From Pararhodobacter aggregans (GTDB taxonomy: Bacteria; Pseudomonadota; Alphaproteobacteria; Rhodobacterales; Rhodobacteraceae), in assembly GCF_003075525.1 (NCBI RefSeq), contig NZ_QDDR01000012.1, positions 1 to 64,000 of the forward strand: 64,000 nucleotides of DNA, written 5' to 3'. Within the stretch, counting starts at the first letter, position 1; every line of letters begins with the position of its first letter. A program made the position numbers and the translations under genes. Below the pieces are notes generated by a model that had not been told where the DNA came from, ran no database searches, and saw only the letters and a list, made by a program, of their open reading frames with translations. This document shows positions 1-64,000 of the stretch, one piece after another.

Positions 1-168
1 GCGGGACGCGACGGCGTGCTGGCCCTTGTCCCCGGGGCCGTGCACTACGACCATTGGCAGCGCATCGACGCCGCCGAGCGTGCGGATTGCCCGGAGGGGC
101 GCGTCCGCCGGAAGATCCCAACGACAGCGCGGATGCTGGCCATCGCGCACCAGACCGGAGAGAGCTGA
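1..168 (+). CDS. C-terminal end of FprA/adrenodoxin-reductase-like NADPH:ferredoxin (flavodoxin) reductase, partial
   Basis: Open from the window edge to a TGA at 166-168, giving the last 55 residues of a protein whose start lies outside. The tail has the pattern W-x-x-IDAAER followed about eight residues later by GRVRRKI and a final ML, which is the usual C-terminus of FAD-dependent NADPH-ferredoxin reductases of the adrenodoxin reductase/FprA type. Such enzymes pass electrons from NADPH through FAD to a ferredoxin or flavodoxin. The stop overlaps the start of the next gene (TGATG), and that gene is a flavodoxin, which fits a reductase/electron-carrier pair. The call rests on a short tail and the neighbour, so it is tentative. 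Confidence 0.5.
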   Translation, partial: AGRDGVLALVPGAVHYDHWQRIDAAERADCPEGRVRRKIPTTARMLAIAHQTGES

Positions 169-614
169 TGCAGATCGCCGTCCTTTATGGCACCGAAACC
201 GGCAATGCCGAGATGCTGGCCGAAGACATCGCCAGCCACCTGTCGGACCATGATGCCAGCGTCACCAACCTGTCGGATTTCGACCCGGCCGGGTTTGACC
301 CCGAGACCTTCTACATCGTCGTCACCTCGACCTATGGCGATGGCGAGCTGCCGGCCTCGGCCCAGCCCTTCGCCGCGGCGATGGAGAAGGTCCGCCCGGA
401 CCTGACCGGCCTGCGCTTTGCCATCTTCGGCATGGGCGACAGCGAGTACCCCGAGACGTTCAACTTCGGCGGCAAGCGGCTGGAGGAGATCCTGACCGGC
501 GCCGGCGCCGAGCGGGTGGGAGAGCGGGTCACGCATGACGCTTCGGGCGCGGACATGGCCGATGATCTGGCGCTGCCCTGGATCGACGCGATCCTGTCCA
601 TGGTCGACGCATGA
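168..614 (+). CDS. Flavodoxin-domain protein (MioC-like)
   Basis: A 148-residue single-domain flavodoxin, a soluble FMN electron carrier. Visible FMN-binding loops are the phosphate loop GTETGN at residues 8-13, TSTYGDGELP at 53-62 and FGMGDSEY at 87-94. These match short-chain flavodoxins and MioC, and also the flavodoxin domain of sulfite reductases. An ATG at 168 is chosen because it overlaps the upstream stop (TGATG). A longer frame to 54 has no support. The upstream reductase tail suggests the two form an NADPH to flavin to flavodoxin chain, but the final acceptor is not visible here. The stop overlaps the next start (ATGA). Confidence 0.85.
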   Translation: MQIAVLYGTETGNAEMLAEDIASHLSDHDASVTNLSDFDPAGFDPETFYIVVTSTYGDGELPASAQPFAAAMEKVRPDLTGLRFAIFGMGDSEYPETFNFGGKRLEEILTGAGAERVGERVTHDASGADMADDLALPWIDAILSMVDA

Positions 615-1207
615 TCCCGGCCGAAATCCGCGCGCGCCTGTCCCGGCCCTGGCGCCATGGCGAGGCCGAGGATCTGGCCGGCGTCACCATCGAGGGGGCG
701 CTTGACCTGACAGGCCTCGCGCTTTGCGGGGTGGATTTCCGGGGCGCGACCTTTCAGGGCGGGCTGATCGCGCCGGGCGCGCGCTTTGACGGGCTCAGCT
801 GGTTCCACGATGCGCGCTTCGAGGGGCCGGTGGACCTGTCCGGCGCGCTCTTCGCCAATGACGCGCGCTTTGACGCCGCCCGCTTCGAGGCGGCGGACCT
901 GTCGGGCGCCGAACTCCGCGGCACCGCCACCTTCCGCGCCTGTCGCTTCACCGGCCCGGCCGACCTGCGCCGCCTCACCTGCTATGGCAACCTCGACCTC
1001 GCCGAGACACGCTTCGCCGCGGGGCTGAGCCTGGCGGGATCGGAATTCCTCGGCGGGCTCTGGGCGCAGGCGGCGGATTTCCCGGCCGAGGCGGACTTCT
1101 CGGACACGCAGGTCCACGGCCGGCTCTGGCTGCGCGCGGCGCGGCAGGGAAACATGCCCGTCGATGATCGGGCGTTCGGACTGTCCTTCGGATATACCTA
1201 CCGCTGA
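611..1207 (+). CDS. Pentapeptide-repeat protein
   Basis: A 198-residue protein with repeated five-residue units of the A(D/N)Lxx/F type, for example DLSGA, DFRGA, RFDAA, DLSGAEL and DLAETRF, running from about residue 30 to 180. Such repeats fold as a right-handed quadrilateral beta helix. Known members mimic DNA (Qnr, MfpA), but most have no assigned role, and nothing here points to gyrase protection. It starts at an ATG overlapping the flavodoxin stop by four bases (ATGA), so it is probably translationally coupled to the reductase/flavodoxin pair. No signal peptide or membrane segment is seen. Confidence 0.8.
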   Translation: MIPAEIRARLSRPWRHGEAEDLAGVTIEGALDLTGLALCGVDFRGATFQGGLIAPGARFDGLSWFHDARFEGPVDLSGALFANDARFDAARFEAADLSGAELRGTATFRACRFTGPADLRRLTCYGNLDLAETRFAAGLSLAGSEFLGGLWAQAADFPAEADFSDTQVHGRLWLRAARQGNMPVDDRAFGLSFGYTYR

Positions 1208-1274
1208 CGTGGCGTGCCCCGCGTCTCTGCCCCATCGCCGGGTTGTGACGGGGTCAGAGCGGGCACGACCCTCG

Positions 1275-2477
1275 CTATCGCCGCCCGTTCCGCGCCGTCG
1301 ACCGGGCCAAGGCCGACAGCATGTCGGTTCTGGTGACGATGCCGACGATCCGATCTGCGTCGATCACCGGGACGGCTTCGGTGCCGCCGTCGGACAGCAG
1401 GGGCAGGACCGTGGCGACAAGCGTGCCGCGTGTCGCCGTCGGCAGCGCGGTGGTCATGATCTCGGCGGCCCGCAGGGTGCCGGGCGATGGATCGCGTCCG
1501 AGGGCCGCCATCGCCCCGCCGAAACGGCGCCGTTTGCGCAAGGCATCGCGTCTGGCCCGACGGATCAGGTCCAGTTGAAAGATCACGCCCAGCAACACGC
1601 CCTGCCCGTCCACCACCGGGATCGAGGTGAATCCGTGCTTGCGGAACAGATCAGCGATGGTGGCGCTGCGCGCATCGGGGCGCACGGTGACCAGATCGCG
1701 GGACATGATGTCCTCGCAGGTCATCGCCCCCAGGGCATGGCCCGCGGCAACCTGCTCGGCCGCGGCGATCAGACGGGACAGATCCTCGACCCCCAGGTTG
1801 GCCGACTGGCGATAGTCGGCGAGGATCCGCGCCAGCTCTTCCGGGGCGAGACCAAGCCGTTGCTCCGCCGCCTTGTCGGCGGTGGCATGCGGCCCTGCCT
1901 CGTGCGGCTGGCGAAACGGATAGTTTCGTCCGGTCAGCCGGTGCCAGGCCATCGCCATGAGCACCAGCGAGACGGTTCCCAGAAGGACCGGCACCAGCAC
2001 GAAGCGCAGGCCCATCGCCTCCAGCATCGCGGGATTCATCGCCGCGGTCAGCGCCACCGCGCCACCCGGCGGATGCAGGGAGCGGCTGAGGAACATCACC
2101 AGAAGGGCAAGACAGGCCGAGGCCCCGATCGCCAGCGCCGGGTCCAGAGCCAGCTGATGCACGCCAAGCGCCGCCAGCGCCGAGAGGCTGTTGCCGACAA
2201 TCGCAGACCAGGGTTGGGCAAGCGGGCTGTTCGGCAGCGCGAACAGGATCACCGCGCTGGCCCCCATGGGCGCGATCAGGAACGCGCCCGTGGCGAAATC
2301 GACCTCTGCGCCCCAGACGAGCGCCGCACAGACCAGCAGCGCCAACCCCGCCCCGGCTGCCCCGGCAGCCATCTCCGGCAGGCCGGTCGGTCCGATGACC
2401 GGGCCGAAGGGACGCAGCCGGCCGAGGCAGCGGGCCAGCAGCGCCGTTCCCCCACCCTGGCGGCGTCCCCGGTCCAT
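1275..2477 (-). CDS. HPP-family membrane protein with two C-terminal CBS domains
   Basis: A 400-residue protein. The N-terminal half has four hydrophobic segments (about 40-60, 66-84, 93-130 and 150-172) with the family signature SLHPPGGA at about 133-140. The C-terminal half holds two CBS domains (about 255-315 and 335-395) that typically bind adenine nucleotides. Some HPP proteins act in nitrite transport in chloroplasts and cyanobacteria; function in proteobacteria is open. The gene starts only 3 bp after the glutamate dehydrogenase stop and probably shares its transcript. That neighbour makes a nitrogen-related, energy-sensing transport role plausible, which is inference. Confidence 0.82.
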   Translation of the reverse strand: MDRGRRQGGGTALLARCLGRLRPFGPVIGPTGLPEMAAGAAGAGLALLVCAALVWGAEVDFATGAFLIAPMGASAVILFALPNSPLAQPWSAIVGNSLSALAALGVHQLALDPALAIGASACLALLVMFLSRSLHPPGGAVALTAAMNPAMLEAMGLRFVLVPVLLGTVSLVLMAMAWHRLTGRNYPFRQPHEAGPHATADKAAEQRLGLAPEELARILADYRQSANLGVEDLSRLIAAAEQVAAGHALGAMTCEDIMSRDLVTVRPDARSATIADLFRKHGFTSIPVVDGQGVLLGVIFQLDLIRRARRDALRKRRRFGGAMAALGRDPSPGTLRAAEIMTTALPTATRGTLVATVLPLLSDGGTEAVPVIDADRIVGIVTRTDMLSALARSTARNGRR

Positions 2478-2480
2478 GGC

Positions 2481-4244
<1,764 letters not shown>

Positions 4245-5168
4245 ATGGTCGGCGTCAATCCCTCACCTCTGTCGACGCTTGCGCCCCGATCCCTGCGCAG
4301 AGAGCTTCGGCACATCCCGGTCAATCTGCCTTCGGCGGATTATCAGGCCCTGTTGGACCATCTTGAGGCCTGCGAAGGCGGACAGGGCACCGGCTCGAAA
4401 CTGCTGGCCTATGTGCTGGCGAGCAAGCTGATGAACACCCGTCCGGCGGATGATGTGCACGATCCCGAACTGGTGGTCGGCGGAGCGCGTGTCAGCTTCA
4501 CCATCGACGGCGGCCCGCCCCGGACCGGCCTGCTGGTGCATCGCCTCGGATCCGGCCTGCCCGGGGGCACGATCCCCGTTGCCTCGCTTCTGGGGGCCAC
4601 GTTGATCGGCATGCGCGTCGGTCGCCGGGCACCGCTGCTTTTCGAGGACGGCCGCATCGGCCGCCTTTGCGTGACCGGCGTGGCCGAGGCGCCGCGCCAT
4701 CCCCCGGAATTACCCGTGAACACAAGGAAAGTTACCATGTCCACCACCGCCCAAGCCGTGAAAAGCTCGGCCAAGAAGAACCCGCGGATCGTCATCAGCG
4801 AGGAAAGCCTCGCGCATCTGGAGGGGCTGGCCGATGGCATGCTGCGCCGCCATCCCGCCCTCGCCGACCGTCTGTACGAAGAGATCGGCCGCGCGCGCAT
4901 CGTCGCCGCCGACAAGATGCCGAAAGACGTGGTCGGCATGGGCAGCACCGTGGTCTTCCGCGACGAGAACACCGGGCAGGAAAAGACCGTGACGCTGGTC
5001 TATCCCGAAGAGGCGGATATCGCCCGGATGCGGGTTTCCGTGACGACGCCGATCGGGGTCGCCCTGCTGGGCCTTGCCGAGGGGGCGAGTTTCTACTGGG
5101 ACACGCGGGACAACGAGCGCCGCATGCTGACGATTCTCAGCGTCACGCAACCCGACCCGGAGGGTTGA
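4245..5168 (+). CDS. rnk: Double-domain Rnk/GreA-C-like protein (nucleoside diphosphate kinase regulator fusion)
   Basis: A 307-residue reading frame made of two in-frame modules. Residues about 20-145 form a divergent GreA/GreB C-terminal-like domain (IPVNLPSADY, then VVGGARVSFTIDG). From residue 165 onward there is a full, well-conserved Rnk protein with KDVVGMGSTVVFRDE, TLVYPEEADI and TPIGVALLGLAEG. Rnk proteins (about 135-145 aa) bind RNA polymerase and affect nucleoside diphosphate kinase. The start at 4245 has GAGGAGG at 4234-4240. A second start at 4737 has AAGGAAAG at 4724-4731 and would give a normal 143-aa Rnk, so two products or a read-through fusion are both possible. Confidence 0.75.
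   Translation: MVGVNPSPLSTLAPRSLRRELRHIPVNLPSADYQALLDHLEACEGGQGTGSKLLAYVLASKLMNTRPADDVHDPELVVGGARVSFTIDGGPPRTGLLVHRLGSGLPGGTIPVASLLGATLIGMRVGRRAPLLFEDGRIGRLCVTGVAEAPRHPPELPVNTRKVTMSTTAQAVKSSAKKNPRIVISEESLAHLEGLADGMLRRHPALADRLYEEIGRARIVAADKMPKDVVGMGSTVVFRDENTGQEKTVTLVYPEEADIARMRVSVTTPIGVALLGLAEGASFYWDTRDNERRMLTILSVTQPDPEG
4724..4739 (+). promoter_or_regulatory. Internal ribosome binding site and start for stand-alone Rnk
   Basis: AAGGAAAG at 4724-4731 lies 5 nt before an ATG at 4737 that is in frame with the longer upstream reading frame. Starting there gives a 143-residue protein of normal Rnk length, so this site decides whether the conserved domain is also made on its own. Confidence 0.6.
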
Positions 5169-5287
5169 TCTGAGGGGGCCGCCGTGCGGTCCTGTCCTCG
5201 GCGCCCTGCCGCCCTGGCCGTCGGGCGGGGCGCGTGCAGCCTCTGCCCCGGCCCCCCCTGCCGCTGACCCGGCCCTGAGGCGGCCGG

Positions 5288-5968
5288 TCAGCGGCCTCCG
5301 GTCATGTCGGTCCGGATGGTTTCCAGGTGCTCGGTCATGAAAGAGGCGGCCGCGCCCGGATCGCGCGCTTCGACCGCGTCGACAATCCGTCCGTGCTGAT
5401 CGCTGTGCAGGGTCTGAAATGCCTCGGTGCCGATGCGCCGGTAGGTCGCCTCCCACTCCCGCTGCCAGGCGACCCGGCGACGCACGCCGGAGAGGTAGTT
5501 CAGGAACCCCACCAGGATCGGATTGCCGGAGATCTGCGCCAGCGCCCGGTGAAACGCGTCATCTGCCTGTTCACAGGCGGCGCGATCACGGGCCTTGCGC
5601 CCGGCGGCGACCTTCGCCCGCAGGTGGGCCACATCGGCAGGTTCCGCCAGCCGCGCCGCGGCGGCTGCGACCATCGGTTCCAGCAACAGGCGCGCCGCGA
5701 GGACATCAGGCGGTGTCGCGCCCTCGATCAGCAGCGTGTCGCGAACCGGCAGGTGGCGCGGGCGCGCGCCGCGGAATGTGCCCTGGCCGACATGGCGCCA
5801 GATCCTGCCGTCATGTTCCAGTCCGGACAGGCACGCCCTGAGTGTCTGCCGGGAACAGCCGAGGCGCGCTGCCAGCTCGCGCTCGGGCGGCAGGCGTTCG
5901 CCCGGCGTCAGCTCTTCCACCAGTGCCAGCAGATGGGGCTGGATATCCGTTGCGGAATGTCTTGGCAC
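5288..5968 (-). CDS. GntR-family transcriptional regulator, FCD (FadR-type) ligand domain
   Basis: A 226-residue regulator. Residues about 8-65 form the winged helix (LPPERELAARLGCSRQTLRACL, GQGTF). The rest is an all-helical FCD domain with candidate metal ligands in DDAFHRAL and in HSDQHGRIVDAV. Family members sense small organic acids, often with a bound metal. The start is GTG (5966-5968) preceded by AAAGGAGG, far better than upstream alternatives. It faces the TauE/SafE gene across 84 bp, and probably controls that gene and itself. ACCAAT occurs at 5986-5991 and 5998-6003, spaced 12 bp, as a possible operator element. Confidence 0.85.
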   Translation of the reverse strand: MPRHSATDIQPHLLALVEELTPGERLPPERELAARLGCSRQTLRACLSGLEHDGRIWRHVGQGTFRGARPRHLPVRDTLLIEGATPPDVLAARLLLEPMVAAAAARLAEPADVAHLRAKVAAGRKARDRAACEQADDAFHRALAQISGNPILVGFLNYLSGVRRRVAWQREWEATYRRIGTEAFQTLHSDQHGRIVDAVEARDPGAAASFMTEHLETIRTDMTGGR

Positions 5969-6052
5969 GGGCGCCTCCTTTGCGAACCAATTTGCAGACC
6001 AATGGCAAAGGGCGCAAGGACCGGCGCGAACCAAGTAGGGATACAAGACGCG

Positions 6053-6802
6053 ATGACCGAGCTGCTCTTGCTCTGCCTTGCCGGCGGGGCCGCGGGCCTT
6101 CTCAATGCCGTGGCAGGCGGCGGCACTTTCCTGAGCCTTCCGGCGCTCATCTACGTGGGTGTGCCTCCGGTCGCGGCGAACGCCACCGCGACGCTGAGCG
6201 CGCTGCCGGGGTATCTGAGCAGCGCCTGGGCGTTCCGGGGCGACATGAGGACGGAGGGCGCGCTGGGGCTGCGCGCGATCCTCGGCCTCGCGGCCCTCGG
6301 CAGCATCCTCGGCGCGCTGTTGCTGATCGTGACGCCGGGCGAGACCTTCCTGTGGATCGTGCCCTGGCTGCTGCTGCTGGCAACCCTGCTCTTTGCCACC
6401 GGTCCGCTTCTGCTGAAAGTCCTGCGCCAGCGAGGGGGCGGTGCGGCGGGGCCGGTCGTCTCGGGCGCGGCGATCCTCGCCGTGTCGATCTATGGCGGGT
6501 ATTTCAACGGCGGTCTCGGGATCATGCTGCTTGCGGCCTTCAGCCTGCTGGGCCACACCGACCTGCACGGCATGAACGGCCTGAAGAACCTGCTGTCAGC
6601 GGTTCTGTCGCTGATCTCGGCTGCGGCCTTCGTCTGGGCCGGACTGATCGCCTGGGAGCAGGCGCTGATCCTGGCGGTGAGTGCGACGGCGGGCGGCTAT
6701 GCCGGGGCCCGGCTGAGCCGCCGCATCGTGCGCACGGATCTGTTGCGCTGGTTCATCACGCTGGTGGGCGCGGCGATGACCGTCGCCTTCTTCGTCCTCT
6801 GA
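6053..6802 (+). CDS. TauE/SafE-family (sulfite/organosulfur anion) membrane exporter
   Basis: A 249-residue integral membrane protein with about eight hydrophobic segments and the duplicated family motifs GGGTFLSLPAL (around residue 22) and YGGYFNGGLGIML (around residue 145). TauE/SafE proteins export sulfite, sulfoacetate or related anions produced from organosulfur breakdown, but the substrate cannot be read from sequence. The first ATG after the divergent promoter region is used. A GntR regulator is divergent upstream. The gene ends two bases before the convergent PhyH gene. Confidence 0.85.
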   Translation: MTELLLLCLAGGAAGLLNAVAGGGTFLSLPALIYVGVPPVAANATATLSALPGYLSSAWAFRGDMRTEGALGLRAILGLAALGSILGALLLIVTPGETFLWIVPWLLLLATLLFATGPLLLKVLRQRGGGAAGPVVSGAAILAVSIYGGYFNGGLGIMLLAAFSLLGHTDLHGMNGLKNLLSAVLSLISAAAFVWAGLIAWEQALILAVSATAGGYAGARLSRRIVRTDLLRWFITLVGAAMTVAFFVL

Positions 6803-6804
6803 CC

Positions 6805-7599
6805 CTATCGGCGATAGAGGATCGGAAACCAATCCTCGCGCAGCACCTGTCCCGGGCTCATGTCATGCCCGGGATAGGGGGGCGAGGTCCGGCCCGGCCG
6901 CTCGACATACCGCGCGTCATCGCCCACCAGCCGCAGCGAGAAGGCCCGGCGGCGGCTTTGGGTGGTGTTGCCCCGCGCGCCGTGAAGGATGCCGTAGTTG
7001 AAGGCGACCGCATCGCCCGGCTCCATCTCCCATTCCCGGATGTCCATGCCCTCGGCATCGGGATCCGGCACCGGCATATAGGCGTCATCCTCGGGGTAGA
7101 AGCTGGTCTCCGCCAGCCAGCGCGTCGGCAGCACCGGCTTCGGCCAGGCATGGCTGCCCGCCACGCAGCGCAGGCTGGCCTCGCGCACGGGGTCCAGCGG
7201 CGACCAGAAGCTGACGGTCTGCTTGCCCTCGACGAAGTAATAGGGACCGTCCTGATGCCAGGGCGTCGGTTTCGAGGTGCCGGGCTCCTTGACCAGCACA
7301 TGGTCGTGGAACATCTGGACCTGCCGCGATTGCATGAGGTCCGCGGCGACCTCGGCGGCCGGTGAATGGCGAATGGCCTGTTCGAATTCGGGGATGCGGG
7401 TCCAGTTGCAGTAATCGTCAAAGAACCGCCCGCCCTCCCCTGCCTTGAGGTTCTCGGCGGCATAGGGGCCGGGCTCGGCCATGTTGCGCTCGATGCCTCG
7501 GCGCAGACCATCGACATGGTCCCTGAACAACCCCTTTATCAGGACAACCCCGTCGCGCTGGAAGGCGTCGATATCCGCTTGTGTCACCAGGTCATGCAT
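6805..7599 (-). CDS. Phytanoyl-CoA dioxygenase (PhyH)-family Fe(II)/2-oxoglutarate oxygenase
   Basis: A 264-residue protein with the iron-binding facial triad of PhyH enzymes: H115-x-D117 in PWHQDGPYYF and H206 in YGILHGARGN, followed by an arginine-rich strand (RRRAFSLRL) expected to bind 2-oxoglutarate. These enzymes hydroxylate or oxidatively cleave small molecules, and substrates vary widely. The start at 7599 follows AAGGAGA at a good distance; a frame extension to 7665 runs into the divergent promoter and is unlikely. The LysR gene upstream is transcribed away from it and is the obvious candidate regulator. Confidence 0.88.
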   Translation of the reverse strand: MHDLVTQADIDAFQRDGVVLIKGLFRDHVDGLRRGIERNMAEPGPYAAENLKAGEGGRFFDDYCNWTRIPEFEQAIRHSPAAEVAADLMQSRQVQMFHDHVLVKEPGTSKPTPWHQDGPYYFVEGKQTVSFWSPLDPVREASLRCVAGSHAWPKPVLPTRWLAETSFYPEDDAYMPVPDPDAEGMDIREWEMEPGDAVAFNYGILHGARGNTTQSRRRAFSLRLVGDDARYVERPGRTSPPYPGHDMSPGQVLREDWFPILYRR

Positions 7600-7672
7600 C
7601 GCGTGTCTCCTTTGCATGCCGACGGTAGACGGGCGAGAATTTAGTTTCCAATCATATATCTTCATAGAATAA

Positions 7673-7687
7673 ATAGCTTCATGCTAT
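7673..7687. promoter_or_regulatory. Palindrome spanning the LysR start codon
   Basis: ATAGC-TTCAT-GCTAT, a perfect 5-bp inverted repeat with a 5-bp centre that includes the ATG at 7681. It lies in a short AT-rich divergent promoter region (7600-7680). Its position suits autorepression by the LysR protein, which is inference. Confidence 0.4.
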
Positions 7688-8571
7688 CTATCACCCTGCG
7701 CCACTACGAATACATCGTCGCCGTCGCCGAGGCGCGCAGTGTCACCGCCGCGGCGGCGCGCCTGCATGTGTCGCAACCCTCGCTGTCGGTGGCGATCAGC
7801 CGGGTCGAGGAGATCCTGGGCGAAAGGATCTTCCTGCGCCGCAAGGGGTCGGTGATCGTCGTCACCCCCTTCGGGCATCGGCTGGTGGAACGGGCGCGCG
7901 ACCTGCTCGCGCTGGCGCAGCAAATCGAGCACTCGTCCGAGGCCAGCCGCCCCGTCGTCGTCGGATGCTTCGAGGATATCGCGCCGTGGTATCTGGCCCC
8001 GATCCTCGACCTTTTGCAGCGGCAGGTCCCGGCACAGGCGTTTCGCGGGCAGGAGGGGCGCTTTGCCAGCCTCGCCCGCGACCTGGCCGAAGGAAAGGTC
8101 GATCTCGCCCTCTCCTACGACATCGGTTTCGACGGTGGCTTCGAGCGTGTGAAGCTGCGGACGGTGGTGCCTGTGGCGTTCCTGCCCCAGAGGCACCCGC
8201 TGGCGGACCAGCCCTCGCTGACATTGGAGCAGATCGCCGAGCATCCGCTCATCCTGTCGAGCGAGGGACTGTCTGTCGGGTATTTCCAGGCGCTGTTCGA
8301 CGCCCTGAGCCTGGCGCCCAGGATCGCGCATCGGGCCTCGTCGCTGGAATTGATGCGCTCCTTCGTCGCGCATGGCATGGGCGTCGGCATCAGCTATTCC
8401 AATCCGCCGGGACGGATCAGCTATGACGGGGGCGCCTTGGTCACGCTGCCGATTTCCTCTCCCAGCGCCGCCGCGGATCTGTTTCTGTTCTGGTCCGGCT
8501 TGCGTGCGGAAAGCCCGGATCTGCAGCCTGTCGTTCAGGCGGTTGCGGACTTTTTCCGAAGCGTGGTCTGA
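7681..8571 (+). CDS. LysR-family transcriptional regulator
   Basis: A 296-residue LysR protein with an N-terminal winged helix-turn-helix at about 4-62 (RSVTAAAARLHVSQPSLSVA, then LGERIFLR) and a two-lobed effector domain after residue 90. It is transcribed divergently from the PhyH dioxygenase, the classic arrangement for a LysR activator and its target. No clear ribosome site precedes the ATG; the start codon lies inside a palindrome, so the message may be leaderless or have a short leader. The effector is unknown. Confidence 0.9.
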   Translation: MLSITLRHYEYIVAVAEARSVTAAAARLHVSQPSLSVAISRVEEILGERIFLRRKGSVIVVTPFGHRLVERARDLLALAQQIEHSSEASRPVVVGCFEDIAPWYLAPILDLLQRQVPAQAFRGQEGRFASLARDLAEGKVDLALSYDIGFDGGFERVKLRTVVPVAFLPQRHPLADQPSLTLEQIAEHPLILSSEGLSVGYFQALFDALSLAPRIAHRASSLELMRSFVAHGMGVGISYSNPPGRISYDGGALVTLPISSPSAAADLFLFWSGLRAESPDLQPVVQAVADFFRSVV

Positions 8572-8659
8572 GTCCCTGCCCTCGGGGCCATGGTGCCGAC
8601 CCTCTGCGTCGCGCCCGGGGTGTCGGTCATCCCGCCCTGCAGGCCCGTTGAGCGATAGA

Positions 8660-8721
8660 GTTGACTTCTATACCTCAAGTAGGATCAAATAATGAGTTAT
8701 AGAAAAGAGGCTATAACTCAT
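8660..8721 (+). promoter_or_regulatory. Promoter/operator hairpin upstream of the fic gene
   Basis: A perfect 11-bp inverted repeat, ATGAGTTATAG at 8692-8702 and CTATAACTCAT at 8711-8721, separated by AAAAGAGG. The loop holds the ribosome site and the right arm ends in the start codon (ATG at 8720). TTGACT at 8660-8665 could be a -35 element. In DNA this looks like an operator; in RNA it would place the ribosome site in a hairpin loop and the start codon in the stem. Either fits tight control of a toxin-like gene. Confidence 0.6.
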
Positions 8722-9862
8722 GGCTTGGAACTGGACGCTGCCCGATTGGCCAGAATTCCGGTACGACACCTCCGCCCTGGAGCCGTTTGAACGGAAGTTT
8801 CTGCTGTCGTCCGGGGAAATCCTTGGCGCAGTCCATCATGTCAGCCAGCCGGAGCGCGATCAACTCCGCATCGAGCTGCTCAGTGAAGAAGCGATGCAGA
8901 CGAGCGCCATCGAGGGTGAAATCCTCGACCGGCTCAGTGTCCAGTCTTCGCTGCGCCGCCATCTGGGCCTCGATCCGGACAGCTACCCAGCCAAACCGCG
9001 CGAACAGGGCGTCGCGGAAATGATGGTCGACGTCTATTCCAGCTTCGCGGACAGGCTGAGCCACGAGACGCTGTACCGCTGGCATCGCATGCTCCTGTCC
9101 CACGACCGCCGGTTGGAAACCATCGGGGCCTACCGACGCCACGCCGAGGCGATGCAAATCGTTTCCGGCCGCCTCGACCGACCGACGATCCATTTCGAAG
9201 CGCCCCCTTCAGAGCGGGTCATGCCTGAGATGGAGCGCTACGCGGAATGGTTCAACGAGACCGGGCCGGGGGGCGTAGAGCCGCTTCCTGCCCTGACGCG
9301 CGCCGGGCTAAGCCACCTGTACTTCGAGAGCATCCATCCATTCGAAGATGGCAACGGCCGCTTGGGCCGCGCCCTCGCGGAAAAGTCGTTGGCGCAGAGC
9401 ATTGGCCAGCCGACCCTCATCTCGCTGGCCTTCACCATCGAGAAGGAGCGCAAGACATATTACGACCAGCTCGAGCAGCATCAAAAAACGCTCGACGTGA
9501 CCGATTGGCTCGTCTGGTTCGCGGCAGTTATCTTGAAGGCCCAACAGGCAACACTCGACCGCGTCGGCTTCTTCATCAGCAAGGCCCATTTCTACGATCG
9601 TCACAGAGACCACTTGAACGAACGCCAGGCGAAGGCCATCGCCCGTATGTTTCGGGAAGGCCCCGGCGGTTTCAAAGGCGGCCTCAGTGCCGACAATTAT
9701 CTCCAGATCACCGGAACCTCGCGCGCAACCGCAACCCGCGATCTGCAGGATCTGGTCGAGAAAGATGCGCTCTCCAGAACCGGTGAGCGACGCCATACGA
9801 GGTACTGGTTGAACCTGAATGCGCGTCTCCCCGATCCTCGGACAGACTTCCGGCTGGGTTGA
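8720..9862 (+). CDS. Fic-family protein (probable AMP transferase), DUF4172-type with self-inhibitory motif
   Basis: A 380-residue Fic protein. The catalytic loop HPFEDGNGRLGR at 206-217 contains the catalytic histidine and all anion-hole residues, so AMP transfer to a hydroxyl side chain of a target protein is expected. TSAIEG at 61-66 matches the (S/T)xxxE(G/N) inhibitory motif, which makes this a class II Fic with built-in autoinhibition. The N-terminal part matches the DUF4172 type, and the C-terminus (about 300-365) looks like a winged helix (SRATATRDLQDLVEKDAL) that may bind DNA. No separate antitoxin gene is adjacent. It converges on repC. Confidence 0.92.
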   Translation: MAWNWTLPDWPEFRYDTSALEPFERKFLLSSGEILGAVHHVSQPERDQLRIELLSEEAMQTSAIEGEILDRLSVQSSLRRHLGLDPDSYPAKPREQGVAEMMVDVYSSFADRLSHETLYRWHRMLLSHDRRLETIGAYRRHAEAMQIVSGRLDRPTIHFEAPPSERVMPEMERYAEWFNETGPGGVEPLPALTRAGLSHLYFESIHPFEDGNGRLGRALAEKSLAQSIGQPTLISLAFTIEKERKTYYDQLEQHQKTLDVTDWLVWFAAVILKAQQATLDRVGFFISKAHFYDRHRDHLNERQAKAIARMFREGPGGFKGGLSADNYLQITGTSRATATRDLQDLVEKDALSRTGERRHTRYWLNLNARLPDPRTDFRLG

Positions 9863-10140
9863 GCGACTGCCTGCGCCTGCTGATCGGTTTCGATGGTGTC
9901 GCAGCAGACCACGGCGGGCGGTTGACCCCCCTGCCCTTCTGCGGTGTCCGCGCCATCGGACCGCACCAGGACGGCACGACGCAGAACCTCGGATAACCAG
10001 CCCCCGCCGAAGGCCGCGGCGCGCGTTGTTCTTTGGCCCTTCTTCGCCGAGACGCCAGCCTTGAGGTGCCCCATGTTGGACTGACTGAGTACGAGCTTGC
10101 CGAAGGGGCCTCCCCGCGACGGCGATTGGCGTTGCCACGG
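9863..10140. other. Intergenic region between fic and repC, no gene recognised
   Basis: This 278-bp stretch between convergent fic and repC has a minus-strand open frame that runs into the 3' end of fic, but its translation resembles no family I know and it has no convincing ribosome site. It ends at a parS palindrome. It may be a decayed gene. Confidence 0.4.
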
Positions 10141-10156
10141 GTTGTCCGCGGACAAC
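10141..10156. promoter_or_regulatory. parS partition site downstream of repC
   Basis: GTTGTCCGCGGACAAC, a perfect 16-bp palindrome that fits the repABC parS consensus GTT-N4-GC-N4-AAC exactly. It lies 4 bp beyond the repC stop. RepB would bind here for plasmid segregation. An identical copy lies inside the 5' end of repC at 11172-11187. Confidence 0.85.
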
Positions 10157-10160
10157 GAGG

Positions 10161-11237
10161 TTAGACCCGGGCCGGAGTCGCGGACCCGCCAAGCCGTCGG
10201 ATCAACGAATAGGGGTCAAATCCCTCGGAGCGCTTTCCGCTTGTGATGGCTCGGAAATAGGCGCCCGCGCTTCGAACGCGCTCGTGGAACTTGACCACGA
10301 TCCAGACGGCCAAGGCGGCTCGCATCGGATCCAGGGCGGCCACGGCGCTGTCATAGGTTGGCGCGTCTATGCCAACCATCGGCGCCAGAGATCTGGCATG
10401 GGCGATGACGTCGCCTTCGGTTCTGATTTCTCTAAGCGAAAACTCCGCCACCTCGGGGCAGGCACCGACGATCTCGCTTACAGAAATTGCGTCTGCCGGG
10501 TATTTCTTATCAATATGGTCTTCCTTTGACTTATGATGGTGGCGGACATTCTGGCCGTCGCTGGCGGTCAATTCAGTCGTTTCGGCAAGACGCGGCCGAT
10601 GCTCGACATCGTCAATCTGCGTTTCGATAGGCGCCTCGGCAACGGTCTGAAGCATGCCTTGGAGCTCCTCGATCGAGAGCTTCCGGCGCAGCGCCCTCAG
10701 AATTTCGTGTGGTGTTGGGTCGTCGGGGTCTTGTGCAAGGTGATGCGAGGCGAGCGCCCGGATCCGGCACTTGAGATAAGCGATCTGCTCGGCGTTACGC
10801 ACCGTTTCCGCAGCCAGCTGCGCAATCTCCGCCAGCCGTTCGAAGAGGGGGGCAAGATCGAAGCCGAAGCGGAGCGCCGTTCCCTCCGCCGAGTTCGACC
10901 GCATGAACCGTTTGCGATTGGGACTGTCATTGCGCCGGAGCAGCCCGACGTCTGTCAGCAACGCAACATGTCTGCGGATCGTGCGATCAGAAATCCCGTT
11001 CCGGCGGAACGAGAGCGTCGCGTTGGAGGCGAACACCGTGTGATGGGTCCTTTGCGGGGGCAGGCAGGACAGCATTGCGTCGAGGGTCGTGATGACGGGC
11101 GCTTTCAGGCCGAGCAGGGGGGCTGCCTTGCGCAACAGGTCTACCACGATGTGGCGCTCGAGGTGTTTGGTGTTGTCCGCGGACAACATGGAATCGTCCC
11201 GCAGCCTGAGAGCTGCAGAGCTGTGTTGGAAGGCCAT
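10161..11237 (-). CDS. repC: RepC replication initiator of a repABC replicon
   Basis: A 358-residue RepC initiator from the ATG at 11237 (a further in-frame ATG at 11273 would add 12 residues). The N-terminal half has the RepC winged-helix pattern with GLKAPVITTLDAMLSCLP and SNATLSFRRNGISDRTIRRH, and the C-terminus ends in the usual FDPYSLIRRLGG. In repABC plasmids RepC is the only protein essential for replication and acts on an origin inside its own gene. The message is limited by an antisense RNA encoded between repB and repC. A parS copy sits within codons 17-22. Confidence 0.95.
   Translation of the reverse strand: MAFQHSSAALRLRDDSMLSADNTKHLERHIVVDLLRKAAPLLGLKAPVITTLDAMLSCLPPQRTHHTVFASNATLSFRRNGISDRTIRRHVALLTDVGLLRRNDSPNRKRFMRSNSAEGTALRFGFDLAPLFERLAEIAQLAAETVRNAEQIAYLKCRIRALASHHLAQDPDDPTPHEILRALRRKLSIEELQGMLQTVAEAPIETQIDDVEHRPRLAETTELTASDGQNVRHHHKSKEDHIDKKYPADAISVSEIVGACPEVAEFSLREIRTEGDVIAHARSLAPMVGIDAPTYDSAVAALDPMRAALAVWIVVKFHERVRSAGAYFRAITSGKRSEGFDPYSLIRRLGGSATPARV
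10485..10545. other. AT-rich tract inside repC, probable origin of replication
   Basis: A locally AT-rich stretch (around TATTTCTTATCAATATGG) in the central part of repC, in an otherwise GC-rich gene. Origins of repABC plasmids are known to lie in an AT-rich segment within repC. The exact boundaries are inferred. Confidence 0.4.
11172..11187. promoter_or_regulatory. parS partition site within the 5' part of repC
   Basis: GTTGTCCGCGGACAAC, identical to the copy at 10141-10156 and a perfect match to the repABC parS palindrome. Having parS inside repC is uncommon but recorded among repABC replicons. RepB binding here could also affect repC transcription. Confidence 0.8.
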
Positions 11238-11330
11238 GATGTCTTCACGGCAGCTGGACTGAAAATGCCCCATCCGGCCCGTGACTCATCAAAAAAGTCA
11301 CGAATTACCGATCAACCGAATCGGTTGCTG

Positions 11331-11418
11331 TTGACTGAGCGGGAGAAGCTGGTAGATCTGAAAGTGCAAAGAACAGATCGGGCTCTCCGGGGGAAACCTT
11401 GGGGGGCTCTTTCGTTTT
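11331..11418 (+). ncRNA. Antisense ctRNA (inc RNA) between repB and repC, with promoter
   Basis: TTGACT at 11331-11336 and TAGATC at 11353-11358 (16-bp spacing) form a plus-strand promoter opposite to repABC. RNA starting near 11365 would be about 53 nt and end in a 13-bp hairpin (11380-11392 with 11397-11409) closed by a GAAA tetraloop and followed by TTTCGTTTT. Five of the pairs are G-U wobbles, so the hairpin is stable only in the plus-strand RNA. Position, size and shape match the counter-transcribed RNAs of repABC plasmids, which pair with the repB-repC leader and shut down RepC synthesis. Confidence 0.8.
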
Positions 11419-11426
11419 CTAGCTGC

Positions 11427-12422
11427 TTATCGTGCTCCCTTGTTGGTTGAGGTTCCTTGCGAAGCCTGAGCCGCCTGCCACTCGGCATAGAGTTTGCGAA
11501 GCGCTTCATCGGCATTGGCGCGCAGCCATTCGGCGAATTCTGGTGCAGCCGCCTTTGGCAGTTTCAGAGTGAGCCCCCGCGCGCTATCGATCAGTTCGCC
11601 GAAGGCTGTCCCGTCTTCGAGCGTCAAGGGCCGTGCCGTTGCTGACACTACCGACTCGCGTTCTGGCCTCGTCGCCGCGCTGGCCGCCGCGCTGAGCCGT
11701 GCAAATCGGTCGTCGGATTTCTCGATCGCAGAGAGGCCCGCCTGTTCCGCAAGGGCGATCAGATCGAGGTCATTGAGGCGGCTGACGTCAGCCAGCTCCT
11801 CCCACCGCCGCCGCCCGATACCGTGGGCCGAGCCGACCAGCTGAATGATCGCCGGAGGGATCGTGCGGGCGACCTTGTTCATCCGGGACAGCATCGCCTT
11901 GTCGATGGCCAACGCGTCCTGGATCACCCCATTCTCATAGCCGACATCCGCGAGCTCAGCCGCGAACAGCGCCTTCTCGATGAAGCTGGGATCCAGCCGT
12001 TCGGCGTTCTCCTGACCCTGCGCGAGAATGGCCTCCTGGTCGGAGAGCGACCTGACAAGGGCCTTGGCGGGGCGGCCGAGCATTCTGAGCGCATGAAGTC
12101 TGCGGCGGCCATAGACGATGCGGTAATAGCCGGGCCGATCGGCAATCGGGCGGACCATAATGGGCACTTGCTGGCCGTGAGCCCGAATGCTCTCGGCCAG
12201 TTGGGCAACGTCCTCGTCGGTGATCCGCAAACGGTCCTTGGGACCGTCGTCGTCGATCATCTCAGGAACGATCTCACGCACTGCGTTCGTCGACAGATCC
12301 TTCAGGGTAGACCTGATGCCGCTCATCGCGCCGGTGTTCGGAAACCGCTGCGGGGTCTCGCTTGCGGGCCCAGCAGGCTCTTGCGGAGGGGGAGGGGGCT
12401 GGAAAATGTTGCGACGGACCAT
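11427..12422 (-). CDS. repB: RepB, ParB-type partition protein
   Basis: A 331-residue ParB-family protein. The N-terminal ParB/Sulfiredoxin-like domain (about 55-140) carries IRAHGQQVPIMVRP and YRIVYGRRRLHALR, followed by a helix-turn-helix region (ELADVGYENGVIQDALAIDK). It binds parS and works with RepA to segregate the plasmid. The ATG at 12422 overlaps the repA stop as TGATG, so that start is preferred over the frame extension to 12443. About 190 bp, holding the ctRNA, separate it from repC. Confidence 0.95.
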   Translation of the reverse strand: MVRRNIFQPPPPPQEPAGPASETPQRFPNTGAMSGIRSTLKDLSTNAVREIVPEMIDDDGPKDRLRITDEDVAQLAESIRAHGQQVPIMVRPIADRPGYYRIVYGRRRLHALRMLGRPAKALVRSLSDQEAILAQGQENAERLDPSFIEKALFAAELADVGYENGVIQDALAIDKAMLSRMNKVARTIPPAIIQLVGSAHGIGRRRWEELADVSRLNDLDLIALAEQAGLSAIEKSDDRFARLSAAASAATRPERESVVSATARPLTLEDGTAFGELIDSARGLTLKLPKAAAPEFAEWLRANADEALRKLYAEWQAAQASQGTSTNKGAR

Positions 12423-13615
12423 CAGCCGGACTCCCGACCCCAAGCTTGCTGGATCGTCTTCTCGAACTCGTCCGCGACGCCGTTAATACTCTCCAGAATC
12501 CGGTCGAGGGTCTTTTTCACCACTTGCGAGGGGTCCAATTCATAGATGGTCTGCTGCGTCATGCCGGCGTCCGAGATCGCGGTGGACTTCAGCATCGCCG
12601 TGTTCAGCACCTGGTCCAGCAGGATAGAGCGAAGGAAGCCGGCCATCTGCGACTGGGGCACGTCCGTCGGCTCGTAGCGTGAGATCAGGAATTTCAGGAA
12701 TGCCCAATCGATTGGGCCGGTTGCCTCTTCCAGTGTTCGCACGGTCTCCCCGGCCATTTCCAGAAATTGCGCCATCGACGCGACGTCCAGCATGCTGGGA
12801 ATGACGGTAATCAGCAGGCCGGTCGAGGCCAGCAAGGCGGTCATGGTCGTGAAGCCCAGCTGGGGCGGGCAATCGATGATGACCAGGTCGTAATTCGCCT
12901 CGATCTCGTCAAGCGCGATGACCAGACGCTGGGTAAACGACGGTTCGATACGGTGCTGAAGCGCGTAGGCGGTTTCGGTCTCGTACTCGGAAAGCATGAG
13001 GCCGGCCGGCGCGAGATCCAGATTGTGGAAATAGGTCTTCCGGATCACCTGGCTCAGGGGCAGCGGGTCTTCATACCGCAGCGCGTCATAGATCGTACCG
13101 CCTTCGACGAACTCGATCTCGGGGCGGTATCCGAACATTGTGGTCAGGCTCGCCTGCGGGTCCATGTCGATTGCAAGCACCCGGTAGCCGCGCAGCGCAT
13201 AGCGTTGTGCCAGATGCACAGCGGTCGTCGTCTTGCTGGAACCACCTTTGAAGTTGACGATGGAGATGACCTGCAAGGCATCACCGTCGCGTCGGCCCGG
13301 CAGATACGCGTCGCCATTGCGGCCGGTACGGGCCATGACATGACGGATCTGATAGATCTCCTCGGCGGAGTACATGCGACGTCCGCGAGCGTCGGTCTCG
13401 ACCTCGGGGAAATCGCCCTCCTGATGCCGTGTCCGCATGTTCGACAAGCTGATCCCGGTCAGTTCGGAGACCTCGGCAGGATGAAACTTTCTGAGCGTCT
13501 TGCGGCTTTCCGGGCGAAAGCTGTTCCGCATATGGTCATTGAGTGCACTCGACAGTCTCGAGGCATTTGCCGAGATCACCGCAGCGATAGACTGAGAGTT
13601 CACTATCTGGTTCAT
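12422..13615 (-). CDS. repA: RepA, ParA-type partition ATPase and autorepressor
   Basis: A 397-residue ParA-family protein of repABC type: an N-terminal DNA-binding region (about 40-95, with LTGISLSNMRTRHQEGDFP) and a deviant Walker A box KGGSSKTT at 123-130. Downstream are IDMDPQASLT and VIIDCPPQLGF (Walker A' and B). RepA drives plasmid partition and represses the repABC promoter. It is first in the repA-repB-repC operon, with a TGATG junction to repB. Confidence 0.96.
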   Translation of the reverse strand: MNQIVNSQSIAAVISANASRLSSALNDHMRNSFRPESRKTLRKFHPAEVSELTGISLSNMRTRHQEGDFPEVETDARGRRMYSAEEIYQIRHVMARTGRNGDAYLPGRRDGDALQVISIVNFKGGSSKTTTAVHLAQRYALRGYRVLAIDMDPQASLTTMFGYRPEIEFVEGGTIYDALRYEDPLPLSQVIRKTYFHNLDLAPAGLMLSEYETETAYALQHRIEPSFTQRLVIALDEIEANYDLVIIDCPPQLGFTTMTALLASTGLLITVIPSMLDVASMAQFLEMAGETVRTLEEATGPIDWAFLKFLISRYEPTDVPQSQMAGFLRSILLDQVLNTAMLKSTAISDAGMTQQTIYELDPSQVVKKTLDRILESINGVADEFEKTIQQAWGRESG

Positions 13616-14125
13616 CGCGTGTCACTGCCCATGGCCTCTTGCTGGGCCGTTCTTGTTTCGACGCCAAAATGCAAAAAGTGCGCAATCTAGCGACAAGAGC
13701 GGTGATGCCACGCAACTTGTCCCCAAGCAACACTTTTTTGGCAGTCTTGTTACCCGGCGGCAAGTCGACGGTCGCGTCGGCTCTCGGCGTCATGGGGTAA
13801 GGGTATGAAAAGACAACGTATCACACGCCCTGCGTGTCGGCGAGCAAGATGTAGTGTTTCCTTCGGGATAACCACCTACCAGATGATCGACCTCTGGTGC
13901 TGTCCGGGAATCGCCCGCGACGGGGCATGGTGGAGGAGCCAGATTCGCTGGCCGCGCCTGCTGAGCATCCGGGGCTGTGCGCTCGGCGTGGCGTCTGGGC
14001 GCTGATGAACTGTCGCCGCAAAGGGGGCACAGTTGTAAAGAGACGCTGACACAGGCTGCACAGCCTACGGCCGACAAGAACCGTGTGAACCTTCCCTCGT
14101 GTCGAATGTTTGCGGGGTGGCGCTG
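13616..14125. other. repA upstream region, no gene recognised
   Basis: About 510 bp between repA and the serine recombinase gene, both on the minus strand. The first 200 bp contain AT-rich runs suited to the repABC promoter. ACACGC-CCT-GCGTGT at 13823-13837 is a 6-bp inverted repeat that could be a RepA operator, though it is about 210 bp upstream. The small open frames here have no recognisable product. Confidence 0.45.
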
Positions 14126-15010
14126 CTACCTAAGCAGACCCAGCCGCTCGGCCCGTTCCAGCAGCATCCTTACGGATGACGGCTGCCAGCTTGTCCGTCC
14201 GCGCGGCGTGCGCTCGCGCATCGCTTCCAGCCGGGCGCAGATCGCTTGCAGCGTGATGTCGGGGTCTGCGCCCCTGATGGCGGCGACGATGGCGGGCAGT
14301 CGGTCATCGGTTTCGCGGCGCCCGGCACGGCCCAGCACGGTTTCGGGCAGGAAGCCGTGGCGGACATAGGCATTCACGGCGCGCAGGAGCCGGCTTTGCG
14401 TCCATTGTCGCTCGCGGGGCAGGGGGCCGTTGACGATGCGCAGCACGTCCTCCCAGGCCATAGCGGGGCGCAGGCGGCGGACATGGGGAACCCAGTCCTG
14501 CGCCGTCTGGTTCAGGCGCTCCATATAGCCGTCCTGCCGCGCCAGCCGCACCTTGCGCAGGGCTGCCGGATCACGGGCGCGCAGGCCCGGATTGCCGCCG
14601 ATCCGGCCCTTCGTGCGGGCACTTGCCAGCCCCGCCTTGGTGCGTTCGCGGATCAGGGCGCGCTCGAACTCGGCTGCGGCGCCCAGCACTTGCAGAGTGA
14701 ACTTGCCCTGCGGCGAGGACGTGTCGATGGGATCGGTCAGCGAGCGGAAGAAGGCGCCCTTGGCCTCCAGCCGTTCGATCACCTCCAGCAGATGCGACAG
14801 AGACCGCGCCAGACGGTCGATGCGCACGACGACCAGCGTGTCGCCCTTGCCGATCCGCTCCAGCACACGGGCCAGCACCGGCCGGGCGCGGTTGCCGCCC
14901 GAGGCTTGTTCCTCATGGATCTCGGCGCAGCCTGCGGAGTTCAGGGCCTGCGACTGGGGCAGGGGGGTCTGATCCTCGGTCGAGACGCGCGCATAGCCGA
15001 TCAGGGACAT
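14126..15010 (-). CDS. Serine recombinase (resolvase/invertase family)
   Basis: A 294-residue site-specific recombinase. The N-terminal catalytic domain has IGYARVSTEDQ with the nucleophilic serine, VVVRIDRLARSLSHL with the catalytic arginines, and ERALIRERTKAGLASAR leading into the long E helix. The C-terminal third is about 100 residues longer than Tn3 or gamma-delta resolvases and ends in a likely DNA-binding segment (SWQPSSVRMLLERAERLG). Next to repA it may resolve plasmid multimers, or be left from a transposon; no transposase is visible. The ATG at 15010 is used, and a TTG lies one codon upstream. Confidence 0.9.
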   Translation of the reverse strand: MSLIGYARVSTEDQTPLPQSQALNSAGCAEIHEEQASGGNRARPVLARVLERIGKGDTLVVVRIDRLARSLSHLLEVIERLEAKGAFFRSLTDPIDTSSPQGKFTLQVLGAAAEFERALIRERTKAGLASARTKGRIGGNPGLRARDPAALRKVRLARQDGYMERLNQTAQDWVPHVRRLRPAMAWEDVLRIVNGPLPRERQWTQSRLLRAVNAYVRHGFLPETVLGRAGRRETDDRLPAIVAAIRGADPDITLQAICARLEAMRERTPRGRTSWQPSSVRMLLERAERLGLLR

Positions 15011-15220
15011 CAAAACAGGCCGTTTGCAATTTTATCTCTTGCTAATAAACGACCGATTGAAAATGGGTGCAAGGGGCCTCTCTGTGGTGCGGTTCAGCGA
15101 AAATCCCTTGGTTTCCATGCGCTGACCGAGATCACAGAGCCCAGCCGGAAAACGTCAGGAGCACTCTCTATAGACAGGGCCAGAGCATCCGTGGCGGGCT
15201 CCCGGGTAAGGTGCAAAAGG

Positions 15221-15241
15221 GCCATATTTTGCAGATATGGC
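15221..15241. repeat. 7-bp inverted repeat upstream of the recombinase gene
   Basis: GCCATAT at 15221-15227 and ATATGGC at 15235-15241 with a 7-bp spacer. It could be one half of a recombinase binding site, or a regulatory palindrome. Confidence 0.4.
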
Positions 15242-15275
15242 GTATCAAGCCTATTGGCTAAATGAAAAGTTTTAT

Positions 15276-15310
15276 GCCCCTGTGGCGAGTGCGAAGACAG
15301 CCACAGGGGC
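15276..15310. repeat. 11-bp perfect inverted repeat (hairpin)
   Basis: GCCCCTGTGGC at 15276-15286 and GCCACAGGGGC at 15300-15310 around a 13-nt loop. On the minus strand the right-hand side is followed by an A/T-rich stretch, so it may act as a terminator there; alternatively it is part of a recombination site. Confidence 0.5.
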
Positions 15311-15526
15311 CGGAGGGATATCTGTGGTTCCCGTCCAGTCCGAGGGATATGAACCCCGCACCTCGCCAGCGGCACAGCCTCTTCTTGATCGCGGCTTCCA
15401 TTCCACCGGAACCGGCGATCCGTGCCGATCGGCGACAGTGCCGCTGCCGTGGAAGGGTCACGGCGACCTCTGGTCCAGGGCGAAATAACCGATAAGATAG
15501 CAGAATGACTTATTAAGGAGATCCCG

Positions 15527-16627
15527 ATGCAGACCTTTGCCGCGGTGTTCCGTGATCCGACCGTCCCGGCCGCAATCGAGCCTGTCACGCTGGATGATCC
15601 GGCCGCGGGCGAGGTCAGGGTCCGCCTTTCGGGCTGTGGCCTGTGCCATACGGATTTCCTGGCCGCCAGCGGCGCGCTGCCCTTTCCCCTGCCGGCGGTG
15701 CTGGGCCATGAGGGGGCGGGTGTGGTCGAGGCCGTCGGTCCCGGCGGCGATTCCGCGCTGATCGGCCGCTCGGTGGTCCTGTCCTTTCGCAGCTGCGGCA
15801 CCTGCCCTCGATGCCGGGCCGCGCAATCGCCCTATTGCGACGACAAGCGCGCGCTGAACTTCTCGGGCCGCCGCCCGGATGGCACGAGCCCGTTCCGCGA
15901 CCGCGAGGGCCAGCCTCTCGGTGCCTGCTTCTTCGGCCAGTCGAGCCTCGCCCGGCATGCCAATGTCCCACTTCGCAACCTTGTCGAGGTGCCGCCGCGG
16001 GACGACCTCTGGATGCTCGGCGCCTTGGGATGCGGGTTGCAGACCGGCGCCGGCGCGGTGTTGAACGTGCTCAAGCCCGAGGTCGGCGCCTCGGTCGTCA
16101 TCCTCGGTCTGGGCGCGGTGGGCATGGCGGCGCTGATGGCGGCCAAGGCCTCGGGCGCCGATCCGATCATCGCCGTCGACCGCTCGCCCGAGCGGCTGGA
16201 GCTGGCCCGCGATTTCGGGGCGACCCACGCGCTGCTGGCGGCGGGCGCGGATGTCGCGGGCCAGATCCACCAGATCACCGGCGGCGGCGCGGCCTATGCG
16301 GTGGAATGCGCGGGCAGCCCGGTGACGGCGGCTCTGGCGCTGGATGCGCTGGCGATGCTGGGCAAGGCCGCGATCTGCGGCGCGGCTGCGGGGCAGGGGC
16401 CTTTGATGCTCGATCCGCAAAAACTGCTCTACGGCCGCAGTTTGCGCGGTGTGGTGCAGGGGGACAGCGAGCCTTCGGTCTTCATCCCGCATCTGTTGCG
16501 GCTGCAAGCGGCGGGATTGTTCCCCTTCGAGCGGCTGGTGACGGGCTTTGATTTCGACGACATCGGCGCCGCGCTGGCCGCCGCCAGGGAAGGGCGCGCG
16601 GTGAAGGCCGTGGCGCGCATGGCATGA
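15527..16627 (+). CDS. Zinc-dependent alcohol dehydrogenase, benzyl-alcohol (XylB/AdhC)-like
   Basis: A 366-residue medium-chain dehydrogenase/reductase that oxidises an alcohol to an aldehyde with NAD. Catalytic zinc ligands are C40 and H61-E62 (LCHTDF, LGHEGAG). The structural zinc cysteines are C90, C93, C96 and C104, and the Rossmann motif is VILGLGAVGMAAL. Overall pattern and length resemble aryl/benzyl alcohol dehydrogenases. AAGGAG precedes the ATG by a good distance. It opens cluster A and overlaps the next gene by four bases (ATGA), so it is coupled to a glutathione transferase. The substrate is unknown. Confidence 0.88.
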   Translation: MQTFAAVFRDPTVPAAIEPVTLDDPAAGEVRVRLSGCGLCHTDFLAASGALPFPLPAVLGHEGAGVVEAVGPGGDSALIGRSVVLSFRSCGTCPRCRAAQSPYCDDKRALNFSGRRPDGTSPFRDREGQPLGACFFGQSSLARHANVPLRNLVEVPPRDDLWMLGALGCGLQTGAGAVLNVLKPEVGASVVILGLGAVGMAALMAAKASGADPIIAVDRSPERLELARDFGATHALLAAGADVAGQIHQITGGGAAYAVECAGSPVTAALALDALAMLGKAAICGAAAGQGPLMLDPQKLLYGRSLRGVVQGDSEPSVFIPHLLRLQAAGLFPFERLVTGFDFDDIGAALAAAREGRAVKAVARMA

Positions 16628-17226
16628 TCCTCTACAGCCATCCCTTTTCCGGCAACGGCTGGAAAGTCCGCCTGTTCCTGTCGCTGATCGGGCAGGCCTG
16701 CGAGATCCGCGCCGTCGACATGTCGGGCGGCGAGAACCGCAGCCCCGGCTTCCTCGCCCTCAATCCGCGCGGGCAGGTGCCGGTGCTGGTGCTGCCCGAG
16801 GGGGTGCTGTGGGACAGTCAGGCGATTCTCGTCTACCTCGCCGATCGCTATGCGCCGGATTGGGCGGGGCACGACGGCTTCCAGCGCGCCGCGGTGGCGC
16901 AATGGCTGTCCTTCGCCGCGAAAGAGGTGGCGACCGGCCTGCAGGCACTGCGGCTGCACCGGCTGATGGGCCGACCGCTGGATGTGCCGGCGGCGACGGC
17001 TACGGCCGAGGCGTCGCTGGCCGTGCTCGAGGGTTGGCTTGCAACCCGTGACTGGCTGGTCGGCGACGTCCCGACCCTCGCCGATGTTGCAGTCTACCCC
17101 TATGTCTCGCTGGCGGGCGAGGCGGGGGCGGGCGAGGCGGGCCTGTCGCTGGATGCGACGCCCGCGATCCGCCGCTGGATCGGCCGGATCGAGGCGCTGC
17201 CGGGCTACCGTCCGCTGGCGGGTTAA
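16624..17226 (+). CDS. Glutathione S-transferase family protein
   Basis: A 200-residue GST with an N-terminal thioredoxin-like domain (YSHPFSGNGWKVRLFL, cis-proline in NPRGQVPVLVLPEG, glutathione-contact DSQAIL) and an all-helical C-terminal domain after residue 85. It could conjugate, isomerise or cleave a glutathione adduct. It is translationally coupled to the alcohol dehydrogenase (ATGA). The stop codon overlaps that of the convergent alpha/beta hydrolase, leaving no room for a terminator between them. Confidence 0.85.
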   Translation: MILYSHPFSGNGWKVRLFLSLIGQACEIRAVDMSGGENRSPGFLALNPRGQVPVLVLPEGVLWDSQAILVYLADRYAPDWAGHDGFQRAAVAQWLSFAAKEVATGLQALRLHRLMGRPLDVPAATATAEASLAVLEGWLATRDWLVGDVPTLADVAVYPYVSLAGEAGAGEAGLSLDATPAIRRWIGRIEALPGYRPLAG

Positions 17227-18020
17227 AGGAGGCCGATGCGCCGCGCCCAGTCGCCCATCGCCGCCGCCGCCTCGGCCGGACGCTCGACCGGCATCGCGTG
17301 GCTCGCCCCCTCGATCGCCCTCGCGGTGACACGCGGGCCGAGTTCCTCTGCGATCTCGGCCTCGGTGCCTGCCGGGCGGAACGGGTCCTGCGCCCCGCGC
17401 AGATCGAGGATCGGCGCGATCCCGGCCGGGCGCCAATCCTCGGGCCGGGTCGCGGCGCGGGCTTTGCGCTGCATCTCGACCACCGCGGGATGCCAGCCGG
17501 TCAGCCACTCGGCCGGATCGTTGCCCTCGGCGAAGAAGGCCAGTTTCAAGGCGGCCAGCCGGTCAGCCTCCGATGTGGCCGGATCGTTGATCTCGGTGAT
17601 CGCGCGGCTGAGTTCTGGCGGCCAGGCCTTGGCCCCGGCGGCCAGAAACACCACGCCGGACACGAAGTCCGGATGATCCTGCGCCACGCAGCGCGCGATC
17701 CAGGCGCCATAGGCATGACCGGCGACGATGGCCCGGCCGCCCTCGGCCCGGATGATATCCGCCAGATCCCCGGCGAGGTCGTGGAAGGTCACCCCCTCCA
17801 TCGGCCCGACCGAGGGGGCGATGCCCCGCGGCTCGGGGCGCAACACGCGGAAACCCTGCTGCACCAAACCAGCCGCAAGCGGCGCCATCTCGGCCCCGCA
17901 GCGGCCGGTCGAGGCGATCAGCACCACCAGCGGCCCCGTGCCATCGGCCCGGTAGCCAAGCTGGCGCGGACCCAGATCCAACACAGTGGGTTCATCGGTG
18001 ACGGGCGGGAATTCTGGCAT
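17223..18020 (-). CDS. Alpha/beta-hydrolase-fold protein with altered nucleophile motif
   Basis: A 265-residue alpha/beta-hydrolase fold. The strand-turn-helix nucleophile elbow, normally GxSxG, reads GHAYG at 101-105, so the nucleophile position is alanine 103. The acid (LRGAQDPF) and histidine (GASHAMP) positions are still present. A GHA(F/Y)G elbow occurs in a subgroup of uncharacterised hydrolase-fold proteins, so this may be a lyase, a binding protein or another non-esterase. The start at 18020 is chosen over 18068 because the longer frame enters the operator palindrome at 18070. It is divergent from the crotonase gene. Confidence 0.75.
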   Translation of the reverse strand: MPEFPPVTDEPTVLDLGPRQLGYRADGTGPLVVLIASTGRCGAEMAPLAAGLVQQGFRVLRPEPRGIAPSVGPMEGVTFHDLAGDLADIIRAEGGRAIVAGHAYGAWIARCVAQDHPDFVSGVVFLAAGAKAWPPELSRAITEINDPATSEADRLAALKLAFFAEGNDPAEWLTGWHPAVVEMQRKARAATRPEDWRPAGIAPILDLRGAQDPFRPAGTEAEIAEELGPRVTARAIEGASHAMPVERPAEAAAAMGDWARRIGLL

Positions 18021-18069
18021 GGGTTGAAGAACTTCGCAGGTGGTTGACTTCGCTCGAGCGCCTATCATA

Positions 18070-18088
18070 CATAAAACTATCTTTTATG
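18070..18088. promoter_or_regulatory. Cluster A operator motif, site 1
   Basis: CATAAAA-CTATC-TTTTATG, a perfect 7-bp inverted repeat with a 5-bp centre, in the divergent region between the alpha/beta hydrolase and the crotonase gene. Related sites occur at 19651, 22198 and 29681. It is a candidate binding site for the UTRA GntR regulator encoded at 22248. Confidence 0.65.
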
Positions 18089-18124
18089 CAATTGGCCGCG
18101 CCGAGGCGGCAATCCGGGGGATTC

Positions 18125-18886
18125 ATGACCATCACCATCAGCCGCGCCGAGGGCATCGCCCGAATCGAGATCGACGTCCCGCCGGTCAATGCCATCACCC
18201 TGCAGGATTACGCCGACATCCGCGATGCCTTCCGCGCCGCGCAGGATTGGCACGATGTCAACGTCATCCTGTTCACCGCGACCGGGCGCAAGGCCTTCTG
18301 CGCCGGGCTCGACCTGAACGAATTCCTCGCCGCGACCATCGACCAAGACCCGGGCCGCGCCCGCATCGTCCGTGATTGCTTCGCCGCCGTGCGCCATGCC
18401 CCGGTGCCGGTGATCTGCGCGATCAACGGCCCGGCTCTGGGGGCGGGGGCGGTGCTGGCCTCCTGCGCCGACATCCGCATCGCCGCCGACCATGTCCGCT
18501 TTTCGACGCCCGAGATCAACGTCGGCCGCTGCGGCGGGGCCTCGCACATGATGCGCCACCTGCCGCAGGGCGTGCTGCGCCAGATGTATTTCACCGCCCG
18601 CCCGCTGTCGGTGCAGGAGGCGGCGACCTATGGCTTCGTGCAGAAGATCGTCCCCTATGAGGACCTCGATGCCGAGGCGATGGCGCTGGCGCGCGAGATC
18701 GCGGCCAAGGCGCCGATCGGGCTGCGCATGGCCAAGGAGGCGCTGAACAAGGTCGAGTTCATGCAGACCGAGGACGGCTACCAGCTGGAGCAGAGCTATT
18801 CGACCGCGCTGATGGCCACCGAGGACGCGCGCGAGGCGACCCGCGCCGTGGTCGAGAAACGCGCGCCGGTCTGGAAGGGCCGCTGA
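18125..18886 (+). CDS. Crotonase-family (enoyl-CoA hydratase/isomerase/lyase) protein
   Basis: A 253-residue crotonase fold with oxyanion-hole segments CAGLDLNEF and INGPALGAGAVLA. The first catalytic glutamate is present (FSTPEINVG), but the second, usually in a MELLLTG-like context, is replaced by LRQMYFT. Loss of the second glutamate is seen in crotonases that are not simple hydratases, including hydroxycinnamoyl-CoA hydratase-lyases, so a lyase or isomerase role is possible. An ATG at 18125 follows a GGGGG tract. It is followed after one base by an alpha/beta hydrolase gene. Confidence 0.85.
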   Translation: MTITISRAEGIARIEIDVPPVNAITLQDYADIRDAFRAAQDWHDVNVILFTATGRKAFCAGLDLNEFLAATIDQDPGRARIVRDCFAAVRHAPVPVICAINGPALGAGAVLASCADIRIAADHVRFSTPEINVGRCGGASHMMRHLPQGVLRQMYFTARPLSVQEAATYGFVQKIVPYEDLDAEAMALAREIAAKAPIGLRMAKEALNKVEFMQTEDGYQLEQSYSTALMATEDAREATRAVVEKRAPVWKGR

Positions 18887-18887
18887 C

Positions 18888-19649
18888 ATGCCGGTGCTGA
18901 CGCTGGCGGACGGCCATGGGCTGGCCTATGCGGTCACCGGCCCCGAGGGCGCGCCCTGGCTGGTGCTCGGCAATTCGCTGATGACCACGCAGGCGATTTG
19001 GGCCGAACAGGTCGCCGCCTTCTCGGACCGGTTCCGGGTGCTGACCTGGGATCAGCGCGGCCATGGGGCCTCGGCCCTCCCGGCCGGTCCCCTGGACATG
19101 GCGACGCTCGCGGCGGATCTGGTCGCGCTGTGCGAGGCGCTCGATGTGACCGGGGCCACCTATGTCGGCCTGTCGATGGGCGTGCCGACCGGCCTGACCG
19201 CGCTGCCTGCGCTTGTCGGCCGTGTCAGCCAGCTGGTGTTGGTCGATGGCCTCGCCGCCTCGTCCGGCGCGGCCTTCTGGGACGAGCGCATCGGTTTCGC
19301 GCGTGCGAACGGCATGGCGGCGCTGGCCGCACAGACCGCTGCGCGCTGGTTGCCTTCGGCTGTCGCCAAAAGGCCGGAACTGGAGGCGATGATCGCCTCC
19401 GTCCCGCTGGAGGGCTTCGCCGCCTGCGCCCATGCCCTGCGCGGCTATGACGCCCGCGCGGCGTTCGAGGATTTCGCCGGGCCGGTCCTGCTGATCGCCG
19501 GCGAGGCTGACGCGCGGATCGTGCCGGGAATGCAGGCGCTCGCTTCCAGCAGGCCGGGCACGCGGCTGGCGCTGGTGCCCGGCGCCGGGCATCTGCCCTG
19601 TTTCGAGGCTCCTGAGCGGTTCAACGCCTTGCTTGCCGAAACTCTATAA
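18888..19649 (+). CDS. Alpha/beta hydrolase, 3-oxoadipate enol-lactonase (PcaD)-like
   Basis: A 253-residue hydrolase with an intact triad: serine 96 in GLSMG (94-98), an aspartate in LIAGEADARIVPGM, and the histidine in PGAGHLPCFE. The oxyanion region reads GNSLMTTQAIW, as in PcaD-type enol-lactonases. It would hydrolyse an ester or lactone in cluster A. The start lies one base after the crotonase stop, so the two are co-transcribed. PcaD identity is not proven, since the wider family is broad. Confidence 0.82.
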   Translation: MPVLTLADGHGLAYAVTGPEGAPWLVLGNSLMTTQAIWAEQVAAFSDRFRVLTWDQRGHGASALPAGPLDMATLAADLVALCEALDVTGATYVGLSMGVPTGLTALPALVGRVSQLVLVDGLAASSGAAFWDERIGFARANGMAALAAQTAARWLPSAVAKRPELEAMIASVPLEGFAACAHALRGYDARAAFEDFAGPVLLIAGEADARIVPGMQALASSRPGTRLALVPGAGHLPCFEAPERFNALLAETL

Positions 19650-19650
19650 T

Positions 19651-19669
19651 CATAAAAGATAGTCTATTG
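19651..19669. promoter_or_regulatory. Cluster A operator motif, site 2
   Basis: CATAAAAGATAGTCTATTG, identical at 16 of 19 positions to the reverse complement of site 1. It lies just after the hydrolase stop and upstream of the second glutathione transferase gene. A further inverted repeat, AGGGTC/GACCCT, lies between it and that gene. Confidence 0.6.
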
Positions 19670-19725
19670 ATTCATATAGGGTCGGCAGGCTATGCTGACC
19701 CTGTTGCAAGAGAGGCCCCGCCGCG

Positions 19726-20382
19726 ATGATCCTCATGTGGTCACCCAAATCCCCCTTTGTGCGCAAGGTGATGATCCTCGCGCATGAGCTGGGCATCGCC
19801 GAGGCGCTGGCGCTGCAGCGCGAGGTGGCGGTGCCGCGCGGCGTCCCCAATCCCGCGATCCTGGCGGTCAATCCGCTGGGCAAGATCCCTGCCCTGATCC
19901 GCGACGAGGGCCCGGCGCTGATCGGCTCGGCCCAGATCCTCGATTATCTCTGCGAGATCACGCCGGGCGGGCGGGCCCTGCTGCCCGCCTCGGGCGAGGC
20001 GCGGGTGATGCAGCTGCGCTGGCAGGCGCTGGCCGACCAGCTGACCGAGGTGCTGCTCGACTGGCGCATCGCCGCGACCGGCCCGCTGGGCATCGACGCC
20101 GCGCGTCGCGCCAGCTTCGAGGCCAAGACGCGCGCCGGCATGGCCCTGTTCGAGGCGGAGGCACCGCTCCTGCGCGCCGCGCCCTTCGGCCCCGGGCCGA
20201 TCGCCCTGACCTGCGCGCTGGGTCAGCTTGATTTCCGCTATCCTGACTGCGGCTGGCGCGCCGCCTTTCCCGCGCTCACCCGCTTCGCCGCCGAGACGGC
20301 CGGCAGACCCTCGGTCGCGGCGACGGCCATCGTCAACGATCAGGGCGATTCCGGCCCCGACCTTCAGCTTACCTTCGAGTGA
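19726..20382 (+). CDS. Glutathione S-transferase family protein
   Basis: A 218-residue GST with thioredoxin-like N-terminus (MWSPKSPFVRKVMIL, cis-proline in NPLGKIPALI, SAQILDYL) and helical C-terminus. It is not a close copy of the GST at 16624. Together with it, this suggests that a cluster A intermediate is handled as a glutathione adduct, as in bacterial beta-aryl-ether or epoxide breakdown, though the reaction is not evident. The CoA-transferase gene follows after 3 bp. Confidence 0.85.
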   Translation: MILMWSPKSPFVRKVMILAHELGIAEALALQREVAVPRGVPNPAILAVNPLGKIPALIRDEGPALIGSAQILDYLCEITPGGRALLPASGEARVMQLRWQALADQLTEVLLDWRIAATGPLGIDAARRASFEAKTRAGMALFEAEAPLLRAAPFGPGPIALTCALGQLDFRYPDCGWRAAFPALTRFAAETAGRPSVAATAIVNDQGDSGPDLQLTFE

Positions 20383-20385
20383 CCC

Positions 20386-21564
20386 ATGCCCGGACCCCTT
20401 TCCCATATCCGCGTCCTTGACCTGAGCCGCATCATGGCCGGCCCCTGGTGTACCCAGATGCTGGCCGATCTCGGTGCCGAGGTCATCAAGGTCGAGCGCG
20501 ACGGCGTAGGCGACGATACCCGCCGCTGGGGTCCGCCCTGGCTCAAGGACGAGGCCGGTGCCGATACCGGCGAGAGCGGCTATTACCTTTCGGTCAATCG
20601 CGGCAAGCGCTCGGTCGCGGTCGACCTTGCCTCGGCCGAGGGGCAGGAGGTGGTGCGCCGCATCGCCGCCACCGCCGATATCGTGGTCGAGAATTTCCGC
20701 CCCGGCACGCTGGAACGCTACGGCCTCGGCTATGCCGATCTGAAGGCGGTGAAGCCCGACCTGATCTTCGCCTCGATCACCGGCTTCGGCGCGACCGGGC
20801 CCCGCCGCAATGATTCCGCCTATGATTTCATGATCCAGGCCATGGGCGGGCTGATGAGCGTGACCGGCGAGGCCGATGGCCAGCCGGGCGGCGGGCCGCA
20901 GAAGGTCGGCGTGCCGATCGTCGACATCATGACCGGCATGTATACCTGCATCGCCTGCCTCGCCGCGTTGGCGAACCGCGAGAGGACCGGGCAGGGCGAC
21001 CAGATCGACATCGCCATGCTCGATGTCTCGGTGGCGATGCTGGCCAATCAGGCGATGAACTACCTCGTGTCGGGCAAGGCGCCGACCCGCAAGGGCAACC
21101 GGCATCCGAACATCCAGCCGCAGGATGTGTTCCCTGTGGCCGATGGCTACATGGTCGTCGCGGTCGGCAATGACGAGCAATTCGCGCGGTTTGCCGCTGT
21201 GCTGGGCATGCCCGGCTGGGCCGAGGATCCGCGCTATCGCACCAATGCCGCGCGGGTCGAGAACCTTTCGACGCTGCATCCGGCGATCTGCGAACGGTTG
21301 CAGACCGCAGCCCTCGCGCACTGGCTGGAACAGCTGACGGCGGCCAAAGTGCCCTGCGGCCCGATCAACACCGTCCCGATGGTCTTCGACGAGCCACAGG
21401 TGCTGGCCCGGGCGATGAAGCAGGCGCTGCCGCACCCCCTCGCCGGAACCGTGCCGCAGGTGGTGAGCCCGATGCGCTTTGCTGCCGCGCCTCTGGTGTT
21501 CGACCGTGCCCCGCCGCTGCTGGGGGCCGATACCGATGCGATCCTTGCGGAGCTGGGGCTGTGA
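20386..21564 (+). CDS. CaiB/BaiF-type (class III) CoA-transferase
   Basis: A 392-residue class III CoA-transferase. It starts with IRVLDLSRIMAGPWCTQMLADLGAEVIKVE, and the likely catalytic aspartate is in VGVPIVDIMTGMY. Family members move CoA from a donor thioester (for example succinyl-CoA) onto a carboxylic acid through an aspartyl-CoA intermediate. Here it is the likely activation step for an acid in cluster A; no CoA ligase is present. A paralogue with the same role is at 51693. Confidence 0.92.
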   Translation: MPGPLSHIRVLDLSRIMAGPWCTQMLADLGAEVIKVERDGVGDDTRRWGPPWLKDEAGADTGESGYYLSVNRGKRSVAVDLASAEGQEVVRRIAATADIVVENFRPGTLERYGLGYADLKAVKPDLIFASITGFGATGPRRNDSAYDFMIQAMGGLMSVTGEADGQPGGGPQKVGVPIVDIMTGMYTCIACLAALANRERTGQGDQIDIAMLDVSVAMLANQAMNYLVSGKAPTRKGNRHPNIQPQDVFPVADGYMVVAVGNDEQFARFAAVLGMPGWAEDPRYRTNAARVENLSTLHPAICERLQTAALAHWLEQLTAAKVPCGPINTVPMVFDEPQVLARAMKQALPHPLAGTVPQVVSPMRFAAAPLVFDRAPPLLGADTDAILAELGL

Positions 21565-21566
21565 CC

Positions 21567-22187
21567 ATGGGAGTTGATGCCCCGATGACGTCGCGCATTT
21601 CGCTCCCCGACCGCGACGGGATGGACGACGCACAGCGCCGTGTCTTCGACATGATCGTCAGGGGGCGTCGCGGTGTGCTGGTGGGGCCGCTGCGCGCCGC
21701 CCTGCACAACCCGCAACTGGCCGAGCGATGGAGCCAGCTGGGCGAGACCCTGCGCTTCGACACGCGGCTCGATCCGAAGCATTCCGAACTGGCGGTCCTG
21801 CTGACCGCCCGGCGCTGGAACAGCCAGCTGGAATGGGCGATCCACCGCCGCGATTCCGAACGCGCCGGCATCCGCGCCGAGGTGATCGAGGCGATCCGAA
21901 CCGGGCAGGTGCCGCCGCTCGACGGCCCGCACGAGATCGCGATCTACGATTACAGCGTCGAGCTTCTGTCGGGCGGCAATGTCGGCGATGCGGCCTATGC
22001 CGCCGTCGTCGCCCTCTGGGGCGAGGCGGGTGTGGTCGAGCTGACCGCGCTGATCGGCTATTACGCGCTGGTCGCGGCGACGCTCAACGTGCACCGCATC
22101 CCGCTGCCCGAAGGCTCCATCGCCGAGCTCGAGGTCGGCGACCTGCATCGCTTTGCCGAGCTTCCGGCGCGACCGATCCCCGCTTGA
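21567..22187 (+). CDS. Carboxymuconolactone-decarboxylase-family protein
   Basis: A 206-residue helical protein of the CMD/AhpD superfamily. The core E-W-x-x-H-x(6)-G segment in LEWAIHRRDSERAG matches the gamma-carboxymuconolactone decarboxylase side of the family. There is no CxxC, so it is not an AhpD-type peroxidase. The ATG at 21567 lies directly after the CoA-transferase stop; a GTG at 21561 overlapping that stop is the alternative. Presence of a PcaD-like and a PcaC-like protein in one cluster hints at a lactone intermediate, but the other protocatechuate genes are absent. Confidence 0.8.
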   Translation: MGVDAPMTSRISLPDRDGMDDAQRRVFDMIVRGRRGVLVGPLRAALHNPQLAERWSQLGETLRFDTRLDPKHSELAVLLTARRWNSQLEWAIHRRDSERAGIRAEVIEAIRTGQVPPLDGPHEIAIYDYSVELLSGGNVGDAAYAAVVALWGEAGVVELTALIGYYALVAATLNVHRIPLPEGSIAELEVGDLHRFAELPARPIPA

Positions 22188-22197
22188 TTGCTTCGGT

Positions 22198-22216
22198 CAT
22201 AAAATCTAGCTTTAGG
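22198..22216. promoter_or_regulatory. Cluster A operator motif, site 3 (upstream of the GntR gene)
   Basis: CATAAAATCTAGCTTTAGG, identical at 15 of 19 positions to the reverse complement of site 1. Located 32 bp before the GntR regulator start, as expected for autoregulation. Confidence 0.55.
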
Positions 22217-22247
22217 CTTCAAAGCGAATGCCAGCCTGGAGCCCGCC

Positions 22248-22979
22248 ATGAATGACGCCGCCAACACGCTGAAGAAAAGTGCGGTTTCCCGCTACCTTCA
22301 GCTCTCCAGCCTGTTCCGGCGCCGTATCGACACCGGCGAGTGGAAGACCGGCCAGCAGATCCCGACGGTCGAGGAACTGGCCAGGGAATGCGGCGTCGCC
22401 ACGATGACCATCCGGCAGGCGCTCAACATCCTCGAACAGGAGGGGCTGATCGAGCGTTTCCGCGCCAAGGGCACCTTCGTCAAGGAGCGCCCGAAGCAGG
22501 ATCTGTGGTGTCAGGTGCAGACCGATTTCTCGGGCCTGCTGATCGGCCGCGACGGGGCGGAGATCGAGGTGCTGTCGATCGAACCCGGCGCCTCGCTGCC
22601 GATGCGCCACAGCGACATCGGCCGTTGCGCCGAGAGCTATCGCCACCTGCGCCGCCGCCATACCCGCGACGGCAAGGCCTTCCTTCTGGCCGATGTCTTT
22701 ATTTCGGAACGGATCCTGCCCCTGATCCCCGAGGCCGATTTTTCGCGCAAGACGGCGCTGCGGCTGGTGGCGGATGTGGCGCAGCTGACCATCGCCCAGG
22801 CGCATCAGACCCTGACCATCGGCATGCCCGACATGGTCGTGGCCGAGATGCTGAACATCAGCCTGACCGACCCGATTGCCCGGGTGGAGCGCTCGGCCGT
22901 CGATGAAACCGGCGAGTTGGTGCTGTTCGCCGACGGCTTCTACCGCGGCGATCAGGTTCGTATCGACTTCAAGCTGTAG
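22248..22979 (+). CDS. GntR-family regulator with UTRA domain (HutC subfamily)
   Basis: A 243-residue regulator. Residues about 18-82 form the winged helix (IPTVEELARECGVATMTIRQ, FRAKGTFVKE) and about 100-240 a UTRA ligand domain (SYRHLRRRHTRDGKAFLLAD, ending VLFADGFYRGDQVRIDF). UTRA regulators are usually repressors released by a pathway metabolite. It sits in the middle of cluster A, and motif copies before it and before other units make it the best candidate for the cluster's regulator. Confidence 0.92.
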   Translation: MNDAANTLKKSAVSRYLQLSSLFRRRIDTGEWKTGQQIPTVEELARECGVATMTIRQALNILEQEGLIERFRAKGTFVKERPKQDLWCQVQTDFSGLLIGRDGAEIEVLSIEPGASLPMRHSDIGRCAESYRHLRRRHTRDGKAFLLADVFISERILPLIPEADFSRKTALRLVADVAQLTIAQAHQTLTIGMPDMVVAEMLNISLTDPIARVERSAVDETGELVLFADGFYRGDQVRIDFKL

Positions 22980-23059
22980 TCACAAAAACTATTAAAGCAT
23001 AATATTGACATTTAGCCGCGCGGGTGGCAGGTTCCTCCCGCGTGATCGAGGAGCATGGC

Positions 23060-24028
23060 ATGAAATCTGTATCGCTGGGCGGCACCGGGCTGAAGGTGTC
23101 CGAACTGTGTTTCGGCACCATGTCCTTCGGATCCTACAGCGACGTCTCGACGGCGAAGGCGATGATGGCCGCCTGTCTGGACCTGGGCATCAACTTCTTC
23201 GACTGCGCCAATTCCTATGCCGGCATGGGCAAGGCCGAGGCGATCCTCGGCGAATGCCTGTCCGAGCTCGACCGCCAGAAGCTGGTCATCACCACCAAGG
23301 TCTGCCGTCCGATGTCGCAGGACATGAACGGCTCGGGCCTGTCGCGCCGCCATATCATGCAGGAGGTCGAGAACAGCCTGCGCCGCCTGCGCACTGATTA
23401 CATCGACGTCTATTTCGCCCATCACTACGACCCGGCCACCCGCCCCGAGGAGACGCTGCGCGCCTTCGAGGATCTGCGCCGTCAGGGCAAGATCGTCTAT
23501 GCCGGCGTGTCGAACTGGGCGGCGTGGCGGGTCGCGGATGCCTTGGGGATCTCGGCGCGCGAGGGGCTGGTGGGCTTCGACGTGCTGCAGCCGATGTACA
23601 ACCTCGTGAAGCGTCAGGCCGAGGATGAGCTTTTCCCGCTGGCCGAAGCGAAGAAGCTGGGCGTGATGGTCTTCTCGCCCTTGGCGAGCGGCCTTCTGAC
23701 CCGCGCCAATGCCGATCCCGATGGTCCGCGCCAGGGCCGTCTGGCCGAGGCGCGTTACCTCAAGCGCTATGAGGACCGGCAGAATTTCGAGGTGGCGCGC
23801 GATTTCTGCGCCATCGCCGACGAGATGGGCGTGGACCCCGCCGCGCTGGCCGTCGCCTGGTGCGCGAGCCATCCCGCCGTCACCACCCCCATCATCGGCG
23901 CCGAGACGGTCGACCAGATCGCCGGCTACGTCGCCGCCACCGAGATCTCGCTCACGCCCGAACAGCGGGCGCGGATTTCCGCCCTCACCGAGCGGCCGGA
24001 TTACGAGATCGAACGCAAGATCGACTGA
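23060..24028 (+). CDS. Aldo/keto reductase
   Basis: A 322-residue AKR with (beta/alpha)8 fold. The tetrad is visible: aspartate and tyrosine in FFDCANSYAG, lysine in VITTKVC, and histidine in YFAHHYD. It would interconvert an aldehyde or ketone and an alcohol with NADPH. The ATG at 23060 follows CGAGGAG. A half-site of the cluster operator (AAAACTAT at 22985-22992) lies upstream. A second AKR of the same type ends cluster B at 62565. Confidence 0.9.
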   Translation: MKSVSLGGTGLKVSELCFGTMSFGSYSDVSTAKAMMAACLDLGINFFDCANSYAGMGKAEAILGECLSELDRQKLVITTKVCRPMSQDMNGSGLSRRHIMQEVENSLRRLRTDYIDVYFAHHYDPATRPEETLRAFEDLRRQGKIVYAGVSNWAAWRVADALGISAREGLVGFDVLQPMYNLVKRQAEDELFPLAEAKKLGVMVFSPLASGLLTRANADPDGPRQGRLAEARYLKRYEDRQNFEVARDFCAIADEMGVDPAALAVAWCASHPAVTTPIIGAETVDQIAGYVAATEISLTPEQRARISALTERPDYEIERKID

Positions 24029-24041
24029 CAGGACCAAGATC

Positions 24042-25490
24042 ATGGCATCGGAACCGATCCTCCTCGATCATCTGATCGACAATGCCGCCGCCGAGGGCGG
24101 GCCGCGCGCCGAGCTGCGCGATCCCGGCAACCTCGACGAGGTGGTGGCGCTGGTTGCGCAAGCCGATTCCGCGACGGTGGACCGGGCCGTGCGCTCGGCC
24201 CATGCCGCCTTTGCCGGTTGGCGGGACACGCCGCTGGCCGAGCGCAGCGCCCGTCTGCGCGCCGCCGCGGATACGCTGATCGCCGCCGCCGATGAGGTCA
24301 CCGCGATCATGGCCCGGGAATCGGGCATGCTGCCCGGCACCAACAAGGCCGAGATCGGCATGGCCGCGGCCATCGTGCGCGACAATGCCGACCATGCGGA
24401 GAGCAGCCTCGCCCCCGCCTGCTTCGAGGATGCCGAGAGCACGGTCGAGGTCGAGAAGGTCGCGGTCGGCGTGATCGCCGCCATCGTGCCGTGGAACGCA
24501 CCGGTGATCCTGGCCATGCGCAAGGTCTCGCCGGCGCTGGCGGTGGGCAACACCGTCGTCGTCAAGACCGCGCCCACCGCGCCGATCGGGCTGACCCGCC
24601 TGCTGCACGCCTTTGCCGCGCATTTCCCCGCCGGCGTCGTCAACGTGGTGCAGGGCGGCGGCGAGACCGGCTCGGCGCTGGTCGGGCATCCGCTGGTCGC
24701 GCGGGTGTCCTTCACCGGCGGCCTCAAGGTCGCGCAGATCATCATGAAACAGGCCGCCGCCGATCTGAAGCGCGTCAGCTTCGAACTGGGCGGCAACGAT
24801 CCGGCGATCCTGTTGCCCGATGCCGATCTCGACAAGGCGGTGCCGCGCATCATGGGCGGCGCCTTCCGCCGCGCCGGGCAGTTCTGCTTCGCGGTGAAGC
24901 GCGTCTATGTCCCCCGGGCGCTGGCGCCCGAGCTGATCGCGCGGATGAAGGCCGATCTCGACAAGTTCGTCGTCGGCCACCCGCTGACCGCCGGGGTGAC
25001 CGTCGGCCCGATCAACAACAAGGGCCAGTTCGACTATCTGCTGGGCCTGCGCCAGCGCGTCCGGGCTTCGGGCGCAACCTATCTGGAAGGCGGCAGCAAG
25101 GCCGACCCGCAGCTTTGGGACAAGGGCCATTACATGATGCCCGCCCTCGTCACCGATATCGACCCCGAGCACGAGCTGGTCACCACCGAGCAATTCGGCC
25201 CGATCCTGCCCATCGTCGTCTATGACGACCTCGACGCGGTGCTCGACAGCATCAACGCGGGCGAGCTGGGCCTCGGCTCCTCGGTCTGGGGCGAGGATCT
25301 GGACGCGGCGCTCGACGTGGCGCGGCGGATCGAGGCTGGCATGACCTTCATCAACAACGCGGGCACCTCGCGGCTGGGGCAGCGCCACATGCCGTTCGGC
25401 GGCGTCAAGCGCAGCGGTATCGGGCGCGAAAGCTCGCCCGTCGGGCTGGGCGAACATTACGCCCTGCACGCGATGAACTATCACAAGTGA
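24042..25490 (+). CDS. Aldehyde dehydrogenase (first of a tandem pair)
   Basis: A 482-residue NAD(P)-dependent aldehyde dehydrogenase. The catalytic cysteine is C282 in AGQFCFAVKR, the general base is in FELGGNDPAI, and the oxyanion asparagine is in VPWNAPVI. The motif order and length are those of medium-chain or aromatic aldehyde dehydrogenases. It starts 13 bp after the aldo/keto reductase and is followed after 7 bp by a sister gene with matching motifs. Confidence 0.93.
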   Translation: MASEPILLDHLIDNAAAEGGPRAELRDPGNLDEVVALVAQADSATVDRAVRSAHAAFAGWRDTPLAERSARLRAAADTLIAAADEVTAIMARESGMLPGTNKAEIGMAAAIVRDNADHAESSLAPACFEDAESTVEVEKVAVGVIAAIVPWNAPVILAMRKVSPALAVGNTVVVKTAPTAPIGLTRLLHAFAAHFPAGVVNVVQGGGETGSALVGHPLVARVSFTGGLKVAQIIMKQAAADLKRVSFELGGNDPAILLPDADLDKAVPRIMGGAFRRAGQFCFAVKRVYVPRALAPELIARMKADLDKFVVGHPLTAGVTVGPINNKGQFDYLLGLRQRVRASGATYLEGGSKADPQLWDKGHYMMPALVTDIDPEHELVTTEQFGPILPIVVYDDLDAVLDSINAGELGLGSSVWGEDLDAALDVARRIEAGMTFINNAGTSRLGQRHMPFGGVKRSGIGRESSPVGLGEHYALHAMNYHK

Positions 25491-25497
25491 GACGGCC

Positions 25498-26958
25498 ATG
25501 AGCGACATTCCCACCCTCCGCAATTACGTCGCCGGGCAATGGCTGGGCGAGGCCGCGCCGTTCGAGGTCCGTGATCCCGGACAGCGCGCCACGATCCTCG
25601 CCCATGTGGTGCCCGCCGATGCGGCCCTCGTCGATCAGGCGGTGAGCGCTGCGGCCCGCGCGCAGAAGCTCTGGGCCCGCGTGCCGGTGGCCGAGCGCGC
25701 CGCCGCGGTGCTGGCCGCTGCCGACCGGATCGAGGCCGAGGCCGACAAGGGGCTCGACGGTCTGGTGCGCGATGTGGTGCTGGAAACCGGCATGCTGCCC
25801 GCCGAGATCACGCTGGAATTCCGCGGCGCCGCCTTTGCCGCGCGCGACAATGTCGAGGCCGCGCAAGTGGCGCTGGAGCCGCAGGTGCTGGAGGACGAAA
25901 CCTCGATCGTGCGCATCGAGCGCCGTCCGATCGGCGTCGTCGCCGCCATCGTGCCATGGAACGCGCCGATCGTGCTGATGATCCGCAAATTCGCCCCGGC
26001 GCTGGTCGCTGGTTGCGCGCTGGTGGTGAAGACCCCGCCGACCGCGCCCATCGGCATCACCAGACTGCTGGCCGGGCTGGCCGAGTTGTTCCCGGCCGGT
26101 GTCATCAACGTCGTGCACGGCTTCGGCGAGGCGGGGGCGGCATTGTCCGCGCATCCCCTCGTGCGGCTTGTCAGCTTCACCGGCGGCGGGGTGGCGGCGC
26201 GGGCGATCATGGCGACGGCAGCGGACACGATGAAGAACGTGCAGTTCGAGCTGGGCGGCAATGATGCCGCCATCGTGCTGGACGATTTCGACATCGAGAA
26301 ACAGATCCCGATGCTGATGGCCGGGGCCTTTCACCGTTCGGGGCAGTTCTGCTTCGCGATCAAGCGCCTCTATGTGCCGGATGCGATCTATGACCGCGTG
26401 TTCGACGCGATGGCGGCCTATCTGGATGCGCAGAAGATCGGCCATCCGCTGGATCCGGCAACGACCTTCGGGCCGATCAACAACAAGGGCCAGTTCGATT
26501 TCCTGCAAGGGCTGATCGCCCGCAGCCGCGCCGCCGGGGCCGAGCTGATCGAACTGGGGACGCCGGTCGATCCCGCGCGGTGGGACGCGGGCAATTACAT
26601 GAAGCCGGTTCTGGTGCGCGACGCCGCGCCGGGGCTGGAGGCGGTGACCTGCGAGCAGTTCGGGCCGGTTCTGCCCGTGCTGCGCTACCATGACCTCGAT
26701 GCGGTCGTGGCGCAGGCGAACGGGACGGAATACGGGTTGGGCTCGTCGATCTGGACCAGTGACGAGGGACGCGGCAAGGCTCTGGCACGTCGGCTGGACG
26801 CCGGCATGACCTTCATCAACAAGAACGCGCAATCACGGCTTGGCCGACGGCACATGCCGTTCGGCGGGATCAAGCAGAGCGGCATCGGCAGCGAGAATGC
26901 CGAATACGGCCTGCATGAATTCACCGAGATCCACGCGATCAACATTCACAAGGCCTGA
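25498..26958 (+). CDS. Aldehyde dehydrogenase (second of a tandem pair)
   Basis: A 486-residue aldehyde dehydrogenase closely parallel to its upstream neighbour. C285 in SGQFCFAIKR is the catalytic cysteine, with FELGGNDAAIV and VPWNAPIV, and GPINNKGQFD and RRHMPFGGIKQSGIG also conserved between the two. The pair looks like a tandem duplication that has since diverged, perhaps to oxidise two different aldehydes in one route. The SDR gene follows after 3 bp. Confidence 0.93.
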   Translation: MSDIPTLRNYVAGQWLGEAAPFEVRDPGQRATILAHVVPADAALVDQAVSAAARAQKLWARVPVAERAAAVLAAADRIEAEADKGLDGLVRDVVLETGMLPAEITLEFRGAAFAARDNVEAAQVALEPQVLEDETSIVRIERRPIGVVAAIVPWNAPIVLMIRKFAPALVAGCALVVKTPPTAPIGITRLLAGLAELFPAGVINVVHGFGEAGAALSAHPLVRLVSFTGGGVAARAIMATAADTMKNVQFELGGNDAAIVLDDFDIEKQIPMLMAGAFHRSGQFCFAIKRLYVPDAIYDRVFDAMAAYLDAQKIGHPLDPATTFGPINNKGQFDFLQGLIARSRAAGAELIELGTPVDPARWDAGNYMKPVLVRDAAPGLEAVTCEQFGPVLPVLRYHDLDAVVAQANGTEYGLGSSIWTSDEGRGKALARRLDAGMTFINKNAQSRLGRRHMPFGGIKQSGIGSENAEYGLHEFTEIHAINIHKA

Positions 26959-26961
26959 GCG

Positions 26962-27717
26962 ATGCAGGAACTGGAACAACAGGGGCTGCTCGCGGGGAAA
27001 GTGGCACTGGTCACGGGCGGGCTTTCGGGCATCGGCCGGGCCATTGCCCGCAGCTTCGTCGAGGCGGGGGCGATCGTGATCGTGGCCGATCTCTCGGTCA
27101 CACCCGGGACGGTGGCCCGCTGCGAAACCGGTGATGCCCATCGCTGCGACGTCGCGGACGAGGCCTCGGTCATGGCGCTGGCCGAGACCCTCGCCGCCCG
27201 GCACGAGGGGCTCGACATCCTCGTCAATTGCGCGGGGATGCCGCAGAAGCCGGTGGCGCTGGCCGAGGCAAGCGTGGCGGAATGGGACCGCCTGTTCGCG
27301 GTCAACGCGCGCTCGGTCTTCGTGATGACCAAGCATTTCCTGCCCGCGCTGGCCCGGCGCAAGGGCAATGTCATCAACATCTGCTCGACGGTCGGCGCCC
27401 AGGCAAAACCGGGCCTCGCGGCCTATGGCGCCTCGAAAGCGGCGGCTATTGCCACGACCAAGGCCCTGGCTCTGGAACTGGCGGGGCAGGGGATACGGGT
27501 CAACGGCATCAGTCCGGGCGCGGTGGAAACGCCGATGCTGACCGGCTTTGCCGATGGCGACCCGGCCGAGATCAAGGCCGCCTTTGCCCGTCTGGTCCCG
27601 CTGGGCGAGATCGTCCAGCCCGATGATGTGGCGGGTGCGGCGCTCTATCTCGGCTCGTCGCTGGGGCGGCTGGTCACGGGGGTCATCATCACCGTCGACG
27701 GGGGACGCACCGCCTGA
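26962..27717 (+). CDS. Short-chain dehydrogenase/reductase
   Basis: A 251-residue classical SDR. The cofactor motif TGGLSGIG is at about 15-22, followed by the structural motif NCAG (usually NNAG) and catalytic YGASKAAA. The C-terminal VDGGRTA is typical. It oxidises or reduces a hydroxyl/keto group with NAD(P). It is co-transcribed with the aldehyde dehydrogenases and ends 23 bp before the TRAP transporter genes. Confidence 0.9.
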   Translation: MQELEQQGLLAGKVALVTGGLSGIGRAIARSFVEAGAIVIVADLSVTPGTVARCETGDAHRCDVADEASVMALAETLAARHEGLDILVNCAGMPQKPVALAEASVAEWDRLFAVNARSVFVMTKHFLPALARRKGNVINICSTVGAQAKPGLAAYGASKAAAIATTKALALELAGQGIRVNGISPGAVETPMLTGFADGDPAEIKAAFARLVPLGEIVQPDDVAGAALYLGSSLGRLVTGVIITVDGGRTA

Positions 27718-27740
27718 CCGGGCGGGCGAGGGGAGGGGCT

Positions 27741-28265
27741 ATGATGAAACACCTGCTTGCCGTTGCGATCCTGCCCTCGCGGCTGTCAACGACTCTGGGC
27801 GCCATCTCCATTTCCGCCATGGCGCTGCACATCTCGGCCGAGGTCCTGTCACGGCTGATCTGGGGTCAGAGCCTGTTCGGCACCATCGAGATCATTTCGT
27901 ACTACTACATGGTCGCCGCGTCCTTCCTGCCGCTCGCCAGCGCGCAGTTGCAGGGGCAGATGATCAGCACCGATGTCTTCGCCAAGATCGTTCCGGCGCG
28001 GCTGCGCCCAGTCACGGATTTCCTGGGCCGGCTGGTGTCACTCGCAACCTGCGGGATGCTGATCTGGGCCGCCTGGGCGCAGGCTCTGTCCAAGACCCGC
28101 GTGAATGAAGCGATTTCCGGTCTGGGCGCGCCGGTTCTGGTCTGGCCGTCGCGCTGGATGCTGGTCATCGGGCTGGGGGCGCTGCTTCTGGCGCAGCTGA
28201 TCCAGCTGCCGCGCGGCATCGCCTCGGACGAGGACGCGCCGCCCGGAACCGGGGAGCGCGGATGA
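27741..28265 (+). CDS. TRAP transporter small permease (DctQ-type)
   Basis: A 174-residue protein with four membrane helices (about 15-40, 50-75, 90-115 and 132-155), the size of a DctQ subunit. It partners the large permease encoded next, and together with the DctP-like binding protein at 29753 forms a sodium-driven uptake system for an organic acid or similar solute. Sequence conservation in DctQ is low, so the call leans on topology and neighbours. Confidence 0.87.
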   Translation: MMKHLLAVAILPSRLSTTLGAISISAMALHISAEVLSRLIWGQSLFGTIEIISYYYMVAASFLPLASAQLQGQMISTDVFAKIVPARLRPVTDFLGRLVSLATCGMLIWAAWAQALSKTRVNEAISGLGAPVLVWPSRWMLVIGLGALLLAQLIQLPRGIASDEDAPPGTGERG

Positions 28266-28310
28266 CCATGCCCGTTGATCCGCGGCCTGGCCGCAGGGGA
28301 GCCGTTACCT

Positions 28311-29618
28311 ATGAATCCTGAACTCGGTTTCTATTCGCTGGGCGCCTTGATGGTGCTGCTGGTGCTGCGCGTGCCAATCGGTCTGGCGCTGACCGCGGTG
28401 GCCTTTGTCGGCCTCTACCTGCTGCGGGGCTTCAATCCCGCCTTCGGTGTGCTGAAGGCCACGCCCTTCGAATTCGTCGCCCATTGGACGCTCTCGGCCG
28501 TGCCCATGTTCGTGCTGATCGGCGCCATCGCCGCGCATTCGGGCATGGTGGGACGGATCTTCCGGGCGCTGAAGCTCTGGGTCGGCTGGCTGCCCGGCGG
28601 GCTTGCCATCGCCACCAGCTTCGCCGGGGCCGGTTTCGCGGCCATGTCGGGCTCGAGTCTGGCGACCACCGCCGCGATGGGGCGCATCGCCGTGCCGGAG
28701 ATGCTGAAGGAAGGCTATCAGCCCGCCCTCGCGACCGGGGTCGCCACCGCGGTCGGCACGATCGGCGCGTTGATCCCGCCCTCGATCATCATGGTGATCT
28801 ACGCCACCTTCGCCGAAGTGTCCGCCTCGAAGATGCTGATCGCCGGGGTCATCCCGGGCATCCTGACCGCCATCGCCTATGCCAGCCTTGTCGCGATCCG
28901 CTGCCTGATAAACCCGGACCTCGCGCCGGTCATCGCCCGGCGGCAGGCCGAGCGGCGCGAGCATCTGCGCGGCTTCCTTGACGTCCTGCCGGTGCTGATC
29001 CTGGCCCTGGGCATCACGGGTTCGATCTATGCCGGGATCGCCACCTCGACCGAGGCGGCGGGCTTCGGCGTCCTGCTGACGCTGATTATCGTGATGGCGC
29101 AACGGGTGCTGAGCTGGCGGGGCCTCAGGGATTCGATCTACGAGACGACCGTGACGACCGCTTCGATCTTCCTGATCGCCATCGGTGCGGCGATGATGAC
29201 GCAATTCCTGGCCTTTACCGGGATGCCGAGGGTCCTGTCCGGCGCCATCATGGGGATCACCGCGGATCCGGTCGGCATCATGCTCATCTGCTGCCTGCTC
29301 TACCTGATCCTCGGCTGCTTCCTCGACCCGATGGGGGTCATGCTGCTGACCCTGCCGATCATCCTGCCGATCATCGACAACGCCGGGATCAACCCGATCT
29401 GGGCGGGCGTGATCCTGGTCAAGATGCTGGAGGTGGGGCTGCTGACGCCGCCGGTGGGGCTGAACTGCTTTGTCATGAAAAGCACGCTGGGCGGGCAGGT
29501 CTCGTTGGGAACGATCATCAGGGGCACCAGCTGGTTCCTGACGGTCGAAGCGGTCGTCGTCGCCCTGATGCTGGCCTTCCCGCAGATCATCCTCTTCCTG
29601 CCCTCGCTGATGGATTGA
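28311..29618 (+). CDS. TRAP transporter large permease (DctM-type)
   Basis: A 435-residue membrane protein with about a dozen hydrophobic segments and DctM signatures: VPMFVLIGAIAAHSGM, SGSSLATTAAMGRIAVPEM, GTIGALIPPSIIMVIYA, and near the end the GLLTPPVGLNCFVMK motif. It forms the sodium-coupled transport channel of the TRAP system. The ATG at 28311 gives the usual DctM N-terminus. A rho-independent terminator follows the gene. Confidence 0.94.
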   Translation: MNPELGFYSLGALMVLLVLRVPIGLALTAVAFVGLYLLRGFNPAFGVLKATPFEFVAHWTLSAVPMFVLIGAIAAHSGMVGRIFRALKLWVGWLPGGLAIATSFAGAGFAAMSGSSLATTAAMGRIAVPEMLKEGYQPALATGVATAVGTIGALIPPSIIMVIYATFAEVSASKMLIAGVIPGILTAIAYASLVAIRCLINPDLAPVIARRQAERREHLRGFLDVLPVLILALGITGSIYAGIATSTEAAGFGVLLTLIIVMAQRVLSWRGLRDSIYETTVTTASIFLIAIGAAMMTQFLAFTGMPRVLSGAIMGITADPVGIMLICCLLYLILGCFLDPMGVMLLTLPIILPIIDNAGINPIWAGVILVKMLEVGLLTPPVGLNCFVMKSTLGGQVSLGTIIRGTSWFLTVEAVVVALMLAFPQIILFLPSLMD

Positions 29619-29625
29619 CCTGTCG

Positions 29626-29651
29626 AAACGGCGCGCGAGGGCGCGCCGTTT
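29626..29651 (+). terminator. Rho-independent terminator after the TRAP permease gene
   Basis: An 11-bp perfect stem (29626-29636 with 29641-29651) closed by the loop GAGG. Its right arm ends in TTT. It separates the permease operon from the binding-protein gene. Confidence 0.75.
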
Positions 29652-29680
29652 TCGTACCGGCCCGAGCGAAACAACAATAG

Positions 29681-29700
29681 ACTAAAAGCTATGTTTATAT
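29681..29700. promoter_or_regulatory. Cluster A operator-like motif, site 4 (upstream of the TRAP binding protein)
   Basis: TAAAAGCTATGTTTAT at 29683-29698 matches 13 of 19 positions of the site 1 motif (reverse complement). It lies about 55 bp before the binding-protein start. Weaker than sites 1-3. Confidence 0.4.
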
Positions 29701-29752
29701 ATGATAGGGATCGAACGACGAATCGCTTCGATCACTCTTGGGAGGAATGTGA

Positions 29753-30862
29753 ATGAAATCCGCACTCATCACGCGCATGGCGGGCGCCTCGGCCGTGGCG
29801 CTGCTCGGTGTCGGCGCCGTACCCGCGCTGGCGCAGACGAGCTATGTCTATGGCGACTTCGCCAGCCCCTCCGAGCCCCGCACCGAAGGCTCGGTGAAGC
29901 CGTGGCTGCAAGCGCTCGAGGACGCCTCGAACGGGACGATCACGACCGACTACATCGGCGCGGGCGCCGTGGTGACGGCCCGCAACACGCTGCAAAGCCT
30001 GACCGACGGTCTGGTCGACGGCGCGCTGGTTGCGGCGATCTATCAGCCGTCCGAACTGCCGGTCTCGGCGCTGCTGGTCAACATCGGCGCGCAAATGACC
30101 GATACGCTCGCCTCGACCGGCGCGCTGACCGAGGCGCTGATGCTGGGCTGCCCGGAATGCCGCACCGAGCTGGAGAACTACAACGTCCAGACGCTCGGCT
30201 CCTGGGCCATGCCGTCCTATTCGCTGCTGTGTCGTGAGCCGATCCAGAGCCTCGCTGACGCCCAGGGCCTGCGCATCCGCGCCTCGGGGCATATGGTGAC
30301 GCTGGCACAGGCGATTGGCGCGACGCCGATCAACCTGACCATCACCGAGACCTTCGAGGCCCTGCAGCGCAACCAGGCCGATTGCACCTTCGGCTCGATC
30401 GTCTGGCTCGACAGCCTCTCGCTGGGCGACGTGGTGCGCAACATTGTCCGCGTCGATGCCGGCGCCGTGGTGACCACCTCGATGTTCAACGTCCGCCGCG
30501 ACCTCTGGCAAGAGATGGACGAGGCCACGCGCCAGGTCTTTCTCGACACCGTGCCGACCGCCGTGGCCAACAACGCTTTCGCCTATATTGAGGCCGACGA
30601 GCGCGTGCTGGCCGAAGGCTATACCGTCGTGACCCCGGACGCCGATCTGGCCGAGGCGATCCGTGCCCAGGCCGAGCAGGACATCGCCAGCGCGGTCGCC
30701 GTGGCGCAGGCTGCAGGCGTCGCCAATGCTCAGGAGATCGTCGACAACTTCCTGCCGCTCTATCAGCGCTGGTATGATCTGACGCGCGGTGTCGAGACCG
30801 CCGAAGCCTTCGAGGAACTGCTCCGCACCGAAGTCTACGCGCATATCCCGGCGGATTTCTGA
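29753..30862 (+). CDS. TRAP transporter periplasmic substrate-binding protein (DctP-type)
   Basis: A 369-residue protein with a signal peptide (MKSALITRMAGASAVALLG, cleavage near ALAQ, about residue 28). The body has the DctP pattern: SYVYGDFASPSEPRTEG near the start and LRIRASGHMVTLAQAIG in the middle, with the arginine that normally contacts the substrate carboxylate. It delivers a carboxylated solute to the DctQM permease. GGGAGGAA precedes the ATG. It has its own upstream region and a terminator, which suits the higher expression binding proteins need. Confidence 0.92.
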   Translation: MKSALITRMAGASAVALLGVGAVPALAQTSYVYGDFASPSEPRTEGSVKPWLQALEDASNGTITTDYIGAGAVVTARNTLQSLTDGLVDGALVAAIYQPSELPVSALLVNIGAQMTDTLASTGALTEALMLGCPECRTELENYNVQTLGSWAMPSYSLLCREPIQSLADAQGLRIRASGHMVTLAQAIGATPINLTITETFEALQRNQADCTFGSIVWLDSLSLGDVVRNIVRVDAGAVVTTSMFNVRRDLWQEMDEATRQVFLDTVPTAVANNAFAYIEADERVLAEGYTVVTPDADLAEAIRAQAEQDIASAVAVAQAAGVANAQEIVDNFLPLYQRWYDLTRGVETAEAFEELLRTEVYAHIPADF

Positions 30863-30881
30863 TCGCGTTGACTGCCTGACC

Positions 30882-30903
30882 GGGCCCCGCCAAGGCGGGG
30901 CCC
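30882..30903 (+). terminator. Rho-independent terminator after the TRAP binding protein
   Basis: GGGCCCCGCC at 30882-30891 and GGCGGGGCCC at 30894-30903 with a 2-nt loop, followed by TCTT. A strong stem with a short T-rich tail, 19 bp after the stop. Confidence 0.7.
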
Positions 30904-30924
30904 TCTTGCATCGTGGAGCCAGAG

Positions 30925-31743
30925 ATGAATCCCGTAGACCTCGTGGCCGAGCGCCGCCAGATCGGCGCCGCCGAGCTGATCTGCCTGCGCGATGGCGCGG
31001 TAAGTTTCGGCGCGGACCTGTTCCCGGCGCTGACGTCGGCCGAGTTGCAGGCGGCCCTGCCCTCGGACGAGGCCGAGTGGCAGATCACCTTGCCGGTCAA
31101 CGTCTTCCTCTGGCGGGACCGGGGAAGGACCGTGTTGTTTGACACCGGCTGCGGTTCCGCCATGGGCGCCTCGGGAGGGTTGCTGCCCCGCGCGCTGGCG
31201 CAGGTCGGCGTGCGGCCCGAAACGGTGGATGGCGTGGTGCTGACGCATATGCATCCCGACCATTCCAGCGGCCTGACCGACCGCACCACGGGCCGACCGC
31301 TGTTTCCCGCCGCCACCCTGCATGTCGCCCGGTCCGAGCTGGCCTATTGGTTCGACGATGCGGCGATGGCAGGCGCCGCCCCGCGCGAGCAGGCGCTCTA
31401 TTTCCAGGAGTCGCGGGCGCAGGTGGCCCCCTATCTGCCGTCCGCGCACCGGTTCGAGCCGGGGGCCGAGGTCTTTCCCGGCCTGCAGGCGCTCGCCGCG
31501 CCCGGGCACACGCCGGGTCACACAGCGTTCCGCCTTGGCGATGTCCTGATTATCGGCGACCTGTTCCATGCCCCGGCGCTGCAACTGGCCCGCCCCGAGG
31601 CATGGGTCCGGTTCGATGTCGACGGCCCGACCGGGATCGCCTCGCGCCGACGCCTGCTGTCTCTGGCCCGGCGCGACCGCCTCACGTTGGCGGGCATGCA
31701 TATGGAAAGCGGCTTTCAAGATCCGCCTTCCACCGCTGGGTAA
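30925..31743 (+). CDS. Metallo-beta-lactamase-fold hydrolase
   Basis: A 272-residue MBL-fold protein with the metal site H108-x-H110-x-D112-H113 (LTHMHPDHSSG), then PGHTPGHTAF and GDLFHAPAL, which supply the remaining ligands. The family includes lactonases and thioesterases acting on small molecules. No signal peptide is present, unlike the homologue at 44130. Two further proteins of the same type lie in cluster B (44130 and 55050). GGAG upstream supports the ATG at 30925. It converges on the DoxX gene with a strong hairpin between. Confidence 0.88.
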   Translation: MNPVDLVAERRQIGAAELICLRDGAVSFGADLFPALTSAELQAALPSDEAEWQITLPVNVFLWRDRGRTVLFDTGCGSAMGASGGLLPRALAQVGVRPETVDGVVLTHMHPDHSSGLTDRTTGRPLFPAATLHVARSELAYWFDDAAMAGAAPREQALYFQESRAQVAPYLPSAHRFEPGAEVFPGLQALAAPGHTPGHTAFRLGDVLIIGDLFHAPALQLARPEAWVRFDVDGPTGIASRRRLLSLARRDRLTLAGMHMESGFQDPPSTAG

Positions 31744-31766
31744 AAGTTCCCCGCGGATGCCGATCG

Positions 31767-31804
31767 GCCGCAGGGCGAGGGGGATCACCGTCTCGCCCTG
31801 CGGC
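31767..31804. terminator. Bidirectional terminator-like hairpin
   Basis: A perfect 13-bp inverted repeat (GCCGCAGGGCGAG at 31767-31779, CTCGCCCTGCGGC at 31792-31804) between two convergent genes. No long T tract, so efficiency is uncertain. Confidence 0.6.
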
Positions 31805-31837
31805 TCATCCCAGAGGAACGCCCCGGTTACTCTGCGC

Positions 31838-32293
31838 TCAAAGATTGCGGGGCAGCAATGCCCGGTCGAGCGAGATCCGCCCGCCACCGACCGCGACGAA
31901 ATACAGCGTGATCGCCGACCAGATCAGCGACAGTTCGGCGCCGCGATATCCCTGACCCAACTGAACCCAGTGGAAATAGACCGTCACCAGCAGGATGATC
32001 GTGCAGCCCGCCGCCGCGAGCCGGGTCACAAGACCCAGGACCAGCAGCAGCCCCCCGCCGAATTCCGTCACCGCCAGGGCCACCGACCAGAAGGCGGCGG
32101 GCTGGAAGCCGATGCCGGCAACCATCTCGGCGGTCCCCAGCGGGTTGGTGATCTTGGGCCAGCCATGCACCATCAGCGCAAGGCCGCACATTACGCGCAG
32201 CCAGGTGAAGGCCAGCGGCGTGAGCCAGGTGTAAAGGGATCCGAGAGCGGGGATGACCAGCGGCCGGCCGGTCGTGAGATGTTTGGTGTCCAT
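31838..32293 (-). CDS. DoxX-family membrane protein
   Basis: A 151-residue protein with four membrane helices. The opening FTWLRVMCGLALMVHGWPKI and FWSVALAVTEFGGGLLLVLGLVTRLAA are typical of DoxX/DoxD-like proteins. Such proteins are linked to quinone reduction or redox stress, but most have no proven role. It converges with the MBL gene, and the small exported-protein gene lies 79 bp upstream on the same strand. Confidence 0.82.
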   Translation of the reverse strand: MDTKHLTTGRPLVIPALGSLYTWLTPLAFTWLRVMCGLALMVHGWPKITNPLGTAEMVAGIGFQPAAFWSVALAVTEFGGGLLLVLGLVTRLAAAGCTIILLVTVYFHWVQLGQGYRGAELSLIWSAITLYFVAVGGGRISLDRALLPRNL

Positions 32294-32372
32294 GTCATGT
32301 CTCCTGTGGCGCGCAGGCAGAATGCGGCGCCGAATGCGGTGTGGAGGCCGAAGCCTTCGGTAAGTCTCGGGG

Positions 32373-32693
32373 TCAGGAGATCGGGCGCGGTGGCCGGCGG
32401 GGTGGCCCTTCGGCGCGCATGGTCACCAGCCGGGCGGTTTCGGCAAAGGTCAGCGGGCTCTGCCCGGGTTCGAAATCCGGCAGCGCGGTCAGTCCGGGCA
32501 GGACGCAGGTGGCACAGGGCGCGGTGAAGCGCTCCGCCGGGTTCGCACGGGCGGGATCAACTCCGGGGATCGGGCAATGATCCAGCGCCGCGATGGCTCC
32601 GCCGCAGCCGATATCGGCCGCCGTCGGTGCGAGCGGCGTCGCCAGATTGGCAACCAGCACCAGCATGGCAAGGGCAAGGGTCAGGAAACGCAT
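32373..32693 (-). CDS. Small exported hypothetical protein
   Basis: A 106-residue protein from the ATG at 32693, with a signal peptide (MRFLTLALAMLVLVANLATP) and a cysteine-containing mature part (GCGGAIAALDHCP, CATCVLPG) ending in proline-rich PPRRPPRPIS. This resembles small periplasmic DUF2946-like proteins seen near metal-uptake genes, but I do not recognise it firmly. It lies near the iron cluster. The frame could extend to 32720. Confidence 0.55.
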   Translation of the reverse strand: MRFLTLALAMLVLVANLATPLAPTAADIGCGGAIAALDHCPIPGVDPARANPAERFTAPCATCVLPGLTALPDFEPGQSPLTFAETARLVTMRAEGPPRRPPRPIS

Positions 32694-32796
32694 CGGAATC
32701 CGGTTCTGTTTCGGGGCCAAAATCCTGATCCGGTGACGGGGTACAACCGGAAAGTTGCCGCCTCACAGACTTGTCAGCGTCGCCCGACAGCCTGCC

Positions 32797-34497
32797 TCAG
32801 TCCATCATCGCGAAATAGGCGGCGCCGCGGTCGACCAGATCCTGATGGCGGCCGCTTTCGACGATGCGCCCTTCGTCCAGCACGACGATCCGGTCGGCGT
32901 GGCGGATGGTCTGCAGGCGATGGGCGATCACCAGCGTGGTGCGGCCTTCGGACAGCGCGTCGAGAGCGGCCTGCACCTTGCGTTCGGTGCCCCGGTCCAG
33001 GGCCGAGGTCGCCTCGTCCAAGAGCAGGATCGGCGGATTGCGCAGGAAGACGCGGGCGATGGCCACCCGCTGCTTTTGCCCGCCCGAGAGCATCACGCCG
33101 CGCTCGCCGACCATCGTATCCAGCCCCTGGGGCAGGCGCGCGACCATCTCGCCCAGCTGCGCCCTTTCGACCGCGTTCAGAACCTCGGCCTCGGTGGCGT
33201 CGAGCCGGCCATAGGCGATGTTCTCGCGCAGGGTGCCACCGAACAGGAACACGTCCTGCGACACCAGCCCCACCTGCTGGCGCAGACTGTCCAGCGTCAT
33301 CCGCGCCACCGGGATGCCGTCGATCCGCACCTCGCCGCCGGTGGGGGCATAGAAACGCGGCAGCAGGGCCATCAGCGTGCTCTTGCCCGCGCCCGAAGGT
33401 CCGACCAGCGCCACCGTCTCGCCCGGCTCGACCGTCAGCGAGACTCCGTGCAGCACGCCCCGCGCGCCGTCATAGGCGAATTCCACGGCGTCGAACTCGA
33501 TCCTGCCGCGGAACGCCGGGGCGGGACGGGCATCCGGCGCGTCGGCGATGCCGGGCTCTTCGGCCAGCAATGCCTGGAAACGCTGGAACCCGGCGATGCC
33601 GCGGGGATAGGTCTCGACCACCGCCGCGATCTTTTCCAGCGGCCGGAAGAAAACGCCCACCAGCAGCAGGAAGGCCACGAAGCTGCCCGTCGACAGCGAC
33701 CCGGCAAAGACGAAGGCGGCCCCCGCCACCATCACCACCACCTGCACCAGCCGGAGCCCCATGTAATGCAGCGTCGTCGCCGCCGCCATGATGCGGTAGG
33801 CGTCGAGCTTGGTCTCACGGTAGCCCTGGTTCGCCCGGGCAAAGAGCGCGTTCTCATGCGCTTCGTTGGTGAAGGCCTGAACGACGCGGATCCCGCCCAG
33901 CGTCTCTTCCAGCCGGACGTTGAACTGCCCGACCCGGCCATAGATCGCCTGCCAGGCATGGGTCATCCGCCCGCCATAGACCGCCAGCAGCAACACCATC
34001 ACCGGCACGATCACCGCGGTCATCAGCGCCAGCGGCATATGCAGCCAGAGCATCAGCGCAAAGGCGCCCGCGAAGGTCATGATGGCGATGAACAGATCCT
34101 CGGGGCCGTGATGCGCGACCTCGCCGATTTCCTCCAGGTCGCGGGTCACCCGGGCGACCAGCTTGCCGGTCTCGGCCTTGTCGAACCAGCCCCAGTTGAG
34201 CCGGGTCAGATGCTCGAAAGCCCGGGCGCGCATCTCGGTCTCGATGTTGATCCCCAGCTTGTGGCCCCAGTAGATCACCACCGCCATCAGTCCCGCATTC
34301 ACCACATAGACCACGACCAGCGCCACGGCGGCCCAGATCGTCAGGCCGAATTCTCCGCGCGGCAGCAGGTGGTCGATGAAGCCCGCGATGGCCAGCGGAA
34401 AGGCCAGTTCCAGCAGCCCCGACAGAACAGCGCAGCCGAAGTCCAGCCAGAACAAGCGCATGTGCGGACGGTAATACGAGAAGAATTCGGCGAGCAT
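32797..34497 (-). CDS. ABC exporter, fused membrane and ATPase domains
   Basis: A 566-residue half-transporter of the MsbA/multidrug type. Six membrane helices lie within residues 1-300. The ATPase domain has GPSGAGKST at about 366, the signature LSGGQKQRVAIAR, and ILLLDEATSALD. It would act as a homodimer. The substrate is unknown; lying between DoxX and a siderophore-interacting protein gene, a role in siderophore or lipid export is possible but unproven. The ATG at 34497 gives a normal N-terminus after GAGGAC. It is divergent from the SIP gene. Confidence 0.92.
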   Translation of the reverse strand: MLAEFFSYYRPHMRLFWLDFGCAVLSGLLELAFPLAIAGFIDHLLPRGEFGLTIWAAVALVVVYVVNAGLMAVVIYWGHKLGINIETEMRARAFEHLTRLNWGWFDKAETGKLVARVTRDLEEIGEVAHHGPEDLFIAIMTFAGAFALMLWLHMPLALMTAVIVPVMVLLLAVYGGRMTHAWQAIYGRVGQFNVRLEETLGGIRVVQAFTNEAHENALFARANQGYRETKLDAYRIMAAATTLHYMGLRLVQVVVMVAGAAFVFAGSLSTGSFVAFLLLVGVFFRPLEKIAAVVETYPRGIAGFQRFQALLAEEPGIADAPDARPAPAFRGRIEFDAVEFAYDGARGVLHGVSLTVEPGETVALVGPSGAGKSTLMALLPRFYAPTGGEVRIDGIPVARMTLDSLRQQVGLVSQDVFLFGGTLRENIAYGRLDATEAEVLNAVERAQLGEMVARLPQGLDTMVGERGVMLSGGQKQRVAIARVFLRNPPILLLDEATSALDRGTERKVQAALDALSEGRTTLVIAHRLQTIRHADRIVVLDEGRIVESGRHQDLVDRGAAYFAMMD

Positions 34498-34681
34498 CGG
34501 GTCCTCTTCGACAATGCGTGTAGCTGGCCGAGGGCTGGCTCCGGTCCGGTTTGTGCCCCCATTTGCGCCCGTTCGCAAGGCAAGGGCGTTTGACCGCGCC
34601 CCCGCTTGTGGCTACACCCGACCTGCCAGCCACGAGCCCGCCGTTCCGCACCGACTCCAACCACGGACAGGAGGCTCGCCC

Positions 34682-35716
34682 ATGCCCACCGCTACCGGAA
34701 TGCTGCCCTACGGGGCCGACGACGTGCTGCCGCCTCTGGCCGCGCAGGCCCGCAGCCTCGACGCCCGGGTCGAAGAGCGCAGCGGCGCGCTGACCATCCA
34801 GGCCAGCGCCGCCCAGGTTACCGCGACCGCCCATCCGCGCGGTGTGCAGCTCACCATTACCGCCGCCGAACCCGGGTTGGTGGGCGAGCTGATCGACCTG
34901 CTGAACGGCTTCTGCACCGCCCGCTTCCAGGCCGCGCCGCAGTGGACGGGTCTTGAGCCGCCGAAAATGACCATGACCGAGCTGGTCTCGATCACGCCGC
35001 TCTCACCGAATTTCCGGCGGGTGCGGCTGAAGGGGGATTTCTCGGCCTTCCTCGACGGGAAGGGCCTTCATTTCCGCTTCGTCATCGGCCCCGAGGGCGC
35101 CGACTGGCCGCGCATGGGCGAGAATGGCGTGGAATGGCCGGGGGGCGTCGATGCCTGGCATCGCCCGCCTTACACGATCTCGGCGCTGGATCCGCGGGGC
35201 TGCTGGCTGGAGACCGATGTCTTCCTGCACGAGGGCGGGCGCGTCACCGACTGGACCGAGACCGCGCAGCCCGGCGAGGCGATGATGATCGCGGGTCCCG
35301 GCGGAAAGGCGGTGCGCCAGGCGCCCTGGCTGGGGCTGGTGGGCGACGAGACGGCGCTGCCGGTGATCCTGCGGACCTTGCAGGCCGCCGCACCCGGCAC
35401 CAGCGGGCAGGCCTTCATCCTGGTTCCCGACCGTGCCGATGCGCAGCCCGTCGCCTGCCCCGAAGGCGTGGACGTGACCTGGGTCGAACGCGGCGCGGGA
35501 CAGGACCTGCTGGCGCTGCTGCGTCGCCTGTCGCTGCCCGAGGGGCCGCGCTCGGTCTTCCTGGCCGGCGAACGGGCCGAGGCGATGGCCGCGCGCGAGA
35601 TCGCGGCCGGCATGGGCCTCGGGCCCGACGAATTCCGCGCTGCCAGCTACTGGACGCAGGGCTGGGTGCCTCCCGAGAGCCAGCGCAAGCCCCGGCCCCG
35701 CCTTCAGGCCGGCTGA
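34682..35716 (+). CDS. Siderophore-interacting protein (FAD-dependent ferric-siderophore reductase) with N-terminal DUF2218-like domain
   Basis: A 344-residue cytoplasmic reductase. Residues about 20-85 form a DUF2218-like domain. Then comes the ViuB/YqjH-type FAD domain (ELVSITPLSPNFRRVRLKGD, RPPYTISALDP) and an NAD(P)H-binding end (LVGDETALPVILR, VFLAGERAEAMAAREI). It releases iron from imported siderophore by reduction to ferrous iron. It ends 13 bp before the uptake ATPase gene, which is convergent. AGGAGG precedes the ATG. It completes the iron system next door. Confidence 0.92.
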   Translation: MPTATGMLPYGADDVLPPLAAQARSLDARVEERSGALTIQASAAQVTATAHPRGVQLTITAAEPGLVGELIDLLNGFCTARFQAAPQWTGLEPPKMTMTELVSITPLSPNFRRVRLKGDFSAFLDGKGLHFRFVIGPEGADWPRMGENGVEWPGGVDAWHRPPYTISALDPRGCWLETDVFLHEGGRVTDWTETAQPGEAMMIAGPGGKAVRQAPWLGLVGDETALPVILRTLQAAAPGTSGQAFILVPDRADAQPVACPEGVDVTWVERGAGQDLLALLRRLSLPEGPRSVFLAGERAEAMAAREIAAGMGLGPDEFRAASYWTQGWVPPESQRKPRPRLQAG

Positions 35717-35729
35717 GCGGCGGCTCTTT

Positions 35730-36521
35730 TCACGCCCGCCGCCGGGGAATCGGCAGCGGGCGCCCGGTCTCGGGGTCGTCGAGGAGGCGCACCGGCAGGC
35801 CGAAGACGTCCTCGACCCGCGCGGCGGTCAGCACCTCGGCAGGCGTGCCCTCGGCCTTGAGCCGCCCCTCGTGCAGCAGGATCAACCGGTCGGCATAACG
35901 GGCGGCCAGCTGCAGGTCGTGCAGAACGGCAAGCACGGTGCGCCCCTGTCGGGTCATCGCGTGCAGCGTCTCCAGCACGTCGATCTGATGGGCGAGGTCC
36001 AGATAGGTCGTCGGCTCGTCCAGCAGCAGGGTCGGTGTCTCCTGCGCCAGGCTCATCGCGATCCATGCCCGCTGTCGCTGCCCGCCCGAGAGCGCGTCGA
36101 GCGGTGCCGCGGACAGGCCGGACATGCCGGTCGCCGCCAGCGCCCGGTCGCAGGCAGCGCGGTCGGCCGCGCTCCAGGCCGAAAGCGGGCCGCGGTGCGG
36201 GTGCCGCCCCAGCCGCACCAGGGCCGAGACCGTGATGCCCTCGGGCGCCAGCGGGGCCTGCGGCAGGAAGCCGACCCGCCGGGCAAGCGCCCGGGCGCCG
36301 ATATGGCGCAAGGGCCGACCGGCCAGAAGGACGGCGCCCGCGTCCGGGCGGATCTGCCCGGCCAAGGCGCGCAGCAGGGTCGATTTCCCGCAGCCGTTCG
36401 GGCCGAGGATGATGGTCAGCCGCCCGGGCTCGACGGAGAGCGAGACATCCTCGATCACCCGCCGCCTGCCGTAGCTCAGCACCAGATGGCGGGTCTGCAA
36501 GCCCTCGCTGTCATCCGTCAT
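35730..36521 (-). CDS. Ferric-siderophore ABC transporter ATPase (FecE/FepC-type)
   Basis: A 263-residue ATPase with Walker A GPNGCGKST at 40-48, signature ALSGGQRQRAWIAMSLAQ, Walker B LLLDEPTTYLD and the switch histidine in AVLHDL. The GQRQRAWIAM(S)LAQ wording is characteristic of ferric siderophore and vitamin B12 importers. It is the last gene of the minus-strand operon; its start overlaps the upstream permease by 11 bp. Confidence 0.94.
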   Translation of the reverse strand: MTDDSEGLQTRHLVLSYGRRRVIEDVSLSVEPGRLTIILGPNGCGKSTLLRALAGQIRPDAGAVLLAGRPLRHIGARALARRVGFLPQAPLAPEGITVSALVRLGRHPHRGPLSAWSAADRAACDRALAATGMSGLSAAPLDALSGGQRQRAWIAMSLAQETPTLLLDEPTTYLDLAHQIDVLETLHAMTRQGRTVLAVLHDLQLAARYADRLILLHEGRLKAEGTPAEVLTAARVEDVFGLPVRLLDDPETGRPLPIPRRRA

Positions 36522-37491
36522 GGCGACCTTTCCACATCAGCCAGGCAAAGAAGGGGGCGCCCATCAGCGCCGCCATGATCCCCGCGGGGATCGCGTTCGG
36601 GGCGATCACGTTCTGACCGGCCACATCGGCCAGCAGCAGCAGCAGTGCCCCGGCCAGCGCCGCCGCCGGGATCAGCGCCGCGTGGGTGGGGCCGGTGATC
36701 CGGCGGGCGAGATGCGGCGCCATCAGGCCGATGAAGCCGACTGGACCGGCCGCCGCGACGCTGGCGCCGCAAAGCAGCGCGCCGATCGCCACCATCGCCG
36801 CCCGCGCCGCCTGCACCCGCAGCCCCAGCCCCCGCGCCACGGCCTCGTCCATCGCCAGCAGGTCCAGCACCCGGGCAAGGATCCAGGTCAGCGCCAGCAG
36901 CGGCACCAGGGTCAGAGCCATGCCCAGGACCGCGCGCCAGCCGCTGCCGGTGAACGAACCCGAGAGCCAGAGCATCGCCCGCTGCACCGCCGTCACCTCG
37001 CCAAAGGCCGACAGGAAGCTGGTCACCGCCCCCATGAGCGCGCCGCAACCGAGGCCGATGAGGATCACCCGCTGCGGGCCGATGCCGCCGCGCCACGACA
37101 GAGCATAGATCGCGGTGGCAGCGGCCAGCGCGCCCAGAAGCGCCGCCGCCGGGACCAGCCTTGCGCTGGTGCCAGGCAGCCAGAGCATGATCGCCAACGC
37201 GGCCAGTGCGGCGCCGCCGTTGATGCCCAGCAGTCCCGGTTCGGCCAGCGGGTTGCGCATTACCGCCTGGGTGATGGTCCCGCCGACGCCCAGGGCCGCC
37301 CCTACCAGCGCGGCCAGCAGGGCCCGCGGCAGGCGCAGGGTGTGGATGATGAACACATGCTGGCCCGGCGCCTCGCTGGGGTGGAGAAGCGCCGCCATCA
37401 CCGCCCGTGGCGGAATCGGTTGCTCGCCCAGGGCGGTGGCGAGGAAGAGCGCGGCGCCAAGGCAGGCAAGGCCGGTCAGAAGGTGCTTCAT
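36511..37491 (-). CDS. Ferric-siderophore ABC transporter permease (FecCD family)
   Basis: A 326-residue membrane protein with about nine or ten helices and FecCD signatures GGTITQAVMRNPLAEPGLLGINGGA and AGPVGFIGLMAPHLARRI (the ATPase contact loop). It pairs with the permease at 37488 to form the inner-membrane channel. The ATG at 37491 overlaps the previous stop (ATGA). Confidence 0.93.
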   Translation of the reverse strand: MKHLLTGLACLGAALFLATALGEQPIPPRAVMAALLHPSEAPGQHVFIIHTLRLPRALLAALVGAALGVGGTITQAVMRNPLAEPGLLGINGGAALAALAIMLWLPGTSARLVPAAALLGALAAATAIYALSWRGGIGPQRVILIGLGCGALMGAVTSFLSAFGEVTAVQRAMLWLSGSFTGSGWRAVLGMALTLVPLLALTWILARVLDLLAMDEAVARGLGLRVQAARAAMVAIGALLCGASVAAAGPVGFIGLMAPHLARRITGPTHAALIPAAALAGALLLLLADVAGQNVIAPNAIPAGIMAALMGAPFFAWLMWKGRHDG

Positions 37492-38480
37492 CCCGGCGCC
37501 CCCTGCCGCCGGGCGAGCCACAGGAAAACCGGAGCGCCGATCAGGGCAAGGGTGACGCCGACGGGGACATCGGTCCCGGCCAGGGCGCGGGGCAGCGTGT
37601 CGGCGGCCAGCGTCAGCGCGGCCCCGCCCAGGGCGCAGAGCGGCAGCAGGGCGCGGAACCCGGCGCCGCTGGCCAGGCGCAGGGCATGGGGCACGATCAG
37701 GCCGAGGAAGGCGAGCGGCCCGGCCAGCGCCACCGCGCCGCCGGTCAGCAGCACGACGATGGCCGCCGCGATCAGCCGCCAGCGGGCCGGGTCGATGCCG
37801 AGGCCGCGGGCTGCGTCATCCTCGAGCCCCATGATCTCGAGCCCCGGCAGTGCCGCCAGCGCCGCCAGCAGTCCCGCAGCGATCCACGGCAGGACGCTGG
37901 CCAGTTCCTGCGGCTGGATGCCCGCCAGCGATCCGGCGGTCCAGAGCCGGGTGCCGTCGAGCGCCGCCAGGTTGAAGATCAACAGCGCCTGGGTCAACGA
38001 GACGAGGAAGCTGGCGACGATCACCCCCGCCAGCACCAGCCTGAGCGGCGTGGCCCCGCGCCGTCCGGCCGATCCCAGCGCCCAGACCAGGACCGAGGCG
38101 GCAGCCGCGCCCGCCATTGCGGCGGGGATCAGCGTTCCCCGGGGGGCGGTGCCGGTCAGCACGGCGGTAAGAACCATGGCGAAGGCGGCGCCGGCGTTGA
38201 TGCCCAGAAGCCCGGGCTCGGCCAACGGGTTGCGCAGGATCCGCTGCATGATCGCGCCCGAGCTGGCCAGCGCCGCCCCGACGGCCAGCGCGGCCATGAC
38301 CCGCGGCGCGCGCACGCTGGTGATGACCAGCGTCTCGCGGCTGGGCGTCTCGGCAATCAGCGCGGCCAAGACGCGGGCGGGCGACAGCGACAGGCTGCCA
38401 ACCCCCAGTGACCAGAGCGTCAGCAGCAGGCAGGCCGCCGCCAGTCCGGCAAGCCAGAGGGCCAGTCGCCGCGGGCTCAC
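37488..38480 (-). CDS. Ferric-siderophore ABC transporter permease (FecCD family)
   Basis: A 330-residue FecCD permease with SSGAIMQRILRNPLAEPGLLGINAG and AGPLAFLGLIVPHALRL. The start is GTG at 38480, chosen because it overlaps the binding-protein stop (GTGA) and gives a normal N-terminus, while the longer frame has non-family sequence. It is the heterodimer partner of the permease at 36511. Confidence 0.92.
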   Translation of the reverse strand: MSPRRLALWLAGLAAACLLLTLWSLGVGSLSLSPARVLAALIAETPSRETLVITSVRAPRVMAALAVGAALASSGAIMQRILRNPLAEPGLLGINAGAAFAMVLTAVLTGTAPRGTLIPAAMAGAAAASVLVWALGSAGRRGATPLRLVLAGVIVASFLVSLTQALLIFNLAALDGTRLWTAGSLAGIQPQELASVLPWIAAGLLAALAALPGLEIMGLEDDAARGLGIDPARWRLIAAAIVVLLTGGAVALAGPLAFLGLIVPHALRLASGAGFRALLPLCALGGAALTLAADTLPRALAGTDVPVGVTLALIGAPVFLWLARRQGAPG

Positions 38481-39412
38481 GGCGCGCCGATGATCAGCCG
38501 CTCGACGTCGTCGAGGACGCGATGCGCCGAGCCGATGCCGCTGAACTCCATCCAGACAGCCGACTGGATCGGATAGACCCGTCCGGCGGCGACCGCGGGC
38601 AGCAAGTGCCAGAGCGGATTGCCCGTGACCTCTTCCCAGCGCCCGTCGGTGGCCGAGGCATTGGTGCCGCCGATGATGTAGAGCAGGATCTCGCCGTCGA
38701 GCTGGCCGAGGTCCTCCCAATCCGGGCGCCGCATGCCCATCGGGTCCGGCCCCGTCTCGTAGGCCGGGCGGCGCACGCCCAGTTCATGGAGCAGCGCAAA
38801 GGGCGCATAGGCGTCGGGCTGGTCCAGATAGACCTGGAAATCCCATGACGTGATGCGCAGGATCGAGACCGGCGTATCGGGCACCCTTGCGGCGACCGCG
38901 GCCAGACGCGCTTCGAACGGGGCCATCAGCGCATCGAGCCGCGCCTCTGTCCCGGTCAGCCTGGCGACGGCACGGTAATAGGCCCGCCAGTCGGTCGGCA
39001 CGATCAGCGCGGTCGGCGCGATTTGCGACAGGACAGGCAGATAGGTCTCGGCCCGGAAGGCCGCGCCGAGGATGAGGTCGGGCCGGGCGGCGACCAGCGC
39101 CTCCAGACTGGGGTCCAGCAGCGAGCCGAGGTTCTGGACGCCGGCCTCCTCGGCCGCCTGGCGCAGGGCGGCGTCGCTCATCCCGGTCAGGGGTGCCGCG
39201 ACCACCGGCAGGCCCAGTTCAAGCGCCATGCCCAGCGAGACCGCGGGGTCGAGGACGGCAATGCGCTGGATCCGGTCGGGCAAGCACAGCGGGGCGGCCA
39301 GCACATCCGCCGCCTCGTAAAGGCGGCCGTCGCAGGCCAGCGCGGGGTGGGTCAGCAGCGCGAGGACGAGCGCCAGCAGGCGCAGGGCTCGGCGTTGGGT
39401 CACGGTGCGCAT
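38477..39412 (-). CDS. Periplasmic ferric-siderophore-binding protein (FecB-like)
   Basis: A 311-residue binding protein with a signal peptide (LRLLALVLALLTHPALA, cleaved near residue 26). The body has the class III binding-protein layout: RIQRIAVLDPAVSLGMALELGLPVVAA, then EALVAARPDLILG, and a long central helix. It hands siderophore from the TonB receptor to the permeases. The start lies 2 bp after the receptor stop, and the stop overlaps the permease start. Confidence 0.9.
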   Translation of the reverse strand: MRTVTQRRALRLLALVLALLTHPALACDGRLYEAADVLAAPLCLPDRIQRIAVLDPAVSLGMALELGLPVVAAPLTGMSDAALRQAAEEAGVQNLGSLLDPSLEALVAARPDLILGAAFRAETYLPVLSQIAPTALIVPTDWRAYYRAVARLTGTEARLDALMAPFEARLAAVAARVPDTPVSILRITSWDFQVYLDQPDAYAPFALLHELGVRRPAYETGPDPMGMRRPDWEDLGQLDGEILLYIIGGTNASATDGRWEEVTGNPLWHLLPAVAAGRVYPIQSAVWMEFSGIGSAHRVLDDVERLIIGAP

Positions 39413-39414
39413 CC

Positions 39415-41862
39415 TCAGAACCTGTAGTCCAGCCTCAGGCCCATCTCGCGGCGCGCGCCCAGTGTCGCCAGCACGCCCGGACCGGCCTCGTAGGTGAAAT
39501 ACTCGGTGTCGAAGAGATTGGTCGCATAGGCGGTCAGCGTCGGCCCGTCGCGGAAGGTGTAGCCGATCTCGGCATCGACGGTGGTGTAGCCGTCCAGGGT
39601 CATCGGAACCGGAACGCCCTGCTCCAGCCGGGACATCGAGGAGGAAGCGTGGTTGATCGCCCCCGCGGCATGCCAGCCGGAGCCGCCCTGCCAGCGGAAG
39701 CCCAGCGACAGGGTTCGTTCGGGGGCGTTGGGGAAGGGCAGGCCGGAGTAATCGATGCCCCAGGTGCCCAGGGCGAAATCGTCGAAGCGCGTGTGCAGCA
39801 GACCCAGCGAGCCGACCAGATCCAGGCTGTCGTTGACCGCCCAGGCCATTTCCAGCTCGGCGCCGTAGCTGGTCGAGCGCCCGGCGTTGACGATGATCGA
39901 GGTCGAGCGCGGCACCGGATGGGTCGGATCGGTCACCACTTCGACCTGCTGGTTGCGCCAATCCTGGTGGAACAGGCTGGCGCCGATCCGCAGCCGGTCA
40001 TCGAGCAGGCGTCCGCGCCAGGTGACTTCGATGTTATGGGCGGTCTCCTGGTCATAGGTGAACTGGAACCCGTCGGACGAGCGCACGCCGGAGCCACCCG
40101 GCCGGTAGCCCTGCTGATAGCCGAACGAGATCGTGTGGTTGGGCGAAACCTCGTATTGCAGCGCCAGCGACGGCAGGAATACCGCATCGGCATAGGAAGA
40201 GGTGGAGGTCGTCGTCGCCACGCCGTTGACCGCGTAATGCGACGTCTCCGATTGCCGGATCCAGTCGAAGCGTCCCCCGGCAATGATCGTCCAGGCCGGG
40301 GCGAAGCGGTAACCGATCTCGCCGAAGAGGGCGTAATTCTCCAGATCCATGGCGGTTTCGCTCTGGTCGAAGCTCAGCAGCATCGACTCGCGCCAGGATT
40401 CGTTGTGCAGCCGCGACGCATAGAGCCCCGCCACCCAGCGCAGATCGCCATCGTCGTAATTGAAGCGGAACTCCTGCGAGCCGGTGACATAGGTGAATTG
40501 CCCGTCCGTGTAGAGGAAGGCACCCGGCGTCCCAAGGTTGATCGAGCCGCGGTCGGTCACCGACCGCGACAGCCCGGTCATCGAGGTGAAGCGCAGCACA
40601 TCGGTGATGTCATGCGTGATCTCGACGCCGAAGTTGAACACCTCGCCTTCGCGCAATTCCTGAAAGGCGGGCAATTCGGTCAGGCCGAGGCCGCGGTAAT
40701 AATCGGGCAGAATCGCGCCCCAGATGTCGCCGCGCCGCGCGTCATAGCCGGGTGCCGTGCTGGACCAGCCGGGCCCGGCAATGTCGTTCGAGGTCGGGCT
40801 GTCGGTCGAGCGCGACAGCGTGACCAGCACCTCGGTGCCCTCATTGTCGAAGGGTTGCCACAGGATCTGGCCGCGAACGGTGCTGTAATCGCCGGTGACG
40901 AAATCGTCGTAGCGCGCCAGGTGCTGATACGAGCTGAAGTCGAGGTCGCTCTGGACCTCGGAATATTCGGCGCTGATGCGGTAGGCGAGGCTCTCGCTCA
41001 GCCGGTTGCCGAAGGCGACGCCGATCTGGCGGCGTCCGTTCGTGCCCACCGTCACCTGCACGGCGCCCGAGCGAGTGAAATCGGGCCGCACGCTGCGCAT
41101 GTAGAGCGCGCCGGCCAGCGCCGCGCGGCCCGACATGGTGGATTGCGGTCCGCGGTAGACTTCCACCTGCTCGACATCGAACATCCCGCGCTGGCCCAGC
41201 CGCGTCCCTTCGGTGGTCTGTTGCACCCCGTCGAGGTAGAACGAGGCCAGTGGCGCCCCGGCAGCGCCCGGCACGAACCCCTCGGAATTGACGCCGCGGA
41301 TGACGAAGCCCGAGGTTGTCCAGTCCCCTGCCTGCACATTGGCCATGCGGGCGAAGCTCTGGGTCCGGGTCTGCACCGCCGGGGCGTCGACCGGCTGGCC
41401 CGAGACGATCGCGACGCTGGCGCGGCTGTCTTCCAGTGTCGCCGCGCTGCGGTCGCCGTAGATCACCACCGAGCCCAGGTAAAGGCCGCCGGTCGCCGCC
41501 GCGATCTCCTCGCCGAGGGGCGCTGTGACCACGATGACGTTGTCGGGGCCGATCTGATAGCTGAGCCCGGTTCCGGCCAGAACCGCGGCCAGCGCGGCTT
41601 CGACCGATGCCATGCCCGAGAAGCCCGCGGTCATGCGGCCCGCCGTCGCCGTCGGGGCGAAGGAAAGCTGCACACCCGCCTGGCGCCCGAGCGAGGTCAG
41701 CGCCGGGCCCAGGGGGCCCGCAGGGATCTGGATGCTGCGGGCCAGGCTCTGCGCCTGGGCGATGCCGGGCAGCGCCCACAGGGGCACCAGCGCCGTGCTG
41801 CCAAGGCCGAGGGCCACGAGGGCGGCCCTCGCCGAGGGCGCAGGGAAGGGGATAAGGCTCAT
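39415..41862 (-). CDS. TonB-dependent siderophore receptor with N-terminal STN signalling domain
   Basis: An 815-residue outer-membrane receptor. It has a signal peptide ending near AQAQ (residue 38), an STN/secretin-like signalling domain (IQIPAGPLGPALTSLGRQAG, about 43-115), a plug domain (FVIRGVNSEGF, QVEVYRGPQSTMSGR), and a barrel ending in aromatic YRF. The STN domain allows signalling to FecR/FecI, whose genes lie directly upstream, so the locus should sense its own siderophore. The siderophore is unknown. The ATG at 41862 gives the normal signal sequence. Confidence 0.94.
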   Translation of the reverse strand: MSLIPFPAPSARAALVALGLGSTALVPLWALPGIAQAQSLARSIQIPAGPLGPALTSLGRQAGVQLSFAPTATAGRMTAGFSGMASVEAALAAVLAGTGLSYQIGPDNVIVVTAPLGEEIAAATGGLYLGSVVIYGDRSAATLEDSRASVAIVSGQPVDAPAVQTRTQSFARMANVQAGDWTTSGFVIRGVNSEGFVPGAAGAPLASFYLDGVQQTTEGTRLGQRGMFDVEQVEVYRGPQSTMSGRAALAGALYMRSVRPDFTRSGAVQVTVGTNGRRQIGVAFGNRLSESLAYRISAEYSEVQSDLDFSSYQHLARYDDFVTGDYSTVRGQILWQPFDNEGTEVLVTLSRSTDSPTSNDIAGPGWSSTAPGYDARRGDIWGAILPDYYRGLGLTELPAFQELREGEVFNFGVEITHDITDVLRFTSMTGLSRSVTDRGSINLGTPGAFLYTDGQFTYVTGSQEFRFNYDDGDLRWVAGLYASRLHNESWRESMLLSFDQSETAMDLENYALFGEIGYRFAPAWTIIAGGRFDWIRQSETSHYAVNGVATTTSTSSYADAVFLPSLALQYEVSPNHTISFGYQQGYRPGGSGVRSSDGFQFTYDQETAHNIEVTWRGRLLDDRLRIGASLFHQDWRNQQVEVVTDPTHPVPRSTSIIVNAGRSTSYGAELEMAWAVNDSLDLVGSLGLLHTRFDDFALGTWGIDYSGLPFPNAPERTLSLGFRWQGGSGWHAAGAINHASSSMSRLEQGVPVPMTLDGYTTVDAEIGYTFRDGPTLTAYATNLFDTEYFTYEAGPGVLATLGARREMGLRLDYRF

Positions 41863-41994
41863 GATCGCGTGTCTCCGATGTCCGGTCTGGAGGATGGCTG
41901 CGGCCTTCTGGCCGTCTTCTGCGCGCACGCTTGGCTGTCCCTGAGAGGCATACGAATGGGCGACGCGGATTTTCACCCGCCGGGCGATCTTTTT

Positions 41995-42936
41995 TCAGAA
42001 GCGGGTGACGAGCGTCAGAAAGGGGGCGATTTCGCGCACCTGGCCCCCGTGCGGCAGGACCGCCGCGCTGACCGCCGATAGCGGGCGGGAAAGGTCGAAG
42101 ACGCCGCCGACCCGCGCCGATCCCAGCCAGGGGTCGGCCAGGATCACCTGCCCCGGGATCCAGCGCGCGATCTCCGAGACGACGGCCGCCACCGCCTCGT
42201 CATCCACCACCAGGCGTCGCTCGCGCCAGGCGATGCCGTCTCCTGCCCCCAGCGCACCGCGGCGCAGCTCGATGCCGTCCCCGCCGTCGCGCAACAGATC
42301 CCCGGCGCCCAGCATCCGGCGGCCAGGGTCCTGCGGCGTCTCGACCCGGCCCGCCTCGACCGTCAGCCGCGCGACACCGCCCGAGAGGCTGCATCCCAGA
42401 ACAGCCGGGCCGCGGGCGGTCACGTCGAGGGTCCCGGCCCTGAGGCGGAACGGCGCCTCGTCGCGGCCGGTCACGGTGCAGATGGCCATCCCGTCCAGCA
42501 GCCGGATCCCCGGCAGTCCCGGATGGTCGTCGATGGCCACGGCGCTTTTCGGGCCGAGGGTCAGGCCGGCCCCCTGCGGCAGGGTGAAATCGGCGATCTG
42601 CCCGGTGCCGGTGCGGTGATCGGCCCGCGCCATCCGCACCAGACCGGGCCCCAGCCCGGCGACGGCCGCCCCGCCAAGCGTCAGCCCCCCGAGCAGGAAC
42701 CCCCGGCGCGAGGTTCCGCCGCGCCGGGCGTTGAGGGCGCGGCCCGACATGCCGTGAATCTCTGCCGCCTCGCGCCATGCCAGCTCATGCAGCGGGTCGG
42801 CCTGGCGCCAGGCCGACAACGCCGCCAGCAGATCAGGGTCCAGCGGATCGGCCTGCAGGCGGATGACAAAGCCGATGGCCTGGTCGAAGGCGCGGTCGGC
42901 AGGGTCGCTGCGGTCGGTGGGTGCAGGCATCGTCAT
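41995..42936 (-). CDS. FecR-family anti-sigma/sigma regulator
   Basis: A 313-residue inner-membrane regulator. The N-terminal DUF4880 segment has the usual A-x-x-W-R-x-x-x-P-x-H-x-x-A-W pattern (LSAWRQADPLHELAWREA). One membrane helix follows at about 75-95, then a periplasmic FecR domain. It receives the signal from the receptor's STN domain and controls the sigma factor encoded immediately upstream (ATGA overlap). The receptor gene follows after 132 bp, which should hold the sigma-dependent promoter. Confidence 0.9.
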   Translation of the reverse strand: MTMPAPTDRSDPADRAFDQAIGFVIRLQADPLDPDLLAALSAWRQADPLHELAWREAAEIHGMSGRALNARRGGTSRRGFLLGGLTLGGAAVAGLGPGLVRMARADHRTGTGQIADFTLPQGAGLTLGPKSAVAIDDHPGLPGIRLLDGMAICTVTGRDEAPFRLRAGTLDVTARGPAVLGCSLSGGVARLTVEAGRVETPQDPGRRMLGAGDLLRDGGDGIELRRGALGAGDGIAWRERRLVVDDEAVAAVVSEIARWIPGQVILADPWLGSARVGGVFDLSRPLSAVSAAVLPHGGQVREIAPFLTLVTRF

Positions 42937-43436
42937 CCCTCGTGCAGGCAGGCGCGCAGATGGCGGTAGGCCTCGTGGATCAACCCCCAGGCCCGGCTGG
43001 TCGATATCCCCATCTCTGCCGCCACCTCGGCCATCGTCGCCCCCTGCAGCCGGTGCAGCGCAAAGGCGTGCCGGGTCCGTTCGGGCATCTCGGCCAGCGC
43101 GGCGGCGATGCGGTCCAGTCGCTCCTGCTGATAGAGCGCGGCCTCGGGATCGGGTGCCGTGTCCGGCAGTTGCCCGAGGTCGGTCAGGTCGAGCCCGATC
43201 ACCGGCAGACGCCCTTCGCGCCGCACCCGGTCGATCAGCAGGTTGCGGGCGATGCGGAACAGATAGCCGCGCGGGTTGTCGCGCCCCTCGGCCCGGCGCG
43301 GCGGGGCGCTGAGAACGCGCAGGAACGCGTCCTGCATCAGGTCCTCGGCAAGGTCGCGGCTGGCGCCGCGCAGGCGCAGCGCGCCGGTGATCTCGCGCGC
43401 ATGCAGCCGGAAGAGGCGGTTGAGATCCCAGTTCAT
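42933..43436 (-). CDS. ECF sigma factor, FecI-type
   Basis: A 167-residue ECF sigma factor with region 2 (DLAEDLMQDAFLRVL, YLFRIARNLLIDRVRRE) and region 4 (LAEMPERTRHAFALHRLQGATMAEVAAEMGIS). FecI-type factors direct RNA polymerase to the receptor and uptake genes when the siderophore is bound outside. It starts the seven-gene minus-strand iron operon and is coupled to FecR. A Fur box would be expected upstream; I could not identify one with confidence. Confidence 0.93.
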   Translation of the reverse strand: MNWDLNRLFRLHAREITGALRLRGASRDLAEDLMQDAFLRVLSAPPRRAEGRDNPRGYLFRIARNLLIDRVRREGRLPVIGLDLTDLGQLPDTAPDPEAALYQQERLDRIAAALAEMPERTRHAFALHRLQGATMAEVAAEMGISTSRAWGLIHEAYRHLRACLHEG

Positions 43437-43739
43437 GTCCTGGCTCCCGTTTCCCGGCGACGCCCCATTCCGCGGCGATGACGCGACAGCCAGGGATCAG
43501 GCGCGGAGGGCAAGGCGAAGGCTGCGAGCACCGGATCAGACCCGGGCCAGCGGGATCGGCGCGGCAAGCGGGGCGCCACCTGTGGGGATGTCCGCTGCGG
43601 ACACGTTCATCGAGGAAAGAAGCATCGGGGCAAATCCGGCAACGGGGTGTGTGTCGCTGGTTTCCACTGGCTAACCCGAGTCATAGGCCGGAGCCGCCCG
43701 AGGTCAATCCGGAAATCCGCCCGTGCGCGCCTTGCAGCA

Positions 43740-44078
43740 GCAGAATGGACGGGTTCCACGCAGAACGGCGCACGACGGCCGCGCATCTGGCGCCTGAGCG
43801 GGCAAGGCCGGGATCGCGGCCGCCGCGCGGTCCGGTCGGTGGGCATCTGCCATCCCTTCAGCGCTCTGACCGGCGCGGACGGTCGCTTCCTCGGCCCCGA
43901 TGCGCTGCGTGATCACTTCGGTCCGGTCAGTGCCCGCCCCGTCGTCACCTGCGGATCGGGCATGACGGCCTGTGTTCTTGCCTTGGGGCTCGAGCGGATA
44001 GGCCTCGAGGCGGCGCTTTATGATGGCTCCTGGGCTGAATGGGGAAAGGGCGCCCTCGGGCCGATCCACAGGGGCTGA
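43740..44078 (+). pseudogene. Rhodanese/3-mercaptopyruvate sulfurtransferase C-terminal remnant
   Basis: The plus-strand frame from about 43852 to 44078 encodes FSALTGADGRFLGPDAL and VVTCGSGMTACVLALGLERIG followed by YDGSWAEWG. This is the C-terminal domain of an SseA-type sulfurtransferase, including the active-site loop CGSGMTA. Upstream residues resembling the rest of that domain (ERARPGSR, GGHLPS) are in another frame, and the N-terminal domain is missing. It is a broken gene of about 110 residues. The 43437-43740 stretch before it has no recognisable gene. Confidence 0.6.
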
Positions 44079-44129
44079 AACCCGGGTCGAGTTGGCGCGA
44101 CCCGGGATACGTCGGCTTGGGTGCGCGGT

Positions 44130-45089
44130 CTAGATGGCCGGGTCGAAACGGAACCGGCCGCCGCGTCGAGACAGGTATCCGACCCCGGGAAACGGCAAAT
44201 GCATCCCGGCCACGAGGATCATGTCGGTGGCGGTTTCGTCGAAGATCCGCCGGCGCGAGGCGATGGACGATGCGGCGTCGGCGTCAAAGGTGCTGGCCCA
44301 TTCGGGATGGTCGAACTGCACCTGCGGAGAAACCACGCAATCGCCCCAGATGACCATCTGATCGCTCCCCGCAGAGAGGCGATACCCGGTATGCCCGATC
44401 GAATGGCCGGGCAACGAGATCGGCGACAATCCGGGCAGAACCTCGTCCCTTGCGCCGAACACCCGTACCTTCCCGGCATAGGCGGCCGCAGCCGCGCGGG
44501 CACCGGTGAAAGAGAACCTGAACCCGTCGGAGGCGTTGGCGTAGATCGCCTCGTTCGTCCAGAAATCCCATTCGGCGGCGGGCACGATCAATTCGGCATT
44601 GGTGAAGACGGCCGAACCTGTCGCGCTGGTCAGGCCGCCGGTGTGGTCGTTGTGCATATGGGTGAGCACGACCTTGTCGATGTGGTCGGCCGAGACGCCG
44701 ATTGCCGCCAGCTGGTCGGGCAGCCTGCCCAGTGTCGGACCGTAAAGATCCCGGGTGCCGGTGTCGATCAGCAGCTTTTGCGTGCCGATTTCAAGCAGAT
44801 AGGCATTGACGTCAAGGTTGATCTTGCCTTGGGGCTGATGGGTCTGCTCCATCAGCATGGCGAACGCCTCGGGCTCTGCCGTGTCAAAGATCGCGGCATC
44901 GACCTGGACAATGCCGTCAAACAGCGCCGTGCACCGGATGTCACCGATCATCCAGGTCTTGCTGTCGTTCATGACCATTGTCCGGCCCGGGGATTGGGCA
45001 AACCCCATGCTCGGGACGCCGCTGGCCAGCGCCGTGCCGGACAGGGCGGCACCCGATCCCTGAAGAAAGGCGCGTCGATTGAAGGTCAT
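44130..45089 (-). CDS. Exported metallo-beta-lactamase-fold hydrolase (Tat signal)
   Basis: A 319-residue MBL-fold enzyme with a twin-arginine signal (FNRRAFLQGSGAALSGTALA) and metal site H144-x-H146-x-D148-H149 (LTHMHNDHTGG), followed by LPGHSIGHTGYRL and IWGDCV. Being exported, it may hydrolyse a lactone or ester in the periplasm before uptake. The ATG at 45089 is chosen to start the Tat signal. A LysR gene is divergent upstream. It resembles the cytoplasmic proteins at 30925 and 55050. Confidence 0.9.
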   Translation of the reverse strand: MTFNRRAFLQGSGAALSGTALASGVPSMGFAQSPGRTMVMNDSKTWMIGDIRCTALFDGIVQVDAAIFDTAEPEAFAMLMEQTHQPQGKINLDVNAYLLEIGTQKLLIDTGTRDLYGPTLGRLPDQLAAIGVSADHIDKVVLTHMHNDHTGGLTSATGSAVFTNAELIVPAAEWDFWTNEAIYANASDGFRFSFTGARAAAAAYAGKVRVFGARDEVLPGLSPISLPGHSIGHTGYRLSAGSDQMVIWGDCVVSPQVQFDHPEWASTFDADAASSIASRRRIFDETATDMILVAGMHLPFPGVGYLSRRGGRFRFDPAI

Positions 45090-45172
45090 CGAGAAAATCT
45101 CCCCTATCGTGAGTTCGTTTCCCGTATGCGCCACTCAGAACCTGCAATAAAGTTTGTAAATATCGGATTTAA

Positions 45173-45188
45173 GCTGCATAATTGCAGC
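45173..45188. promoter_or_regulatory. Palindrome abutting the LysR start codon
   Basis: GCTGCA-TAAT-TGCAGC, a 6-bp inverted repeat with 4-bp centre ending one base before the ATG at 45189, in the divergent region between the MBL gene and the LysR gene. A related CTGCAATAA lies about 30 bp upstream. Probable LysR binding site, inferred from position. Confidence 0.45.
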
Positions 45189-46055
45189 ATGGAAGACTGG
45201 GATGACTATCGGTATTTTCTGGCCGTCGTGCGCGAAGGCAGCATTGCCGCCGCCGCTCAGCTGCTGCGCGTGAATGACACGACGGTATCGCGCCGCATCT
45301 CGGCGCTCGAAGCTGCGCTGGATACGAGGCTTTTCGACCGGCGCCGGACGGGTTTCGTCCCGACCGCCGAGGCGGCCTCGCTGATTCCGGCTGCCGAAGA
45401 GGTAGAAGCCGGTGCCAAGCGGATCGCGCGGTTGACCCTGGCGCAGGACCGGCGTCTGGAGGGTCCGCTGCGCGTCACCGCCCCGTTGGTCCTGCTGCGC
45501 TACGTCCTGATGCCCATCGCGGCGCAGGTCGCCGCGCGCTATCCCGGGATCACGTTGCACCTCCAGGGTGCCGACGAAATCGCCAACCTCATCAACCGCG
45601 AGGCCGATGTCGCCATCAGGGTGACGGCTGCGCCGATGGACACCCTGCACGGCTACAGGATCTGCGATGCGGTATCCGGGCTCTACGCCGCGCCCGCGCT
45701 GCTGGAGCGTCGCGGGCTTGATGCCGCCAGCGCCCTAGAGGCGCAGGATCTGGAATGGATCGCGCAGGAAGACGACGTGGCGCGCGCAACCTGGCAGGGT
45801 CGGTTCTTTCCGGCCGGAAGACAGGTTTGTCATTGCGACAACAAGGTCACCGCGATCGGGGCCGCGCTGCAGGGCATGGGCGTGGTGGAACTGCCCGTGC
45901 TCATCGGCGATGCCGAACCGGGGCTAGAGCGGCTCGCGGGTTTCACGGCGACGTCGGACAAGGGCATCTGGGTGCTCTACCACCGCGATCTGCGCAACAC
46001 CGCCCGCGTCCGCGCCTTCGTGGACATGGTGCGAGCCGCCCCGACCCTGGGGTGA
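45189..46055 (+). CDS. LysR-family transcriptional regulator
   Basis: A 288-residue LysR protein. It begins WDDYRYFLAVVREGSIAAAA, has the helix-turn-helix LLRVNDTTVSRRISALEAAL, and an effector domain after residue 90. The pattern matches the CrgA/AaeR-like subgroup. Divergent from the exported MBL hydrolase, it may also control cluster B, whose aldehyde dehydrogenase gene converges on it 10 bp away. The effector is unknown. Confidence 0.9.
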   Translation: MEDWDDYRYFLAVVREGSIAAAAQLLRVNDTTVSRRISALEAALDTRLFDRRRTGFVPTAEAASLIPAAEEVEAGAKRIARLTLAQDRRLEGPLRVTAPLVLLRYVLMPIAAQVAARYPGITLHLQGADEIANLINREADVAIRVTAAPMDTLHGYRICDAVSGLYAAPALLERRGLDAASALEAQDLEWIAQEDDVARATWQGRFFPAGRQVCHCDNKVTAIGAALQGMGVVELPVLIGDAEPGLERLAGFTATSDKGIWVLYHRDLRNTARVRAFVDMVRAAPTLG

Positions 46056-46065
46056 GGACCCGTTC

Positions 46066-47496
46066 CTAGGCCACGAATTGTGACACGTATTTGGTGGTCA
46101 GGTAGCCTGCGACACCCTCGCTTCCGCCTTCCGAGCCATTGCCGCTTTGCCCGACGCCGCCGAAGGGCGTTTCGGGCAAGGAAATCTGCGGCGTGTTGAT
46201 GCCGATCATGCCCGCCCGCAGACCGTTGGCGACGCGATGCTGGGTGCGGATCGACCGGGTATAGCAATAGGCGGCAAGCCCGTAGGGCAGGGCGTTGGCC
46301 CGGGCGATCGCCGTGTCCAGATCGTCGAAGCGGATCAGGGCGGCAATCGGCCCGAAGGGTTCGTCGTTCAGGATTGCGGCATCCGCAGGCAATTGGTCAA
46401 CCACGGTCGGCGCAAAGAAATTCCCGGGACCCTTCCGGGCCACACCGCCGGTCAGCACGCGTCCCCCCCGGGCGCGTGCATCCTCGCTCATCGCCTCGAT
46501 GCGCCGCAGCTGGCGGGCCGAGGCCAGGGGGCCCATCTGGGTCCCGGCCGCCAATCCGTGACCGAGCCGCAGGGCGGCGGCCCGCTGGCTGAAGGCCGAA
46601 GCGAAGCGGTCGTAGATATCGGCATGCACGAAAATGCGGGTCGGCGAATTGCAGACCTGACCGCAATTGCGGAACTTGCTGGCTGTAAGCGTGGCTGCGG
46701 TGGCCTCGATATCGACATCGCGGTCGATGATCGTCGGGGCGTGCCCGCCAAGCTCCAAGGTTGCCTTTACCACCTTGTCCGCGGCGATCCGGGACAAGTG
46801 TCTGCCCACATCGGTGCTGCCGGTGAACGACAGCTTGGCGATGCGCCCGGACTCCAGAAAAGCGGTGCTGAGCAGGGCATTCGAGCCGAACACCAGGTTG
46901 GCCACTCCCGGCGGCAAACCGGCTTCGGCCAAGGCCGTGATCACCGCCGTCGCGGCCGAAGGAACCTGCTTGCTGCCGATCAGCACCGCCGAGCAGCCCG
47001 CTGCGAGGGCCTCGCTGAATTTGCGGGCGACGAACATCAGCGGCACGTTCCAGGACGGGATCAGCAGGCAGATTCCGACCGGCTCGCGCTGCACATACTG
47101 GTGAAACCTCGGATCGCGCGGCGGGATCAGCCGCCCGTATTGCCGTTGCCCCTCGGCGGCGGACCATTCCATCATCTCGGCCGAGACCGACACCTCCAGG
47201 CGGGCCTCGGCCAGCGGCTTGCCCTGCTCGCAGACGATGGCGCGGGCATGGGCTTCGGCATCGCGCCGCAAGATCGCAGCGGCGCGGCGCAGGATCTCGC
47301 CACGCTCGGCAGGCGAGACATGCCGCCAATGGGCGAAACCCCTTTCGGCGCAATCTAGGATACCGGCAACGGCTTCCGGCGGGGTGAGGGCGATCGAGCC
47401 GAGCTCTTCGCCGCTGGCCGGATCGACAGAAGCCACCCATTCCGCAAGACCGCCCTGCCATTCCCCGTTCACGAATCCGACATGACGGTTCACCAT
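46066..47496 (-). CDS. Aldehyde dehydrogenase (succinate-semialdehyde/benzaldehyde-type)
   Basis: A 476-residue aldehyde dehydrogenase with catalytic C282 in RNCGQVCNSPTR, general base E248 in LELGGHAPTI and N150 in IPSWNVPL. The sequence class differs from the tandem pair at 24042. It would oxidise the aldehyde released by the retro-aldol step proposed for cluster B. The ATG at 47496 gives VNRHVGFVNGEW, a normal N-terminus. It is the last gene of the cluster B minus-strand operon, 16 bp after the lactonase gene. Confidence 0.92.
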   Translation of the reverse strand: MVNRHVGFVNGEWQGGLAEWVASVDPASGEELGSIALTPPEAVAGILDCAERGFAHWRHVSPAERGEILRRAAAILRRDAEAHARAIVCEQGKPLAEARLEVSVSAEMMEWSAAEGQRQYGRLIPPRDPRFHQYVQREPVGICLLIPSWNVPLMFVARKFSEALAAGCSAVLIGSKQVPSAATAVITALAEAGLPPGVANLVFGSNALLSTAFLESGRIAKLSFTGSTDVGRHLSRIAADKVVKATLELGGHAPTIIDRDVDIEATAATLTASKFRNCGQVCNSPTRIFVHADIYDRFASAFSQRAAALRLGHGLAAGTQMGPLASARQLRRIEAMSEDARARGGRVLTGGVARKGPGNFFAPTVVDQLPADAAILNDEPFGPIAALIRFDDLDTAIARANALPYGLAAYCYTRSIRTQHRVANGLRAGMIGINTPQISLPETPFGGVGQSGNGSEGGSEGVAGYLTTKYVSQFVA

Positions 47497-47512
47497 GGTT
47501 CCGAACCCTTGC

Positions 47513-48385
47513 TCATTGCCAATGGGCGGGTGGCAGGCCCGCGACGGGCGCCTGAAAAGTCGCCAGCCGGGTCTGACCCAGTCCGCCGACATGAACGGTC
47601 CGCAGATCGGGCCCGCAGAACGTCAGGCTCGAGGGATGGTCGAGAATGGCGCCGTCCGGGTCTTCGAACACCAGATGGGCGGTTCCGTCCGGGGCGATCG
47701 CATAGAGACGATTGCGCGTGATCTCGGTCACCCAGAGGTTTCCGGCGGCATCGAAGCGGATCCCGTCGATCAGGGCACCGTCGAAGATCGGGTCCGGCCC
47801 GAAGACCTCGCGCGGGCCCAGACTGCCATCGGGGCGCAGCCGCGCGCGCGACACCCTGCCGCCCCGGGTTTCCGCGATGTAGAGCCAGTCCATCGCGGCA
47901 TCCAGACGCACCTCGTTGGTGAAGAGCAGCCCGTCCGTGACGATCCGTGGCCCCTTGTGATCCATCACGATGACATAGCCGTCGGGGACGTCGCTCTCCA
48001 ACGCCAGAAGATGATTGGAGAGCCTCGACGAGACCGAAAGCCAGAGCCGCCCCGTCGGATCCCGCTCGACGAAATTGGCCGCACCCACGGGAGCGCCCTC
48101 CACCCTGTCGAGGAAAACCTGTTCCGAGCCGTCCCGACCGACCTTGTAGAAGCGGCGCAGCGCGATATTCGCCATGAGGAAGCTGCCATCCTCGGACATG
48201 GTCATGCCGTTGGGTTTGCCACCCATCCGTCCGATCAGCCGCTGCCGGCCATCCGCGGCGATGGAGGTGATGGCGCCCCGGTTGTCCGACACCCAGAGCG
48301 CGCCGTCCCGTTCGGCGACGATGCATTCGGGGCGGCTCAACCCGTTGCCGGTAAAGGTGAAATCCGACGCGCTCAGTTCGAACAT
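47513..48385 (-). CDS. SMP-30/gluconolactonase-family protein
   Basis: A 290-residue six-bladed beta-propeller of the SMP-30/gluconolaconase/LRE family. Signatures include GLSRPECIVAERDGALWVSD, RMGGKPNGMTMSEDGSFLMAN, and the metal-site segments FVERDPTGRLWLSVS and TNEVRLDAAMDWLYIAE with GIRFDAAGNLWVTE. It should hydrolyse a lactone using calcium or a similar metal. It lies 15 bp downstream of the SDR gene in the same operon. Confidence 0.88.
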   Translation of the reverse strand: MFELSASDFTFTGNGLSRPECIVAERDGALWVSDNRGAITSIAADGRQRLIGRMGGKPNGMTMSEDGSFLMANIALRRFYKVGRDGSEQVFLDRVEGAPVGAANFVERDPTGRLWLSVSSRLSNHLLALESDVPDGYVIVMDHKGPRIVTDGLLFTNEVRLDAAMDWLYIAETRGGRVSRARLRPDGSLGPREVFGPDPIFDGALIDGIRFDAAGNLWVTEITRNRLYAIAPDGTAHLVFEDPDGAILDHPSSLTFCGPDLRTVHVGGLGQTRLATFQAPVAGLPPAHWQ

Positions 48386-48400
48386 GACAGCTGCTTTCCC

Positions 48401-49183
48401 TCACAGGCCCTTGGTCATGCCGCCGTCGATATCGATCGCGGCACCATGGATGAAGCTGCCCGCCTCGGAGAGCAGAAAGGCGATCAGGCCGGCGACATCG
48501 CCGGGCTGGCCAAAGCGGGTGATCTTCAGATCGGCGATCATCTCGCGTCCCGCTCGGTCCAGGTCACCGTGGCCGGCGTCGCGGGCCCGCTGTTGCAGCA
48601 GGCTGTCCAGACGTCCGGTGTCGATCCAGCCCGGGTTGATCGCGTTGACCCGCACCCCGTCGCGGCGGCCTGTCTCGGCCAGCGCCTTGTTGAAATTCAG
48701 CAGCGCGGCGCAGATCGTCCCGCCGATCAGCGAGCTTTCCGAAGGGGAATGCGCCAGCGCGCCGGCAATGGTGATCGCCGATCCTTTCGCTTCCGCGAGG
48801 TGAGGCCAGGCGGCGCGGGTCAGGGCGACCGTGCCGAAGAACTTGACGGCAAAGCCGTGCTGCCAGTCGGCATCGCCCAAGTCCAGCAGGGTGCCGCGGC
48901 GGGTCGCCCCGGCGCAGTTTATCAGCGCATCGAGGCGCCCGAACCGCGCCACGACCTGCCCGACCAGGTCGGGTGCGGCAGCGGCATCGGCCAGATCGGC
49001 AGGAATCGCCAGCACATCGGTCAGCGTCGCCAGCTCGGCCACGGCGTCGGACAGATGCGGCGTATCCAGCGCGGCCACGGCCAGGGCATAGCCGCGGGCG
49101 GCCAGGGTTCTGGCGGTCTCGCGTCCGATCCCCTGGCTGCCGCCCGTAATCATCGCGACGGGCTTTTGCGACAGGTTGGTCAT
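48401..49183 (-). CDS. Short-chain dehydrogenase/reductase
   Basis: A 260-residue classical SDR with cofactor motif TGGSQGIG at about 14-21, and NCAG in LINCAGAT. The catalytic tyrosine is not in a standard YxxSK context: the expected region reads SPSESSLIGGTICAALLNFNKAL, where the YxxxK pair is missing or moved, so activity may differ from the family norm. The C-terminal IDGGMTKGL is typical. The start overlaps the BKACE stop (ATGA). Confidence 0.8.
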   Translation of the reverse strand: MTNLSQKPVAMITGGSQGIGRETARTLAARGYALAVAALDTPHLSDAVAELATLTDVLAIPADLADAAAAPDLVGQVVARFGRLDALINCAGATRRGTLLDLGDADWQHGFAVKFFGTVALTRAAWPHLAEAKGSAITIAGALAHSPSESSLIGGTICAALLNFNKALAETGRRDGVRVNAINPGWIDTGRLDSLLQQRARDAGHGDLDRAGREMIADLKITRFGQPGDVAGLIAFLLSEAGSFIHGAAIDIDGGMTKGL

Positions 49184-50133
49184 GCCATCCTCCTCGTGGC
49201 TGAAAAGCGGGTGTTCTCGCGGCCCTTGAGCCCGAGGATCTCGCGCGTCTCGTCGGGCGTGGCGACGGACAGACCCATCCCTTCGACCAGGGCGCGCGCC
49301 GTTTCGACCTGCTCCCGGTTCGAGACCGAGAGGCGCCCCTTTCCTGCCCAGAGATTGTCTTCAAGCCCGACGCGGATGTTTCCGCCCAGGGACAGGCCCG
49401 TTGCAGCCACGCGCATCTGGTGTCGGCCCGCGCCCAGGACGGACCAGCGGTAATCCGCGCCGAACAGGCGGTCGGCGGTCCGGCGCATATGGGCGATGTC
49501 TTCCGGATGATTGCCGATGCCCCCCAGCAGGCCGAAGACGCTTTGCACGAAGAACGGCGGCGTCACGAGGCCGCGACCGACGAAATGGGCCAAGGTGTAG
49601 AGATGGCCGATGTCATAGCATTCGAACTCGAACCGGGTTCCCCCCGCGCCGCAAGCGGCCATCGCCTGTTCGATATCGGCCAGGGAATTGCGGAAGATGT
49701 TCGCACGACTTCCCTCGAGATAGTCGCGTTCCCAGTCGTGCCGGAACTCGGAATAGCGGTCGAGCATCGGGTAAAGCCCGAAATTCATGCTGCCCATGTT
49801 CATCGAGGCCAGCTCCGGCTCGAACATGATCACCGGCTTGATCCTCTCGGCCACGCTCATCGTCGGCGCGCCGCCGGTCGTCAGGTTCAGCACGGCATCG
49901 GTTCGCTGCGACAAGGCCGCAAGGATCGGGGCGAAGGCCTCGGCGCTCTGATCGGGGCGGCCTGTCTGCGGATCGCGCGCATGCAGGTGCAGCACCGACG
50001 CTCCCGCCTCGGCGGCGCCGAGGGCCGAGGCGACGATTTCCTCGGGCGTGACAGGAAGATGGGGCGACATGGACGGCGTGTGAATCGAGCCCGTTATCGC
50101 ACAGGTGATGATGATCTTGTCGCTGGTGCTCAT
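49180..50133 (-). CDS. BKACE-family (3-keto-5-aminohexanoate cleavage enzyme-like, DUF849) protein
   Basis: A 317-residue TIM barrel of the beta-keto acid cleavage enzyme family, which converts a beta-keto acid plus acetyl-CoA to acetoacetate plus a new acyl-CoA. The zinc ligands are visible as H49 and H51 in LHLHARDP and E258 in VGLEDNLW. Family members differ in the side chain they accept, so the substrate cannot be named. It is coupled to both neighbours by four-base overlaps (DUF35 gene upstream, SDR downstream), so it belongs to the CoA-linked route of cluster B. Confidence 0.93.
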   Translation of the reverse strand: MSTSDKIIITCAITGSIHTPSMSPHLPVTPEEIVASALGAAEAGASVLHLHARDPQTGRPDQSAEAFAPILAALSQRTDAVLNLTTGGAPTMSVAERIKPVIMFEPELASMNMGSMNFGLYPMLDRYSEFRHDWERDYLEGSRANIFRNSLADIEQAMAACGAGGTRFEFECYDIGHLYTLAHFVGRGLVTPPFFVQSVFGLLGGIGNHPEDIAHMRRTADRLFGADYRWSVLGAGRHQMRVAATGLSLGGNIRVGLEDNLWAGKGRLSVSNREQVETARALVEGMGLSVATPDETREILGLKGRENTRFSATRRMA

Positions 50134-50555
50134 TCGGGGGCCCTCAGGAAAGCCGGGATCGCCACACCCTGTTCATGGCGGATCGCCAGCCTCAGCGGCT
50201 GGTCGAGGTGCAATTGCGCACAGATCTCCTGCTCGGGATCGAGTCCCACCACGTTCGAGATCAGCCGCGGCCCCTCGTCCAGCTCGACCACGGCAACGTT
50301 GTAGGGCACCCGGTCCTCGAAAGCCGGGTTGAAGGCGCGGTGATAGACCACCCAGCTGATCAGCTTGGCGCCCCCTGAGGCCGGAACCCAGCCGATATCG
50401 GGGCCGAGGCAGCCGGGGCATTGGCTGCGGGCCGGCAGCCAGGCCGTGCCGCAGGACAAGCAGCGCTGATAGAGCAGATGGCCCTTGCCGAGCGCCTCCC
50501 AATAGGGTGCGCTCAGATCATCGATGTCGGGGCGGGGAAACGCGGCCGGGCTCAT
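50130..50555 (-). CDS. DUF35 OB-fold protein with zinc ribbon, partner of thiolase-like protein
   Basis: A 141-residue protein with a rubredoxin-like zinc ribbon (C32, C35, C46, C49) followed by an OB fold (WVVYHRAFNPAFEDRVPYNVAVVELDEG is the typical core). DUF35 proteins bind acyl-CoA and form complexes with thiolase-like proteins. The steroid-degrading ChsH2/Ltp2 aldolase is the best-known case. It lies 13 bp downstream of such a thiolase-like gene here. Confidence 0.92.
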   Translation of the reverse strand: MSPAAFPRPDIDDLSAPYWEALGKGHLLYQRCLSCGTAWLPARSQCPGCLGPDIGWVPASGGAKLISWVVYHRAFNPAFEDRVPYNVAVVELDEGPRLISNVVGLDPEQEICAQLHLDQPLRLAIRHEQGVAIPAFLRAPE

Positions 50556-50568
50556 CCTGCAGGCTCCT

Positions 50569-51693
50569 TCATTGTCCGAGGATCAGGGTCGAATGGGTAT
50601 GCATCACCCCGCCCTGGTTCGAGATGGCGCAGGTCCGCGCGCCTGAGATCTGGTTGGCGGCCGTCCCGCGCATCTGGCGCACCCCTTCGAGGATCAGTTG
50701 CAGCCCCGGCATCCCCGTCTCGGACAAGAGCCCGCCTGCGGTGTTGATCGGCAGATCGCCGTCCAGCGCGATCGCGCCGGAGGCACAGAAGGCACCCCCC
50801 TGTCCGCGCGGGCAGAAGCCATAATCCTCCAGCGACATCAGCGCCGTGATCGTGAAGCAATCATAGATCTGGGCCACGTCGATCTCGCGCGGGGTCAGGC
50901 CAGCCATGGCAAAGGCCGTCTGCGCCGAGGCCTTCGCCGCCGTGGTGGTCAGATCGGGGCGCAGCGCGACTTCCCACGATGTCTGTCCCTGGCCGAACCC
51001 GAGAATGGGGACGGGCGCCGAAATCCCCTCGCGCCGGGCGAAGCCGGCGCTGGTCAGCACCACCGCCGCACCGCCGTCCGAGACCAGGCAGCAATCGTCG
51101 CGGCGCAGGGGCTCAACCACCATCGGACTGTCCATATAGGCGTCCAAAGTCAGCGGCTTGCGCAGCTGCGCGCGCGGATTGGTGGCGCCATTCGCCCGGC
51201 AGACGACCGAGATCGCCCCCAATTGTTCCGGGGTCGTTCCAAACTGGCCCATGTGACGCTGTGCGATCATCGCATAACCGGCGGGGATGCCGAACCAGCC
51301 GAAGATCTCGTCATTGCCCCAGGCCTTGTCATAGGCCTGCCGCGTTCCCGATTTCGGATTGTCGGCAAAGGTCACCACCGCGACCTCGCATTGTCCGGCG
51401 GCAATCGCCATCGCCGCGTAGCCGACCAGCGAGGCGTTGGCGGCCCCTCCCTGATCCCAGACCCCCCCGATCCGCGGCACGATTCCCAGATGCTCGGCCA
51501 GTTTCTGGCCGTACATGAATTCGAACCGCGAGGTCGGGAACTTGACGAACAAGCCGTCAACCCGGTCTTTGGCGATGCCCGCATCGGCCAGCGCATGGCG
51601 CACCGCCTCGGCGTTCAGCGAATAGGTCGAGCGACCCGGCAACTTGCCGAAGGCGGTCTGTCCGATCCCCGCGATGACGACCTCGCCGCGCAT
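50569..51693 (-). CDS. Thiolase-like protein (SCP-x/Ltp2 type), probable retro-aldolase lacking the thiolase cysteine
   Basis: A 374-residue thiolase fold. At the place where thiolases carry the nucleophilic cysteine (about residues 78-86) it reads VWDQGGAANA, so it cannot act as a normal thiolase. It keeps QIYDCFTIT around Y277 and NQGGVMHTHS near the end, as in the SCP-x/Ltp2 group. Ltp2-type proteins with a DUF35 partner cleave beta-hydroxyacyl-CoA by a retro-aldol reaction to a carbonyl compound and a shortened acyl-CoA. The ATG at 51693 overlaps the CoA-transferase stop (TGATG). Confidence 0.88.
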   Translation of the reverse strand: MRGEVVIAGIGQTAFGKLPGRSTYSLNAEAVRHALADAGIAKDRVDGLFVKFPTSRFEFMYGQKLAEHLGIVPRIGGVWDQGGAANASLVGYAAMAIAAGQCEVAVVTFADNPKSGTRQAYDKAWGNDEIFGWFGIPAGYAMIAQRHMGQFGTTPEQLGAISVVCRANGATNPRAQLRKPLTLDAYMDSPMVVEPLRRDDCCLVSDGGAAVVLTSAGFARREGISAPVPILGFGQGQTSWEVALRPDLTTTAAKASAQTAFAMAGLTPREIDVAQIYDCFTITALMSLEDYGFCPRGQGGAFCASGAIALDGDLPINTAGGLLSETGMPGLQLILEGVRQMRGTAANQISGARTCAISNQGGVMHTHSTLILGQ

Positions 51694-52886
51694 CAGATCA
51701 CGCCTTCGTCGCGCATCCGGGCATAGGCCTCGGGCGAGAGGCCCAGCCACTCCTGGAACACCGCCGCGTTGTCGCGGCCCAATTCCCCGGACGGGCGCAG
51801 GTCCACAGTGTCCTGCCCGTGAAACCGAAGGGCGGATCGGGGCAGGGCGACGCGGCCATACATCGGGTGGTCGATCCACTCCAGGGCGCCGCGCGCGTGC
51901 AGATGATCGTCGTTGATGACTTCGTCCAGCGTCCGGACCGGCGCGCAGGGGACCCGGTGCTCGGACAGGAGGTCGAAGAGCGGCTGCTTGGCATGTTGGC
52001 GGGTGAAGTCCGCGACCAGCGCATCGACGTCATCCATGCGCTCCACCCGCTGCTTCAGGGTCGCCAGCGCCGGATCCTCGGCCAGGTCCGGTCTCTGCAT
52101 CGCCTCGGTCAGCTGGATCCAGTGCTGGTCGGAAACGCAGATGATCGCGATATGGCCGTCGCTGGTCGGATAGACGTTGTAGGGAGCTTCGGCGAGGCCG
52201 GCATGGCGGTTGCCGGTCCGGGGCGGAATGTCGCCATGGCTGCCGTAATAGAGCCCCAGGGACGAGCTGAGCGAGGGATAGAGCGCCTCCATCATCGCCA
52301 CCTCGACCAGACGACCGCGGCCTGTCACCGCCCGGTCGTAGAGCGCGGTCACGAGACCGGCGTAGAGGTGGACGCCGCCGAAGAAATCGGCAATGGCGGG
52401 TCCGGCCTTGACCGGTGGCCGGTCGGGGAATCCCGTCGTGCTCATCACCCCCGTCATGGCCTGCACCGTCAGGTCCATCGCGGGGTATTTCGCCTTGGGG
52501 CCGGAACGGCCATAGCCCGACCCGGCGGCATAGACGATGTCGGGCTTGATCGCCTTCAGATCCTCATAGCCCACGCCAAGCTTGTCCATCGTGCCGGGCG
52601 CGTAGTTTTCGACCACCGCATCGGCGCGCTTCACCATCGCGCGGAAAAGATCCCGGCCCTGTTCGGTCTTCAGGTTCAGCGAGACCATGTCCTTGTTCGA
52701 ATTGAGCATCGCGAAGGGCAGGGCGGCGCCGCCGACCACGGTACGCCGCCGCAGCGGATCGCCGCGCGGGGGTTCGATCTTGATTACCCGCGCCCCCGCC
52801 ATCGCCAGCAGGAAGGTGCAATAGGGTCCGTTATAGATCTGGCCGACATCGATGATCGTCACGCCATACAAGGGTCCGGTGTTCAT
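51693..52886 (-). CDS. CaiB/BaiF-type (class III) CoA-transferase
   Basis: A 397-residue class III CoA-transferase. VTIIDVGQIYNGPYCTFLLA is near the N-terminus, the likely catalytic aspartate is in GPAIADFFGG, and GRSGPKAKYPAMDLTVQAMTG is conserved. It would activate the acid entering the cluster B route. It starts 2 bp after the hydratase stop, and is translationally linked to the thiolase-like gene. It is a counterpart of the enzyme at 20386 but not a close copy. Confidence 0.92.
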   Translation of the reverse strand: MNTGPLYGVTIIDVGQIYNGPYCTFLLAMAGARVIKIEPPRGDPLRRRTVVGGAALPFAMLNSNKDMVSLNLKTEQGRDLFRAMVKRADAVVENYAPGTMDKLGVGYEDLKAIKPDIVYAAGSGYGRSGPKAKYPAMDLTVQAMTGVMSTTGFPDRPPVKAGPAIADFFGGVHLYAGLVTALYDRAVTGRGRLVEVAMMEALYPSLSSSLGLYYGSHGDIPPRTGNRHAGLAEAPYNVYPTSDGHIAIICVSDQHWIQLTEAMQRPDLAEDPALATLKQRVERMDDVDALVADFTRQHAKQPLFDLLSEHRVPCAPVRTLDEVINDDHLHARGALEWIDHPMYGRVALPRSALRFHGQDTVDLRPSGELGRDNAAVFQEWLGLSPEAYARMRDEGVI

Positions 52887-52888
52887 CC

Positions 52889-53662
52889 CTATCTTCCTTC
52901 AAATCTGGGGGCGCGCTTCTGGGCGAAGGCGCGGGCGCCCTCCTCGACGTCGCCGGTCGTCTGCAAGAGCCTGTTTGCCATCTGCTCGGCGCGCAGGCCG
53001 CTTTGAAGATCCATGTCGTGGCTGCGCAAGGCCAGCTCCTTCGAGGCGCGGACAGCCAACGGTGCGTTGTCTGCAAGTTCCTGGGCCAGGGCGAGCGCGG
53101 CGGCTTCCAGCCGATCGCGGGGCACGATCCGATTGATCAACCCCCAGCGCAAAGCCTCCTCGGCCTCCATGCGGCGCCCGGTGAGCAGCAGCTCCATGCC
53201 GATGGCATGGGGCAATTGCTTGAGGATCCGCTGGGTTCCGCCGTTGGCCGCGATCACGCCCCGCCGGACCTCGGTCACTGCAAAGCTTGCCTCGGTCGAG
53301 GCCAGCCGGATGTCCGTCGCCATCATCAGGGTCATGCCCCCACCCAGGCAATAGCCGTTGATCGCCGCCACGACCGGCTTGTAAAGCTCGATCCCGCGGT
53401 TCAGCAGCATGCCGTTCTGCGGGTTCCAGAGGTCGGACAAGGGCGGGCCGGCGGCGACGAAATCCCTCAGGTCCGCGCCTGCGCAGAAGGCCCGGTCCCC
53501 GGCGCCGGAGATCACCACGGCCCGGACCGCATCGTCATCGCGAACGGCTATCCAGGCCTCGGTCAGCGCCGCGTAATGCGCCGCATCGAGCGCGTTCATT
53601 TTCTCGGGGCGGTTGATGGTGATCCGGGCCACCGGGCCATCGCGGACGAGGTCGATCGACAT
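52889..53662 (-). CDS. Enoyl-CoA hydratase (crotonase family)
   Basis: A 257-residue crotonase with both catalytic glutamates in place (FAVTEVRRG and AIGMELLLTG), and oxyanion segments CAGADLRDF and INGYCLGGG. It should hydrate a 2-enoyl-CoA, giving the beta-hydroxyacyl-CoA needed by the retro-aldolase. The ATG at 53662 overlaps the acyl-CoA dehydrogenase stop (TGATG). A TTG one codon upstream is less likely. Compare the crotonase at 18125, which lacks the second glutamate. Confidence 0.93.
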   Translation of the reverse strand: MSIDLVRDGPVARITINRPEKMNALDAAHYAALTEAWIAVRDDDAVRAVVISGAGDRAFCAGADLRDFVAAGPPLSDLWNPQNGMLLNRGIELYKPVVAAINGYCLGGGMTLMMATDIRLASTEASFAVTEVRRGVIAANGGTQRILKQLPHAIGMELLLTGRRMEAEEALRWGLINRIVPRDRLEAAALALAQELADNAPLAVRASKELALRSHDMDLQSGLRAEQMANRLLQTTGDVEEGARAFAQKRAPRFEGR

Positions 53663-54861
53663 CAATCGACCTCGCGGCTGCCGTTGCGGATCAGGTCGCG
53701 GGCGATCACCATGCGGTGCACCTCGGAGGGGCCCTCGCCGATCCGCTTGATCCGCGTCTCGCGGAACCAGCGTTCCAGCGGGAGTTCCTTGGCCACGCCC
53801 ATCCCGCCCAGGATCTGCACGCAGCGATCCACGACCCGGTTCGCCGCCTCGCTGGCGAAGAGCTTGGCGACCGATGCCTCCAGCTTGATGTTCGCGCCCC
53901 GCTCAGCGCGCCAGGCAGCCTGGTAGACCAGCAGCCGCGCCGCCCTGAGATCGACCTCGCTGTCGGCCAGCATCCATTGGATCGCCTGATGCTCGGCCAG
54001 CTTCTTGCCGAAGGTCTCGCGATCACGCGCCCAGTCGAGCGCGATGTCCAGCGCCGCCTGCGCGGTTCCGATGCAGGTTGCGGCATAGGGCACGCGCTGG
54101 TGGACCAGCCAATCCTCGGCCAGCGCGAAACCCTGGCCTTCCTCGCCCAGCCGGTTCGCCACCGGAATGCGGCAGTCTTCGAAGGTCAGCTGGTAGGGGG
54201 AATAGGAACGGATCACATCGATGGGTTCCAGCGTCAGGCCCGGCGTGCCGATGTCGACGATGAAGCTCGTGATCCCGCCGCGCGCCTGCGGATCGCCCGT
54301 TCGGGCGAACACGACGCCCCATGTCGCCTGGCCCGCACCGGTGATCCAGACCTTGGTGCCGTTGAGCACGTAATGGTCGCCATCGCGGACCGCGCGCGTG
54401 CGGATCGCCCGGGCCGGATCCGACCCGCCGCTGGGTTCCGAGATCGCCACGAAGGTCTTGTCGCCCCTAGCGATGCAGGGGACCGCATAGCGCGCGATCT
54501 GGTCCGCGCTCCCCTTGAAGATCACGTTCGGCGGATCGAAGCCGAAGGCGCCGCCAGCCGGAACATAGGCGCCCATGCGGCATTTCGCGGCCTCTTCGGC
54601 GACCACGACCTGACCCAGCAGGCCGAGCCCCGCGCCGCCGTGTTCGACGGGCGATTGCACGCACCAGATCCCCAGCTCCCGCGCCTGCCTGCGCAGCCCT
54701 TCGAGGACATCCTTCGGGAACTCGTAGGAATCGCTGGGCAGCGCCTCTTCAGCCGGGCGCACCTGGCCGGTCATGAACTTGCGCAGCATGTCGCGCATCG
54801 CGCGCAGCTCTTCGGGCATCTGCCAACCCAGCAGCCCGATTTCCTCGCCATCGTAGGACAC
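53662..54861 (-). CDS. Acyl-CoA dehydrogenase
   Basis: A 399-residue FAD-dependent acyl-CoA dehydrogenase. It has FVAISEPSGGSDPARAI and WITGAGQATWG flavin/substrate segments, the conserved RDRETFGKKLAEHQAIQW helix, and the C-terminal RIGEGPSEVHRM segment. It would introduce the double bond at the start of the cluster B cycle. The start is GTG (54859-54861) after GGGAGGGAAA, better than an upstream frame that runs into the operator at 54938. It is the first gene of the minus-strand operon. Confidence 0.92.
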   Translation of the reverse strand: MSYDGEEIGLLGWQMPEELRAMRDMLRKFMTGQVRPAEEALPSDSYEFPKDVLEGLRRQARELGIWCVQSPVEHGGAGLGLLGQVVVAEEAAKCRMGAYVPAGGAFGFDPPNVIFKGSADQIARYAVPCIARGDKTFVAISEPSGGSDPARAIRTRAVRDGDHYVLNGTKVWITGAGQATWGVVFARTGDPQARGGITSFIVDIGTPGLTLEPIDVIRSYSPYQLTFEDCRIPVANRLGEEGQGFALAEDWLVHQRVPYAATCIGTAQAALDIALDWARDRETFGKKLAEHQAIQWMLADSEVDLRAARLLVYQAAWRAERGANIKLEASVAKLFASEAANRVVDRCVQILGGMGVAKELPLERWFRETRIKRIGEGPSEVHRMVIARDLIRNGSREVD

Positions 54862-54937
54862 GTCGTTTCCCTCCCTTGCCGTCGCCGGATCACTGCTCGC
54901 GACTCGGCGTGCAGGAGCAGTAGACATCAGCAGCATC

Positions 54938-54956
54938 AAAACATCAAACCTTTTAT
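54938..54956. promoter_or_regulatory. Cluster B operator-like motif, site 1
   Basis: AAAACATCAAACCTTTTAT, in the divergent region between the acyl-CoA dehydrogenase gene (minus) and the MBL gene (plus). It is identical at 16 of 19 positions to the sequence at 59505-59523 and has A4/T4 ends forming a partial palindrome. Confidence 0.55.
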
Positions 54957-55049
54957 TGTATGGGTCGAGATTTTCCTCAATACCCTTGCCAGGCCCTCGG
55001 TAATGTCACTATAAACATGAGGAAAGCATCAGGGTTGGGAGGGAAATAA

Positions 55050-55931
55050 ATGGTCGATCATTTACTGACGCTGCGACAGACGCCCGCGATCTATCGCCGA
55101 CGCATCGGCGGTTTCATGGTGACGATCCTCTCGGACGGTCATCTCGAAGCCGATCCGGCGTTCTTTTCCGGCGGGGCGGCGCTGTTGGGTGAACTGACCG
55201 ACGCAGCCTTCCTGCCCCGGGGGCCCTTCCGCATGGGGACGGTGGTCTATGTCGTCGATGACGGGAAACGCCGGGTGATGGTCGATGCCGGCTGCGGACC
55301 GCTCTTCGGGCCGACCTCGGGCTACTTGCTGTTCAACCTGAAGCAGGCGGGGATCGAGCCCGAGACGATCGACGCGATCCTCATCACCCACATGCATGCC
55401 GACCACATCGGCGGTCTGCTCGACGAGGGCGGAGCGGTGTTTCCGAACGCCGAGATCGTGCTGCATCAGGCCGAGTTCGACTATTTCATGGGCGATCTGG
55501 CGATGCAGCGCAGCACCGACCGCAACCGCCCCTGGCTGCTGCGCGCGCGCACCGTGCCTCAGCATTACCCCCGGCTGCGGTGCTTCGACCGCGAAGGCCC
55601 GGTGCTGCCCGGCATCACTGCCGTCCCGCTGGCCGGACACACGCCGGGCCATTCGGGATTCATGATCGAATCCGGCAACGAGCAGCTCTTTCTGGCTGCG
55701 GATCTGGTCTATTCGCCGGTCTACAGCTTTCACCTGCTGGATCAGAACTTCGCCTTCGATGTCGACCCCGAGGGCGCGATTGCCTCCCGCAAGCGGGGTC
55801 TCGACATGATCGCCACAGAGAAATGGCTCATGTCGGCCACGCATCTGCCGTTTCCCACCCTGGGCCATGTCGGTCGCCGCGCGGGCGGGGGCTTCGACTA
55901 TGTGCCGGAAGACTGGCGGTTCGATCCCTGA
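55050..55931 (+). CDS. Metallo-beta-lactamase-fold hydrolase
   Basis: A 293-residue MBL-fold protein with metal site H114-x-H116-x-D118-H119 (ITHMHADHIGG), LAGHTPGHSGFMI and FLAADLVYSP, and a C-terminal TLGHVGRR segment. It has no signal peptide. A GGGAGGG ribosome site precedes the ATG. It is divergent from the acyl-CoA dehydrogenase operon and convergent with the GMC gene. Likely a lactonase or thioesterase for a cluster B intermediate. Confidence 0.9.
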   Translation: MVDHLLTLRQTPAIYRRRIGGFMVTILSDGHLEADPAFFSGGAALLGELTDAAFLPRGPFRMGTVVYVVDDGKRRVMVDAGCGPLFGPTSGYLLFNLKQAGIEPETIDAILITHMHADHIGGLLDEGGAVFPNAEIVLHQAEFDYFMGDLAMQRSTDRNRPWLLRARTVPQHYPRLRCFDREGPVLPGITAVPLAGHTPGHSGFMIESGNEQLFLAADLVYSPVYSFHLLDQNFAFDVDPEGAIASRKRGLDMIATEKWLMSATHLPFPTLGHVGRRAGGGFDYVPEDWRFDP

Positions 55932-55968
55932 GCACAGCGACGCGGGGCGGGGGCAGCGGAGGGCCTGG

Positions 55969-57552
55969 TTAACCGGCCGCTGCCCGGATCAGGGCCGACC
56001 CTCTCTCGGCGACGGCCAGCACGGCGGCGTGAATGTTCCCCGAAACCGGCAGGGGCATGACCGAGGCATCGACAACGCGCAAGCCCCGCACGCCATGCAC
56101 CGACAGGTCCTGATCCACGACGGCACCCATGGCGCAGGTGCCGCCGGGATGAAAGATCGTATCGCCCGATGCGCGCACGAACTGCTCCCATTGCTCGGGC
56201 GTCTGGACACCGGGGCCGGGCGTCAGCTCGTCCTTGGTCCAGCCGGCCAGCCCCGGGCCACGCATGGCGCGCCGCAATCCCTGGCAGGCAGCGACCATCC
56301 GGGCCATGTCCGAGCCCTGACTCAGGACGCCGGTCAGGATTTCGGGCGCTCGGCGGATGTCGGGCGAGAGGGCGCGCACATGCCCCCGGCTTTCGGGCTG
56401 GACGAGGCAAACGACCATACCCCAGCGATCCTCTGCCGGCGCGTGCATCAGCCAGGGTTGCAAACTCGGATCGAAGAGCCGCAACAGCACCTGGAAATCC
56501 GGGGCGCGGCGGTCGGGTGCTGAGCGCAGGAACAGATGCGCGGCGGCCAGGGGCCAGGTCGCGGGACCAGAGCGCAGCAACAGCGCCTGAGCGAAACGCA
56601 GCGCCAGCCGGTCCCAGCGCAGCAACCGGTGCATGTAGGAAGCGGGGCGGCGGTAGTCGAGGGCGACCCGGGGATGTTCCCACAGGTTCCGGCCCACTGC
56701 CTCCATCGGGACGATGGGCGGGATCCCGGCGGCCTGAAGAACCGCGCCGGGACCGATGCCCGAGACCTGAAGCAGATGCGGCGAGCCGAAGGCGCCAGCG
56801 GCCAGAATGACCTCGCACCGCGCCGTGATGCGACGCACCCCGCCCTTGTGGCGCGCGACGACATGGCGGGCCCGGCCCTCGCTGATCGAGAGGGAGTCGA
56901 CCAGATGGTCGCTCAGCACGGTCAGGTTGCGCCGATCCAGGACCGGGTCCAGATAGGCGGCGCGCGGATCGCTCCGGCGCCCGCGCGCGATGTTGAACTG
57001 GGCACGCCCCACCCCCGGCCCGAGCGCGGCATTGTAGTCGCAAAGGCGGGGATGCCCCTGCGCTTCGAGCGCGGCGATCCAGTCGTCGATCAGGGCGTCC
57101 TGAACCGGTGTCTCGGTCACACCCATCGGGCCCGCGCTTCCCCGCGCCTCGTCGGCCAGGGCCGGCTCGACCCGTTCAACGGCCCGAAAGGCTTCGGCCA
57201 TGTCCTGCGCGGACCAGCCTTGCAGCCCCAGGGCGTGCCAGGCGTCGAAATCGGCCGCGGCGCCCCGCACGAAATTCATGGCGTTGACCGCGCCGCTGCC
57301 CCCCAGCAAACGGCCCCGAGGCAAGGTCAGCCGCCGTCCGTCAAGCCCGGGCTCGGGGGCCGAGCGGAAATCCCAGCCATAGCGCGGATCGTTCCACAAT
57401 CGCCCGACCCCCAGCGGGACACGGGCCATCAGGGGGCGGCGTCCGGGTCCGGCCTCGATGAGGACCACGGAATACCGCCCGCCCTCGGACAATCGGTTCG
57501 CCAGAACGCACCCCGCACTGCCGCCGCCCACGATCACGAAGTCAGCCTGCAT
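55969..57552 (-). CDS. GMC-family FAD-dependent oxidoreductase (choline dehydrogenase-like)
   Basis: A 527-residue flavoprotein alcohol oxidoreductase. It has the FAD motif VIVGGGSAGCVLANRLSEGG at about 6-25, GGSGAVNAMNFVRG, the active-site histidine in HPGGTCAMG, and the C-terminal VDASVMPLPVSGNIHAA. It oxidises a primary alcohol to an aldehyde; acceptor and substrate are unknown. The ATG at 57552 is preferred over 57576, which would overlap the flavin reductase gene. Confidence 0.92.
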   Translation of the reverse strand: MQADFVIVGGGSAGCVLANRLSEGGRYSVVLIEAGPGRRPLMARVPLGVGRLWNDPRYGWDFRSAPEPGLDGRRLTLPRGRLLGGSGAVNAMNFVRGAAADFDAWHALGLQGWSAQDMAEAFRAVERVEPALADEARGSAGPMGVTETPVQDALIDDWIAALEAQGHPRLCDYNAALGPGVGRAQFNIARGRRSDPRAAYLDPVLDRRNLTVLSDHLVDSLSISEGRARHVVARHKGGVRRITARCEVILAAGAFGSPHLLQVSGIGPGAVLQAAGIPPIVPMEAVGRNLWEHPRVALDYRRPASYMHRLLRWDRLALRFAQALLLRSGPATWPLAAAHLFLRSAPDRRAPDFQVLLRLFDPSLQPWLMHAPAEDRWGMVVCLVQPESRGHVRALSPDIRRAPEILTGVLSQGSDMARMVAACQGLRRAMRGPGLAGWTKDELTPGPGVQTPEQWEQFVRASGDTIFHPGGTCAMGAVVDQDLSVHGVRGLRVVDASVMPLPVSGNIHAAVLAVAERGSALIRAAAG

Positions 57553-57559
57553 GGCCGGA

Positions 57560-58177
57560 TCAGAGCCCGCTGGCATCCAACGCTGCCTGAGGCATGCGGA
57601 CCACCGGACCCAGCCCGGCGTAATTCGGCCCGCCCAGCCGGGCGACCGGATCGAGTGCGACGGTTTCGATCTTGCCGTTGTTGACCAGATCGTCGCGCAC
57701 GTGGAAGCGCAGGACCTCGCCGATAATCAGCATGTTGCGCTCTTCACCCAGCGGGATTGCCAGATGAAGCCGGCATTCCAGGCTTGCCGGCGCCACGGCG
57801 ATGCGCGGCGGCGCGATGGTGACGCTGGGCAATTGCTGCAGGTTCAGCGCCTCGGCCTCGCTGACATCCGGGGGCACGACCGCAGAGCTGTGATGCATCA
57901 CCGCCAGCGCCGCGCTGTTGACGATGTTCACCACAAACTCGCCGGTGCGCAGGATGTTGTTCCCGCTGTCCTTCAGCACCGATCCGGCCTTGCGGCCGAT
58001 CGACACCGCCACCATCGGCGGCTTGTGCGAGCAGAAGGTGAAGGCAGAAAACGGCGACAGATTGGTCGATCCGGCTTCGTTCAGCGTGCTGATCCAGGCG
58101 ATCGGGCGCGGAACGACCAGGCCGGTCATGATCTTGTAGTTTTCCGCCATCGTTTTGGTGCTGGGATCGATCTCCAT
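57560..58177 (-). CDS. Flavin reductase-like (FMN-binding split-barrel) protein
   Basis: A 205-residue split-barrel flavoprotein. Family segments are VPRPIAWISTLNEAG, NLSPFSAFTFCSHKPP, and TGEFVVNIVN. Such proteins bind FMN and either supply reduced flavin to an oxygenase or reduce a substrate directly. No partner oxygenase is adjacent. The ATG at 58177 overlaps the stop of the serine hydrolase (TGATG), and the GMC gene follows after 7 bp. Confidence 0.88.
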   Translation of the reverse strand: MEIDPSTKTMAENYKIMTGLVVPRPIAWISTLNEAGSTNLSPFSAFTFCSHKPPMVAVSIGRKAGSVLKDSGNNILRTGEFVVNIVNSAALAVMHHSSAVVPPDVSEAEALNLQQLPSVTIAPPRIAVAPASLECRLHLAIPLGEERNMLIIGEVLRFHVRDDLVNNGKIETVALDPVARLGGPNYAGLGPVVRMPQAALDASGL

Positions 58178-59346
58178 CACCGGGCCTCCCCGACCGTGCC
58201 GCTTGGCGAGAGCGCCGCGTGCACCATGTCCGAAAGCCGCTGAAAGCGCAGGTGGCTGTCCACCTGATCCATCAGCCCGGACGACAGAAAGACCGCCGAC
58301 AGCCGGCGCTCCGGGTCGCACCAGAAGACCATCGACCCGGCCCCGATGCAGCCGAAGGTGGCGGCCGAGGCGAGATGGCCGAAGGGCATCGGAAACAGCC
58401 CTTCCCCGCGCAGGAAGAAGCCTAGCCCCAGATAGGCGGGATAGGGCGCCAGACCGCGCATTTCCCGCTGCGCCGCTAAGGTATTGTTGGGCCTGAGCCC
58501 GGTGTGGTTTGTCGTCGCCAGGGCCAGCGCCGCAGGCGAGACCACAGGCGCCCCATCCAGGGTGCCGCCCGCCTCCAGCATGGCGACGAAGCGCAGCATG
58601 TCGTCGAGCGAGGCATAGCCACCGCCGCCGGGCAATTCGCTGGCCTCGGTCATGGCGGCGTCGCGGGCCATGAGCCCCAGGTTCATCGGCGTCTCGTTGC
58701 GGGCGACGATCGGCACGCGCAACGACGCAAGGACCGGCGCGGCGCCGATGGCGCTGTTGGCCATGCCGAGGGGCTGGAAAATGTCCTCGGCAATGATCTG
58801 ACGATAGGGCCGTCCCTGCGGATCAAGCACTTCGATCACCCGCCCCAGCACGTCGTAGGAGACTTGCGCGCTGTAGGAGACGACCTCGCCCGGCGGGTTG
58901 ACCGGGGCGATCTGGCAGGCCAGCTCGACGGTCGCCCGCAGGTTGCCCTGCATCTCGGCCGACAGTCCGGGCAGGGTGAAGGGCATCCCGCCGGTATGGG
59001 CCAGAAGCTGTGCAATCGTCACCTTCTGCTTCCCGTTGGCGCCGAAGCCGGGAAGGACCTCGGCGACCCGGGTGCCGAGCGAGAGGGCGCCGCGCTCGAT
59101 GGCCTGAAAAATACCGAGCGCCGTGAAGGCCTTGGTGAAGGACAGGACCGCGAACACATCCGTCGCGCCCAGCCTGCGCCCGCTGCGCCGGTCGGCAAAG
59201 CCGTAGCTGGCCTGGAAGGCCGTGCGCCCCGCCACCCGGATTCCGACCGCCATCCCGTCATAGAGCGCGTCGTCGATATCTCGGGTGATCGAAGCGCCAA
59301 GCCGCTCCAACTGCGCGGCGCGCAGGGTGGTGCCGAAACCGGTCAT
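58177..59346 (-). CDS. Serine hydrolase, class C beta-lactamase/EstB-like esterase
   Basis: A 389-residue penicillin-binding-protein-fold hydrolase with catalytic S69-x-x-K72 (SFTK) and the tyrosine motif YSA at 158-160 (VSYSAQVSYDV). No signal peptide is seen, so it is more likely a cytoplasmic esterase of the EstB type than an antibiotic-resistance enzyme. It starts the short minus-strand operon with the flavin reductase and GMC oxidoreductase. The upstream region carries a cluster B motif. Confidence 0.88.
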   Translation of the reverse strand: MTGFGTTLRAAQLERLGASITRDIDDALYDGMAVGIRVAGRTAFQASYGFADRRSGRRLGATDVFAVLSFTKAFTALGIFQAIERGALSLGTRVAEVLPGFGANGKQKVTIAQLLAHTGGMPFTLPGLSAEMQGNLRATVELACQIAPVNPPGEVVSYSAQVSYDVLGRVIEVLDPQGRPYRQIIAEDIFQPLGMANSAIGAAPVLASLRVPIVARNETPMNLGLMARDAAMTEASELPGGGGYASLDDMLRFVAMLEAGGTLDGAPVVSPAALALATTNHTGLRPNNTLAAQREMRGLAPYPAYLGLGFFLRGEGLFPMPFGHLASAATFGCIGAGSMVFWCDPERRLSAVFLSSGLMDQVDSHLRFQRLSDMVHAALSPSGTVGEAR

Positions 59347-59653
59347 GGCGTGCTCCTCCTTCAGGGAAATTAGGTTGATGTTATGTTGTCAGCAACGGTG
59401 TTTGAGATCAATGGGGAAATTTTTCGCGCCTATCATTTGGTAATTACTGATTTACTAACAAATAGATAGATCATGTGCGGCAGCGCTGACGCCCTGAAAT
59501 AATAAAACATTGGACCTTTTATGTTGACCGCATCGCTGACGCCATGTTTACTGGAATCGAGCCATGGACCGCGCGGGGTGACCTGCGTGCCTGCGGTCAG
59601 GGGGGCATCCGCGCAGGGCGCGGATGGGTTGCGGCAAGGACGGGGAGCGAGCG
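59347..59653. other. Divergent intergenic region with operator motif
   Basis: About 307 bp between the serine hydrolase (minus) and the ABC ATPase (plus). The first half is AT-rich. It contains the motif at 59505-59523 and no recognisable gene. Confidence 0.6.
59505..59523. promoter_or_regulatory. Cluster B operator-like motif, site 2
   Basis: AAAACATTGGACCTTTTAT, matching 16 of 19 positions of the sequence at 54938-54956, again in a divergent promoter region. The extended form ATAAAA-N9-TTTTAT (59503-59523) is a perfect 6-bp inverted repeat. Confidence 0.55.
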
Positions 59654-60760
59654 ATGCTGGAACTGGAGAACTTGAACAAGACATACCCGCCCACGTCAGG
59701 GCGGGCGCAGGGGGCCGTGCCCGAACCGGCGTTGACCGATTTCTCGCTCAACATCAAAGAGGGGGAATTCTTCACGCTGCTCGGCCCGTCAGGATGCGGC
59801 AAGACGACCACGCTGCAAAGCATCGCCGGGCTCGAACATCCGACAAGGGGTCGGATCACCATGGCCGGGCGCACGGTGTTCTGCAGCGCGACGAATACCA
59901 TCGTGCCGTCGAACAAGCGCAAGCTCGGCATGGTATTCCAGTCCTATGCGATCTGGCCGCACATGACCGTCTTCGAGAACGTGGCGTTTCCGCTGGTCCA
60001 CGGGCATGGCGGCTGCCCCCGAAGCGAGGTGCGACAGAAGGTGATGGGCGCCCTCGAACGGGTGGGTCTTCATGACTTTGCCGACCGGCCGGCGCCGTAT
60101 CTCTCGGGCGGGCAGCAGCAGCGGGTCGCATTGGCGCGCTCGCTGGTGAACGAGCCGTCGATCATGCTTCTCGACGAGCCCCTCTCGAATCTGGATGCCA
60201 AGCTGCGCGACGCGATGCGGGTGGAACTGCGCGATCTGGTCAAGTCCGTCGGTACGACGACGATCTATGTGACCCACGACCAGACCGAGGCTCTGTCGAT
60301 GTCCGATCGCATCGCCTTGCTGAACAAGGGCCGTCTGGAGCAGCTCGGAACGCCGGACCAGATCTATAACACGCCGCGCACGACGTTTGCGGCCGAGTTC
60401 GTCGGCAGCTCGAACATCCTCAAGGGTCGGGTCGTCGATGTCTCGGGGCAGCGCTGCACCGTCCAGCTTGCCTTTGGCATGGTGACCTGCCCGGTGACCG
60501 GCTCGGTCGAAAAGGGGCAAACGGTCGGTGTGATGGTCCGCCCGCATGGAATTGCCATCAATCCGGCCGAGCCGAACGGGGCCAATTGCTTTGCCGGCAC
60601 GATACGGCAGATCAGCTTCATCGGCGAGTTTCTGGACATGCAGGTGGCGGTCGGCGGCGAAAGCCTGAGGGTCTTCGTCAATTCCTACAAGACCCACCGC
60701 ACGGGCGAGGATGTGACGGTGCAACTGCCTGTCGATCTTTGCGTCGTCCTGCAGGGATAG
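59654..60760 (+). CDS. ABC transporter ATPase (FbpC/PotA-type importer)
   Basis: A 368-residue ATPase with Walker A GPSGCGKTT at 44-52, signature YLSGGQQQRVALARSL, Walker B IMLLDEPLSNLD and switch YVTHDQTEAL. A C-terminal regulatory TOBE-like domain follows (about 250-365, VMVRPHGIAI). FbpC/PotA-type ATPases serve importers of iron, thiosulfate, polyamines or phosphonates; the Q-loop context MVFQSYAIWPHMTV resembles FbpC. The ATG at 59654 follows GGGGAGCGAG. It is first in the plus-strand operon with the permease. Confidence 0.92.
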   Translation: MLELENLNKTYPPTSGRAQGAVPEPALTDFSLNIKEGEFFTLLGPSGCGKTTTLQSIAGLEHPTRGRITMAGRTVFCSATNTIVPSNKRKLGMVFQSYAIWPHMTVFENVAFPLVHGHGGCPRSEVRQKVMGALERVGLHDFADRPAPYLSGGQQQRVALARSLVNEPSIMLLDEPLSNLDAKLRDAMRVELRDLVKSVGTTTIYVTHDQTEALSMSDRIALLNKGRLEQLGTPDQIYNTPRTTFAAEFVGSSNILKGRVVDVSGQRCTVQLAFGMVTCPVTGSVEKGQTVGVMVRPHGIAINPAEPNGANCFAGTIRQISFIGEFLDMQVAVGGESLRVFVNSYKTHRTGEDVTVQLPVDLCVVLQG

Positions 60761-60769
60761 GAGCCAGAG

Positions 60770-62548
60770 ATGAGAAACCCTGAAAGTCAGTCCGCCGGCA
60801 TGCTGCAACGGATCCGCGCGGTTCCGGTCGTGACGATCGTTTCGATCCTGTTGCTGGCGCTGCTGCTTGTTCTGGTGGTCGCGCCCCTGGTCCTGCTGTT
60901 CCGGACCAGCCTGGCGCCGCCCGGAGAGCTTCCGTTCAACACGGATGTCTATACGCTGGAGAATTATCGCAGCGCGCTGAACAACGCGCGCCTTCCCACG
61001 CTGATCGCGAATACCCTGAAATACGCCGCCGGCACGGTCTGCATCGGGGTCGGCGTGGCCTTTACCATCGCCTGGCTGGTCGAGCGTACGGATCTGCCGT
61101 TCAAGGCGCTGATCCGCACCATGATGTTTTCCTGGATGGCGGTGCCGCCGGTGGTCATGGCCTTCGGATGGATTCTGCTGGGCAATCCGGGCAACGGGAT
61201 CTTCAACGTCCTGCTGCGCTGGCTGTTCGACCTCAGGGGCGCGGTCATCACGGTCTATTCGATGAAGGCGATGATCCTCATCACCGGGCTGGCCATCGTG
61301 CCGACCGCCTTCACCATGATTGCCGGCTTGCTGCGCAACATGGATCCGCATCTGGAAAGCGCCGGCTCGGTCCATGGCGCAAGCGGCTTCGGCGTCTTCC
61401 GAACGGTGACCCTGCCGCTTCTGGTTCCCGGTCTGCTGTCCGTGGGCATCCTTCTGTTCATGGCGATGGTTCAGGCCTTCGACCTGCCGCTGGTGATCGG
61501 CCTGACGGCAAGGGCGCCGGTCTTGTCGACGCAGATCTTCCTGTTGGCCAATTCCGACATTTCGCGGCCCGACTACTCGCTGACCGCCACCTTCGGCACC
61601 TTCTTTCTGCTGCTGGCGGCCGTCCTGATGCTGGTCTACTTCCGGACCGTGCGCATGAGCGAACGGTTCCGCGTGGTCTCGGGCAAGGCTTTCCGGCCGT
61701 CCAAACGCCCGCTTGGCGGATGGCGCCTGCCGGCCATCGGGTTCGTGTCCGTCTATTTCCTCATCATGATGCTGCCCTTCCTCGTGCTGCTCTGGACCAG
61801 CTTCCAGCCATTCTATGCCGTGCCCTCGGCCGAGGCTTTCGGGCGGATGACCCTGCAGAACTATGCCGATGTGTTCGGGCAGTCCTTCATCATCCGCGCC
61901 CTGGTGAACACGATCATCCTGGTGCTGTTCTCGGCCACCATCGTCATGGTTCTTTCGGTGATGATCGCCTGGATCTCCGTCCGGTCCAAGGGGCGGCTGG
62001 GCAAGGCGCTCGAGGTCATCTCGTTCCTGCCGATCGCCATCCCGCCGGTGGTCCTGGCCATCGCCGTCCTGCTGATCTACCTGCGGACGCCGCTATACGG
62101 CACGGTCTGGATCATCGTGCTCGCGCATGTGACCGCCTATATCGCCTTTGGCACACGCACCATGAATGCAGCCCTGCTTCAGATCCACAGCGAGCTGGAA
62201 AACGCCTCCTTCGTCTGTGGCGCCGGATGGTTCACCATGTTGCGGCGGATCATCTTTCCGCTGCTGCTGCCCCACATCCTCAACGGCTGGCTCTGGGTCG
62301 CAGGGCACAGCGCGCGCGACATCACCTTTCCGCTGTTCCTGATCACCTCGTCCAACGTCGTCGCCGCGTCGCAGCTCTATCTCCTGTGGACGACGCCCGA
62401 GATCCCGACCGCCTCGGCGCTTGCCGTCATCCTGGTGTTGGGATTGCTGTCGGTTGTGGTGCCGGTTCAGCTTTACGCCGCGCGGCTGGAAAGCGGCCGC
62501 CACCGCAAGTCGCGGGCCAGCGATCCCGCCCTGGCCCCGGCCGAATGA
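60770..62548 (+). CDS. ABC transporter permease, fused two-domain (FbpB-type)
   Basis: A 592-residue permease formed by two fused membrane domains (about 1-290 and 310-580), each with six or so helices. Each domain carries an EAA loop for ATPase contact (LESAGSVHGASGFGVFRTV near 200 and LENASFVCGAGWFTMLRRI near 480). One such protein is enough for an FbpABC-type importer. No periplasmic binding protein is encoded nearby within the window, so it must lie beyond 64 kb or elsewhere. It starts 9 bp after the ATPase stop. Confidence 0.92.
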   Translation: MRNPESQSAGMLQRIRAVPVVTIVSILLLALLLVLVVAPLVLLFRTSLAPPGELPFNTDVYTLENYRSALNNARLPTLIANTLKYAAGTVCIGVGVAFTIAWLVERTDLPFKALIRTMMFSWMAVPPVVMAFGWILLGNPGNGIFNVLLRWLFDLRGAVITVYSMKAMILITGLAIVPTAFTMIAGLLRNMDPHLESAGSVHGASGFGVFRTVTLPLLVPGLLSVGILLFMAMVQAFDLPLVIGLTARAPVLSTQIFLLANSDISRPDYSLTATFGTFFLLLAAVLMLVYFRTVRMSERFRVVSGKAFRPSKRPLGGWRLPAIGFVSVYFLIMMLPFLVLLWTSFQPFYAVPSAEAFGRMTLQNYADVFGQSFIIRALVNTIILVLFSATIVMVLSVMIAWISVRSKGRLGKALEVISFLPIAIPPVVLAIAVLLIYLRTPLYGTVWIIVLAHVTAYIAFGTRTMNAALLQIHSELENASFVCGAGWFTMLRRIIFPLLLPHILNGWLWVAGHSARDITFPLFLITSSNVVAASQLYLLWTTPEIPTASALAVILVLGLLSVVVPVQLYAARLESGRHRKSRASDPALAPAE

Positions 62549-62564
62549 TGCGAGGATTTGCACG

Positions 62565-63593
62565 ATGAACTATCGTTCCCTTGGCCGCAGCGGCTTCATG
62601 GTGGCGCCGCTCGCGCTCGGCACCTTCAATTTCGGCGGGCCGACAGACGAGGCGACCTCGATCCGCATCATGCTCCGGGCGCTCGACGCCGGGATCAACC
62701 TGTTCGACGTTGCCAATTCCTACAACGAGGGCCGCAGCGAGGAATTCGTCGGCAAGGCCATCGCCGAATGGGGCCGGCGCGATGATGTGGTGATCGCCAC
62801 GAAGGTGCATTTCCCGGTGGGGCAGGGACCCAACGACAGCGGCAACTCGCGCTATCACATCCTGCGCGAATGCGACCGCAGCCTGGCCCGCATGAAGGTC
62901 GACCATATCGACCTTCTGCAACTGCACCGCCCCGACTTCACCATCCCCGCGGACGAGACCTTGCGGGCGCTGGATGATCTGGTGGCCGCGGGCAAGGTTC
63001 GATACATCGGCACGTCGTCCTTTCCGGCCTGGAAGGTGATGGAGGCCGTCGCCCTGGCCGACCGGCGGGGATGGGCGCGGCCGATCGTCGAACAGCCGCC
63101 CTATAACCTGCTTGACCGGCGGGTCGAGAATGAACTGGTGCCGCTCTGCCTGGCGCAGGGCCTGTCCCTGGTCCCCTACGCTCCGCTGGCCCAGGGCGTG
63201 CTGGCCGGGCGCTATGCGTCGGCCGATGACCTTCCGGCGGATTCGCGGGCGGTCACGCGGGGCGGTGTCTATTCGGACCGGGTGAACGACGCCGGTATCG
63301 CAGTCGGGCGGGAAGTCGCCCGGCTGGCGGCAGAGGCCGGCACGAGCGCCGCGCAGCTCGCCATGGCCTGGGTGCGCGACCAACCGGCGGTGGCGGCACC
63401 GCTGTTCGGCCCGCGGACGCTCGAGCAGCTGGAGCATATGCTGCCCGTTCTGGACCTGCCCTTTCCCCCCGACCTGCGGGAGGCCTTCGACACTCTGGTC
63501 CCGCCGGGAAGCGCGGTCACCAATTTCCACAACGGGGCACGCTGGATGAAGCAGGTGCTCGCCGTGCCGCATCCCGAAAGGACGCCCCGATGA
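62565..63593 (+). CDS. Aldo/keto reductase
   Basis: A 342-residue AKR with aspartate and tyrosine in LFDVANSYNEG, lysine in VIATKVHF, and histidine in LQLHRPD. It resembles the AKR of cluster A (23060) in fold and motif order. The ATG at 62565 gives NYRSLGRSGFMVAPLALGTF, the standard N-terminus; the longer frame overlaps the permease gene. It overlaps the next start by four bases (ATGA). Confidence 0.9.
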   Translation: MNYRSLGRSGFMVAPLALGTFNFGGPTDEATSIRIMLRALDAGINLFDVANSYNEGRSEEFVGKAIAEWGRRDDVVIATKVHFPVGQGPNDSGNSRYHILRECDRSLARMKVDHIDLLQLHRPDFTIPADETLRALDDLVAAGKVRYIGTSSFPAWKVMEAVALADRRGWARPIVEQPPYNLLDRRVENELVPLCLAQGLSLVPYAPLAQGVLAGRYASADDLPADSRAVTRGGVYSDRVNDAGIAVGREVARLAAEAGTSAAQLAMAWVRDQPAVAAPLFGPRTLEQLEHMLPVLDLPFPPDLREAFDTLVPPGSAVTNFHNGARWMKQVLAVPHPERTPR

Positions 63594-63973
63594 CCGAGAT
63601 GGACGCCCCGATTGCCCTGGCCGATGCCTATGCCCGCGCATTTCATGCGGGCGACGCGGACCGGCTGCGCGCGATCTTCCTGCCTGAGTGCAAACTGCAA
63701 TTCGTCGATGGCGATGCGCTCAGGTGCTTCGAGGCCCGGGACTGGATCGACCTCGTGGCGAGCCGCCCCTCGCAGGCGGCGCAGGGGCGGGCGCTGGATT
63801 ATCGACTGGTCTCGGCCCACATGGCCGGGCCCCATTGCGCGGCCGTCGCGCTGGAAATGGCAGCGGAACCCGGTTCCCGTTTCAGCGATGTGCTGCACCT
63901 GCTGCGCATCGGCGGGGTCTGGAAGATCGTCGCCAAGTCCTTTGCGGTGCTGCCGGTCGCCGTCGCCTCGTAG
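63590..63973 (+). CDS. SnoaL-like/NTF2-fold protein
   Basis: A 127-residue protein with the NTF2-like cone-fold pattern: ALADAYARAFHAGDADRLRAIFL at the start, CEARDW region in the middle and FSDVLHLLRIGGVWKIVAKSF at the end, the last being a typical NTF2 strand pair. Members act as isomerases, cyclases or binding proteins for small molecules. It is translationally coupled to the aldo/keto reductase (ATGA). The function is open. Confidence 0.82.
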   Translation: MTEMDAPIALADAYARAFHAGDADRLRAIFLPECKLQFVDGDALRCFEARDWIDLVASRPSQAAQGRALDYRLVSAHMAGPHCAAVALEMAAEPGSRFSDVLHLLRIGGVWKIVAKSFAVLPVAVAS

Positions 63974-64000
63974 GACGCGCGAGCGGCCCGGCAGCCTCAA

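Follow-up and report, generated by a model that had tools for sequence, protein, structure and literature searches.

The nine-gene operon of Pararhodobacter aggregans analysed here probably specifies a catabolic route in which a CoA-activated carboxylic acid is shortened by retro-aldol cleavage, not by oxidation and thiolysis. The genes, the residues and their conservation are observations, and from them we infer every reaction of the route. The operon lies on contig NZ_QDDR01000012.1, which looks like a bacterial plasmid, and "the window" denotes the whole stretch of this contig that was analysed (64,000 nucleotides).

The operon consists of nine intact ORFs, all on the minus strand (46066-54861), and a Pfam search confirmed each of the nine family names given by the sequence-only reading. 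In the direction of transcription, they encode an acyl-CoA dehydrogenase (ACAD; 53662-54861, starting at GTG 54861 or ATG 54927; PF00441/PF02770/PF02771), an enoyl-CoA hydratase-like crotonase (ECH; 52889-53662; PF00378), a class III CoA-transferase (CoAT; 51693-52886; PF02515), a thiolase-superfamily protein that is probably the large subunit of an acyl-CoA retro-aldolase (THIO; 50569-51693), a DUF35 protein with a zinc ribbon and an OB fold, its probable partner subunit (50130-50555; PF01796, PF12172), a beta-keto acid cleavage enzyme (BKACE; 49180-50133; PF05853), a short-chain dehydrogenase (SDR; 48401-49183; PF13561), an SMP-30/gluconolactonase family protein, probably a lactonase (47513-48385; PF08450), and an aldehyde dehydrogenase (ALDH; 46066-47496; PF00171). 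The gene order and overlaps read earlier were borne out when the junctions were measured: neighbouring genes overlap by 1 nt (TGATG) at ACAD/ECH and CoAT/THIO and by 4 nt (ATGA) at DUF35/BKACE and BKACE/SDR, and the gaps are 2 nt (ECH/CoAT), 13 nt (THIO/DUF35), 15 nt (SDR/SMP-30) and 16 nt (SMP-30/ALDH).

THIO had been described as a cysteine-less thiolase. The nucleophilic cysteine is indeed absent: in the segment VWDQGGAANA (residues 78-87), G83 occupies the alignment column where true thiolases have this Cys. The term is nevertheless literally wrong, because THIO has eight cysteines and retains C279 of a Tyr-Asp-Cys motif, whose tyrosine, Y277, stands where thiolases have the His of HDxF. 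A conserved nucleophilic Cys had been named beforehand as refuting the aldolase reading; alignment revealed none at this site, which is Gly in all 81 relatives (80 loci plus the window gene). G83, Y277 and C279 are all three invariant in this set (81/81), an invariance that is partly built in, because the loci, the best 80 of 143 relatives, were found with peptide patterns including WDQGGAAN and QIYDCFTI. The same three residues were found in 8/8 sequences (L091-L098) retrieved by plain similarity, without motif patterns, from genomes that may overlap those of the 80 loci. An own-genome search returned 12 matches to THIO, and the alignment took in THIO itself and seven paralogues from among them. 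Four Cys-bearing paralogues (L085-L088) carry Cys/His/Cys at the three sites, and three further thiolase-like genes lack the nucleophilic Cys, each adjoining a DUF35 gene. The nucleophile-site Cys is also present in 7yvy, as judged from the alignment. Gly83 in place of the nucleophilic Cys and Tyr277 in place of the catalytic His speak against THIO being a thiolase. The invariance of G83, Y277 and C279 is as expected of an enzyme and not of a relic, and since the paralogues have Cys/His/Cys instead, the prediction that THIO is a retro-aldolase, modelled on Sal rather than on Ltp2, is well supported at the sequence level.

The preference for Sal stems from the catalytic residues. CtSal-CtShy(DUF35) (9myr) from Comamonas testosteroni is an aldolase that acts on the C5 side chain of bile acids, and its Tyr302/Cys304 dyad corresponds to Y277/C279 of THIO; mutants of either residue abolish activity (PMC12329534; this and the other papers are cited from excerpts of their text). 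CtSal and THIO are 35% identical over the 328 aligned residues used, and fall apart in the small tree described below. The two systems also differ in that the window DUF35 is free-standing while that of CtShy is fused to MaoC (PMC12329534, PMC11321319), and in that the hydratase of the window is a crotonase-type ECH and not a MaoC protein, with no steroid context recognised in the window. TcLtp2-ChsH2(DUF35) (6ok1), a C3 side-chain steroid aldolase, is 39% identical to THIO over 363 residues and shares with it the Gly at the nucleophile site, the Tyr of YDxF and the DUF35 partner. However, it has His at the C279 site, and its Tyr344, the second catalytic Tyr, stands in a column beside an alignment gap that is occupied by Gly327 in THIO and by Gly in 81/81 relatives, so that assignment of THIO to the Ltp2 type was set aside. 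The Ltp2/ChsH2 precedent invoked by the sequence-only reading thus holds insofar as the nearest characterised relatives include steroid aldolases, but not for the catalytic pair, which is Tyr/Cys as in CtSal and not Tyr/Tyr. The best solved match of THIO, both by sequence and by Foldseek, is 4u4e, a putative thiolase of Sphaerobacter thermophilus with the same Gly and Tyr but a Ser at the C279 site. VIA-align ranked 9myr and 6ok1 on top by Z; function was not deduced from fold alone, because Sal, Ltp2, TbSLP and the thiolase 6esq fall within 1.1 Z units and the Foldseek order is different. In a tree with just four reference proteins, including one Sal (its middle missing) and one Ltp2, the 81 family members group in one clade with support 1.0, to which neither CtSal nor TcLtp2 belongs.

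The DUF35 protein is probably the aldolase partner subunit, as had been claimed: its best solved matches are the aldolase partners 6ok1_B and 9myr_B, and its gene adjoins THIO in 77 of the 79 loci with room. This adjacency is non-specific, one own-genome DUF35 gene adjoining a Cys-bearing thiolase. C32, C46 and C49 are present in 80/80 sequences, and C35 in 72/80, the remaining 8 being gapped.

ACAD, ECH, CoAT, THIO and DUF35 constitute a core that recurs in distantly related bacteria (Alpha- and Betaproteobacteria, some Actinobacteria) and was found on three plasmids, once flanked by two IS1071 copies. All five genes occur together in 44/80 loci, at identity thresholds of 39-60% that we set gene by gene and with many short flanks (at least 8 kb on both sides in only 46/80 loci). 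ECH lies upstream of THIO in 67/72 loci, and ACAD in 51/69. Neighbours were counted by family after leaving out the five loci that share the island described below and twelve near-duplicates (recognised by eye), 13 more loci being without room; of the 50 loci left, 22 entered the count, which comprises 137 of 140 proteins (the three dropped were strays from two other loci) and covers the 25 families listed out of 56, with ORFs chosen by a GC-frame rule that missed some genes. Twenty proteins matched CoA-transferase III, 17 ECH, 16 DUF35 and 12 ACAD. As aldol cleavage predicts, a 3-hydroxyacyl-CoA dehydrogenase was not found as a regular neighbour, with at most two members per family among the families listed (137 proteins, 22 loci); the SDR families listed likewise had at most two members each.

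Single residues of the core enzymes were also followed. E376 of ACAD (IGEGPSE), which we take to be the catalytic base by analogy with MCAD, is found in 57/57 orthologues, window included, and D167 of CoAT (nearest solved relative, YfdE), presumably catalytic by analogy with formyl-CoA transferase, in 56/56. In ECH, E131 is kept in 75/75 sequences, but 75/75 also have T111 at a site where the two aligned solved relatives have Glu. Other genes near the core, identified as linkage clusters at 40% identity with representatives named by Pfam, encode HyuA (16/80), HyuB (17/80), TctC receptors (29/80), Liv-type binding proteins (10/80) and AtuA (6/80). This company points to imported carboxylates and to no single compound, and assigning a substrate from context was therefore set aside.

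We propose that the free acid would be imported and activated to its CoA thioester by CoAT, and that ACAD would then desaturate it and the crotonase hydrate it to a 3-hydroxyacyl-CoA, which the THIO/DUF35 pair would split into acetyl-CoA and an aldehyde, or into propionyl-CoA and an aldehyde if the alpha carbon is methylated. Y277 would remove the proton of the 3-hydroxyl and C279 would give a proton back to the acyl-CoA enolate, the roles that Tyr302 and Cys304 were proposed to have in CtSal on the basis of mutants and a substrate model (PMC12329534). The sequence-only reading fares well up to this point, its order of CoA activation, desaturation, hydration and retro-aldol cleavage fitting the core; the remainder of its pathway is a matter of the window-specific half. 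There, hydrolases could open a substrate lactone or ester, ALDH could convert the aldehyde into an acid, and SDR could oxidise a 3-hydroxy acid to the 3-keto acid that BKACE would cleave with acetyl-CoA into an acyl-CoA and acetoacetate. The delta-lactone of a 5-hydroxy acid would require the hydrolase, ALDH, SDR and BKACE steps in that order. BKACE acting on the aldolase product is just one of the orders that fit: alternatively, BKACE might act first and its acyl-CoA be passed to ACAD.

The operon sits within a larger island (about 44.1-66.1 kb of the contig) that extends beyond the window end. On the downstream side of the operon, it comprises a metallo-beta-lactamase-fold hydrolase with a Tat-like signal recognised by eye (44130-45134, minus; PF00753) and a LysR regulator of uncertain start (45135-46055, plus; PF00126/PF03466), each counted in 3/80 loci. 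On the other side lie a second metallo-beta-lactamase-fold hydrolase (55050-55931, plus; PF00753), a GMC oxidoreductase (55969-57576, minus; PF00732/PF05199), a flavin reductase-like protein (57560-58321, minus; PF01613) and a serine beta-lactamase-family hydrolase (58177-59346, minus; PF00144), each in 5/80 loci, and then an ABC importer ATPase with a fused permease (59624-62548, plus; PF00005/PF08402 and PF00528; ATPase in 5/80 loci, permease in 3/80). Beyond the window, two genes follow the importer (in L089), one for a GntR/FCD regulator and one for a probable periplasmic binding protein, which has no Pfam match at 1e-5 and was named by eye from its sequence. A search for the same gene set elsewhere, which the sequence-only reading had proposed, retrieved the full nine genes with flanking genes in five of the 80 loci (L001, L002, L004, L006 and L075). 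The half made up of BKACE, SDR, lactonase and ALDH occurs in these five loci together with the hydrolases, GMC oxidoreductase and ABC transporter. Because it recurs with its flanks, the nine-gene arrangement is more than chance. L001 is near-identical to the window locus, its proteins sharing 92-99% identity. L004, L006 and L075 carry ALDH and SMP-30 on the opposite strand.

BKACE scored 506.8 bits against NCBIfam NF053538 (3,5-dioxohexanoate cleavage), above the curated cut-off of 430. Its closest solved relative (464.4 bits over 310 residues) is BKACE15 of Paracoccus denitrificans (8rio), which takes C5-C6 beta-keto acids in vitro and for which a part in aromatic degradation was suggested from gene context (PMC11961710). 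A phloroglucinol route was considered because its triacetate-cleaving enzyme shares the BKACE annotation (PMC10470551), and set aside. The best NCBIfam model for ALDH is SSADH (422 bits, under the cut-off of 646). BKACE occurs in 8/80 loci, five of them the island loci. At the own-genome density (7 BKACE genes in 5.08 Mb), chance alone would place about 1.8 such genes, of whatever kind, in the 1.29 Mb of the 75 non-island loci, where 3 with at least 55% identity were observed, two of them in related DNA; a firm BKACE-core link was therefore not drawn from co-occurrence.

The main competing explanation concerns this second half. The operon could combine the aldolase core with an unrelated, deoxyribonate-like pathway for sugar acids, a rather unlikely yet serious contender that bears on the joining only and is compatible with the aldolase reading of the core. 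Indeed, SDR, BKACE and lactonase alone make up the deoxyribonate set, genetically shown in Pseudomonas simiae, where they have adjacent locus tags as in the window; the excerpt, with which the window was compared by description only, names no aldolase core, and the paper as a whole does not use the term "SMP-30" (PMC6365646). Moreover, no BKACE of at least 55% identity is found in 72/80 loci; of the 46 loci whose two flanks each reach 8 kb, 39 show none. By contrast, the 4-nt overlaps at DUF35/BKACE and BKACE/SDR, and the DUF35-BKACE-SDR order preserved in all five island loci, suggest that both halves are likely needed together.

The other alternatives concern the core. It is improbable that THIO is inactive or accessory and that a 3-hydroxyacyl-CoA dehydrogenase and a true thiolase encoded elsewhere complete ordinary beta-oxidation: the genome does hold the four Cys-bearing paralogues, and the family names CoAT, ACAD, ECH, thiolase, DUF35 and SDR resemble the bbs set (the bbs operon combines a thiolase and a DUF35 protein with a class III CoA-transferase, an ACAD and an ECH), but the invariant G83, Y277 and C279 are non-random and the scanned neighbourhoods contain no regular dehydrogenase. 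BbsAB (7pxp) is, unlike THIO, a benzoylsuccinyl-CoA thiolase by name, and THIO scored 116.3 bits against the BbsB model, below the curated cut-off of 750. Other CoA chemistry, whether malonyl-CoA-type decarboxylation (TbSLP) or acyl transfer (PhlABC), is more doubtful still. PhlABC has a member of the HMG-CoA synthase family as its second subunit type, and Pfam revealed none among the nine operon proteins; ACAD and ECH would yield a 3-hydroxyacyl-CoA, an aldolase substrate, and not malonyl-CoA; and TbSLP was itself proposed to be an aldolase (PMC12329534). Least credible of all is steroid or bile-acid side-chain degradation proper. The kinship with steroid aldolases and the best curated model for ECH (EchA19, 249.9 bits, under the cut-off of 400) speak for it; against it, the THIO family is a clade separate from CtSal and TcLtp2 in the small tree, hydration is assigned to a crotonase, the DUF35 protein lacks a MaoC domain, and none of the 46 Pfam-scanned window proteins has a steroid-indicating family name, Pfam not being exclusionary in this respect.

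A non-steroid setting, which the sequence-only reading had considered unusual, turns out to have company, in the three own-genome pairs of Cys-less thiolase-like and DUF35 genes as well as in ibuprofen degradation. IpfE, like the partner of THIO, is a DUF35 protein. Thiolase-like aldolases outside steroids are already precedented by the IpfDE pair, to whose step retro-aldol cleavage was assigned (PMC9195938); the pair works downstream of a ring dioxygenase, and was likened to THIO/DUF35 by description and not by sequence. Among the matches listed in a literature search, as judged by title and abstract opening, neither the nine-gene set nor synteny with a described pathway was found. We tentatively suggest, at somewhat less than even confidence, that the operon represents an undescribed, mobile, aldolytic form of beta-oxidation, in which a five-gene module converts non-steroid acids into an aldehyde and acetyl-CoA, coupled here to BKACE, which would break another C-C bond in that molecule.

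Public annotation calls the relatives of THIO acetyl-CoA acetyltransferase or thiolase family protein, and these thiolase names may hide an aldolase branch of acid breakdown; the invariant Gly/Tyr/Cys signature is a simple test that could re-label the whole family. The Sal paper asks whether thiolase-like proteins with the YDC motif, such as TbSLP, are aldolases (PMC12329534), a question that becomes testable in a non-steroid bacterial system. It also notes the interest of Sal-type aldolases as biocatalysts for steroid pharmaceuticals (PMC12329534), and a non-steroid aldolase branch, if true, would broaden the choice of such biocatalysts.

All nine open reading frames of the minus-strand operon (46066-54861) were confirmed in the order put forward by the sequence-only reading, as were the TGATG and ATGA overlaps at the gene junctions. 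Pfam bore out the family names: acyl-CoA dehydrogenase (ACAD), crotonase (ECH), class III CoA-transferase (CoAT), a thiolase C-domain in the thiolase-like protein (THIO), a ChsH2-type zinc ribbon with OB fold (DUF35), β-keto acid cleavage enzyme (BKACE), SDR, SMP-30 and aldehyde dehydrogenase (ALDH). THIO starts at ATG 51693, with a one-base overlap with the CoAT stop codon.

THIO from the window and from 80 related loci (81 members) was aligned with seven paralogues from the window's genome (L082-L088) and four solved relatives. A conserved nucleophilic Cys was sought and none was found at the aligned site: residue 83, in the column of the thiolase nucleophile, is Gly in all 81 members, window included, as it is in the bile-acid aldolase CtSal (9myr), the steroid aldolase TcLtp2 (6ok1), 4u4e, L082 and L083; L084 has a gap, and 7yvy and L085-L088 have Cys. 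Residue 277 is Tyr in 81/81 and also in CtSal, TcLtp2, 4u4e and L082-L084, and His in those that have the nucleophilic Cys. At position 279, Cys is found in 81/81 and also in CtSal, L083 and L085-L088, with Ser in L082 and L084 and Ala in 7yvy. At these three columns the window family is thus identical to CtSal, a proven aldolase (Gly/Tyr/Cys), whereas TcLtp2 and 4u4e share the Gly and the Tyr but carry His and Ser, respectively, at position 279. Gly327 of THIO shares its column with the second catalytic Tyr of TcLtp2. The same Gly/Tyr/Cys was found in eight further members retrieved by plain similarity, without patterns. THIO has lost the nucleophile and retained the Sal dyad; calling it a "cysteine-less thiolase" is correct as regards the nucleophile but not literally, Cys279 of the dyad being retained.

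Thiolase-like/DUF35 retro-aldolases are already known from steroid breakdown, and the retro-aldolase step of ibuprofen breakdown is reported as assigned to IpfDE (PMC9195938). Five DUF35 genes were found in the window's genome, the window's included. Three adjoin genes for thiolase-like proteins that lack the nucleophilic Cys (L082, L083 and L084, on contigs C3, C4 and C11) and one adjoins the Cys-bearing L086; since DUF35 pairs with both kinds of thiolase-like protein, the pairing is no proof of an aldolase. L083 carries a YDCY motif, as CtSal does.

The core (ACAD, ECH, CoAT, THIO and DUF35) is conserved. Among the best 80 of 143 relatives, DUF35 directly follows THIO in 77 of the 79 loci with room for it, ECH (at least 50% identity) lies at most 2.5 kb upstream of THIO in 67/72, ACAD (at least 55%) at most 4 kb upstream in 51/69, and CoAT (at least 45%) occurs anywhere in the locus in 55/80; all four are present in 44/80. 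Judged by record title, the hosts are mostly Alpha- and Betaproteobacteria, with some Actinobacteria (three of whose loci, L012, L024 and L028, hold the complete core), Eremiobacterota and a single member of the Dehalococcoidia. CoA-transferase III (20), ECH (17), DUF35 (16) and ACAD (12) are the commonest families in 137 THIO-neighbour proteins from 22 loci; the best 25 of 56 families there, the lowest of which have two members, include neither SDR nor 3-hydroxyacyl-CoA dehydrogenase families, so that each of these has at most two matches. A desaturase and a hydratase without a regular 3-hydroxyacyl-CoA dehydrogenase are what retro-aldol cleavage would lead one to expect. ACAD E376 (57/57), CoAT D167 (56/56) and ECH E131 (75/75 orthologues), which we take to be catalytic residues, are kept throughout. 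In ECH (52889-53662), T111 is found in 75/75 orthologues where two aligned solved relatives have Glu; hydroxycinnamoyl-CoA hydratase-lyase likewise lacks that Glu. HyuA and HyuB lie beside the core in 16 and 17 of the 80 loci (e.g. L003, L007, L009, L013, L021, L041, L052, L071 and L080), at times with AtuA, a ferredoxin-like AtuA partner and a Liv-type ABC importer, and this neighbourhood recurs as a second gene context of the core.

The family also shows signs of mobility. Its occurrence is patchy: at E-values of up to 1e-100 it is present in 2 of 149 genomes sampled within the family of the host, and at E-values of up to 1e-90 in 6 of 385 sampled within the class, the window's genome being counted each time. 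Replication genes of the repABC type lie in the window, namely RepC (10164-11273), RepB (11430-12443) and a ParA-like gene (12425-13615), which makes it probable that the 138-kb contig is a plasmid or chromid. A resolvase gene lies at 14129-15013. In the Hydrogenophaga plasmid pBPS33-1 (L096, 1-22566), two IS1071 transposase genes flank a stretch that holds the core, another thiolase/DUF35 pair and genes for 3-oxoacid CoA-transferase and a TctC receptor; the strain's paper terms the plasmid unclassified, and its main text contains neither "thiolase" nor "acyl-CoA" (PMC7039861). A plasmid of NT-25 has the core order of the window, ACAD-ECH-CoAT-THIO-DUF35, followed by TctB and TctA. A third plasmid, from Roseomonas marmotae, has ECH, CoA-transferase, THIO and an OB-fold gene, with no acyl-CoA dehydrogenase annotated in the stretch examined. 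Elsewhere in the window, another catabolic cluster (15527-31740), most of whose genes lie on the plus strand, encodes alcohol dehydrogenase, GSTs, ECH, alpha/beta hydrolase, class III CoA-transferase, GntR, ALDH, SDR, a TRAP transporter and MBL hydrolase; a TonB-dependent receptor, FecR genes and an ORF judged by eye to be sigma-factor-like lie beside the operon's island (39418-43436), and a Fic-domain protein with DUF4172 at 8720-9859.

The wider gene set recurs elsewhere. In 5/80 loci, namely L001 (near-identical to the window's), L002 (Flavimaribacter sediminis), L004 (Stappia indica), L006 (Devosia sp. LC5) and L075 (from a betaproteobacterial MAG), the core is joined by BKACE, SDR, SMP-30, ALDH, GMC oxidoreductase, flavin reductase, a beta-lactamase-family hydrolase, MBL hydrolase and an ABC ATPase, with ALDH and SMP-30 in reversed orientation in L004, L006 and L075. 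In the THIO tree, these five loci and the window fall in one clade (support 0.92) whose only other members are L005, L014 and L029. Among the papers listed by our literature searches, none described the combination of a Sal-type dyad, in a clade of its own, with a mobile operon that has CoA-transferase, crotonase and, here, BKACE, and no recognised steroid genes. The window's BKACE scores above the cut-off of the curated model NF053538; its nearest solved relative, BKACE15, is reported to accept 3-ketohexanoate, 3,5-dioxohexanoate, 5-hydroxy-3-ketohexanoate and 3-ketopentanoate in vitro, with a gene context suggesting aromatic degradation (PMC11961710). Deoxyribonate breakdown in Pseudomonas simiae reportedly uses BKACE, SDR and a lactonase (PMC6365646), and the window's island likewise has BKACE, SDR and a lactonase-type gene. 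BKACE relatives occur at seven places in the window's genome, one of them (C26:9146-9952) with an internal TGA.

We consider it fairly likely that the operon encodes a retro-aldol route for a CoA-activated acid, our confidence being slightly reduced because DUF35 also adjoins L086 and by the Foldseek order of structures; each reaction in Pararhodobacter aggregans is predicted from the genes. Two unlikely rivals gain marginally for the same reasons: an ordinary beta-oxidation operon with THIO as an inactive or accessory subunit, and other CoA chemistry by the THIO/DUF35 pair. Outside the island BKACE lies near the core in 3/75 loci, not clearly above chance. The core and the BKACE half may be unrelated pathways that were joined, which we regard as doubtful. 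It is unlikely, though conceivable, that SDR and BKACE act before the core, in which case the acyl-CoA from BKACE would feed the core and the acetyl-CoA that BKACE consumes would be returned by the aldolase. What probability remains falls to other orders of steps.

We favour, tentatively, the order in which the core acts before BKACE, because CoAT accompanies the core in those 55 loci and 72/80 have no BKACE. Perhaps, then, a lactone or ester would be opened and the acid CoA-activated, desaturated and hydrated; retro-aldol cleavage would follow, then oxidation of the aldehyde, and the 3-hydroxy acid so formed would pass to SDR and BKACE. With a 5-hydroxy acid or its delta-lactone as substrate, all nine enzymes would be used one after another.
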